NCBI GenBank assembly: GCA_021846225.1
Contig: JAJZCG010000026.1
Coordinates: 1 to 33,749, forward strand
From: Pseudomonadota bacterium
GTDB lineage: Bacteria > Pseudomonadota > Alphaproteobacteria > Acetobacterales > Acetobacteraceae
DNA length: 33,749 nt
Direction: 5' to 3'
Below are positions 1-33,749 of the stretch, piece by piece. The first letter of the stretch is position 1. Each line of letters opens with the position of its first letter. The notes beneath the pieces were generated by a model, which was not told the origin of the DNA, did not search any database, and saw only the letters and a program-made list of their open reading frames with translations. Position numbers and translations under genes: made by a program.

Positions 1-98
1 TTTATGGGCCAGATGGCAAAGGCACCGCAGCCTTCTCCGACTTCGGCATCGAAAACCTGGAGGATATCATCAGAGAACGACGACACCTGAAAAAGTAA
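1..98 (+). CDS. 3' tail of an unrecognised protein (partial)
   Basis: An open frame enters from the left edge (first full codon at 3) and ends with TAA at 96-98, giving about 31 C-terminal residues that read YGPDGKGTAAFSDFGIENL and end in RERRHLKK. I do not recognise the family. The tail is rich in charged residues and ends 12 bases before the stop of the convergent truncated toxin gene, so the two were probably joined by a deletion or recombination event. Too little is present to assign a function. Confidence 0.45.
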   Translation, partial: YGPDGKGTAAFSDFGIENLEDIIRERRHLKK

Positions 99-110
99 GG
101 CCCGCGTCAT

Positions 111-413
111 TCACCGGATGCATACGTCCGTTGCGAGTTGCCCGAGCAGAATACACGGCACCGGGTTCGGCGGTTGTCCCGTGCGGATCGCGCGCGGCAG
201 GCTGGCTGGCACAATGGCGGTGGGTGCCAAGCCGTAATAGCCAACCACTCTGCCCTGCACATGGATGGCCATGACCACCGTGAACCCCTTTTGCTGGTTG
301 GCCAGCGCCCGCGTCTTCAACCAGTGGTCGAGCGATGGCTTGCCGCAGAAGAATTGGGATACATTGTGACCGGCATTCAGCAGTTCAGGCACGGAGAGCG
401 GAGGCTCCGCCAT
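111..413 (-). pseudogene. Truncated GNAT-family toxin (TacT/KacT-like)
   Basis: TacT-type toxins are GNAT acetyltransferases that acetylate the amino group of charged tRNAs and stop translation. The first 90 or so residues fit the family: CGKPSLDHWLKTRAL near the N-terminus, a VVGYYGLAP strand, a LPRAIR segment and the start of the LGQLATD strand. The frame then changes to VCIR and stops. Full-length members continue with an R/Q-x-x-G-x-G acetyl-CoA pyrophosphate loop and a C-terminal half of about 70 residues, both absent here, so the toxin should be inactive. The ATG at 411-413 overlaps the antitoxin stop (TGATG); a GTG at 440 is an alternative start. The break lies near 125-130, close to the unrelated tail at 1-98. 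Confidence 0.75.
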
Positions 414-736
414 CAGCGCTTTGCCGTTGTCTTCTCCCACGGCGCCCTGCGGCGAAGGGATGCCACCATTTCCGGCACGGGCGCGGCAGGCGCGGAGACA
501 GCTTGAATAAACGCCTCAAACCCCTCTGCGCTCATACGCACCAGCGTGCTTTCCATAAGCACTTCCTCGGCGGCCCGCACCGCAGCCTCACGCACAAAAT
601 CCGTGCGCGAGCGCCCGCGCAAATCAGCGGCACGGTCGATGATGGCGATGTCACCTTCCGGCAGCCGCATCGACAGCGGATGGTCCTTGCGCTTGGCTGT
701 GGTGGTCATGGCTGAGGCTTTTGTCATGGGATACAT
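413..736 (-). CDS. DUF1778 (TacA-like) ribbon-helix-helix antitoxin
   Basis: This is the antitoxin partner of the GNAT toxin fragment. DUF1778 proteins bind their promoter through an N-terminal ribbon-helix-helix and neutralise the toxin with the C-terminal tail. Visible are the RHH strand and helices (LSMRLPEGDIAIIDRAADL, then GRSRTDFVREAA) and a C-terminal region with the FEAFIQAVSAP toxin-binding-like segment. Starts are possible at 736, 727 and 709; none has a clear Shine-Dalgarno sequence, and the RHH domain is complete with any of them. It lies 45 bp downstream of the relaxase gene on the same strand. With its toxin truncated it may persist only as a repressor or an anti-addiction protein. 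Confidence 0.75.
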   Translation of the reverse strand: MYPMTKASAMTTTAKRKDHPLSMRLPEGDIAIIDRAADLRGRSRTDFVREAAVRAAEEVLMESTLVRMSAEGFEAFIQAVSAPAAPVPEMVASLRRRAPWEKTTAKR

Positions 737-751
737 ATAGATCGTGGTAGC

Positions 752-760
752 GCATTATGC
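752..760. promoter_or_regulatory. Small palindrome upstream of the DUF1778 antitoxin
   Basis: GCATTATGC is an odd-length palindrome located 15 bp upstream of the first possible antitoxin start. RHH antitoxins normally autoregulate by binding short dyads at this place, so it is a candidate operator. Its short length makes chance occurrence quite possible. Confidence 0.25.
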
Positions 761-781
761 AATACAACCTAGTTGCTTCGC

Positions 782-3700
782 TCATCGGCCGTGCCGCCTC
801 GTTTGCTTCCGCTGCTCCATGTGATCCCGCCAATCTTGGCCTCGTTGCCCGACCTGATGCCAGAATTCCGCCTCGCTCTGACGATTGACCAACGGGCGAC
901 GGGCCACCCTGGCCAAGAGTTCTGCCACATCCGCGCCGATACGGGCAACACGCGCCAATGCCCCGCCATGACGGCGCAATTGCGCAGCCAAACCAGGCAA
1001 AATATCGGCGAACGCCTGTGCAACCCGGCGGCTCATCAACCCCTCAGCCAGCATCGACGGTTGATCCTGGACATCCCTCAGCACTTCGGCTGCCTGGTGA
1101 ACCCTCTGCATTGCCTGAACCGCGCCACGCCGTAGGCCAACGGCACGATCGATCAATACCAGCGCCGCCTCCTTCTCAGGCGCTTGAGCAAAATTACGGA
1201 TGATGTTGTTCAACAGATCACCGCACCCAATCTCCCGCCGGTCGCCCAATGACCGCCGCGCAATCACATCAGCCCGCTCCGCCCCCTCCGATGTCACGAT
1301 AAAACTCTGCTCCCGATGCCGGCTGCCCGATGTATAGGCCCCGAACGCCGAGACCAGCTTCGTGCCGGCCGGCATCGCATGAATATGCTCCGTCACGGTG
1401 GTGCCCTGCGCGGTATTTGTGGTCAGCGCATCGCCATAGGCCAACTGAACTCTGCCGCTGGCGCCATCGCGCAAGCTCTCCCAGGCAACCACCCCTTCGC
1501 GGCCCGCATTGTTCCTCAAGGTCAGCCCGGTGGCGTCGACCGCTATAATTTCCAGCACTGACCCGTTGCGGCCGATATTCCCCACCGTGCCGGTTTCCGT
1601 GAATTTGGCATTTACACGCCGGAACAGGCGCACCCGATCCCCCACGGCCAGCGCCAATTCATAGTCCCGCTCCCCTGCACCGTCGGTAGCTTTGACCGTG
1701 ATCTGATCCGGCCCAATGTCTCCAATGGTCCGGCGCTGCTGGCGGATGGCCTGGCTGATATCATGCGCCTCCGCGTTACTCGGCGCGCTCACCGATATCG
1801 TGAAGTCCGACCGATCGCGGTTCGCCTCAAACCGCTGCCGCCAAAGTGCAGCGACATGTTCGACCGCCTCCTCATACCCACCTGGCACGATCCGCAACGT
1901 GCCGTTCGCATCCTTGCGGCGTATCGCCTCTTCCGTCTGGCCATTGCGCAACATCAGCACGGTCTCGCGCTCTTCCTCCGCTTTCTGCCTAACCGAAGAG
2001 CCCAATTCCGGCACTTTCTCAGCGCCCAGGGCCCGGCGCAGCAGCTCGATCACCGGCCCGGCCTCTACCGCCTGCATCTGCTTCGGATCGCCGATCATCA
2101 CCAGCTGAAATTTTCTCTCTGCCTGCGCCGCCATGAGCGCGTTTAATTGACGTGTGCCGAGCAGCCCCACCTCATCGACGACCACGACAGAGTTACGGCC
2201 GAGGACCAGTGTTTCCCGCTCCACCCCCCGCAGGAACGCAGTGACAGCCCTGGTGTTACCCGTGGAAATCCCGGCTTCCGCCAGATCATCCGATTGCCGC
2301 CAAGCCAGGGCGATGCCGTGGACCACCCTGCCATCCGCCTGCCAGGCACGGACCAAGGGTTTCAGCAATGTGCTCTTGCCGGAGCCCGCCACGCCGATCG
2401 CCAGCCCCACCCGGCCACCAGCACCCAGCTGGTCGATGATCCGCCGCTGCGCCCTGCCATGCGCGCTGGTAAAATCGATCTCCGGGAACGCAGCCGCCGC
2501 CGCCGCGATGGCTTTGGACGACAGCGCGGCGCTGCGGTCCCGCGCCCCGGCCCGCGCCGTCTCAACGAGCGTTTGCTCCGCACGAAGCTCGAGCGTCGTG
2601 GTCACTGCCACCCGGTCCCTGCCCTGGCGCCCCGGTACACGCCCCCAGATCAACGCGGCGTTCTCACCCCGGCGCTGAACACCGCGTTCACGGAAAGCCC
2701 GTGTGATGGCATCGACATCGCTTGCCTCGCCAATCCCCGCGGCGATCAGCCCCTTGGCGGCGGCGATACGAGCGTCCGCACCATCAATCACCGCCCGCCG
2801 GTCGAATTGCCTGCCCAGCAACGGTAGAGCAGCCTGAAAGGCGGCCTCCAGACGCTGCTCACGGCTGGGCAGGGGCGCTATATCATCCGGACGCAGCACG
2901 CTCCGGTGCTCATATCCCAGCCGCGTCGCCGTCGCCTGCCAAGCCGCGAGGTCGCTCACATCATCGCTTTTGGCCTCGCGCGGGTTCTGCACCCCGGCTT
3001 TCAGCAACGCGATTTTCCGGGCTGGGGACAGTGTTTCCCAATCAAGGCCAAGGGATTGTGCATAGGCCCGTGCGGCTGCGGCGCCGCCCATGGTCCGTTT
3101 GCTGAATTGCGCGACAACGCCCTCCGGCACCGCAGAGAGTTTGGCCATCTCGGTCCGGGCATCAAGCTCCACCGCCACGCCATGCGCGCGCAGATGATTG
3201 GCGAGATAGGCCTGATACAGCGCACCCCATTCATGAATCCGCCCCTCAAGCAGCGCCAAATTGATACTGCCCACCCGCCCGCTCGGCGTTTCCACGATGT
3301 TGAACACCGCAACATGAGTGTGCATCTGCATGTCGCCCGGTGCGCGGCCCTGCGTCCCAGTGAGCATGTGCAACTCCGTGACCGGCTGGCCCTGCTCGTT
3401 TTCCCGCACGATCTCAACCGTTGGCCGGGCCGCGTAATGATCGAAGGACACCCAGCCGATGGCACCGGCCTCATACCCCCGTTTCGCGGCATCCCCGATC
3501 GAGGCGTGGCCGATTTCGTGCTCGATGACGGCCATGACATTGTCAATGGCGTCTCGATGCGCCTGATGCAAAATCGCCTGTTCAGCTTTGGTCGGGGCAA
3601 AGGCCCAGGCGATGGAGAGCGATTTGGGCGCGGAGAAGGTCAGATCGATATAGCCAATCCGCGTCTTGGCGGCTTCCAGAATGCTCCGGTATTGGCGGGC

Positions 3701-4573
3701 ACTTAACGCCCGCCCCTCGGCATCACGCCCGGCCAGAATATGCGTCCGCTGTTCAGGGGAAAGCGTCCTGTCTTTAACACCCAAGCCCGAGAGCAAACGC
3801 CTTGCTGCCCGCACAACTTCCTCGGCGGGCAACGCTTCACCGTTCACCTTCCGCCCCGCCAGCATCCGCGCCAATTCTTCGGGCGTTGGCACCCGCGCTG
3901 CGTCCAAGCCAAAAATCTGCGCCAATGGCAGGCTCGAGGCACGCTGTACCCGGCCCTCAATGGCACCGCCATCGGCGCGTTGTCCGTTCAACAGGCACGC
4001 CACCTCATCCGGCTTCAGCCCGCGATGCGGCTCAACCCCCAGCCGCCGCGCCAGCATCGGGTTCATGTCCCGCCGCGGCGCTGCCGTCGCACTGCTACGA
4101 TCTGGTGCAACGGCGGCCTCAGCCATCGCAGCGTCCAAGCGCCTCTCTTGGTCGTCTGCCCCCACACCGCCCCCTTCGCTGGCTGGTCTCGCCCCAGACA
4201 ACCGAACCTGACAGGCCAGCGCCTCTTCACGGCCCACCAGCCCCGCCGCCGCGAAAGCTGCCAGGGCACGTAAGATCAGTTCATCCCGCTCGTCACCCGG
4301 GTCAGCGGTAAGCGTGACACCGCTCTCGGCGAGACGCTCTGCTTCCATCCGCACCAGCCCATCCAGCGTTTCCGCCGCCAGAGGCGCTCCACCGGCCATG
4401 AACCGGCCGTAGCGCGAGGCGGCGGCATCGGCGAGCGTCGGCGGCGTCACGCCCTGCTCATAATATTCCGCCATCGCCGCCATCTCGGGCGACAAAGTCT
4501 GCTGGAGCAAATGCTCGCTCATGAACCGCGCCGCTGCCGGCGCTCCCGCCGCTCCGGTGCGATAAGTCAGCAT
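782..4573 (-). CDS. MobF-family relaxase/helicase (TrwC/TraI-like)
   Basis: The relaxase nicks one strand at oriT, stays covalently attached to the 5' end and unwinds DNA for transfer. At 1263 aa it has the full MobF layout. A YYE motif at Y37-Y38 is the likely catalytic tyrosine pair. The conserved IGYIDLTFSAPKSLS block follows at about residues 307-321, then the metal-binding HxH at H418/H420 in MQMHTHVAVFN. The C-terminal half is a RecD-like helicase with Walker A GVAGSGKST near 726, Walker B VVVVDEVG near 800, and a later motif reading VQLAYGDALTTNTAQG. Compared with TrwC or F TraI, more than 200 extra residues separate the tyrosines from the relaxase body. The ATG directly abuts the stop of the preceding small gene, so the gene is probably translationally coupled. 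It is the last gene of the transfer operon. Confidence 0.93.
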   Translation of the reverse strand: MLTYRTGAAGAPAAARFMSEHLLQQTLSPEMAAMAEYYEQGVTPPTLADAAASRYGRFMAGGAPLAAETLDGLVRMEAERLAESGVTLTADPGDERDELILRALAAFAAAGLVGREEALACQVRLSGARPASEGGGVGADDQERRLDAAMAEAAVAPDRSSATAAPRRDMNPMLARRLGVEPHRGLKPDEVACLLNGQRADGGAIEGRVQRASSLPLAQIFGLDAARVPTPEELARMLAGRKVNGEALPAEEVVRAARRLLSGLGVKDRTLSPEQRTHILAGRDAEGRALSARQYRSILEAAKTRIGYIDLTFSAPKSLSIAWAFAPTKAEQAILHQAHRDAIDNVMAVIEHEIGHASIGDAAKRGYEAGAIGWVSFDHYAARPTVEIVRENEQGQPVTELHMLTGTQGRAPGDMQMHTHVAVFNIVETPSGRVGSINLALLEGRIHEWGALYQAYLANHLRAHGVAVELDARTEMAKLSAVPEGVVAQFSKRTMGGAAAARAYAQSLGLDWETLSPARKIALLKAGVQNPREAKSDDVSDLAAWQATATRLGYEHRSVLRPDDIAPLPSREQRLEAAFQAALPLLGRQFDRRAVIDGADARIAAAKGLIAAGIGEASDVDAITRAFRERGVQRRGENAALIWGRVPGRQGRDRVAVTTTLELRAEQTLVETARAGARDRSAALSSKAIAAAAAAFPEIDFTSAHGRAQRRIIDQLGAGGRVGLAIGVAGSGKSTLLKPLVRAWQADGRVVHGIALAWRQSDDLAEAGISTGNTRAVTAFLRGVERETLVLGRNSVVVVDEVGLLGTRQLNALMAAQAERKFQLVMIGDPKQMQAVEAGPVIELLRRALGAEKVPELGSSVRQKAEEERETVLMLRNGQTEEAIRRKDANGTLRIVPGGYEEAVEHVAALWRQRFEANRDRSDFTISVSAPSNAEAHDISQAIRQQRRTIGDIGPDQITVKATDGAGERDYELALAVGDRVRLFRRVNAKFTETGTVGNIGRNGSVLEIIAVDATGLTLRNNAGREGVVAWESLRDGASGRVQLAYGDALTTNTAQGTTVTEHIHAMPAGTKLVSAFGAYTSGSRHREQSFIVTSEGAERADVIARRSLGDRREIGCGDLLNNIIRNFAQAPEKEAALVLIDRAVGLRRGAVQAMQRVHQAAEVLRDVQDQPSMLAEGLMSRRVAQAFADILPGLAAQLRRHGGALARVARIGADVAELLARVARRPLVNRQSEAEFWHQVGQRGQDWRDHMEQRKQTRRHGR

Positions 4574-4948
4574 TCAGCCGCCCTTGCCATCCATGGCCGG
4601 GCCCTGCTGCCAGTCCGGCCCGTTGGGATCGGGCAGCCCTTCGCCGGGCGGCACGCCAAAAGCGACGCTGAGAAGCTGTGCCAGCCCGTCAAACTTCCGT
4701 TCCACATCGCCAACCGAGGCATCAAGATCCATGATCGCGGCAGTCAGGCCCTGCAGGGTTTTGAGCAACGGCGATGGCGCAGAGTCCTCAGCTGCAAATT
4801 CACCGAGCTTGCGCAGCAAGATGGTCTGGACATGCAGCGTATCGAGCATCAACCCCAACGCGCCATTCATCGCCGCCTGCCCGGCATCAAGCGCGGCCAG
4901 CCGTGTGGCAATTGCCTCCAGGGACAAAGGCGATGCTGGGGGCGGCAC
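4574..4948 (-). CDS. Small protein encoded immediately before the relaxase
   Basis: I do not recognise this family. The protein is about 124 aa, acidic and mostly helical in appearance (LEAIATRLAALDAGQAAMN, LLKTLQGLTAAIMDLDASV), with heptad-like leucines suggesting a coiled coil and a Gly/Pro-rich tail. A TTG at 4954 is possible, but the GAGG element at about 4955-4958 is correctly spaced (6 nt) only for the GTG at 4946-4948, which I prefer. Its stop is adjacent to the relaxase ATG. Position between virD4 and the relaxase suggests a relaxosome accessory role, by analogy with the accessory genes of other Mob modules; that is inference. Confidence 0.6.
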   Translation of the reverse strand: MPPPASPLSLEAIATRLAALDAGQAAMNGALGLMLDTLHVQTILLRKLGEFAAEDSAPSPLLKTLQGLTAAIMDLDASVGDVERKFDGLAQLLSVAFGVPPGEGLPDPNGPDWQQGPAMDGKGG

Positions 4949-4967
4949 TCTCAACCTCTGCCGTGTC

Positions 4968-5192
4968 TCACGGTGTCAGCCGCCGCCGGTGCGCCACGTC
5001 CAAGGGCGGCGCGTCCAGATCATTGAGCGTTGGCTGGCGTGCGCTGTCAGGGATACGCGTTTCCGCCCGCGCATCGCGCAGCAGGCTCGCCGCCCGGGCC
5101 AGGGCGGCATTCTTCTCCGGCGTGGATTTACTGGCCACCGAAAGCCAGTACGCGGCGGCGGCGCGGTCGAGATCGGCGTCTATTTCTGACAT
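4968..5192 (-). CDS. Small hypothetical protein between virD4 and relaxase
   Basis: A 74-aa protein starting MSEIDADLDRAAAAYW. A longer frame exists upstream, but AAGGAG lies 9 bases before the ATG at 5190-5192 and fixes this start. The N-terminal half is helical and alanine-rich; the C-terminal half is polar and proline/arginine-rich, ending RRRLTP. No known domain is evident. It sits 25 bp after virD4 and 19 bp before the next small gene, on the same strand, so it belongs to the transfer operon. Confidence 0.6.
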   Translation of the reverse strand: MSEIDADLDRAAAAYWLSVASKSTPEKNAALARAASLLRDARAETRIPDSARQPTLNDLDAPPLDVAHRRRLTP

Positions 5193-5217
5193 CGGTTCAT
5201 GCTCCTTGCTGGTGTGG

Positions 5218-7062
5218 TTACTGGTTGGGACCGGTCTGAGACCCCGGCTTGTGGAAGCGGTTCGCGGCAACCCGCGCCCGCATCTCCGGCCGCCTAAAAT
5301 AAATCGCCCGCCCACAACGCAACGGGGCCATGCCGCGCGCGAGGACAAACATCTCGTCATCGCGCACATCATGCATCAGCTCCGCCTTGCGGATCAGCGG
5401 CCGCCCTATCTCGTGATAGGAAATATTCGAACCACGCGAGAGCGAGGAGGATTGCATGGCCTTGCCGGATTTGCCGGTATTCATTCCCTCGGAACTCGCC
5501 ATCACCCCGTAGGTGCCAAAGGAGTTTTCCAACTCGGTGGCGGTATCGAGATCCTGCACCGCCGCGTAGCAACGATAGGAGACGCCGTCATACCAGGAAC
5601 GTTTACCCTGCTCGCCCCATTGCTCGACGATCTGCCCGCTCGACTGGTAGAGCAACTGCATGGTGATGCCGTATTTGCGCCCGGCATCGCGCGCGGTCTC
5701 CAGAATTTTCATGTAACCAAGCCGCGCCGCCTCATCGAGTAGGAACAGCACCCGCCCCTGCATCGCGCCATCCGCCTCATACACGGCATTCAGCAATGCG
5801 CCGATGATGGTGCGCGAAATCCCTGGCTCTGTTTCCAGCGCCTTCAACGGCATTTTCAAAAAGATCGTCACCTTGCCATCCAGCAAGGCGGAAGTCTTAA
5901 AACTATTGCCCGAGACCAGATTGGCGAAGGCCGGGTTGGCCAGCCACGTCGTCAATTCAGCGGCGCTGCCGATCACCCCGCTAAACGTCTCATCCACCAG
6001 CCCGCATACCGGCCCGGCGAGCTGGCGCGCATAGGCGCTGGGGCTCGCCTCAAAAATTCCCCGCAGCACGGCGCGGACTTCATTGACGGGCATGGCAATC
6101 GCATGGCGCACGGCGCGCAGGGTCTTGAGCTTGGCCGGCGCCGTCTGGTCGAACAGAATATGGGCCAAAAAGCAGCGCACCACATTGCGCGCCATGCTAT
6201 CGAAAAAATCATCTTTTTTGGCCGCTGGCTTGGTATCCCCGCAGACCCAGGCGACGACGGAATCGATATTCGTTGCCGCCAGCGGCGAGGCGGTGTCGAT
6301 CCAGTCCAGCACGTTGAAGCCGGTCCGCGCACGCGGGTCGAGCTCATACACCGCTTGCCCCATCGCCTTGCGCGCATCCCGCAGCATAGGTGCCAGTTCG
6401 CCGGCCGGGTCGAGAATGACGGCGGCCCCGGTCCAATGGAGCAGGGTCGAGATCGCCGTGGTGGTCTTGTAGCCACCGCTTCCAATGATCATCAGCGAAT
6501 GGGTCGGCCCCTCACGGCACGGATCGATCAGCAACGGTGCCTGTCCGCCCTGCCCCCAGCTTCTGGCATCGTGCGGGTCAAAACGTCGCGCCGCCATTTT
6601 ATCCTGATCGACCCGGTAGGCCTCGCCAACCACGATGCCACCGAAAACCGGGTTGGGCCCTGGGAACCGTTCGCACGCCGCCGACATCGCCATCCAGGCA
6701 GCGCGGCCATGATTATCCGTCACCGCCAGCGGCGATTTGACGATGCCGCCAAAGAGCGGCCGCCGGAGTTTTGGCCCCACCACCTGCTGGCTGCGATAGA
6801 TGAGTGCCGCGATCATCAGCACGGGCGGCAGGACGCCCACCCCGGCACCGATTTTAAGCCAAAGCGCCACGCGCGGGTTGCCGTCAAAATTCAACGCATA
6901 GAGCCACCATTGCCAGAATGGCTGTGGAAACGCATGCAGCAGCCCGGTGCCCAGCAAGAACACGAAGGACGCCACCACGGTCCAGGCAATCAGCGCCAGG
7001 ATAACGCCAAAGCCGATTTTGACGATAAGCTGGCCGGTTTGCTCTGAGATCGTGATGCTCAT
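5218..7062 (-). CDS. virD4: Type IV coupling protein (VirD4/TraG family ATPase)
   Basis: This ATPase docks the relaxosome onto the secretion channel at the inner membrane. The 614-aa protein has two N-terminal membrane segments (about residues 15-40 and 65-87), a periplasmic-like stretch between them, and a cytoplasmic nucleotide-binding domain. The Walker A region at about 192-200 reads IGSGGYKTTT, with Tyr where Gly or Ser is more common; VirD4 proteins tolerate this. Walker B is LFLLDEAARLG at about 440, followed by the characteristic TARDAGRKYGI and LLYQSSGQI segments. The start ATG lies 3 bp after the virB11 stop. It follows virB11, as expected in a VirB/VirD4 operon, and precedes the relaxase region. 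Confidence 0.95.
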   Translation of the reverse strand: MSITISEQTGQLIVKIGFGVILALIAWTVVASFVFLLGTGLLHAFPQPFWQWWLYALNFDGNPRVALWLKIGAGVGVLPPVLMIAALIYRSQQVVGPKLRRPLFGGIVKSPLAVTDNHGRAAWMAMSAACERFPGPNPVFGGIVVGEAYRVDQDKMAARRFDPHDARSWGQGGQAPLLIDPCREGPTHSLMIIGSGGYKTTTAISTLLHWTGAAVILDPAGELAPMLRDARKAMGQAVYELDPRARTGFNVLDWIDTASPLAATNIDSVVAWVCGDTKPAAKKDDFFDSMARNVVRCFLAHILFDQTAPAKLKTLRAVRHAIAMPVNEVRAVLRGIFEASPSAYARQLAGPVCGLVDETFSGVIGSAAELTTWLANPAFANLVSGNSFKTSALLDGKVTIFLKMPLKALETEPGISRTIIGALLNAVYEADGAMQGRVLFLLDEAARLGYMKILETARDAGRKYGITMQLLYQSSGQIVEQWGEQGKRSWYDGVSYRCYAAVQDLDTATELENSFGTYGVMASSEGMNTGKSGKAMQSSSLSRGSNISYHEIGRPLIRKAELMHDVRDDEMFVLARGMAPLRCGRAIYFRRPEMRARVAANRFHKPGSQTGPNQ

Positions 7063-7065
7063 GAT

Positions 7066-8106
7066 TCATGCCGCCCGCAGCAAATGCACAGCACTCTCGC
7101 CGCGGCGCGCAGCGTCAGCGGCGAACCACACCTCGCCAATCTCGTAGACCGCGCCATCATTATGGAAGGGGATGATCAGATCAACGGCGGCGGATAAAAA
7201 CTCCATCAGCGTCTTGTCATCCCACCTGCCACCCTGCGGGCTGCCCTTCACCAGCGCGAACAAACGCCTGAAAGCCTGTTCGGGATCGCGGCCATGGATG
7301 GTGGTGATCGAACCCGGATGGCCGGAGACAATTTCGTTGATGTAGGTCCAGGCGGCGTCATCGCGCAGCTCCTGCAGAAGGATCCGATCCGGCTTCATCC
7401 GCAGGCTGGCCTGCAGCAGCATCTCCGGCGTCACCCGCGCTGAACCGATATTATCCTTGGCATAGAGCAGCCGGACATGATTGGGCTGGGGTATGACCAG
7501 CTCCAGCGTGTCCTCAATGGTGATGAGGCGTTCATGGGCCGGGATGGCGCTGATCAGCGTTTTACTCATCGTCGTCTTACCCGAGCCGGTGGCGCCGCAG
7601 AGCAGGATGGTCAGACGCGCCTGCACCGCACGTTCCAGGAAGCTCTTGATGTCCCCGGCATCGTACAAAGCAAGCAAGGCGGCATAATCCCGCTGCGCCG
7701 CTTGCTTGCGGCTGGCCCAGTTATTCCAGCCCGCTACCCTATAGCGGCTGGCCAGCACCTCAAGCAGCGCCACCGTTTGCCCAGGTTTGCGGATGGTGAT
7801 GCTGAGCGTACCTGCGGGAACGGCGGGCGGCATGCAGATTTGCAACCGCTCGCCGCCCGGCAACTCGGTGGCGCAAAGCGGGCTGCGCGGCCCGACATCC
7901 TGCTTACGCAATGCACCTGCCAGCGTGGCGATATCCTCGAGGGCGGCATAATCGAGCGGAACGGCATCCATACGGAACTGGCCGCGCTGGCGCACAAACA
8001 GCTCGCCGGGCCGGTTGATGCAAATCTCCTCCGTGGCCGGATCATCCAGCCAGGTGCTGAGCGGCTGCATCAGATAATTCAGCAATTGTGCCGCCTCACC
8101 CGCCAT
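7066..8106 (-). CDS. virB11: VirB11 hexameric traffic ATPase
   Basis: VirB11 is the cytoplasmic hexameric ATPase that switches the machine between pilus assembly and DNA transfer. I chose the ATG at 8104-8106 (MAGEAAQLLNYLM, 346 aa) because the upstream extension is only the shadow of virB10 coding sequence. Visible are the N-terminal domain with TEEICINRPGELFV, Walker A GATGSGKTT at about 168-176, an Asp box (TIEDTLEL), a Walker B region around LLQELRDD at about 241, and the His box GHPGSITTIHG at about 262. The start overlaps the end of virB10 by 11 bp, which points to coupled translation. Confidence 0.95.
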   Translation of the reverse strand: MAGEAAQLLNYLMQPLSTWLDDPATEEICINRPGELFVRQRGQFRMDAVPLDYAALEDIATLAGALRKQDVGPRSPLCATELPGGERLQICMPPAVPAGTLSITIRKPGQTVALLEVLASRYRVAGWNNWASRKQAAQRDYAALLALYDAGDIKSFLERAVQARLTILLCGATGSGKTTMSKTLISAIPAHERLITIEDTLELVIPQPNHVRLLYAKDNIGSARVTPEMLLQASLRMKPDRILLQELRDDAAWTYINEIVSGHPGSITTIHGRDPEQAFRRLFALVKGSPQGGRWDDKTLMEFLSAAVDLIIPFHNDGAVYEIGEVWFAADAARRGESAVHLLRAA

Positions 8107-9265
8107 TGCCCGTCTCCGCGCCGGTATTATCCAGCCGCAACCGGTACACGCTGGAAAAATCCAGATCATGCGCCACGATCAACGACACGGTATCGCCCTG
8201 GTTCTTGGTCAGTGTCGGCGGAATGTTGATGGAATTCGCCAACGCCGTGTTGGCAACCGACTGCCCATTGCTCTGCGCGGCATACACAAATCCCAGCGCC
8301 GCCTGCTGCGAGGTCGAATTGCGGTTACCGTTCCCCGCCGCCGCCAGGGTTCCGGCCTGCAAACCACCCTGCACCAAGGTCAGCATCAGCGCCCCGCCAA
8401 ACCGGTCCCAAAAATGATTATTCACCGCGCCCGGTAAACCTGCGCGCCCCAGTTCGTCCGAACCCGGAGAATCCAGCGTGACGATGACATGATTTGGCGT
8501 CTCGGCTCGGGTCCAATCGACGAACACCCGGTTCTGCCCTTGCAGAAGCCCGCTCTCCAACTGGCCGACGATCTTTGTGCCGCGATCGAGCAGCACGACA
8601 TTGCCCGTGGCCCCCCGAATGTCGATCGGCACCACGCAGGTCACCAGCCCGGGCAACTGGCTGTCGATGGCGGTTTGCAGCGTGCAGGGGATCATCGTGC
8701 CCTCGGTGATCACCATATCGGGATTTTGCAGCACCGAGGCCTGTTCGCCATCGAGAACCGTGGGTTTTAGCCGGGCCGCCAAAGGCGAATTATCCGGCAT
8801 CGGCGTCACCGCCGCCAGGGCGCCCGGCGGACTGGCGCTGGAGGAGGCCGGCTGGATGGGAACCGGCACCGATGATCCGGAGAAGGCGAGGATCGGCGCC
8901 GCGGCGGGCGAGGCTTGCGCGGGTGCGTCCAACAATCCGGTTTGTGTATCCGCCGGCGCGGGCAAGATTTGCGTGACGGGTTTTGCAGCAGCTTCCGGTG
9001 GCGCGTAAAAAGCCTCGCCGCCATTATTGTAGGTCGCCTGTGTGGCCGCTTGCCGATCCGCCCGCTTATGGCTGAACAGCGCATTGAACCAGATGAAGCC
9101 CAGCCCCAAAACCGCCACCAGCGCCAGAATGCCGAGCTTGGTGCCGGTGGTCAGCTCCCGGCGCGGCGTGCCCGCGACCGGCGAGCGTCCGTCCTCCACC
9201 GGCGAGGCCGCCGCCTGATCGCTCCGGCTCCCCGTCTCCGGCCCGTTGGGCGCTTGCCCGCTCAT
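8096..9265 (-). CDS. virB10: VirB10 channel protein
   Basis: VirB10 spans the envelope and links inner-membrane ATPases to the outer-membrane core. The 389-aa protein has a short cytoplasmic N-terminus, one membrane segment at about 43-61 (LGILALVAVLGLGFIWF), a Pro/Ala-rich periplasmic linker to about residue 150, and a C-terminal TrbI/VirB10 beta-barrel domain. That domain includes the family-typical GTMIPCTLQTAIDSQLPG and DRGTKIVGQ segments and a late hydrophobic antenna region around GGALMLTLVQGG. The start overlaps the virB9 stop by 4 bp (ATGA). Confidence 0.95.
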   Translation of the reverse strand: MSGQAPNGPETGSRSDQAAASPVEDGRSPVAGTPRRELTTGTKLGILALVAVLGLGFIWFNALFSHKRADRQAATQATYNNGGEAFYAPPEAAAKPVTQILPAPADTQTGLLDAPAQASPAAAPILAFSGSSVPVPIQPASSSASPPGALAAVTPMPDNSPLAARLKPTVLDGEQASVLQNPDMVITEGTMIPCTLQTAIDSQLPGLVTCVVPIDIRGATGNVVLLDRGTKIVGQLESGLLQGQNRVFVDWTRAETPNHVIVTLDSPGSDELGRAGLPGAVNNHFWDRFGGALMLTLVQGGLQAGTLAAAGNGNRNSTSQQAALGFVYAAQSNGQSVANTALANSINIPPTLTKNQGDTVSLIVAHDLDFSSVYRLRLDNTGAETGNGG

Positions 9266-10188
9266 GGCACGGCTCCCGGCAAACTGTTGCCCGGAGGCAC
9301 AACGACCCGCGACACATCCGGGCTGGTCGTCCCGGTCTCGGGATTGCCGCCCACCGACTGATAGCCGAGATTATAGATGTCCAGCACCGTGCCGCCATCG
9401 CGCAGGCGCCATTCTCGTGCGGTCTGGTCGAGCTGCACGATATCACCATTCACGGCATAGCTGGCCGTGGCCTCCTTCCCATCCGGGTCAATCACGAAGA
9501 TCGAGGGGATGCGCGCGTTGCCAGCAAATTGCAGCAGCGTGGAGTAGCCATTATCCCACACCGCCAGTGGCGCCAGCGAGCGGTCTCCACGTGCGACGTA
9601 TTTGTAATTGCGCGGCCCGGCATAAGGGTCGTTCTGCTCATTCTGGAATGCCGACTGTGCGGCGGTTTGCGTGGCCCGCGCCAAAGCCAGCCGGTTGAGC
9701 ACCGCCACCTTTTTGGCCTCTACTGCTGCCCGCGCCGCCGCCGCTTTGGCTACATCCGCCGGATAGGTGAACTGCACCGAATAGAACACGCCCGCCGCCC
9801 CATCCGCCGTGGGCGGCGTATCGACGGTCTCGATCTCAAAAACATAGCGCCGCAACGCGCCATCCGGGCGCTGGGTCAGCACGATGATCGGCTGCAATGT
9901 GAGCGCGGCGCTAGGCTTGAGGAACAGGTAATTCCCCTTCGGCACGGCGGCCAGGTGCAGACTGTCAGTTTCGGCGACGGAGGTGACGGTTTCATCTGGC
10001 GCAAAGCTCACCACCATCGTCACCCCCACGATGGTCGATAAATGCACCACCTGGCCCGGGTTATAGGCGACATAGCGCATCCGGCTGTCATAATGGCCCG
10101 CATCCGGCGTCTGATCGGCATAGGCGCCGCGCGCCACCGCCATGCCCGCCAAGCCACCCAGCAACACCAACGCAAAAGCCTGCCTCAT
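9262..10188 (-). CDS. virB9: VirB9 outer-membrane core protein
   Basis: VirB9 forms the periplasmic and outer-membrane ring with VirB7 and VirB10. The 308-aa protein has a cleavable signal peptide (MRQAFALVLLGGLAGMAVAR, cleavage near AYA-DQ) and an N-terminal beta domain with RYVAYNPGQVVHL. A coiled linker rich in alanine covers about 145-180. The C-terminal CagX/VirB9 domain carries NYKYVARGDRSLAPLAVWDN and ends with a VLDIYNLGYQ strand. It overlaps virB8 and virB10 by 4 bp each. Confidence 0.95.
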   Translation of the reverse strand: MRQAFALVLLGGLAGMAVARGAYADQTPDAGHYDSRMRYVAYNPGQVVHLSTIVGVTMVVSFAPDETVTSVAETDSLHLAAVPKGNYLFLKPSAALTLQPIIVLTQRPDGALRRYVFEIETVDTPPTADGAAGVFYSVQFTYPADVAKAAAARAAVEAKKVAVLNRLALARATQTAAQSAFQNEQNDPYAGPRNYKYVARGDRSLAPLAVWDNGYSTLLQFAGNARIPSIFVIDPDGKEATASYAVNGDIVQLDQTAREWRLRDGGTVLDIYNLGYQSVGGNPETGTTSPDVSRVVVPPGNSLPGAVP

Positions 10189-10877
10189 GGCGCGGTATCC
10201 TCCTCATCCTGGTAGCTGGTGATGATGATGCCGCCGGGGTCATTCAGCCGTTCGGCATCTGGCATGGTATCGACCTGCTCGAATTGCTCCGTCGCGGTCC
10301 AGGTGGTGGTCACGGATGTATTCATGCCCGCTTCGAAAATGCGCTGGTAGCGCACCTGCGCCACATCTGGGCCGATCAACGCCACCGAGATCGGCTCCAC
10401 CGTCACCACGCCATTCTTGCCGATGGTCACCTGCGGGGATTGCGGGTTGGGATAATTGAACCATGCCTGATAGGCGGCTTTGGTCGCGGCATCCGACATG
10501 CCGGAGACGATGTCATAGCGATAACGCGCGGTATCATAGGAATAGCCTTCGCGCATCTGCACATATTGCCAGAGGGCCGCGCGGATCACTGCCTGATGGG
10601 TGGATGCCGGCAAAGTGGAGAGCGCGACGGAATCATCAATCGTGCCATCCGGGCGGATGAGAAAATACACCGGCACCAATTTGGTCAGCGGCAACATCGA
10701 GGCCACCGCCCATGCCAGCCCCAGATTGGCGAGCATGGAGAGGCCGAACGCCACCAACGCGCCTTTGGAGAGCAGCCGGGCCGAGCGTGCCCGCGCTTCC
10801 TGAAAGGACAAAACCTGCTTGTAGTGCTTGTCCAGCATGGCGGGCGCGAGCGGGAATGTGCCGGAATTCTGATCCAT
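10185..10877 (-). CDS. virB8: VirB8 inner-membrane assembly factor
   Basis: VirB8 nucleates assembly of the secretion channel at the inner membrane. The protein has a cytoplasmic N-terminus, one membrane segment at about 39-63 (LVAFGLSMLANLGLAWAVA) and a periplasmic NTF2-like domain with WQYVQMREGYSYDTARYRY and the QVRYQRIFEAG strand. The frame begins GTG-ATG; I use the ATG at 10875-10877 (230 aa), while the GTG adds one residue. It follows the VirB7-like gene by 6 bp and overlaps virB9 by 4 bp. Confidence 0.94.
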   Translation of the reverse strand: MDQNSGTFPLAPAMLDKHYKQVLSFQEARARSARLLSKGALVAFGLSMLANLGLAWAVASMLPLTKLVPVYFLIRPDGTIDDSVALSTLPASTHQAVIRAALWQYVQMREGYSYDTARYRYDIVSGMSDAATKAAYQAWFNYPNPQSPQVTIGKNGVVTVEPISVALIGPDVAQVRYQRIFEAGMNTSVTTTWTATEQFEQVDTMPDAERLNDPGGIIITSYQDEEDTAP

Positions 10878-10883
10878 CACGCC

Positions 10884-11180
10884 CTACCGGTCCGCAACCT
10901 CGGGAGGGGCGGCCAGATCCTGCGGCGCCGGCTGCCAGTGCCCGGCATTCAGCGCAAAGAGCGGCCCGGACGCCACGGCAAGAGGATCAGGATTGGAACA
11001 CCCGGCAAGAAGCCCGAAAGTGATGATGATCAGCAGAAGTCGAAACAACCGCCCCGGAACCGCCAATATCGCGGGGAGCGGCTTTGTCGAGAAAAATTTC
11101 CGATAGACAACCCAGATCAGAATGAGCACGAGGGGAAGGTGAACCAGATTATTTGCTGAGATAATCATAAAATTGTGCAT
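10884..11180 (-). CDS. VirB7-like lipoprotein with an N-terminal extension
   Basis: This lies in the virB7 slot between virB6 and virB8. The C-terminal part has a lipobox, FGLLAGC, with Cys61, followed by a short polar tail of 38 residues, as expected of VirB7, which anchors VirB9 in the outer membrane. Unusually, about 40 residues precede the lipoprotein signal, including a second hydrophobic segment (VHLPLVLILIWVVY). The ATG at 11178-11180 has a good GGGGAG element and abuts the virB6 stop. An internal TTG at 11046-11048 would instead give a standard 54-aa lipoprotein starting directly with its signal peptide, but I see no good ribosome site there. Family assignment rests on position and lipobox. 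Confidence 0.7.
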   Translation of the reverse strand: MHNFMIISANNLVHLPLVLILIWVVYRKFFSTKPLPAILAVPGRLFRLLLIIITFGLLAGCSNPDPLAVASGPLFALNAGHWQPAPQDLAAPPEVADR

Positions 11181-12101
11181 CTACGCTCTCCCCGGAACTG
11201 GCCGTCCGCCACCGCGAACCATTTGCACCACACGCCCCGCCTGTATCGCTGACGACGCCATGCTCAACGGGCTGACGGCAACACCACCACCGAGATAACT
11301 CGCCACAGCCGGTAAGAAGGCACAGATCAAGCTGCCCAGCGTCAAAAAAACCAAAAACTGGATGCAGATAGTGACCGTTTCCGCCGTATTCGCAAAACTC
11401 AGATTTGTCATGCTGACATTGAAATACGCCGCGTCACCGTTGATGATAATGCTCAACACGATATCGATAAGCAGCGTGAGAATTGTCAGACCGATCAGCT
11501 TGCCAATAAACCGATCAGCTATCCCCCTGGTAGCGGTGAATAGATAACCGGCCAAGACAAACGGACCAATGGAGACGATAACATCGATCATGATCCTGGT
11601 CGCCTCATAAATGAGGAAGGTGATGCCGATTGGAAAGACGATTAGATCCTGCAAAAGACCAAGCTCGACAGCATACAGAACATTGTAGAAATTCAAGTTC
11701 CTTTCTGCGGTCACAAACAGCTCATTTGCTTCATTCCAGATCGCATCAAATTGATGCGCCGTTGGTTGTGCACCCGTCACTCCCAAAAATGCTGATGAAA
11801 GCCAGTTTGGAATACCGTTCGAGAAGAATGATACGATATACTCATTATAGAGTGTTGCGGACATCAAGATGCCAACCACCAGGCTGACCGATATGATCCT
11901 CGATATGCCGGTCCTGACGCCGACATCTCCCCGCATCACGAGTATACCCGTCAATAAAATCCATAGTACTATAATAGCCGTGAGCGGCCCCTGTATCGCC
12001 GACATTGCGGCATTCACCGTGGCCGTCATTCCGTTCGTAAATGGCTGTTGGATCGTTTGATCAAACACATAGAACGGATCGAGATTGCTTGCGCTTGCCA
12101 T
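11181..12101 (-). CDS. virB6: VirB6 polytopic inner-membrane channel protein
   Basis: VirB6 is the multi-spanning inner-membrane component that contacts the DNA substrate. The protein of 306 aa has five or more hydrophobic segments, for example AIIVLWILLTGILVM, ISVSLVVGILMSATLY, IVSIGPFVLAGYLF, LTILTLLIDIVLSIII and a late QFLVFLTLGSLICAFLP. The C-terminus is soluble and Gly/Arg-rich. The frame starts GTG-ATG; I use the ATG at 12099-12101, which has GAGG six bases upstream. This stretch is more A/T-rich than the flanking transfer genes. The order virB5-eex-virB6-virB7 matches the IncN plasmid pKM101. Confidence 0.92.
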   Translation of the reverse strand: MASASNLDPFYVFDQTIQQPFTNGMTATVNAAMSAIQGPLTAIIVLWILLTGILVMRGDVGVRTGISRIISVSLVVGILMSATLYNEYIVSFFSNGIPNWLSSAFLGVTGAQPTAHQFDAIWNEANELFVTAERNLNFYNVLYAVELGLLQDLIVFPIGITFLIYEATRIMIDVIVSIGPFVLAGYLFTATRGIADRFIGKLIGLTILTLLIDIVLSIIINGDAAYFNVSMTNLSFANTAETVTICIQFLVFLTLGSLICAFLPAVASYLGGGVAVSPLSMASSAIQAGRVVQMVRGGGRPVPGRA

Positions 12102-12109
12102 CACTCACC

Positions 12110-12463
12110 TCATGGAGGTTTCGGGGTTGATTTCGATTGTCCCGCTGGTGCATTGAATGCAGCCGCAGCCTTCGCATAATCCGGGCCCGCGAGCTGCACA
12201 TCCGCCGCGGCCACATTCTGGCATGCGGCCGGCGTCATCATTTCGGCATTTCCGGCACAGCGCCGCTCATCCTGCTTCAGAACATCCGGGTGGCGAACAT
12301 ACCACGCCGCCGAGTGCACCTCAGGCGGCAGGTTTGCTGGGCTTATTTCAGTGCTTAAAGAACCAGTTGAGCGTCCAGAGTGGCTGTGTTCGACAACGAG
12401 ATAAAGTGCGCCGCAGCCACCTATGATGATCAATGAACCAATTATAATCTGGGATTTCAACAT
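12110..12463 (-). CDS. eexN: EexN-family entry-exclusion lipoprotein
   Basis: Entry-exclusion proteins in the recipient block redundant transfer of the same plasmid. The 117-aa protein starts with a lipoprotein signal (SLIIIGGC, lipidated Cys17). It contains the EexN signature PPEVHSAAWYVRHPDVLK, then a Cys-containing RRCAGN and a second Cys in AACQNVAAADVQ, spaced as in EexN. The tail is low-complexity and Lys/Pro-rich. It lies 2 bp after virB5 and 8 bp before virB6, the same place as eex in pKM101. I recognise the family from the WYxxHPDxLK-Cys-Cys pattern. Confidence 0.82.
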   Translation of the reverse strand: MLKSQIIIGSLIIIGGCGALYLVVEHSHSGRSTGSLSTEISPANLPPEVHSAAWYVRHPDVLKQDERRCAGNAEMMTPAACQNVAAADVQLAGPDYAKAAAAFNAPAGQSKSTPKPP

Positions 12464-12465
12464 GG

Positions 12466-13191
12466 CTATTGTCCTGTATTATCGGCGGCAGCTGCCTGGC
12501 TGTAGTCAGAAGAGGCATTCGTCATATCCTCAACGAACTGCTCCTTCTGTTGTTGTTGCTGCGATTGCACCTGTTCGCTCGCCAGCACCTGGAGGTTTTG
12601 CGCCTGCGCCTGCTGCGCCTGCACGAACTGGCTCTCCGCCGCGATACGGCCATTGATCGCATCAACCTGAGTGATCGAGGTCGCGGCATTCAAATCTGCT
12701 TCCAGATTTGGCAATTCCTGCATGCGCTGTTGGATCGCCGTGAGGTTCGTCGATGCGATGCCTTCGATATTCGCGATGCTATTGCCGTTGGCATTCAGCT
12801 GAGCGCTCGCGGTCGAACCATCCGTTGGTGCATAAACATGGTTTTGGTTAAAATAACTTGCCGCCGCACCGGACGGCGCGGTTGTTCCGCCGACCAGCCC
12901 CGCCATCGCGTTCGCCACGGGCATCGGGTTTTCGATGGACTGGTTCTCCATTCCAGCCGCCATGCCCAGGATGTTCGTCGGGTTGGTGAACATCTGATAG
13001 GTCTGCTCAAGCTGGGATAATTGCGCCTTGAGTTGCGCCACCGCGATGACCGATTGCGCCGCGGTTTGGATGTTCTGGCCCAGATTGGCGCTGTCGATCA
13101 CCGCCATCTGCGCGGCGGCGTTTGGCGCCATGCCCAGCGTCAAAGCCGTACCAGTGCCCAGAATGGCAATCGCAAACAGAGCTGGTTTCAT
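12466..13191 (-). CDS. virB5: VirB5/TrbJ-like minor pilus protein
   Basis: VirB5 is a minor, tip-located pilin involved in recipient contact. The 241-aa protein has a signal peptide (LFAIAILGTGTALTLGMAP, cleavage near AAAQ-MA) and a long mostly helical mature part. A family-typical helix reads AQLKAQLSQLEQTYQMFTN. The C-terminal helix is very glutamine-rich and ends QSQQQQQKEQF. AGGAGG lies 6 bases before the ATG. It starts 12 bp after the virB4 stop. Confidence 0.9.
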   Translation of the reverse strand: MKPALFAIAILGTGTALTLGMAPNAAAQMAVIDSANLGQNIQTAAQSVIAVAQLKAQLSQLEQTYQMFTNPTNILGMAAGMENQSIENPMPVANAMAGLVGGTTAPSGAAASYFNQNHVYAPTDGSTASAQLNANGNSIANIEGIASTNLTAIQQRMQELPNLEADLNAATSITQVDAINGRIAAESQFVQAQQAQAQNLQVLASEQVQSQQQQQKEQFVEDMTNASSDYSQAAAADNTGQ

Positions 13192-13203
13192 GATGTCCTC
13201 CTG

Positions 13204-15606
13204 TCAGTCTTTGGCATCGTGGTAGGAACGCAAGAATTCGGGCAACCATTCTGCGGGCTCATCGCCCAACTCCTGACGCAATTTTTCAGCAAAGCGCACG
13301 GTGTTCGCCCGGCCGGAAAGTATGGCGACATAATCGCGCATTTGCCCGAGATCGAATTCGCAAATGACACTGGCCTTCTCGCGCTTGAGCAGGAAGCGGC
13401 GCTTGCCGACCGCCATGTCCTCGCGCACTGCCCGGTACTCGCCCTCTGTGCATTTGAGGCCGCCAATATAAATCGCCCGGTCCGCCGTCGGCGATGGGAA
13501 CATGATCTTCGTCTGGCATTGCGCCACGATCGACGGCCCCAGCGGGCTCTCCAAAATATGCTCGGGCATCTGTAGCGCCAGAAACACCGCGCCGTTGCTC
13601 TTGCGCACGGTAAGCAGAAGATTATCGACCACCGCAGCAAATTGTGGGTTTTTGAGGTAGAAGCGGAATTCATCGATACTCAGCACGACGCGCCGCCCAT
13701 CGAGGATTTGTGTCACGCGGTACAGGAGATAAGCCCCGGCCGGCGCGCAAACCTCATCGTGTTCGAGCAGCTGTGTCATATCGACGCCGGTGATCGCGCC
13801 ATCGAGGCGCACCTCGTCGCGTTCCCCATCGAACGCCCAGCCCAGCGCATTGCCCCGGCACCATTTTTCGAGGCGAGGACCGAGCCCCATCGGGTCGGCA
13901 TGGCCAAGGAATTCCCGCAAACCAGCCAGCGATCGCAACTCTTCCGGCATACTTATCTGCCGCGTGATGGCACGCTCCAGGCGCTTCTCTTCATCCGGGG
14001 TGAGCCCGCCTTTTCCGTCGCTTTGCACCAGCGCAATCAACCAGCCCCGCAGAAAATCTCGATCGGCCTCGGTGTTCTGCAGCCCACGCAGCGGCGCCAA
14101 CCCCGACGCTTCACCGCGACGCAATTCGAGGTAAGTACCGCCCGTGGCCCGGACCAGCAATTCACCGCCCCGGTCCTTATCAAAAAACACCACCGAACCA
14201 GCGCAGCGCGATGGCGTGCTCTCTGGCTCCATGGTTTTGATCATGGATTGCTCGAACATCGCCAGCAGGAACATCAGCAACGCGGTCTTGCCCGAGCCTA
14301 TGGGGCCGAAGATAATCGTCATCGCCACATCGGCAACATGCGGCACGTAATCATAGGCCGTCCCGCCATCCGTACGGAACCGGGCAATCGGCGCACCCCA
14401 ATGGCCGGTTGTCTCACCCGCTGGGAAATTATCGAAGCTCGACAGCCCGGCAAAATTGCGGGAGTTGATCGCCCCGGGCCGCGTGCGCCATTCCAGATTA
14501 CCTGGCAGTTGCGACCAGAACGCCGCTTCCAGCCCCAGCCGCTCCTCGACCACCACGGCCCCGGCATCGGCCAACCGCCCGCGCGCCCGGCCCGCGTGCT
14601 CCTCCACCGCGGCGAGGCTGTCCCCATACACCGCCAGCGATAAATGATGCGCGCCCATGACAAATTCATTGGACGCCAGGGCATCCGCCGCCTCCTCCAG
14701 CCCGGCGATCTGGCTAACCGCCTTGTCCTGCGCGCCCAGCATCTGGGCAGATTTCAAAGACAGCCGGTCCTGCGCCTGAGCGCGGGTGACAAAGGCGAAG
14801 GATTGCGCCAACACGATGGGGAACGGCACCGAGAGCAGCGTGTTCAGCATCCCCGGCCTCGTCTTCGCCGGATATTCCCGGAAGGAGAAAATCGTCCCGA
14901 ACTGGCTCTTATCCGGCGCGCGGATTTCCATGCCGCGCCGCCCGCAAATGACACGGTCGGTGTAGATCGAGTCACCCAGATGCCCGGACACGACCGGCAC
15001 GCGCAACGGCCGGCCCGTGATGATCAACCGCAGCGCCTCAGCGATTTCCGAGAAGGCGATCCCACCTCGCTCATACACACCAAGGCGCCGGACTCTGAAC
15101 CCTTCCAGCCCATTGGCCAAAACCAGCCATTGGTCCTCTAACTCTCGCGCCAGCCCCGCCGCCGCTTCCGGGATTTTACGCCCCAACCGCGCCCATTTTC
15201 TGGCCATGCCCGTGCCAAGCGGGCTGCGCGGCGAGACCAGCAGGCTGATAAAATAATCATTCCGGTACAGCCGGCCAGCGAGCACCTTGTCACGGTATGC
15301 GGCGTCCAGCGCTTGGGCGAAGCCGGAGCGGAACTGGCGGGCGGGTGCTGCTGCCAGATCGGCATGGCGAATGAGATGCGTATGGATGGTGACATTATCA
15401 TCGGCGAGGTTGCGGTAGGTCGTATTCAGTCGCCGCAGCCTGGCATTGCGCAGCGCATGGTCAGCCAATTCGAACGCCTGGCCCTCGACATGCCCCATCG
15501 CCAGCAGCGCGCCATTTTCCAGCAGCACGGTCTGCGGCCCGATATGCCCGATATAGGGCAAATACTGCGTGGCGGCGCGCTCGGTGCGGCTGGCATCACC
15601 CCACAT
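13204..15606 (-). CDS. virB4: VirB4 ATPase
   Basis: VirB4 is the large conserved ATPase energising pilus biogenesis and transfer. The 800-aa protein has an N-terminal CagE/TrbE/VirB4 domain (QTVLLENGALLAMGHVEG early; later REYPAKTRPGMLNTLLS) and a C-terminal AAA-like ATPase. Walker A is FGPIGSGKTALL near 433 and Walker B is VVLSIDEFRFYL near 640. LQMPEHILESPLG and ECDLG-like C-terminal segments are also recognisable. It overlaps virB3 by 11 bp. No frameshift or missing key residue is seen. Confidence 0.96.
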   Translation of the reverse strand: MWGDASRTERAATQYLPYIGHIGPQTVLLENGALLAMGHVEGQAFELADHALRNARLRRLNTTYRNLADDNVTIHTHLIRHADLAAAPARQFRSGFAQALDAAYRDKVLAGRLYRNDYFISLLVSPRSPLGTGMARKWARLGRKIPEAAAGLARELEDQWLVLANGLEGFRVRRLGVYERGGIAFSEIAEALRLIITGRPLRVPVVSGHLGDSIYTDRVICGRRGMEIRAPDKSQFGTIFSFREYPAKTRPGMLNTLLSVPFPIVLAQSFAFVTRAQAQDRLSLKSAQMLGAQDKAVSQIAGLEEAADALASNEFVMGAHHLSLAVYGDSLAAVEEHAGRARGRLADAGAVVVEERLGLEAAFWSQLPGNLEWRTRPGAINSRNFAGLSSFDNFPAGETTGHWGAPIARFRTDGGTAYDYVPHVADVAMTIIFGPIGSGKTALLMFLLAMFEQSMIKTMEPESTPSRCAGSVVFFDKDRGGELLVRATGGTYLELRRGEASGLAPLRGLQNTEADRDFLRGWLIALVQSDGKGGLTPDEEKRLERAITRQISMPEELRSLAGLREFLGHADPMGLGPRLEKWCRGNALGWAFDGERDEVRLDGAITGVDMTQLLEHDEVCAPAGAYLLYRVTQILDGRRVVLSIDEFRFYLKNPQFAAVVDNLLLTVRKSNGAVFLALQMPEHILESPLGPSIVAQCQTKIMFPSPTADRAIYIGGLKCTEGEYRAVREDMAVGKRRFLLKREKASVICEFDLGQMRDYVAILSGRANTVRFAEKLRQELGDEPAEWLPEFLRSYHDAKD

Positions 15607-15934
15607 CGATCATCCCCCGGCCACGGCCACCGCGATGGATACGGACCGGCGCCGGTGACACCGACGCGCCGCCCCATCTCTTACTGTCAACCGACCGGCC
15701 TGCGGTGCGCAAATACAGCAGCACGACGCCGACAGCGTTATAATCGCGCGCCACCAGCTCCCGCGCCGCCATCCAGAGCGGCGCCATGACCGTCAAATAA
15801 AGCGGGTTCTTGAACAGCACGACGATCAGCCCCGCAAGCATGAGCAGCATTGCCCCCAGGCTCAGCGGCACGCCCATGAACATCGCGGGCCGCGTCGCCG
15901 CGAGGTACAATGTGTCGGCCTCGAGCGGCTCCAT
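15596..15934 (-). CDS. virB3: VirB3 inner-membrane protein
   Basis: VirB3 is a small inner-membrane partner of VirB4. The 112-aa protein begins EPLEADTLYLAATRPAM, the usual VirB3 opening with the TRPAMFMGVPL motif. It has a hydrophobic hairpin (SLGAMLLMLAGLIVVLF and NPLYLTVMAPLW) and a short C-terminus reading GGRGRG near the end that overlaps virB4 by 11 bp. It starts 1 bp after the virB2 stop. Confidence 0.92.
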   Translation of the reverse strand: MEPLEADTLYLAATRPAMFMGVPLSLGAMLLMLAGLIVVLFKNPLYLTVMAPLWMAARELVARDYNAVGVVLLYLRTAGRSVDSKRWGGASVSPAPVRIHRGGRGRGMIDVG

Positions 15935-15935
15935 C

Positions 15936-16298
15936 TCAGCCGCCCCCGGTCAGGGTCTGGCCGAGATAGGACGCACCAAACATGATGACGATGCCGCCGA
16001 TGATGCCCGCGATCACCCCGAGCGACGCCCGGCCGAACATGAACAGAAAGCCGATGCCGATAATGCCGAGCACGGCAATCGTCTCGCCAAAGGGCCCCAG
16101 GATGAAGGTGCAGACATTATTGATCATGGTTTGCGGACTGGCGCCGCCCGAGACGGTCTGGGCATAGGCGAGTGCCGGAAGGCCCAGCATAGCCGCCAGC
16201 AGCGCCACGGACCAGGATCGGGCGGCCACAGACCATAATTTGGTCAGGCGCAATTTCTGCGCCTGCGCAAAGAGCATCTGGGCGATCATATCCATCAT
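15936..16298 (-). CDS. virB2: VirB2 major pilin
   Basis: VirB2 is the pilus subunit. The 120-aa precursor has a long, positively charged leader ending with LPALAYAQ, with likely cleavage near residue 46. The mature pilin has two hydrophobic helices (GETIAVLGIIGIGFLFMFG and GVIAGIIGGIVIMFGA) separated by a short RASL turn, the classic pilin layout. Its start overlaps the virB1 stop by 4 bp. Confidence 0.92.
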   Translation of the reverse strand: MMDMIAQMLFAQAQKLRLTKLWSVAARSWSVALLAAMLGLPALAYAQTVSGGASPQTMINNVCTFILGPFGETIAVLGIIGIGFLFMFGRASLGVIAGIIGGIVIMFGASYLGQTLTGGG

Positions 16299-17047
16299 GG
16301 CGACCTCATCGTTTGGTGTGGGGAACCTGCCTCAGCGGCCGCTGCAGCGCTTTGCCCGGCCACGTCCAGCCCCAGCGGCACCAGCCAGGGCGCGCCATGG
16401 GTCCGCGCGTAACTACCGGTGGCCGAGACATCCCAAGCGGGCGGCATGTCAGGGGCGATGGCGAGCGGCAGCGATGCGACGGAAAGAGGCGATGCCGCCT
16501 CATCGGCTTGTCGCATCACTCTTCGTGCGTAGCCGTTCATGATCCCTTTGAGCGGTGAGCCGGTATTGTAGATCGACAACGCCATGAGCAGGGCGGTCTG
16601 CTGCCCGCTACCCACCGGGCCAGCGCCATAAGCCGCGCGCAGCACTGCCGCACCGCCCGCCAATGACGCGCAGGGATCGAATGCTTGATCGATCGTCATC
16701 CCCAGCGCGGGCAGATTGGCGGCGTTGATTTGCATCAGGCCGAGATCGACGGAATGCCCCTCCGCGATCCATGCGGTCGCCTGAGCCTCGGCGTTGGCCA
16801 GACTCGCCGGGCTGGCACTGGCATGGATGCTGTTATCGTGCAGCATCCACGGATTAAAATTGCTCTCTGTATAGGCAACACCGCGCAAAACCCATGCCGG
16901 CACCCCTGGCGCGCAACGCGCCGCGAGACCGGCAAAATCCGCATTCGATAGGCTCGCAGCAAAGACTGGCGGTGGGCTGATCGTGCTCAAGCCGAGCAGC
17001 ACACCGGCGAGCCGATAACCGCGCAACCTTTCCCGCCGCACGCCCAT
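16295..17047 (-). CDS. virB1: VirB1 lytic transglycosylase
   Basis: VirB1 opens peptidoglycan locally for channel assembly. The 250-aa protein has a signal peptide (about residues 1-30) and an SLT domain. The catalytic glutamate is E61 in VAYTESNFNP. The GLMQINAANLPALG motif follows near 120, then DPCASLAGGAAVL and the YNTGSPLKG motif. The C-terminal tail is long and low-complexity, as often in VirB1. Its ATG directly follows the stop of the luxI gene with no gap, so VirB1 translation is probably coupled to that of the signal synthase. Confidence 0.93.
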   Translation of the reverse strand: MGVRRERLRGYRLAGVLLGLSTISPPPVFAASLSNADFAGLAARCAPGVPAWVLRGVAYTESNFNPWMLHDNSIHASASPASLANAEAQATAWIAEGHSVDLGLMQINAANLPALGMTIDQAFDPCASLAGGAAVLRAAYGAGPVGSGQQTALLMALSIYNTGSPLKGIMNGYARRVMRQADEAASPLSVASLPLAIAPDMPPAWDVSATGSYARTHGAPWLVPLGLDVAGQSAAAAAEAGSPHQTMRSP

Positions 17048-17662
17048 CTACGTCACCAGAATTTGCTGCCTGGTCATCCGGGCGGCCAGGCGCTGCCGCA
17101 TGGTTGACAGCGCCGCCGGCGTTGCCTCCCATATCCCAGCGCTTATGTTTCCAATCTCCGGCCGTGCCCGCGCCAAAACCTCCGGGCTCCAGCCGATCCG
17201 CGCGTAGATGCGCGTCATCGCTGTGTCGTAAACGCCAACAACAAATTCGATACCCGACGCGAGGCAAAGCTCACATAGGCCGATCAGCAATTCAGCGGAG
17301 ACAATGCCCACATCCTGTTCGGCCCTGCCCAGAACCGGCGGCACGCAAAACCGCGTGCATTCCCAGATCGTGGGGGCCGCTACGTCCACGTCATCATCGA
17401 AAAAATACCTGAACTCGCTTTGCAGCATCGTCGGCCCGGTTGTTGCCAACAACCGCAGGGAACCACGCACTTGCTGATGCTCATCGACCGCGAGGAGATA
17501 GACCGGATCAGCCTCTTCATCATAGCGATCGACCTCATGGCCGTCTTTAACCACCACATCCCAGCCCAGACGGTCATGAAAGACCGCCGCGCGGGACTGA
17601 TACATCTGGTCGAATAATGCGGGATGCTCGATCCTGTCATCCTGGCTCAAAGTTATGATCAT
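17048..17662 (-). CDS. luxI: LuxI-family acyl-homoserine-lactone synthase
   Basis: LuxI enzymes make AHL signals from S-adenosylmethionine and acyl-ACP (or acyl-CoA). All hallmark residues are at their usual places in this 204-aa protein: R24, F28 and W34 in SRAAVFHDRLGW, then E43, D45 and D48 in HEVDRYDEE, then R70 in GSLRLL, F84, and E101 with R104 in WECTRFCVPP. The ATG has GGAG 7 bases upstream. It is the first gene of the virB operon and touches virB1 with no spacer, recalling traI as the first gene of the trb operon on Ti plasmids. The acyl chain specificity cannot be read from the sequence. Confidence 0.95.
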   Translation of the reverse strand: MIITLSQDDRIEHPALFDQMYQSRAAVFHDRLGWDVVVKDGHEVDRYDEEADPVYLLAVDEHQQVRGSLRLLATTGPTMLQSEFRYFFDDDVDVAAPTIWECTRFCVPPVLGRAEQDVGIVSAELLIGLCELCLASGIEFVVGVYDTAMTRIYARIGWSPEVLARARPEIGNISAGIWEATPAALSTMRQRLAARMTRQQILVT

Positions 17663-17755
17663 TTGTGCTCCGCTTCAGTTCTTGAAACATCATGGCCAAC
17701 AAAATATCAGCACCGCCGAGAGGAGAGATTGAGCGTCTCCGGCGCGGCGGATTCA

Positions 17756-17800
17756 TGTTTACAAGCCGGATGATTCAGGCCGCAATCTTCCGAATCGGAA
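17756..17800 (-). promoter_or_regulatory. Putative regulated promoter of luxI-virB, operator copy 1
   Basis: Read on the minus strand, the dyad TTCCGATTCGGAA (17788-17800) is followed by GATTGC. A -35-like TTGCGG (17780-17785) and an 18-bp-spaced -10-like TAAACA (17756-17761) come next. This would start transcription near 17749, leaving a leader of about 87 nt before luxI. The dyad is centred about 45 bp upstream of that start, a normal place for an activator. The same motif recurs at 19093 and 28977. Confidence 0.5.
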
Positions 17801-17802
17801 TC

Positions 17803-17833
17803 TTGACAGATCGTCTCAATCGCGCACTGGATA
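17803..17833 (+). promoter_or_regulatory. Possible opposing promoter next to operator copy 1
   Basis: A consensus -35 TTGACA (17803-17808) lies 2 bp from the dyad on the plus strand, with TGGATA (17828-17833) 19 bp further on. It would drive a short transcript toward the hairpin at 17884-17908 and antisense to the end of luxR. The -10 and spacing are poor, so this is tentative. Confidence 0.3.
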
Positions 17834-17883
17834 GAAGTTTTGTCTGGATATATGCCGTGCCCCACACGCAGGATAACGCAAAC

Positions 17884-17908
17884 GCCCTGCCACATCAGGT
17901 GACAGGGC
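17884..17908 (-). terminator. Hairpin downstream of luxR
   Basis: GCCCTGCCAC and GTGACAGGGC form a 10-bp stem with one mismatch and a 5-nt loop, 61 bp past the luxR stop. The minus-strand sequence after the stem (GTTTGCGTTATCC) is only weakly T-rich. It may terminate luxR mRNA or act on a short plus-strand transcript. Confidence 0.45.
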
Positions 17909-17969
17909 ATTGCTTCAGCCTATCGAGGATTTATCGGTATTGGGCACGGATGCCCCGGTAATCTCCCGC

Positions 17970-18710
17970 TTACGGGCGCAGCATTTCGCGTGAGACCGTC
18001 TTGGCAATCGCCTGCGGGATCGTGGCACAATCCAACTTGGCGCAGCCGGATGTTAGAAACAGACGAACTGCTCGATCTGTAATGCCCAAGCTTGCCGCGA
18101 TCTGCTTCACGGTCGCACCGCGTGCCGCAAACTCCAGGCATGTCATCTCACGCGGCGATAACGCAGGCTTCGGTGTGGTATCCCGATAGCCCGAGAGCTC
18201 GACAATCCGATCATGCATATAATGCGCGATCATCTGGAACTCTTTCATATAACCAGTCCGGCGCTGTTCCCATTCTCTCATCGACATATTGGCGGTGACG
18301 GTAAACAACGCCCGCTCGCCCCCAGCCCCGCGCACCGGCAGCGTTATACCCTGCCTGCCAACATCAAACCGGTCGGCCTCCGCAAAAAAACCGCGCGCCA
18401 TAGCATTTTCCCGGTCGAGCTGCGCCCAATCCAACGGCAAAAAACTCTTCGTGCCACACACAACCACCGGATCGATTTTGAAGTAATCATTGTCCTTATA
18501 TCGCGCGACCCAGCCTGGATCATACGTCAAAACCAGGATCGGATTGAACGTCTTCGCACCAGGAATATAGACCGCGTGATAGGCCATGTTCGCCAGATGA
18601 TAGAATTTGCAAATATTGCCCGCGATCTTCTGCATGGCGGCAAGGCTGGCGGCCTCGCCAATCTGGGTGACGATCTCTTCGTAGCCATCATCCGATCCGG
18701 CAATCATCAC
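17970..18710 (-). CDS. luxR: LuxR-family AHL-responsive regulator
   Basis: The 246-aa protein has an N-terminal autoinducer-binding domain with the AHL-contacting residues W67, Y71, D80 (KIDP) and W94. These match the TraR/LuxR pattern of W57, Y61, D70 and W85. The C-terminal LuxR HTH begins LSPREMTCLEFAARG and continues with a helix pair reading VKQIAASLGITDRAVRLFL. The invariant Glu of SPRE is present, but the usual HL after the recognition helix is FL and the linker TSGCAKLDC is atypical. The ATG at 18708-18710 has GGGAGG six bases upstream. It lies upstream of luxI on the same strand, separated by 307 bp, and is presumably the receptor for that signal. Confidence 0.93.
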   Translation of the reverse strand: MMIAGSDDGYEEIVTQIGEAASLAAMQKIAGNICKFYHLANMAYHAVYIPGAKTFNPILVLTYDPGWVARYKDNDYFKIDPVVVCGTKSFLPLDWAQLDRENAMARGFFAEADRFDVGRQGITLPVRGAGGERALFTVTANMSMREWEQRRTGYMKEFQMIAHYMHDRIVELSGYRDTTPKPALSPREMTCLEFAARGATVKQIAASLGITDRAVRLFLTSGCAKLDCATIPQAIAKTVSREMLRP

Positions 18711-18988
18711 AAGCCTCCCGGTTACATGGAGACAACGCCAAATTGCACTACCGCGTTACGAATGGTTGCGTAAATTGAAATATCGGTAATGTTTGAAGAC
18801 AAGTAATGGCCAGTGTTTTACACGGGGATTGCATCACCATTGGCGGTCATCACCACGCGATTTCAGCAACAAACATCCCCGCGTGACGCTCATCATGCCA
18901 CCGCTCCCGCATGCGCTAGCATTCCTTGGTCTGTTGTAGAAACGTAACCCGATACCACACCAGACCGACGAGATTAGAGATAGCCTTT

Positions 18989-19084
18989 GCACCAGCCATT
19001 GAGCAGGCCAATAAGATAGCCATTGCAATAGCGGTTAAGCCAGCCAATGAGCAATTGATTGCACCAGCGATTCAGCAATCCACT
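18989..19084. repeat. Four tandem degenerate 24-bp repeats (iteron-like)
   Basis: Four units of exactly 24 bp lie head to tail at 18989-19012, 19013-19036, 19037-19060 and 19061-19084. They share a core like CCAGCCATTGAGCA: units 1 and 2 share AGCCATTG, units 1, 3 and 4 share CCAGC-A-T-AGCA. A weaker fifth unit may precede them. A period of about 2.3 helical turns is typical of iterons or partition sites. The array ends 8 bp before the palindrome at 19093. Confidence 0.6.
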
Positions 19085-19092
19085 GTCTCCTA

Positions 19093-19107
19093 CTTCCGAT
19101 TCGGAAG
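19093..19107 (+). promoter_or_regulatory. Operator copy 2 upstream of the TraK/L/M-like operon
   Basis: CTTCCGATTCGGAAG is a perfect 15-bp odd palindrome 57 bp before the start of the downstream gene. Its 3' flank GATTGC matches copy 1 read toward luxI. TTGCCC begins 9 bp from the dyad centre, as the -35-like element does at copy 1; a good -10 is not evident here. Confidence 0.5.
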
Positions 19108-19120
19108 ATTGCCCGCGGCG

Positions 19121-19154
19121 TCAAAAATAGTGAAACTCCCGCCGCTATTTTTGA
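19121..19154 (+). promoter_or_regulatory. Stem-loop in the leader of the TraK/L/M-like operon
   Basis: TCAAAAATAG (19121-19130) and CTATTTTTGA (19145-19154) are perfect inverted repeats around a 14-nt loop. They end 10 bp before the ATG and overlap the only weak ribosome-binding element (GAAAG). The stem could be a protein-binding dyad or could limit ribosome access. Confidence 0.4.
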
Positions 19155-19164
19155 AAGACAGTCC

Positions 19165-19677
19165 ATGTCGCTCAAGCGCAGACCAACCGATGCCGACATC
19201 GAAGCCCTGGCTGAAATCTTCCGCCCGCTCTGGCGGCAAGGCGATATTATGCGCCCGTGGCTGCGTCAGCATCATGAACTGCTCCGCTCGCTCGTGCATG
19301 GCGAATGGTCATGGGCCGCGGTCGGCGCGGCGCTGACCAAGGTTGGCATCACCTATCGAACCGGAACGCCCTGGACCGACAAGAGGCTACGCAGCGAGCT
19401 GTCACGTGCGTTGATGCCTCTCAAAGGTTATCGACAACGGCAGCCAAAGACCCAAACACAAGCAACGCCCCAAACTGCCATACCGCCCGATGCGGGTGCT
19501 CAAACGGACCTGCCGCCAAATCCCCCGCCGCCAGCGGTTGCCGCAGCACCCCGCTTCAAGCCCACCTCATTCCGCATCCCGGAATTATCACCCGCGCCAA
19601 GCGAATCCGCCCCGGCGGAAATCACCGGCAACCATCGCCTGACATTCGGCCCACTTGAACCTAAGGAGCCAAGCTGA
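19165..19677 (+). CDS. Predicted DNA-binding protein, first gene of a TraK/L/M-like operon
   Basis: A 170-aa protein. Residues about 1-90 are compact and helical. A segment GAALTKVGITYRTGTPWT followed by LRSELSRAL resembles the helix-turn-helix of serine recombinases and related DNA binders (small residue, LN-like turn, G-x-PW-T). The rest, about 80 residues, is Pro/Thr/Ala-rich and probably disordered. The order DNA binder, ParA-like ATPase and TraM-like protein recalls traK-traL-traM of IncP plasmids, where TraK binds oriT. Similarity to TraK is positional, not something I can show by sequence. The stop overlaps the next start (TGATG). A repeat array and two dyads lie just upstream as likely binding sites. 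Confidence 0.7.
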   Translation: MSLKRRPTDADIEALAEIFRPLWRQGDIMRPWLRQHHELLRSLVHGEWSWAAVGAALTKVGITYRTGTPWTDKRLRSELSRALMPLKGYRQRQPKTQTQATPQTAIPPDAGAQTDLPPNPPPPAVAAAPRFKPTSFRIPELSPAPSESAPAEITGNHRLTFGPLEPKEPS

Positions 19678-20558
19678 TGCCCGAAGACAAACCGCAAACG
19701 CCCACCACTCCCACCAAGCCATCCGGCGCCACGCCCTATCGCCCCAGCGCCATAAAATTCACCGGCCCGCGCACCGACATCGTCAGCCTGGCGCCGCCCA
19801 AGGAGCCCGAGCCCGACATCGAGCAGGGTATCGACCTTACCAGCCAGGCCAAAATCATCTTCGCCGCCGGACGCGGCAAAACCGGCAAGACCACCCTTCT
19901 GCGCTGGCTGACCGAAACCTCCATCCGTAATGGCGGCGCGCCGATCCTGGCCGATGTCGACCCCAGCAACGCCACCTTCTCCGCCTATTTCGCCGATGTC
20001 GCCCGGCCGGACACCGACAACCCCGCCGGGGTCGCCACCTGGCTGCAGGGCCTGATCGAGTATTGCATCACCGAACGGCAATCCGCGCTCATCGACCTGG
20101 GTGGCGGCGATACCACCCTGCGCTCCCTTGCCGCAGAAATGCCGGGCCTGGCGACCCATATTGAGGCCGCCGGCATGGCGCCGGTGATGTTCCATCTCAC
20201 CGGCCCCCAGCCCGAAGATCTCCTCCCTGCCCTCACTTTAGCCGCCCGTGGCTTCACGCCAACAGCACAGGCCCTAGTTCTCAACGAATATGGCATTGAA
20301 CCCGGCTCAACACGTGAGCGAGCCTTTGGGCGCCTCACAGCCTCCATCGCCTATGGCAATCTGGCCGCCGACTGCGTGAAATTGTGGATGGCGCGGCTCC
20401 ACGCCGCCGAGGCCGTGGAAAGCCGGCAATGCAGTTTTGCCGCCGCGCGCGATGGCACCATCAATCCGCCGCTCGGCCTGTTCGACGCCGCCCGCGTGCG
20501 CGTCTGGCTGGACGCCATGGACCGCCGCTTCGCCGGGGTCAGATCATGGATCCCATAA
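19677..20558 (+). CDS. ParA-like ATPase (TraL-like)
   Basis: The 293-aa protein has a disordered N-terminus of about 55 residues. A deviant Walker A motif, GRGKTGKTT, lies at about 65-73 with the signature lysine of the ParA/MinD family. A DVDPSNATFSAYF segment near 95 closely resembles the DTDPVNATFEGY of RP4 TraL, and a Walker B-like strand reads SALIDLGGGD near 142. Such ATPases position plasmids, proteins or transfer complexes. AAGGAG lies 9 bases before the ATG. Its end overlaps the next gene by 13 bp. There is no ParB gene beside it, which favours a transfer role over partition; both remain possible. Confidence 0.8.
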   Translation: MPEDKPQTPTTPTKPSGATPYRPSAIKFTGPRTDIVSLAPPKEPEPDIEQGIDLTSQAKIIFAAGRGKTGKTTLLRWLTETSIRNGGAPILADVDPSNATFSAYFADVARPDTDNPAGVATWLQGLIEYCITERQSALIDLGGGDTTLRSLAAEMPGLATHIEAAGMAPVMFHLTGPQPEDLLPALTLAARGFTPTAQALVLNEYGIEPGSTRERAFGRLTASIAYGNLAADCVKLWMARLHAAEAVESRQCSFAAARDGTINPPLGLFDAARVRVWLDAMDRRFAGVRSWIP

Positions 20559-21208
20559 GCCCCGCCGCGCGCCGTGAGGCCCTGCACGAGCAGATCACCG
20601 AAGCCCAGATGGTCCTGCGCCGCGCCGCCGCTGCCGCCGCCCTGAAAAGCGATCCGCTGGCCGAGCAGTTGCAGGCCCTGGCCGTCTGCGTCGGTGCGCT
20701 GAGTGACCTTTACCAGGCCAGCGAGGCCACACAGATCAACATCGCCAACACGCTGAAAACCCAAACCGGCGCCATCGCGAATGAAGCCATCGAACGGGTG
20801 CATGCCTCGGGCATGGACATCGTCAAACAGCTTGCTCCGCAACTGGCCAATGCCGCCGACCGCACCATGCGCATGAAAATCACCACCCTGCGTATCCGCA
20901 GCATCGTGGCCCTGGGTCTGGCATTGGCCCTGGCCATTCTGGTCCCCAGCCTGTTCACCTACGCAGCAGGGCTGAATGACGGCCGGTTTCAGGCCGAAAT
21001 CGCCGCACACATCATCCCCGCCGCCATGAAAGCCAGCCCGGCCGAGGCTATCGCCTGGGGGCAGTTGATGCAGGATAATGACGGCGCCACCGCCATGGCC
21101 GCCTGCCGCAAATCCATGCAGCAAGACGCCGATGGGCGGCATTACTGCTTCATGCCTGTCTGGACCGACCCGATATCCCCCGCCGTGCCTGCAGCACCCG
21201 TCCAATAA
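20546..21208 (+). CDS. Membrane protein in the TraM position
   Basis: A 220-aa protein beginning MDPISPAARREALHEQIT; I chose the ATG at 20546, which overlaps the TraL-like stop, because upstream residues only shadow that gene. The N-terminal 110 residues are strongly helical and Ala/Leu/Gln-rich, suggesting a coiled coil. One membrane segment spans about 117-141 (VALGLALALAILVPSLFTY) and a soluble domain with Cys residues follows. I do not recognise a named family. Coiled coil plus position suggests a TraM-like transfer protein working with the ATPase at the membrane. Confidence 0.7.
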   Translation: MDPISPAARREALHEQITEAQMVLRRAAAAAALKSDPLAEQLQALAVCVGALSDLYQASEATQINIANTLKTQTGAIANEAIERVHASGMDIVKQLAPQLANAADRTMRMKITTLRIRSIVALGLALALAILVPSLFTYAAGLNDGRFQAEIAAHIIPAAMKASPAEAIAWGQLMQDNDGATAMAACRKSMQQDADGRHYCFMPVWTDPISPAVPAAPVQ

Positions 21209-21294
21209 CCTCCAGCTCCACCTGCCAGCAGCACCTAATGAGCCGCCGCCCGGAACATTACCCTTGCCCAACCCCGCACACAGCCCTAAATATG

Positions 21295-21305
21295 ACTACT
21301 GTAGT
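21295..21305. promoter_or_regulatory. Dyad upstream of the Phd-like antitoxin
   Basis: ACTACTGTAGT is an 11-bp odd palindrome 24 bp before the antitoxin ATG, inside an A/T-rich stretch. Phd/YefM antitoxins autoregulate through such short dyads, so it is a candidate operator. Confidence 0.4.
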
Positions 21306-21329
21306 TCACCCTACCACCCGGAGGCCGCC

Positions 21330-21572
21330 ATGCGGGAAATCCAACTTCGCGACGCCAAGGCAAGCCTATCTGCCGTGGTTGACGATGCCGTGCGCGGCGA
21401 ACCCGCCATCATCACCCGCCACGGCAAGCCCGAGGCAGTTGTATTGAGCTTCGCGGAATGGCAGCGGCTCTCGCATGTGCCCTCTTTCGGCCAATTGCTG
21501 ATGGCAGCACCTCTCAATGAGGGCGATCTGCCTCCGCGCAATCCCTCCCCGCCCCGTGATAGCGGCCTCTGA
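21330..21572 (+). CDS. Phd/YefM-family antitoxin
   Basis: The 80-aa protein starts MREIQLRDAKASLSAVVDDA and continues with GEPAIITRHGKPEAVVLSFAEW, the typical Phd/YefM DNA-binding domain. A short C-terminal toxin-binding tail ends PPRDSGL. GGAGG lies 5 bases before the ATG, which fixes the start inside a longer frame. The stop is 3 bp before the toxin start, so the pair is cotranscribed. It should neutralise the PIN toxin and repress the promoter. Confidence 0.88.
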   Translation: MREIQLRDAKASLSAVVDDAVRGEPAIITRHGKPEAVVLSFAEWQRLSHVPSFGQLLMAAPLNEGDLPPRNPSPPRDSGL

Positions 21573-21575
21573 TCC

Positions 21576-22007
21576 TTGTATCTGGTCGACACCAACGTCA
21601 TCTCGGCGCGCGCACCCTCGCGCCTTCCCCTGCCCGAGCTGGCCGCCTGGATGGACGCCCACTCGGCTGAATTATTCCTCTCCACCGTCACCATCACCGA
21701 GATTGAGGACGGCATCGCCAAGGCCAAGCGTGAGGGGGCAACCCGCAAAGCCCGTGACCTAACCGCCTGGCTGGAAACCGTGCTGCACCTCTACGCAGCC
21801 CGCGTCCTGCCCTTCGACCTTGCCACCGCTCGCATCGCCGGCGCTCTTTCAGACCGCGCCCGAGGCCAGGGTTATGCGCCCGGCTTCGCCGACATCATCA
21901 TCGCCGCCACCGCCCAGCACCACGGGCTGATCATCCTGACCCGCAACCTGCGGCATTTTGAGCCACTGGGCGTGCCTGTGCATGATCCGTTTGCAAAGTT
22001 GGCATAA
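21576..22007 (+). CDS. PIN-domain ribonuclease toxin (VapC/FitB-like)
   Basis: PIN toxins cleave RNA, commonly tRNA or rRNA. The 143-aa protein opens LVDTNVIS (Asp5). The second acidic site is TITEIE (E42 and E44) and the third is GFADIIIAATA (D106), followed by LTRNLRHF. The usual start would encode Met-Tyr-Leu-Val-Asp, and here the first codon is TTG at 21576, as no ATG or GTG is suitably placed. All acidic residues are present, so the toxin looks active. Such pairs stabilise plasmids by killing or arresting plasmid-free cells. Confidence 0.88.
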   Translation: MYLVDTNVISARAPSRLPLPELAAWMDAHSAELFLSTVTITEIEDGIAKAKREGATRKARDLTAWLETVLHLYAARVLPFDLATARIAGALSDRARGQGYAPGFADIIIAATAQHHGLIILTRNLRHFEPLGVPVHDPFAKLA

Positions 22008-22239
22008 GCGTAGTTGTCGTCGGCAAGCAATTATCAGAAAACGCCATTCAGTCTCCGGCTGCTATTTCCAGCATTGTTGCGCCCATGTCCGACACAAAAA
22101 AGAGCCCGACCACGTTTCGGTAAGCGGATGCAATGTGAAGCCTCCGCTCACAAACCCTATGGCGAGCATATCATTCTTGGCCTATGGTTGGGAAATAAAC
22201 GTCGACGACACGTAGACTCACAATATCTGGAGGCCTCAT

Positions 22240-24000
22240 TTGTACGAATTTATAAGACGTCAAATTGATACGGATTACTTTCAGCAACGGTTTGTCAACG
22301 ATGGGCAAAGATTTATTGCCTGGTATTTACGGAACATCTTGTTCCGTGACATGAATGAGGCACGAGATGACATCACGGATGGCGCTGACGACAAGCAGAT
22401 CGACGCCATCGTAATTGATGATGACAAATCTTTAGTTCGCATCGTACAGGGAAAATTTGTCCAAGGCGCAACGATTGACGCTGAGCCATTGCGTGAAGTC
22501 CTTTCGTCTTGGATTCAAATCAAGGACCTTGCACGACTCCAGAATGTAGCGAACTCAAAATTACAACGTAAATTATCCGAATTAGCAGTTGCTCTCGATG
22601 AAGATTATGAAATTTCATTCGAGTTGATTACTACGGGGACCCTTACACAAGGCGCAAGTTATGATCTTGAAGCTTTTCAACAAGAACTCGCAAAGCTGAG
22701 TGAAGGTGAGGGCTTTAACGCAACTATTCACGTGATCAATGGTGATGAATTAAAGCAGCGCTACGACTATGCAATGGAATCCGACAATCCGAGCATCAGT
22801 TATAAACTGAATCTTGGAGGCAGTAAGTTTATGCATCACGAGATCGCAGGAACTCCCGTCGTGGTGGCGGCCCTTCCCCTTAAGGAATGCATTAATCTGC
22901 CAGGTATCAAGGATGGCACACTGTTTCAGAAAAACGTTCGTCAAAGTTTGGGGTCCAGCAACGCCGTTAATAAGGGCATCCGTAATACCATCATTGGCGA
23001 CAAACGTTCCGATTTTTTCTTTTTCCATAATGGCGTGACAGCACTTTGCAGCAAGATGGAATTAAATGGTGATGTTCTCTCCCTCCGGGGCCTGAGCGTT
23101 GTTAATGGTTGTCAATCACTGAATACAATTCTTTCGTGTAGCGAGACGGTAAAAAAAGCCGATGATGCTTTTATTCTTTTCCGGTTTTATGAAATTCCAC
23201 AACGAGATCGTGCAGACAAAATTTCGATTTCAACGAACTCTCAAAGCGTCGTTAAAGCACGTGATCTTCGGAGTAACGATAAGAGGGTTCTCGCAATTAA
23301 GAAGGCCTATGAACTAAAATTTCCTTCCGGGTATTTTATTTCAAAACGAGGAGAGATCGCACCTGCGTCCAAGGACGCTAGTCTTGTAGTTGATCTTTCC
23401 GAGTTTGCAAAAAATCTTATCGCTTGGCACTCACAGCGACCCAACTTATCATACGGCGAAACCAAAATATTCGACAAATATTTTGAAACATTATTCAAGA
23501 ACAAAGATTATCCGCCAGAGAACGTCGCAGCTTTACATCGTTGGATGGGCGAGGTTCTTCGTACATGGGTTTCAGCCAATCCACTGAATCTCAACGAGAC
23601 ACTTTTGGCGATGAAAGCCTACGCGCCTTTTCACCACCTATACGCGATTGCGATGTGTTTCTCGATTTCGAACGGTCAAGCTGAGAGGATTCCTAGCCCC
23701 GACAAGTCCTACGTGGCGGCGTCCAAAGCCGGCATGATTGATGAGATCGTCAAAGTCGCCGGAATAAGCCTCAACATGGCACTGGAAGCAGCCGCGAACG
23801 AAGTTCAGCCGCTTAACCGAGTCTTCAGTCCGCAGAACTGGATTAAATCAAAGGCATGCCTTGCGGGGATTAATGGCGCATTACGCAACTATTTCAGCAT
23901 GCTTCCTATGATACCGGGCGGCTCCGAGGTTAAAAAGAGGCTAAGCGAAGCCACTTCGATGAAGCCTGAAGATTTTGAATATCGATGGTCGGCGGATTAA
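22240..24000 (+). CDS. AIPR-family protein (abortive-infection/phage resistance type)
   Basis: The 586-aa protein carries the AIPR core: FFFFHNGVTALCSKM at about 257-271 and LSVVNGCQSLNTI near 285-297. These are the conserved NxG and NGCQ motifs of AIPR proteins, some of which are linked to abortive phage infection. The first 80 residues hold a pattern typical of Mrr-like PD-(D/E)xK nucleases: D51-KQID-D55, then VQGK with Q70 and K72. A nuclease activity is therefore likely but inferred. The start is TTG at 22240 with GGAGG six bases upstream. The gene is clearly A/T-richer than its neighbours, which suggests recent transfer. It stands alone, with no partner gene beside it. Confidence 0.82.
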   Translation: MYEFIRRQIDTDYFQQRFVNDGQRFIAWYLRNILFRDMNEARDDITDGADDKQIDAIVIDDDKSLVRIVQGKFVQGATIDAEPLREVLSSWIQIKDLARLQNVANSKLQRKLSELAVALDEDYEISFELITTGTLTQGASYDLEAFQQELAKLSEGEGFNATIHVINGDELKQRYDYAMESDNPSISYKLNLGGSKFMHHEIAGTPVVVAALPLKECINLPGIKDGTLFQKNVRQSLGSSNAVNKGIRNTIIGDKRSDFFFFHNGVTALCSKMELNGDVLSLRGLSVVNGCQSLNTILSCSETVKKADDAFILFRFYEIPQRDRADKISISTNSQSVVKARDLRSNDKRVLAIKKAYELKFPSGYFISKRGEIAPASKDASLVVDLSEFAKNLIAWHSQRPNLSYGETKIFDKYFETLFKNKDYPPENVAALHRWMGEVLRTWVSANPLNLNETLLAMKAYAPFHHLYAIAMCFSISNGQAERIPSPDKSYVAASKAGMIDEIVKVAGISLNMALEAAANEVQPLNRVFSPQNWIKSKACLAGINGALRNYFSMLPMIPGGSEVKKRLSEATSMKPEDFEYRWSAD

Positions 24001-24317
24001 TTTGCCAATGTCGTTGTTCGACTGCAGTCGAAGACTATATAGCGGCGCAGTGAGCAAAAGAAGAAAAAGATTTTTTGGAATTACTGTGCTTTTTATGAGC
24101 AGTTACTAGGCATTGATATTTGCAGAGGACTGCCGCAGGAGTTGAACAAGTTAGGTCTGATCCTGCTAATCGAAAGTTTTTGGTGCAGCATTTTTCAAAA
24201 AGCTGCGAGATTTCTTTTGAATCTATACTCCTTCTGACATCGACATTTCCAAAATGCTCCCACCAATTTTCATAACAAATCCCGCCCGGCTTCGCTGGGC
24301 GGGATTCATCGCGGTTC
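24001..24317. other. Intergenic region between AIPR and DUF736 genes
   Basis: A/T-rich 317 bp without a convincing gene. It contains a perfect 16-bp palindrome TTCGACTGCAGTCGAA (24017-24032), just after the AIPR stop. A small hairpin with GCAGC/GCTGC arms and T5/A5 (24185-24206) follows, and then the hairpin at 24278-24306. The first palindrome could be the AIPR terminator, although no T-run follows it directly. Confidence 0.4.
24278..24306 (-). terminator. Hairpin downstream of DUF736 gene
   Basis: AATCCCGCCC and GGGCGGGATT form a perfect 10-bp stem with a 9-nt loop, 11 bp past the DUF736 stop. On the minus strand it is followed by TGTTATG. It is a likely terminator for that gene. Confidence 0.6.
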
Positions 24318-24641
24318 TTACTCCCCGTTTTGCTTGCGGCTGCGGGACCAGATAAGGGTGTAGCCCTCGCCGCTTTCGTCGTCGAAGAGGTTGGCGTAAA
24401 TCGGCGCGCTGAAGCTCGGGTCATCCAGTTTGACCGAGATATAATCGCGCCCTTCAGCGGAACGTTTGGACCATCCTGCACCGAGCTCGGCGCGTCCACA
24501 GAATATACGATGGCTGGGCGCGTTGTCGTTGCTACGGTTAGTTTCAGGCACGATGCGCACATTCTTTGTCTGCACGCTTAAAGTAACGATCTCGCCGTGG
24601 ATTTCATTGCCGACTTTCTTGAAGGTTCCGATGGTAGCCAT
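24318..24641 (-). CDS. DUF736 family plasmid protein
   Basis: The 107-aa protein begins MATIGTFKKVGNEIHGEIV and shows the DUF736 pattern: IVTLSVQTKNVRIVPE, then a central HRIFCGRAELGAGWSK, then SVKLDDPSFSAPIYANL. The function of DUF736 is unknown; it is very common on conjugative plasmids and integrative elements of alphaproteobacteria, usually near transfer or maintenance genes. AAAGGAG lies 7 bases before the ATG. Upstream is a long noncoding stretch with a large inverted repeat that may form its leader. Confidence 0.88.
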   Translation of the reverse strand: MATIGTFKKVGNEIHGEIVTLSVQTKNVRIVPETNRSNDNAPSHRIFCGRAELGAGWSKRSAEGRDYISVKLDDPSFSAPIYANLFDDESGEGYTLIWSRSRKQNGE

Positions 24642-24751
24642 GTCAAATCTCCTTTGCTGTTTCGAGCCCGCGACCACCGCAACCTCGATGGCGATCAAAT
24701 GACCGGGAGCACGATCGGCCTGCACCGTGTGCGGCCGTAGCGCAGCGGAGG

Positions 24752-24833
24752 ATGGCGGCGGCGGGCTTTTTTGCAGCGAAGCGGCCGAGAGGAGACAGCG
24801 CAGCTGTCGGGGAAAAAAGCCCGGCGCCGCCAT
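24752..24833. repeat. Inverted repeat element A (GC arms with T6/A6 tract)
   Basis: Arms of 21 bp (24752-24772 and 24813-24833) match at 20 of 21 positions. They begin ATGGCGGCG and end CGGGCTTTTTT read inward, with a 40-bp spacer. A 14-bp motif GCCGTAGCGCAGCG precedes the left arm (24734-24747) and recurs before element B at 27415. The structure could be a bidirectional terminator-like hairpin or a protein-binding site. Confidence 0.65.
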
Positions 24834-25162
24834 TGCAGGAAGGCGATCGTCCTTCGGTCAGATCAGCCCCTGAGAGGCCGCGTGGCGCGGCGACAAACGA
24901 GCCCTGGAGATAAACGGCGATCCCGGACCTTCGAGAAATCGGCGAAGAAAAGCGGGGTAGCCAACAACGCATTTCGTAGACATGCATGCCCGCCCTGCCG
25001 GAATCTGCACCAGCCATGATGCCCCTGCCTTCATTCGCATTATGCGCCGAAACTAAACGCGGGTGAGTGTCACCATGCTCCAACGTGGGGAGAACAATCT
25101 CAACCAACCGGTCGGCACCGGTTCGTGCGCCGCCCCGCGCCAGACCACGCCGATGCCGCCGA

Positions 25163-25218
25163 CTGGTACACCCTTTTCTGCTCCCGGTCCGCCGAGCCAA
25201 ATAGGGTAAAAAAACCAG
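25163..25218. repeat. Inverted repeat element C (weak)
   Basis: CTGGT...ACCCT (25163-25174) pairs with AGGGT (25203-25207) and ACCAG (25214-25218), with a T/A tract inside one arm. The architecture resembles elements A and B but pairing is interrupted. It lies between element A and the merR stop. Confidence 0.3.
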
Positions 25219-25257
25219 CGACGCCCCCCCGCCTAGTGGCGGCGGGCAGCCCAATGT

Positions 25258-25659
25258 TCAAGCCGCCGAGAGCGTCTCTATCAGGGGGCAAGCCGTCTCG
25301 GCACCAGCATCGCAGCGCTGCACGGCCTCGGTCAATACGCCTTCCATGGCCCGCAGATCGGCGATGCGCGCACGCACATCCTGCAAATGCGTGGCGGCAA
25401 GGTCGCGCACTTCCCCGCACGCTTCCGCCCCGGCCCCTGCCAAACGCAGCAGCGCGCGCACCGCATCAAGCGTAAAACCAAGCTCGCGCGCACGCCGCAC
25501 GAAGACCAGACGCCCAATGTCAGCGATTTCGTAGAGACGATACCGGCCCCGACGGCGCGGCTTCGGCAAAATGCCGATCTTTTCATAAAACCGGATCGTC
25601 TCGATCGCGCAGCCAGTGCGGCGCGAGAAGTCTCCAATCGGCATATCATCGCGATTCAT
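25258..25659 (-). CDS. merR: MerR, mercury-responsive regulator
   Basis: MerR activates mer genes when Hg(II) binds. The 133-aa protein has the MerR HTH (IGDFSRRTGCAIETIRFYEK), an RGRYRLYEIADIGRLVF wing and the dimerisation helix. The three Hg(II)-binding cysteines are conserved in place: C81 in EACGE, C116 in QRC, and C124 in CPLIETL. I start at the ATG 25657-25659; a second ATG at 25644 (128 aa) also keeps the domain, and a longer upstream frame crosses the promoter and is unlikely. It is divergent from merT and shares the regulatory region with it. Confidence 0.9.
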   Translation of the reverse strand: MNRDDMPIGDFSRRTGCAIETIRFYEKIGILPKPRRRGRYRLYEIADIGRLVFVRRARELGFTLDAVRALLRLAGAGAEACGEVRDLAATHLQDVRARIADLRAMEGVLTEAVQRCDAGAETACPLIETLSAA

Positions 25660-25679
25660 AAGCGCCCTCAATTCAAGGC

Positions 25680-25710
25680 TTGAGTCTGTAGTGACTACAG
25701 ATGTTACGAG
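25680..25710 (+). promoter_or_regulatory. MerR-type mer promoter/operator
   Basis: TTGAGT (25680-25685) is followed by the perfect 15-bp palindrome CTGTAGTGACTACAG (25686-25700) and a weak -10 (TTACGA or TACGAG, about 25704-25710). The spacer of 18-19 bp with a centred dyad is the hallmark of MerR-controlled promoters, where MerR distorts the long spacer. It drives merT rightward and lies between merT and merR. Confidence 0.75.
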
Positions 25711-25741
25711 GCGATGATGCCCACCGCAAGGAGATCGTGAC

Positions 25742-26119
25742 ATGCAGCCAAACCCACCCGAACAAAACCCAACCAGTCGCGCCGTCCGCGATACTGGCGC
25801 GACACTCCTGACCTTAAGCGGTCTGAGTGCCGCATTCGGCGTGGCCTCCTGCTGCGGCCTACCATTCCTGCTGGCAACGGCGGGTCTCAGCACGGCCTGG
25901 CTAACGGGCATCGCGCTACTCGCAGCCCCGCACCGGCCGCTGCTGCTGGCTCTGGCGGCATTGTGCCTTGCGGCGGGTGCTGGGTTGCTGTGGCGGGGCC
26001 AACCGGCCAGTGCCTGCGCATCTGATGCAGTCTGCGCTAAGCCCATGGTCCGTGGCATGACGATCATTGGCCTCGTGGCCGGGCTGGTGCTGCTGGTGAT
26101 CGGTTATCTCTATGCGTGA
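25742..26119 (+). CDS. merT: MerT-like mercuric ion transporter
   Basis: MerT carries Hg(II) across the inner membrane for cytoplasmic handling. The 125-aa protein has three hydrophobic segments. The vicinal pair C37-C38 lies in the first (GVASCCGLPFLL), and a second Cys pair is in the loop between segments 2 and 3 (PASACASDAVCAKP). Both pairs are characteristic of MerT. AAGGAG lies upstream of the ATG. The operon is odd because no merP or merA follows, so imported mercury would not be reduced by this locus alone. Confidence 0.85.
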   Translation: MQPNPPEQNPTSRAVRDTGATLLTLSGLSAAFGVASCCGLPFLLATAGLSTAWLTGIALLAAPHRPLLLALAALCLAAGAGLLWRGQPASACASDAVCAKPMVRGMTIIGLVAGLVLLVIGYLYA

Positions 26120-26126
26120 GGCACTT

Positions 26127-26348
26127 ATGATCCTGGAATCAACCATCACCTGCCCGCATTGTGGTTTTCAGGCGACCGAGACAATGCCGACCGATGCCTG
26201 CCAGTATTTTTACAAGTGCAAGGGATGCGGCACCCTGTTACGGCCTAAGCCCAGGCATTGCTGCGTGTTCTGCTCCTTCGGCAGCATCCCCTGCCCGCCA
26301 ATCCAGATCGATGGCGGGCAGGGCGGCGGATGCTGCCCCGCGGGATGA
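26127..26348 (+). CDS. Small Cys-rich mer-associated protein (GDCCVFCSYG-type)
   Basis: A 73-aa protein with a zinc-ribbon-like pair CPHC...CKGC and a second cluster HCCVFCSFGSIPCPPIQ. The latter matches the GDCCVFCSYGxVxCPPxQ proteins often found beside merT-like genes; their function is not established, but metal binding is likely. I prefer the ATG at 26127, 6 bases after GAGG; an ATG at 26112 overlapping merT would add 5 residues. It is cotranscribed with merT. Confidence 0.75.
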   Translation: MILESTITCPHCGFQATETMPTDACQYFYKCKGCGTLLRPKPRHCCVFCSFGSIPCPPIQIDGGQGGGCCPAG

Positions 26349-26387
26349 GGTGCCGCCGTTCAATGCGGCGCATCGGATTTGTGAGGG

Positions 26388-27326
26388 CTATGTGCCCCCA
26401 CCGCCGAATGTCCACACCGGAATACCGAGTTTCTTGGCCTTGTCGGCCAAGTTCTCCTGGATGCCGGTGCCCGGAAATACCATGACGCCGATTGGCAAGG
26501 CATCCAGCAGCGCGTCATTGCGCTTGAACGGTGCCGCCTTGGCATGCCGTGCCCAGTCGGGCTTGTAGGCAATCTGCGTCACCTTGCGGGCATCGGCCCA
26601 GGCGGCGGCGATACGCTCGGCGCCCTTCGGACTACCGCCATGCAGCAACACCATGTCCGGGTGCTTGGCATGCACCTTATCCAGCTTGTCCCAGATCAGC
26701 CTGTGGTCATTGCACTCCATCCCGCCGGTGAAGGCGATTTTCGGGCCGGAGGGCAGAAGAGGGGCAATCTGTGCCTGGCGCTTGGCAGCGATGAAGTCGC
26801 GGCTGTCGATGAGGGAAGCGGTCAGCGCCCGGTGATTGACCATCGAACCGGAGCGTGGGCGCCAGGCGGTGCGTGTGTGACGCTCAAACTGCTCAGCGGC
26901 CTGATCACGGAAGAATTCCAGGCAGTCGCGCCGTTCCAGCAATGTCTGCCCCTCCGCCGTCAGCCGTTCGAGTTCAACCGAGCGGATCTCGGAGCCATCT
27001 TGCTCCTTCTGACTGCGCTTTTGGGCCTGCTCGTTATCGTCCAGCGCCCGCTCAATCCGGCCTACGGCGCGATGGAATAGATTGACCGTCGCCCAGAGCA
27101 ATTCCTCGAGATCAGGCTCCAGTCGCGTGTCGATCAGGGTCGCAGCAAAGGCATCGAAGATATCTGCGACGGCCCCTGCGATCAGCGGTGCTTCGGGCAA
27201 TGGCCGCGGGTCAGGCTCGTCCTGGCCGGGATGGTAACCATAGAGCTGGAGTTCGTTGAGTATATGCGCGGTGGGGGAAGCGGCGTGCGTTGGCTCATAG
27301 CCGGTATCGTCGTGTTCGCGGGTCAT
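26388..27326 (-). CDS. DUF2493 (SLOG-like) plasmid protein
   Basis: The 312-aa protein has a helical N-terminal part (about 1-190, with ERLTAEGQTLLERRDCLEFF) and a C-terminal DUF2493 domain. That domain shows KIAFTGGMECNDHRLIWDKL, MVLLHGGSPKGAERIAAAWA and VMVFPGTGIQENLADKA. DUF2493 belongs to the SLOG superfamily, whose Gly-rich loops bind nucleotides; the cellular role is unknown. GGAG lies 8 bases before the ATG. It follows the Toprim gene on the same strand after a 365-bp gap that holds inverted repeat B. Confidence 0.85.
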   Translation of the reverse strand: MTREHDDTGYEPTHAASPTAHILNELQLYGYHPGQDEPDPRPLPEAPLIAGAVADIFDAFAATLIDTRLEPDLEELLWATVNLFHRAVGRIERALDDNEQAQKRSQKEQDGSEIRSVELERLTAEGQTLLERRDCLEFFRDQAAEQFERHTRTAWRPRSGSMVNHRALTASLIDSRDFIAAKRQAQIAPLLPSGPKIAFTGGMECNDHRLIWDKLDKVHAKHPDMVLLHGGSPKGAERIAAAWADARKVTQIAYKPDWARHAKAAPFKRNDALLDALPIGVMVFPGTGIQENLADKAKKLGIPVWTFGGGGT

Positions 27327-27691
27327 GGAATGCTCCTGTTTGCCGGAAGCCCGCGCCTATCGCGGCCTTCCATGGCGATCCCAGCCGTGGGCGGCGGCAG
27401 CCCGCACGCATCGCGCCGTAGCGCAGCGAAGAATGGCGTCGGGGCCGCTATTTTGCTTCGCGATGCAAAGCCCCAGCGTTGCCCAGCATGATTAAAATAT
27501 CCGACCATTCCTCGGGGCGGCGGAAAATAGTGGTCCCGCCGCCATTGCGGGCCGCCGCCGCCCACGGCACAGAGCGCCCTCTCGGAAGGCCGCCGGCGCG
27601 GCCGCCTGAAAGACAGGGGCATGAAGTGCACGGCGGCGGCGATAATCCCGGCGTTGGCGGGCCATCATCCAGTCATCCGCCACGCTAAATC
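27327..27691. other. Noncoding gap between Toprim and DUF2493 genes
   Basis: No gene is supported in these 365 bp. They hold inverted repeat element B and the 14-bp motif GCCGTAGCGCAGCG (27415-27428) shared with element A. If the Toprim and DUF2493 genes form one transcript, the hairpin would sit within the mRNA. Confidence 0.5.
27433..27545. repeat. Inverted repeat element B (related to element A)
   Basis: Arms of 22 bp (27433-27454 and 27524-27545) match at 19 of 22 positions. They begin ATGGCG and end CTATTTT read inward, with a 69-bp spacer. Two of the three differences would be G-U pairs in plus-strand RNA. The outer ends ATGGCG/GCCGCCAT and the preceding 14-bp motif match element A, while the inner A/T tract differs, so both arms diverged together. 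Confidence 0.6.
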
Positions 27692-28876
27692 TCAGCCGGA
27701 CGTCATGAAGCGCACGGCATCCTCCGGCGCCAGTTGCACCCGCAGATGTGCCCGCAATTCAGCGAGGCCAAGCACGCGGAGGTCGTCGTTGAAATCGCCA
27801 AGGCGGGGCGAGAGCGTGATCGCCTCGACCCCAGCGGCAATTGCGCGTCCGGTCAAACTTGCCACGGCGCGGTCACCGGCCGCATCGGCGTCACGGGCGA
27901 TATAAAGCCGCCGCAGTCCAGCGGGGAGCAGGAGAGCTGCCAGATGCCCGGCCGAAAGTGCGGCCGCCATCGGCATGGCGGGCAGCACGCAGCGCAGCGA
28001 CAGCATGGTCTCGATCCCCTCGCCCGCCACGAGCAGGCCGTCTACCGGTTCGTCTTCCAGTCTCGCCGTTGTGCCCAACCGCACGGCATGGCCCAGCAGC
28101 AGCCCCAGCGCCCGGCGTGGAGCTGCCAGTGGTGCCTTACCCAGTCGTATGGGATCAAGCGGTTCGTGCCCGTCAACATCAAGCCATGTGCGCTGGATAC
28201 CGGTGATGGTACCCTCGAGGTCCGTGACCGCCGCAAGCAATGCGGGCCAGGGTTCTGGCTGTGCATCCAGGATCGCACGGTAGTAACAGCGCGGATGAAA
28301 CCGCAATGCGCCGATTCCGGTAAGCGCCGCTGGCGTGATGCCGCGCCGATGCAGATAGGTCTCGCCAAGGGTGCCCGAAATTGGCTGCGCCATACTGATC
28401 AGCCGCCGTGCAGCACTTTGGGCTTTGACGGCATCAGGGGCTAAATCACAACCTTCATCCGCCTGGGGCTCGGGGACGGCACAAGCACCCGGTAAACTGG
28501 GCCAATGGCCCAGAGGGTGGCGGCGGCGTTCGCAGGCCGCAGCATGGTCACCTCCTGCTAGCCCCAAAAACCGCCGTGCCTCCTCGGCCACATCCCGGAA
28601 CTCGGTAAGGCCACAGCGCTCGCGGATCAAATCCAGCAAATCGCCATGCGTGCCCTCTGCGGCATCCTGCCAACGCCCCACGGCTCCCTTGCCCGTGCCG
28701 CCGCCACTGAGCCGCACAAACAAGGACCGCCCCGGCGTGTTATGAACATCTCCCACCAGCCAATAACGCCCCTCACGCCGCCCGGCGGGCAGATAATGCC
28801 GACACACCGCCTCTGCCTGCCGGGCCAGCATTTGCGCCAGCTCCGCCACCGTCATGGAAAAATCATGCTTGGGCAT
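27692..28876 (-). CDS. Toprim-domain primase-like protein
   Basis: The 394-aa protein has an N-terminal zinc-finger-less primase-like region (GRYWLVGDVHNTPGRSLFVR, then GHGDLLDLI-like THGDLLDLI). A central part reads LGETYLHRRGITP. The Toprim domain follows, with the catalytic Glu in VAGEGIETMLSL near 283 and the DxD in YIARDADAAGD near 325. Such proteins are plasmid primases or primase-helicase fragments that may prime complementary-strand synthesis after transfer. I chose the ATG at 28874-28876 with GGAGG 7-8 bases upstream. The third copy of the shared palindrome lies about 100 bp upstream. Confidence 0.85.
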   Translation of the reverse strand: MPKHDFSMTVAELAQMLARQAEAVCRHYLPAGRREGRYWLVGDVHNTPGRSLFVRLSGGGTGKGAVGRWQDAAEGTHGDLLDLIRERCGLTEFRDVAEEARRFLGLAGGDHAAACERRRHPLGHWPSLPGACAVPEPQADEGCDLAPDAVKAQSAARRLISMAQPISGTLGETYLHRRGITPAALTGIGALRFHPRCYYRAILDAQPEPWPALLAAVTDLEGTITGIQRTWLDVDGHEPLDPIRLGKAPLAAPRRALGLLLGHAVRLGTTARLEDEPVDGLLVAGEGIETMLSLRCVLPAMPMAAALSAGHLAALLLPAGLRRLYIARDADAAGDRAVASLTGRAIAAGVEAITLSPRLGDFNDDLRVLGLAELRAHLRVQLAPEDAVRFMTSG

Positions 28877-28926
28877 TGTTGCCCCTCCATCACCAAAGAG
28901 TTTCCGCCAACCAGGGCGCCAGCCCA

Positions 28927-29172
28927 TCAAGCTGCCGAACAGCGCAGCCTATCGTTCCGCCCTGCCCAGGCGCTATCTTCCGAATCGGAAGTGCGCGGGC
29001 GCCGTTTCACCAGCACAGGCGAAAAGTGGCCCGTGGCATCAATTCCCAGCGGGGTTGCGCACATTCCTTCCTTCGGCACTCGCAGAACACCGCCCCACGC
29101 AAAATGGGCCGCCCCGCTGCCGGGTCCGGCCCATCCGCATTGTTCGTGACGCTTCGTGGATTGCCCGGGCAT
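28927..29172 (-). CDS. Possible small protein (uncertain)
   Basis: An 81-aa frame starting MPGQSTKRHEQCGWAG lies 4 bp after the preceding gene's stop and has GGAGG 11 bases upstream. Codon third positions are only moderately GC-rich and no family is recognised. Its 3' part overlaps the palindrome at 28977-28991, which it would translate as TSDSEDS. Another frame of the same stretch is equally open, so the region may be noncoding. Confidence 0.28.
   Translation of the reverse strand: MPGQSTKRHEQCGWAGPGSGAAHFAWGGVLRVPKEGMCATPLGIDATGHFSPVLVKRRPRTSDSEDSAWAGRNDRLRCSAA
28946..28991 (-). promoter_or_regulatory. Putative regulated promoter of the Toprim gene, operator copy 3
   Basis: The perfect dyad CTTCCGATTCGGAAG (28977-28991) is followed on the minus strand by ATAGC. 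In the same register as copy 1 come TAGCGC (28970-28975) and, after 18 bp, TAGGCT (28946-28951). A start near 28939 would give a leader of about 63 nt before the Toprim ATG. The dyad lies about 45 bp upstream of that start, as at luxI. Confidence 0.45.
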
Positions 29173-29176
29173 CGGG

Positions 29177-29680
29177 CTACCCACCCTCCTGCCCGGCGAT
29201 GTCGGCAAGACAGTCCGACAAAAACTCCGTGGTCGAGCAGCCTTTGATGGCATCAGCAGTGATGATCAACGCCATGCCGCCAAAACCATCGGCGCGCATT
29301 TTCGAACAGGTGAAGGCCGTCGTCACGGTGATATAACGCAATTTGGCTGAGCGCCGCACGATGTCTTGGAGAATAAACTCCCATGAAATACCGCTCATAT
29401 CAAGTTCAATATCATCCTGATCCGCCGGTGATTTTTTGAGCTTCTCTTCAATATAATCTCGCACCTGGCTGCTGCGCTTATCGGCCGCATTCAGTGCGGC
29501 CCTGAGAGCGGAGCCATTGACCCAGATGAGATCAGACGGCCCCTCCCAGGAGTAGAAATAGGTTCCGTCTCCATCCGAGTCCGCATCGAACATATGCGAA
29601 AGCAACAAAAGCTCCAGTTTCGTCATATCCGAGTTCGGGATGATCTCCGGTATCACGGTCGGTGAAAAATAATCCGCCAT
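29177..29680 (-). CDS. Conserved-looking plasmid protein, function unknown
   Basis: A 167-aa protein starting MADYFSPTVIPEIIPNSDM. It is acidic, has mixed helix and strand content, and includes FDADSDGDGTYFYSWEGPSD and a C-terminal EFILQDIVRRSAKLRYITV block. I do not recognise a named family. The DADSDGDG run looks like a possible metal-binding loop, but that is a guess. GGAGG lies 6 bases before the ATG. It is preceded by a hairpin that also precedes the DUF6878-like gene, so these genes form a set with matching leaders. Confidence 0.75.
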   Translation of the reverse strand: MADYFSPTVIPEIIPNSDMTKLELLLLSHMFDADSDGDGTYFYSWEGPSDLIWVNGSALRAALNAADKRSSQVRDYIEEKLKKSPADQDDIELDMSGISWEFILQDIVRRSAKLRYITVTTAFTCSKMRADGFGGMALIITADAIKGCSTTEFLSDCLADIAGQEGG

Positions 29681-29700
29681 GTTGGCCTCCAAAAATGCAA

Positions 29701-29721
29701 AACCCGGCACGGAGCCGGGTT
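29701..29721 (-). terminator. Leader hairpin 1 (attenuator-like)
   Basis: AACCCGGC and GCCGGGTT form a perfect 8-bp stem with a 5-nt loop, followed on the minus strand by TTGCATTTTTGG and the GGAGG of the next gene. It may terminate the upstream DUF6915-like gene or attenuate the downstream one. An almost identical element lies at 30654-30670. Confidence 0.6.
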
Positions 29722-29756
29722 CTGGGTTGATAGAGATGGATGGTGAAAGTCGATGC

Positions 29757-30122
29757 TCAGGCAGAATCGACTTCAAAAGGATCAAGCAATCTATGCAGCG
29801 CCATGGCCCTGCCCATCCAGGGTTCGGGGCGGATGGCTTTGATCCAATCCGCGAAGCCCGGTATGAAGCCAATATCTTCACGGACATGCTGTTCGCCGAT
29901 CAGGCGCACAGGTATTATCCGTCCAGTCGACATCGTCATAACGGGGCCGAAAAATCTCTCCGCCATGAAAATTCCCTCGGCATGATGGCGAAGTGCCCGA
30001 TGCCGAAAATCCGATGAGATCATCTTGCTCTCATCGAACCAAGAATGCAGCGGCAAAAAATCTTCCGCCGTGCCGCCCCATTTTTTCGCGGAGGATAACG
30101 CGTGATGATAAGGATGCGCCAT
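29757..30122 (-). CDS. DUF6915-like plasmid protein
   Basis: The 121-aa protein starts MAHPYHHALSSAKKWGGT, then DFLPLHSWFDESK, DFRHRALRHHAEGIF and IPVRLIGEQHVREDIG. This His-rich pattern is what I recall for DUF6915 proteins of alphaproteobacterial plasmids. The many conserved histidines suggest metal binding, though no function is known. The chosen ATG at 30120-30122 has GGAGG upstream; a longer frame adds 18 residues without a ribosome site. It lies 10 bp after the DUF6878-like gene. Confidence 0.75.
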   Translation of the reverse strand: MAHPYHHALSSAKKWGGTAEDFLPLHSWFDESKMISSDFRHRALRHHAEGIFMAERFFGPVMTMSTGRIIPVRLIGEQHVREDIGFIPGFADWIKAIRPEPWMGRAMALHRLLDPFEVDSA

Positions 30123-30132
30123 CTCCGCCTCC

Positions 30133-30630
30133 TCAAAATTCGTGGGAATAGTTTTCGGTGGCGGTATAGCGCTCATTATAATCGAGCGTGATGCTGCCCT
30201 CTGTCACGTCAAAGGTAAAATCGCCGTAGGCACCGTCATTATTCTCCCAGCCGCAATGCGTCTGTGCCAGAAAATCATAGGATAGTGCCTCAATGGCTTC
30301 GCGCACCGTGTGGGTCTGGCGTTCAACGTCCGGGCTATCCCAGCCCGGCCGGAGAATCTCGATCCGCTCATCCGGCAATTCAACGATAACATCGCCGGTC
30401 TGGGCCGTGATGTCCTCGATCTGGCCGCTATCGCCATAGCCGTCGAAATTCACGATCACGGCGGTAATGCCATATTCCGCCAGAATACCGAAAAGCGCTT
30501 TCTTGTTGCATTCGAGCACGGCACACGCGCGCTCGCGATACGCGCGTTCTTTTTGTTCCCATGAGGCCACAAACGGATCGAGACTGGCAAGCGGTTGGTG
30601 ATCAGAAGCTGAATTGTGATTGTCTGACAT
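30133..30630 (-). CDS. DUF6878-like plasmid protein
   Basis: The 165-aa protein begins MSDNHNSASDHQPLASL. It has a helical middle and the family-like segments ITAVIVNFDGYGDSGQIEDI and HCGWENNDGAYGDFTFDV, ending with a TLDYNERYTATENY strand. I associate this with DUF6878, of unknown function and common beside DUF6915 and ParB-like genes. The ATG at 30628-30630 is preceded by GGAG and by leader hairpin 2. Confidence 0.75.
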   Translation of the reverse strand: MSDNHNSASDHQPLASLDPFVASWEQKERAYRERACAVLECNKKALFGILAEYGITAVIVNFDGYGDSGQIEDITAQTGDVIVELPDERIEILRPGWDSPDVERQTHTVREAIEALSYDFLAQTHCGWENNDGAYGDFTFDVTEGSITLDYNERYTATENYSHEF

Positions 30631-30653
30631 GATCTGTCTCCAGAAATGCGAAA

Positions 30654-30670
30654 CCCGGCACGAAGCCGGG
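30654..30670 (-). terminator. Leader hairpin 2 (attenuator-like)
   Basis: CCCGGC and GCCGGG form a 6-bp stem with a 5-nt loop, followed on the minus strand by TTTCGCATTTCTGGAG. About 31 of 34 positions match leader hairpin 1 including the ribosome-site region, so the unit was duplicated or is under shared constraint. Confidence 0.55.
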
Positions 30671-30696
30671 CCTGGATGGGGGGGAAGGAATAGAGG

Positions 30697-30720
30697 CGAG
30701 GCGGCCTTTGGGCCGCCTCG
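30697..30720 (-). terminator. Hairpin just after the ParB-like gene
   Basis: CGAGGCGGCC and GGCCGCCTCG form a perfect 10-bp stem with a 4-nt loop, 11 bp past the ParB-like stop. No T-run follows, so it may be a weak terminator or an mRNA-stabilising stem. Confidence 0.5.
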
Positions 30721-30731
30721 GGGTTCTGGGA

Positions 30732-32897
30732 TCACTCCGCCGCGATCTCATGCTGCTCGAGCTGTTCTGCGTCTTCGGCGGATGGATGATCGGCAGCCTC
30801 AGCCACCTCACCGATCGCATCGGTGCTGTCATCGGCGGCGGCACCATGCGTGGCCACCAGCGAAGCGTCCGTCTGCATCGCTGCGGTCTCCACGCCCTTT
30901 GTGCGCAACGGCTCTGGCAACCAGCCAGAACCCGCCAGCATATGCGCGGCGGCCTCGGCCATGTCGCCCTTCTTCAGCCCCTCTAGCCGTTGCGCGGCCT
31001 GCTCGCCCTTGGCCTCGCACACCGCTTCCAGAATGCGCGCCTTCGTGACCCGGCCAAGGTAATTATCCACCGTCGGCACCCATCCAGCTTCAGCCAGATC
31101 GAGCACCAGAATTTCCGCCAGCCGCCCGGCATGCGCCAGCGCCCGGGGGCGGCGGTTATAGGCATCATGCGTGGCATTCAGAGTCAGCGCCACGCAATGC
31201 GCGAACAAGGCCTCGCGGCTATCCGTGTCGAGATTGGCGAGAGCATCCCAGAGTTCAGCATTATCCTCGGGCAATTGCGCTGCCCAAGCTTCGTGCCGCG
31301 CATCAACCCGTGCCGCCAAGGGCGTGTCAGCCAGGCCCGGCGCCTGGGTACCGAACATCACACTCTTCGCCTCGATCTCCAGGCAGGATTCGGCGCCATA
31401 GCGATAGAACAGCCGTAAACACAGCGCGTGCAACAGCGCCAGATAAGCAATGCTCGGCTCATGGCCCAGCGCTTCGCGCAGCGCCAGCGTGCGATAGGCC
31501 GTCAGCTCTGTCAGTAGCCGGTCAGGCAGCGGCTTCAGCCCATCTTCCTCTTCGGGCTCGGCCTCATGTTCCGCCCCACCGCCAATATGGGCGACGATGA
31601 CTCTGGAATCCGCGCGGCCGGGATCGGTGCCATCGTCAGCGCCGTATCCGTCCTGCCCCTGCGCGCTGCTCTCACCCGCCAAGGCAGTCTCATCGGCTTT
31701 CTCAGCCACGGGCGGTTCGTCCTCGGGGCGGACATAGCCACGCTCAACCCGCAGCTTGCCATTGCCATCGATGCTGACAAATACCCCCGCCATGGCGATC
31801 TCGGCAGGGTCATAAACCGGCGGGCGCTGGATCAACGCGTCAATCTCCGCCTCAATCTCATTAAGGCGGGCATCGGCATCATCCGAGACCTCATCCGCCG
31901 CGGCGGCCTCCTCCTCGATCCGCTCAGCCTCGGCGCGCAACGCCTCGACCTGGGCGATCTCATCCTCGCTCAGCGGGCGGCGCGTGCCAGGAATCCGGCG
32001 AAGGCCGTAGCTGTGGCCATACGGAAATTCGGTCGCGGTCTCGACCCATTTCCAGCCCTCGGCGCGGAAGGCATCGGCGTCGCGCTCCAGTCTCTCCGCC
32101 ATCACGCGTGACAGCAGCCCGGCATCCTGCAGCCAGCCGCCATCGTCCTGCTGGAACAGATCGCGCATGATGGCCCCACCGGCCGCCACATAATCCTCGC
32201 CGGCATATTGCGCCCGCTTATCGCTGGCGCGCACCGCCCCTTCAGTCAACATGCGGCGGATCTGGTAAGGCTCTTTGTTGTAGGAGCGCTGCATCGCCTC
32301 CCACACCTGCTCCTGGCGCTCATGGTCGGGACTGACTGAGAACGCCATCAGTTGGTCGAGGTTCATCTCATCCTCGGCATACACCTCTAGCAACCGGGGC
32401 GAGACGGCGGCGAGGCGCAGCCGCTGCTTCACCACCGAGACCGCGACAAAAAACACTGCCGCGATCTCCTCCTCACTCTGGCCCTTTTCGCGCAGCGCCT
32501 GAAACGCCCGGAACTGATCCAGCGGATGCAACGGGGCCCGCTGCACATTCTCCGCCAGGCTGTCCTCCTCGGCGACGCCTTCGGTGCGTACAACGCACGG
32601 GATGGGCGCGGTCTTGGCGAGGCGCTTTTGCCGCACCAGCAATTCCAATGCCCGGTAGCGCCGCCCGCCAGCGGGAATTTCGAACATTCCGGTCTCAGCG
32701 CCTTTGTCATCGAGCACCGGGCGCACGGTGAGACTCTGCAGCAGCGTACGGCGGGCGATATCCGCCGCCAGCTCTTCGATCGACACGCCGGCCTTCACCC
32801 GGCGGACATTGGCTTGGCTCAGCACCAGCCGGTCGAAGGGAATATCGCGCGAGGCGCTCAGCGTGATTTTCTGAACGGGTTTCGTGGTTTTACCCAT
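30732..32897 (-). CDS. Large ParB/Spo0J-domain plasmid protein
   Basis: The 721-aa protein has a ParB N-terminal domain (IPFDRLVLSQANVRRVKAG, IPAGGRRYRALELL with GGRR at 77-80, and LAENVQRAPLHPLDQFRAF at about 114-132). An HTH region follows (SEEEIAAVFFVAVSVVKQRL). A very long C-terminal part is acidic and helical, including an EEEAAAADE run. Typical partition ParB proteins are only about 300 aa; this long form is common on alphaproteobacterial plasmids and may act in DNA binding or stability rather than classic partition. I chose the ATG at 32895-32897 with GGAG 8 bases upstream. No parA lies next to it. Confidence 0.88.
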   Translation of the reverse strand: MGKTTKPVQKITLSASRDIPFDRLVLSQANVRRVKAGVSIEELAADIARRTLLQSLTVRPVLDDKGAETGMFEIPAGGRRYRALELLVRQKRLAKTAPIPCVVRTEGVAEEDSLAENVQRAPLHPLDQFRAFQALREKGQSEEEIAAVFFVAVSVVKQRLRLAAVSPRLLEVYAEDEMNLDQLMAFSVSPDHERQEQVWEAMQRSYNKEPYQIRRMLTEGAVRASDKRAQYAGEDYVAAGGAIMRDLFQQDDGGWLQDAGLLSRVMAERLERDADAFRAEGWKWVETATEFPYGHSYGLRRIPGTRRPLSEDEIAQVEALRAEAERIEEEAAAADEVSDDADARLNEIEAEIDALIQRPPVYDPAEIAMAGVFVSIDGNGKLRVERGYVRPEDEPPVAEKADETALAGESSAQGQDGYGADDGTDPGRADSRVIVAHIGGGAEHEAEPEEEDGLKPLPDRLLTELTAYRTLALREALGHEPSIAYLALLHALCLRLFYRYGAESCLEIEAKSVMFGTQAPGLADTPLAARVDARHEAWAAQLPEDNAELWDALANLDTDSREALFAHCVALTLNATHDAYNRRPRALAHAGRLAEILVLDLAEAGWVPTVDNYLGRVTKARILEAVCEAKGEQAAQRLEGLKKGDMAEAAAHMLAGSGWLPEPLRTKGVETAAMQTDASLVATHGAAADDSTDAIGEVAEAADHPSAEDAEQLEQHEIAAE

Positions 32898-33001
32898 GGG
32901 ACAAACTCCATGACGGGCGGCCCGGAGCCACTCTCCGCGCCCATCACCCGTCACGAAATTCTCAGCCGCCCTCTCACTTTTTGTGCCCGCGCCACAAAAA
33001 A

Positions 33002-33030
33002 TGCCGTGGGCCGGAACCCAGCCCACGGCA
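33002..33030 (-). terminator. Intrinsic terminator after the DUF932 gene
   Basis: TGCCGTGGGC and GCCCACGGCA form a perfect 10-bp stem with a 9-nt loop, followed on the minus strand by TTTTTTG. It lies 29 bp past the DUF932 stop and is the best intrinsic terminator in the window. It would insulate the ParB-like gene from transcription entering from the right. Confidence 0.8.
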
Positions 33031-33058
33031 CACAGAATCGCAAAGAACAACGCGCCCG

Positions 33059-33630
33059 TTACGCCGCCCGTTCCAACAGCAACTTCGCCTTGCCCTCCAG
33101 TTCCAGCCGGGCATCCTGATGTGGTTTGCTGCGCGCCAGCGCGGTGATGCCCTGCACGAAGTCAAACACGCTCTCCGGCGGATGACCTTCCTCTTCCAGC
33201 ACCGTGGCGATAATTTTTGCCGTCTCGCCTTTGCTGAAACCGCGCTTGCGCAGAAAACCCTCGCGCTCATCATCCTGGCGGGCGACAATCTGTTCCCGCG
33301 CCGCCTTGATCCCCGCCACAAATGGCCCAGGCGAGGAATTGGCAAAACGCCGCAGCGCAGGTGCCGCCTCATGCGCAAAACGCTGAGTGGCGAATTTGCT
33401 GTGCCGGATACTGATCTCCTGGAAATCCTCAGCGCCCCAGATGTTCCGGTTGGCGCACACCGCGCGCAGATAAAACGAGGCAATGCCCAAGGTCTTGGAG
33501 CCAACCTCACTGTTCCAGCAATAAAACCCACGAAAATACAGATCGGGCTCACCATTCGGCAACCGCCCGGCCTCGATCGGATGCGTGTCATCGACCAGGA
33601 ACAGGAAGACATCCCGGTCGCTGGGTAATC
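33059..33630 (-). pseudogene. DUF932-family protein, 3' part, interrupted by an IS element
   Basis: About 190 C-terminal residues of a DUF932 protein. VFLFLVDDTHPIEAG is followed by FRGFYCWNSEVGSKTLGIA, FYLRAVCANRNIWGAEDF and ISIRHSKFATQRF, then a helical tail ending LLLERAA. Coding similarity continues upstream of the apparent start at 33562 to about 33625, where it stops at the edge of an IS3-type element. The N-terminal half is missing here and is presumably on the far side of the insertion. DUF932 function is unknown; it is common on plasmids and phages. Confidence 0.75.
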
Positions 33631-33749
33631 CCCCCTGAAATTAAGGGGATTGATAAGTAGAATTTTCTCGGCATTTTGCACGAGGAGATTTGCATGAAAG
33701 CATCGAGATATAGCGAGGCCCAGATCCTTGCGATTTTGCGCCAGGCCGA
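33628..33749 (+). mobile_element. Left end of an IS3-family insertion sequence (partial)
   Basis: Where DUF932 coding similarity ends, an A/T-richer noncoding stretch begins. It contains CCCCCCTGAAATTAAGGGG with a small ATCCCC/GGGGAT dyad, a likely terminal repeat, then the transposase gene. The exact boundary could be anywhere from about 33615 to 33640, and the other end is outside the window. Confidence 0.65.
33694..33749 (+). CDS. IS3-family transposase OrfA, N-terminus (partial)
   Basis: The frame starts at the ATG 33694 with GAGGAG upstream and reads MKASRYSEAQILAILRQA to the window edge. This is the standard opening of IS3-family (IS407-like) OrfA proteins, which bind the IS ends through a helix-turn-helix. 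The remainder lies beyond the window. Confidence 0.8.
   Translation, partial: MKASRYSEAQILAILRQA

Follow-up and report, generated by a model that had tools for sequence, protein, structure and literature searches.

Palindrome and the units behind it

Which protein reads a palindrome that stands ahead of three gene units in a 33,749-nt stretch of Acidocella DNA (the window, as we call the whole stretch analysed)? A first-pass annotation had placed it before three transfer-related units and proposed a plasmid regulon under the LuxR protein encoded there, with an unusual site, or under another factor. The placement is confirmed. The exact core TTCCGATTCGGAA has three copies in the 2.69-Mb source genome (G000, 2,688,031 bases, 123 contigs), every one inside the window, and at up to one mismatch no further place in that genome matches. 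By motif scan, putative operator 1 is a 23-bp dyad, CAAGATTCCGATTCGGAAGATTG, on the minus strand before luxI-virB (17783–17805, centre 17794); within it 17787–17801 reads ATTCCGATTCGGAAG, one mismatch from the form at the other two sites, around a 13-bp core at 17788–17800. Operators 2 and 3 are both CTTCCGATTCGGAAG, located before the traK-like operon (19093–19107, centre 19100, plus strand) and the Toprim primase (28977–28991, centre 28984, minus strand). Scanning the window at up to three mismatches returned six matches, the three sites on both strands; 100 shuffled versions gave 1.21 on average and never six, so the motif exceeds chance, as had been claimed.

Read toward the downstream gene, the sites are TGTCAAGATTCCGATTCGGAAGATTGCGG (luxI), TCTCCTACTTCCGATTCGGAAGATTGCCC (traK-like) and CCGCGCACTTCCGATTCGGAAGATAGCGC (primase), so that the flank GAT(A/T)GC points to the gene at all three, in agreement with the annotation. 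This flank is not constant in relatives, where GTTGA is found at 9 of 17 traK-like sites and GTAGC or GTGGC at some primase sites. The coding-strand central base is T in 48 of 49 promoters, giving the dyad an oriented centre. Its length is odd, 13 bp for the core and 23 bp with arms, and so differs from an 18-bp tra box. The outer CAA arms are missing from primase sites, and one arm from many traK-like sites.

The genes behind operator 1 start with a LuxI-type AHL synthase (17048–17662, minus strand; Pfam Autoind_synth, 1.7e-35), the first gene of the virB operon. Nearly gapless behind it on the same strand are virB1–virB11-like genes and the coupling protein TraG/VirD4 (5218–17047); domains of VirB1 (SLT), VirB2, VirB4, VirB6, VirB8, VirB10, VirB11 and TraG were matched, and virB3, 5, 7 and 9 are named from position only. 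A MobF-type relaxase-helicase (782–4573, minus strand; NF041492 MobF, 132.8 bits against a cut-off of 100; TrwC PF08751) closes the far end of this strand run. Operator 2 precedes three ORFs (19165–21208, plus strand) that keep their earlier names, traK-, traL- and traM-like. The family models searched lend these names no support, with no model for the traK-like and traM-like ORFs and a sub-threshold P-loop match only for the traL-like one. Behind operator 3 lie a Toprim/DUF7146 primase and then a SLOG-family ORF (26388–28876, minus strand; PF13362, PF23639, PF10686), the primase start, ATG 28876, being picked from where homologues begin. Operon structure is throughout that read from gene order.

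In the luxI promoter, a −10-like TGTAAA (17758–17763, minus strand) follows the dyad centre at a distance of 31 bp. Of the −35/−10-like pairs annotated at copies 1 and 3, the putative luxI −10 has the better backing from relatives: in 13 luxI promoters long enough to score, this position holds TGTAAA in nine and TCTAAA in three. The −10 of copy 3 is suggested by eye only, as TAGGCT (28946–28951, minus strand), with GATAGGCTGCGCTGTT mostly conserved in the aligned promoters. Aligned by eye, the traK-like operon has a weak possible −10, TAGTGA (19128–19133, plus strand). Since the luxI −10-like hexamer sits 31 bp after the centre, the dyad would be centred near −43, a position taken from a predicted −10. 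This would resemble class II tra-box promoters, in which the box is described as overlapping the −35 at about 45 nt upstream (PMC3907764). The Acidocella dyad is likewise predicted to overlap the −35 region; judged by eye, the −35 hexamers beside it, such as TTGCGG at luxI, seem poor.

Distribution in Acidocella and beyond

Across 38 Acidocella genomes (about 106.6 Mb, where some 3.2 exact cores would naively be expected) we found 44 exact copies in 16 genomes, compared to 4 for a reversed-pattern control. The annotation had named random scatter, location within genes and absence from relatives as arguments against a regulon. What we find is exclusive placement: all 44 cores lie in the same three promoters, 12 before luxI-virB, 17 before the traK-like operon and 15 before the Toprim primase, with no exact core elsewhere in these genomes. 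The core is exact in 12 of the 14 luxI promoters read and has one mismatch in another; in the last (G001) the centre is changed. Primase homologues of at least 71% identity with upstream DNA present carry the core at up to one mismatch in 16/16 cases. Among 28 traK-like homologues with informative upstream DNA the exact core precedes 16, and the other 12 have none at up to two mismatches. Two of these unboxed genes (G011:C176 and G009:C46) have a best core at 3 and 4 mismatches, at the usual distance, perhaps a decayed site or chance. A TTGAC-like −35 is frequent in the unboxed traK-like promoters, which would be consistent with a need for an activator at the boxed ones; no −10 could be placed there, so this observation is not relied on.

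At up to two mismatches the core is present in 0/6 virB clusters having no luxI or luxR in the fetched stretch, two of which had only about 450–500 bp of upstream DNA present. Of 395 genomes sampled across the order, 6 contain the 23-bp form at up to one mismatch, and all 6 are Acidocella; the exact 23-bp form has no match in viral contigs, and megablast of window positions 17000–29300 against PLSDB gave none.

Which regulator reads the site

The proposed binder of all three operators is the LuxR-type protein encoded at 17970–18710 (minus strand; Autoind_bind 1.6e-27, GerE 4.5e-10). Both its domains, and Autoind_synth of LuxI, score above the Pfam cut-offs, and its structure model matches the structures of TraR, QscR and LasR. 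Residues W67, Y71, D80, P81, W95, G121, E188, L192 and G198 are invariant in the 11 LuxR sequences aligned; counting by eye, we take them to be W57, Y61, D70, P71, W85, G113, E178, L182 and G188 of TraR, which are conserved ligand- or DNA-binding residues. At 59.8 bits against the TraR equivalog NF010444 (cut-off 250) it does not classify as a TraR orthologue. Genomes with a LuxR of at least 70% identity have the core in 9/9 cases and those without in 7/29 (p 7e-5, 38 Acidocella genomes). In five of the 16 site-bearing drafts (G061, G011, G025, G035 and G029) any LuxR match reaches E 5e-4 at best and is confined to a short C-terminal segment, and G025 has none at E ≤ 1; these five keep 8 exact cores, and G061 and G011 are estimated to be 99% complete. 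In G012 the only trace of luxR is 18 aa at the end of a contig (E 0.039), yet the genome has 5 exact cores.

In G001, the LuxR and LuxI of a related luxI-virB locus are 51% and 46% identical to those of the window. Its luxI promoter reads CAATCTTC-N7-GAAGATTG, a 23-bp dyad with arms and length unchanged and a different centre; within the 15.7-kb locus nothing else matches the arms, even with two mismatches allowed. The recognition helix is DDAVRMYLRS in this LuxR compared to DRAVRL[FY]L[TS]S in 11 others. The core at the G001 primase site is nonetheless of the standard form, in a genome whose sole LuxR match is the diverged protein, and no site precedes the G001 traK-like gene. Dyads of such length are not rare in themselves, since two more of equal length, with perfect 8-bp arms of unrelated sequence, lie in the L087 locus.

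Further help comes from Rhizobium, whose RaiR-type LuxR (42–43% identical) and RaiI-type LuxI (about 53%) are among the nearest PLSDB plasmid relatives. GTCAAYCT-N12-AGATTG is present in five of six Rhizobium raiI-type promoters, these five being closely related to each other, and starts about 75 bp before the gene. With N11 as spacer, exact copies of both halves stand upstream of luxI in G001 and at a single traK-like site of G023, and the fetched loci (1.04 Mb, partly redundant) contain no other hit; the left half in most Acidocella luxI sites is GTCAAGAT. The annotation had seen no match to the classic lux box. We instead read the site as a lux-box variant resembling the RaiR-type box, with a spacer of 11 bp rather than 12. 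No such box was seen at the sixth raiI-type locus (L200) or at two other Rhizobium luxI loci. One of these (R. phaseoli L159, LuxR 48%) has GTCAAT-N15-ATTGTC before luxI, AT-rich and given little weight, and the other (L160, LuxR 44%) has nothing convincing there. A possible likeness to the RpaR box of R. palustris was considered and dropped. Outside Acidocella, the nearest LuxRs are at 30–33% identity in the 395 genomes of the order, with one at 36% in 385 of the class, and searching for the box through them was not informative; six LuxR/LuxI loci from another genus of the family have no such dyad before luxI, and weak or AT-rich ones in two. PraR was considered as binder of the raiI dyad and set aside, its described consensus TTGCAA (PMC4149787) being absent from the Rhizobium dyad by eye. 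The same hexamer occurs by chance in one Acidocella flank, at G017 luxI.

Because the outer halves are common to five of six raiI-type promoters, and because a changed centre accompanies a diverged LuxR, we favour LuxR over another factor. Very probably, the LuxR encoded by the plasmid uses the palindrome as its operator and activates luxI and the transfer machinery through a RaiR-type lux box with a 1-bp-shorter spacer, a reading drawn from sequence comparison. It is very improbable that some other regulator, chromosomal or plasmid-borne, uses the palindrome and that LuxR is merely a neighbour. The 8 exact cores in genomes with no real LuxR match would suit this, and DNA-binding candidates do lie nearby, such as a MerR-family protein (25258–26067); the confinement of exact cores to three promoters in 38 genomes would be unusual for a chromosomal regulator, however, and neither the recurrence of the outer halves in RaiI-type synthase promoters nor the lack of sites at virB clusters without luxI/luxR is expected from it. 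The traK-like protein was also tried as a DNA-binding regulator and rejected: its first half is confidently helical, but no PDB match reached E ≤ 0.001.

Very improbable, too, is repression of the transfer genes by a ParB/KorB-like plasmid protein bound to the palindrome, like KorB on RK2. The KorB operator, which recurs in plasmid promoters, is likewise a 13-bp palindrome built around a central base; it shares the build of the core but not its sequence. A ParB/KorB-like gene (30732–33050, weak ParB N-terminal domain match) lies near the primase on the same plasmids, and the core is found in 11/14 genomes with a ParB of at least 70% identity compared to 5/24 without (p 8e-4, 38 Acidocella genomes). 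With both proteins tied to the sites in this way, LuxR and ParB are not told apart by co-occurrence alone: such a ParB is absent from five of 16 site-bearing genomes, all drafts, and LuxR is likewise unseen in five. Against ParB, however, site-bearing G036 has none and G002 one of 37% identity (estimated 96% and 93% complete), whereas G016, G018 and G027 have a ParB of at least 70% but no core. In G001 the ParB is 88% identical, yet the luxI box centre is changed, in step with LuxR, and the likeness to raiI-type promoters is left unexplained by ParB. Least probable of all, in our view, is that LuxR sits on the boxes as an EsaR-like repressor; in that logic the regulator represses without AHL and the signal relieves repression. 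A protein on a dyad over the −35 could just as well exclude RNA polymerase, but the poor-looking −35 hexamers are those expected of activator-dependent promoters, and luxI as first regulated gene fits positive feedback, as described for Ti traI-trb (PMC3907764).

For activation by LuxR, we infer the following course. AHL made by the plasmid LuxI would accumulate, and LuxR-AHL dimers would occupy the three boxes, which overlap the −35, and recruit RNA polymerase to three operons. The luxI-virB-traG-relaxase operon would supply the pore for mating, the coupling protein, the DNA-processing functions and additional signal, hence positive feedback; the second, traK-L-M-like and beside a probable oriT, and the third, with the primase, would be recruited by the same LuxR-AHL, and transfer would therefore switch on as one unit at high density.

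Known systems and significance

The regulatory logic looks like that of Agrobacterium TraR and its tra boxes, and the odd-length box looks new. In the Ti system as described, a luxI-type gene is likewise first in the mating-pore operon and one box type precedes several transfer operons; the pore is Trb there and VirB here, the tra box is an 18-bp inverted repeat of other sequence, and its six central bases have no TraR contact (PMC3907764), whereas the Acidocella core is the most conserved part of the dyad. AHL signals are reported to raise expression of plasmid virB-type T4SS genes in Dinoroseobacter shibae, where the master luxI1/luxR1 pair is chromosomal (PMC4886583); a like link to quorum sensing is predicted in Acidocella, whose luxI and luxR lie inside the plasmid T4SS locus with a repeated box. 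In Rhizobium, control of raiI by RaiR is reported to respond to the AHL that RaiI makes (PMC5977203). Unlike the Acidocella pair, two rai loci read with wide flanks adjoin alanine-metabolism genes and not transfer genes, and the full outer arms of the Rhizobium box are lacking at the Acidocella primase and many traK-like sites. Genes regulated via RaiIR were described in 2014 as not identified (PMC4149787), and the comparison offers a candidate binding box for RaiR.

Intact boxes are kept in DNA with mobilisation-type or primase genes in genomes with no real LuxR match (G061, G011, G035). We put forward, as a doubtful but possible extension, that such DNA lacks luxR, answers LuxR and signal from co-resident plasmids or neighbouring ones and moves with the helper, making the box a genus-wide common switch, and that an odd-length box with an oriented centre is a distinct class of LuxR-family operator whose centre, unlike that of TraR, is read or shaped. 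In titles and abstract openings searched, no quorum-sensing conjugation regulon is described for Acidocella. The locus thus provides a predicted complete regulon of this kind in the genus, with an operator that is directly testable, and a lux box that differs by one bp of spacing between diverged regulators may be useful for understanding how LuxR proteins read spacing.

Placement of the palindrome across Acidocella

A motif search of the window placed the three copies of the 13-bp palindromic core where the first-pass annotation had reported them: before luxI-virB (17783..17805 with outer arms, minus strand; operator 1), the traK-like operon (19093..19107, plus strand; operator 2) and the Toprim primase gene (28977..28991, minus strand; operator 3). 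At up to one mismatch the core matches no other place in the 2.69-Mb draft genome. Across 38 Acidocella genomes the exact core occurs 44 times, in 16 genomes, and the reversed core pattern, used as a control, matched 4 times in the same set. The surroundings of the cores were fetched, window genes were mapped onto them by tblastn and the promoters were then aligned. All 44 exact cores lie upstream of luxI (12), the traK-like gene (17) or the primase gene (15); at contig ends, the primase genes of genomes G001 and G025 and the traK-like gene of G002 were identified from their first codons, and one G023 luxI site was assigned solely from its position behind luxR. Five variant promoters (one mismatch each before G023 luxI and before the primase genes of G012, G017 and G029, and a changed centre before G001 luxI) bring the total to 49. 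In 48 of these the coding strand carries the central T; the sole exception is a traK-like gene on a 327-kb G017 contig.

The traK-like gene has 30 matches, one without an alignment and one with only 19 upstream bases; 16 of the 28 informative homologues carry the exact core upstream and the other 12 have none within two mismatches. Primase homologues of at least 71% identity have the core at up to one mismatch in all 16 cases with upstream sequence (13 exact, three with one mismatch), a count that leaves aside five further homologues cut off before the promoter, and four at 53–56% identity have no core upstream. In virB clusters without luxI or luxR in the fetched stretch, the core is found in 0 of 6. 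Given these box-less traK-like, primase and virB loci, the box is a property of one plasmid family and not of type IV secretion or primase genes generally. Among 395 genomes sampled across the order, the box with its arms, at up to one mismatch, was present in six, each an Acidocella; in exact form it occurred in none of the viral contigs searched. Five primase genes in the G012 draft (contigs C15, C88, C109, C162 and C168) are all preceded by a box, and the draft also has seven ParB matches, which hints at many related plasmids sharing a cell or at a mixture of strains.

Transfer genes behind the predicted operators

Downstream of luxI, on the same strand and nearly gapless, lie virB-type genes (virB3, 5, 7 and 9 named from position), a TraG/VirD4 coupling protein and a MobF relaxase, so that operator 1 could govern pore, coupling protein, relaxase and signal jointly. 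Operators 2 and 3 could control the traK-like operon and the primase. All 13 aligned regions, the window's own among them, have a strongly conserved block beginning CGCTAGCATTCCTTGGTCTGT (18914-18979 in the window) in the interval from luxR to the traK-like gene; short repeats come after it, up to about 19090, ahead of operator 2. Block and repeats, adjoining the traK-like gene, form a plausible candidate oriT for the MobF relaxase.

Two toxin-antitoxin-like pairs stand on either side of the transfer region (111-736 and 21078-22007), one a TacA-like antitoxin ORF with a small ORF lacking a Pfam match, the other a Phd/YefM-PIN pair. An AIPR-domain protein between the transfer operons (22240-24000) matches the PADLOC AbiU model (E 1.6e-34) and may be an abortive-infection defence. 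At 25258-26119 a MerR-family regulator ORF overlaps a divergent MerT-like mercuric transport ORF; in G009 and on one contig of G012 their homologues adjoin the SLOG gene, which is not the case in G035.

The probable binder of the box

LuxI and LuxR have the expected domains, and the predicted LuxR structure (mean pLDDT 74) matches TraR, QscR and LasR. Three lines of evidence favour the plasmid-encoded LuxR as the protein binding the predicted boxes. First, in G001, a LuxR and LuxI 51% and 46% identical to those of the window precede a related virB cluster, and the 23-bp dyad of the luxI promoter keeps the 8-bp arms but has the centre TGTTTTA instead of the usual CGATTCG. This is the only match in the 15.7-kb locus at up to two arm mismatches (200 shuffles: mean 0.02, largest 2); two more perfect dyads of equal length have unrelated arms and lie inside virB9. 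The recognition helix is near-constant in 11 LuxRs of 71–100% identity and differs in the G001 protein, where two of the changes would face DNA.

Second, Rhizobium rai-type pairs are among the nearest plasmid relatives of the window LuxI and LuxR, and raiI is reportedly regulated by RaiR in response to its AHL (PMC5977203). GTCAAYCT-N12-AGATTG is present in five of six Rhizobium raiI-type promoters, as the 26-bp box GTCAAYCTGRTGAAATATCCAGATTG (locus L161, 3125-3150; L162, 3133-3158; L201, 1424-1449; L202, 1378-1403; L203, 1424-1449); it is absent from the remaining raiI-type promoter, that of locus L200, and from the Rhizobium luxI loci L159 and L160. With N11 in place of N12, these halves are found in the G001 luxI site and one G023 traK-like site; at spacers of 10–13 there is no further match in the fetched loci, which total 1,044,617 bases with some redundancy. 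LuxI and LuxR are, to our knowledge, what the Acidocella box loci and raiI-type loci share. The GTCAAYCTGRTGAAATATCCAGATTG box could guide a search for RaiR targets, reported as unidentified in 2014 (PMC4149787). Third, the luxI −10-like element stands at a fixed offset that would put the dyad near −43, which resembles the placement described for class II tra-box promoters of Ti-plasmid TraR (PMC3907764).

Other observations count against LuxR. Five of the 16 site-bearing genomes, together holding 8 of the 44 exact cores, have no LuxR match except short weak ones, and two of the five are estimated to be 99% complete; in a sixth, G012, luxR is seen only as an 18-residue start where a contig breaks off. 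Such LuxR-less boxes would be compatible with a lost luxR and retained boxes, with regulation from a second plasmid in the same cell, or with a different regulator. The G001 primase box has the usual core, though the sole LuxR found there is the diverged one, and the G001 traK-like gene has no box. ParB, a ParB/KorB-like protein encoded at 30732-33050, also shows a statistical link to the core sites: the core occurs in 11 of 14 genomes with ParB of at least 70% identity against 5 of 24 without, where the figures for LuxR at that threshold are 9 of 9 and 7 of 29. That ParB is the binder nevertheless strikes us as very improbable: it is missing or distant in site-bearing G002 and G036 and gives no account of the likeness to raiI-type promoters.

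Relation to known systems

With LuxR as the binder, the regulatory logic proposed for the Acidocella plasmids is that of Ti-plasmid TraR. The Acidocella box differs from the tra box and from the RaiR-type box of Rhizobium, which is even. In Dinoroseobacter, virB expression is reported to depend on quorum sensing (PMC4886583). The open-licence literature, judged mostly from listings, yielded no description of the Acidocella box regulon.
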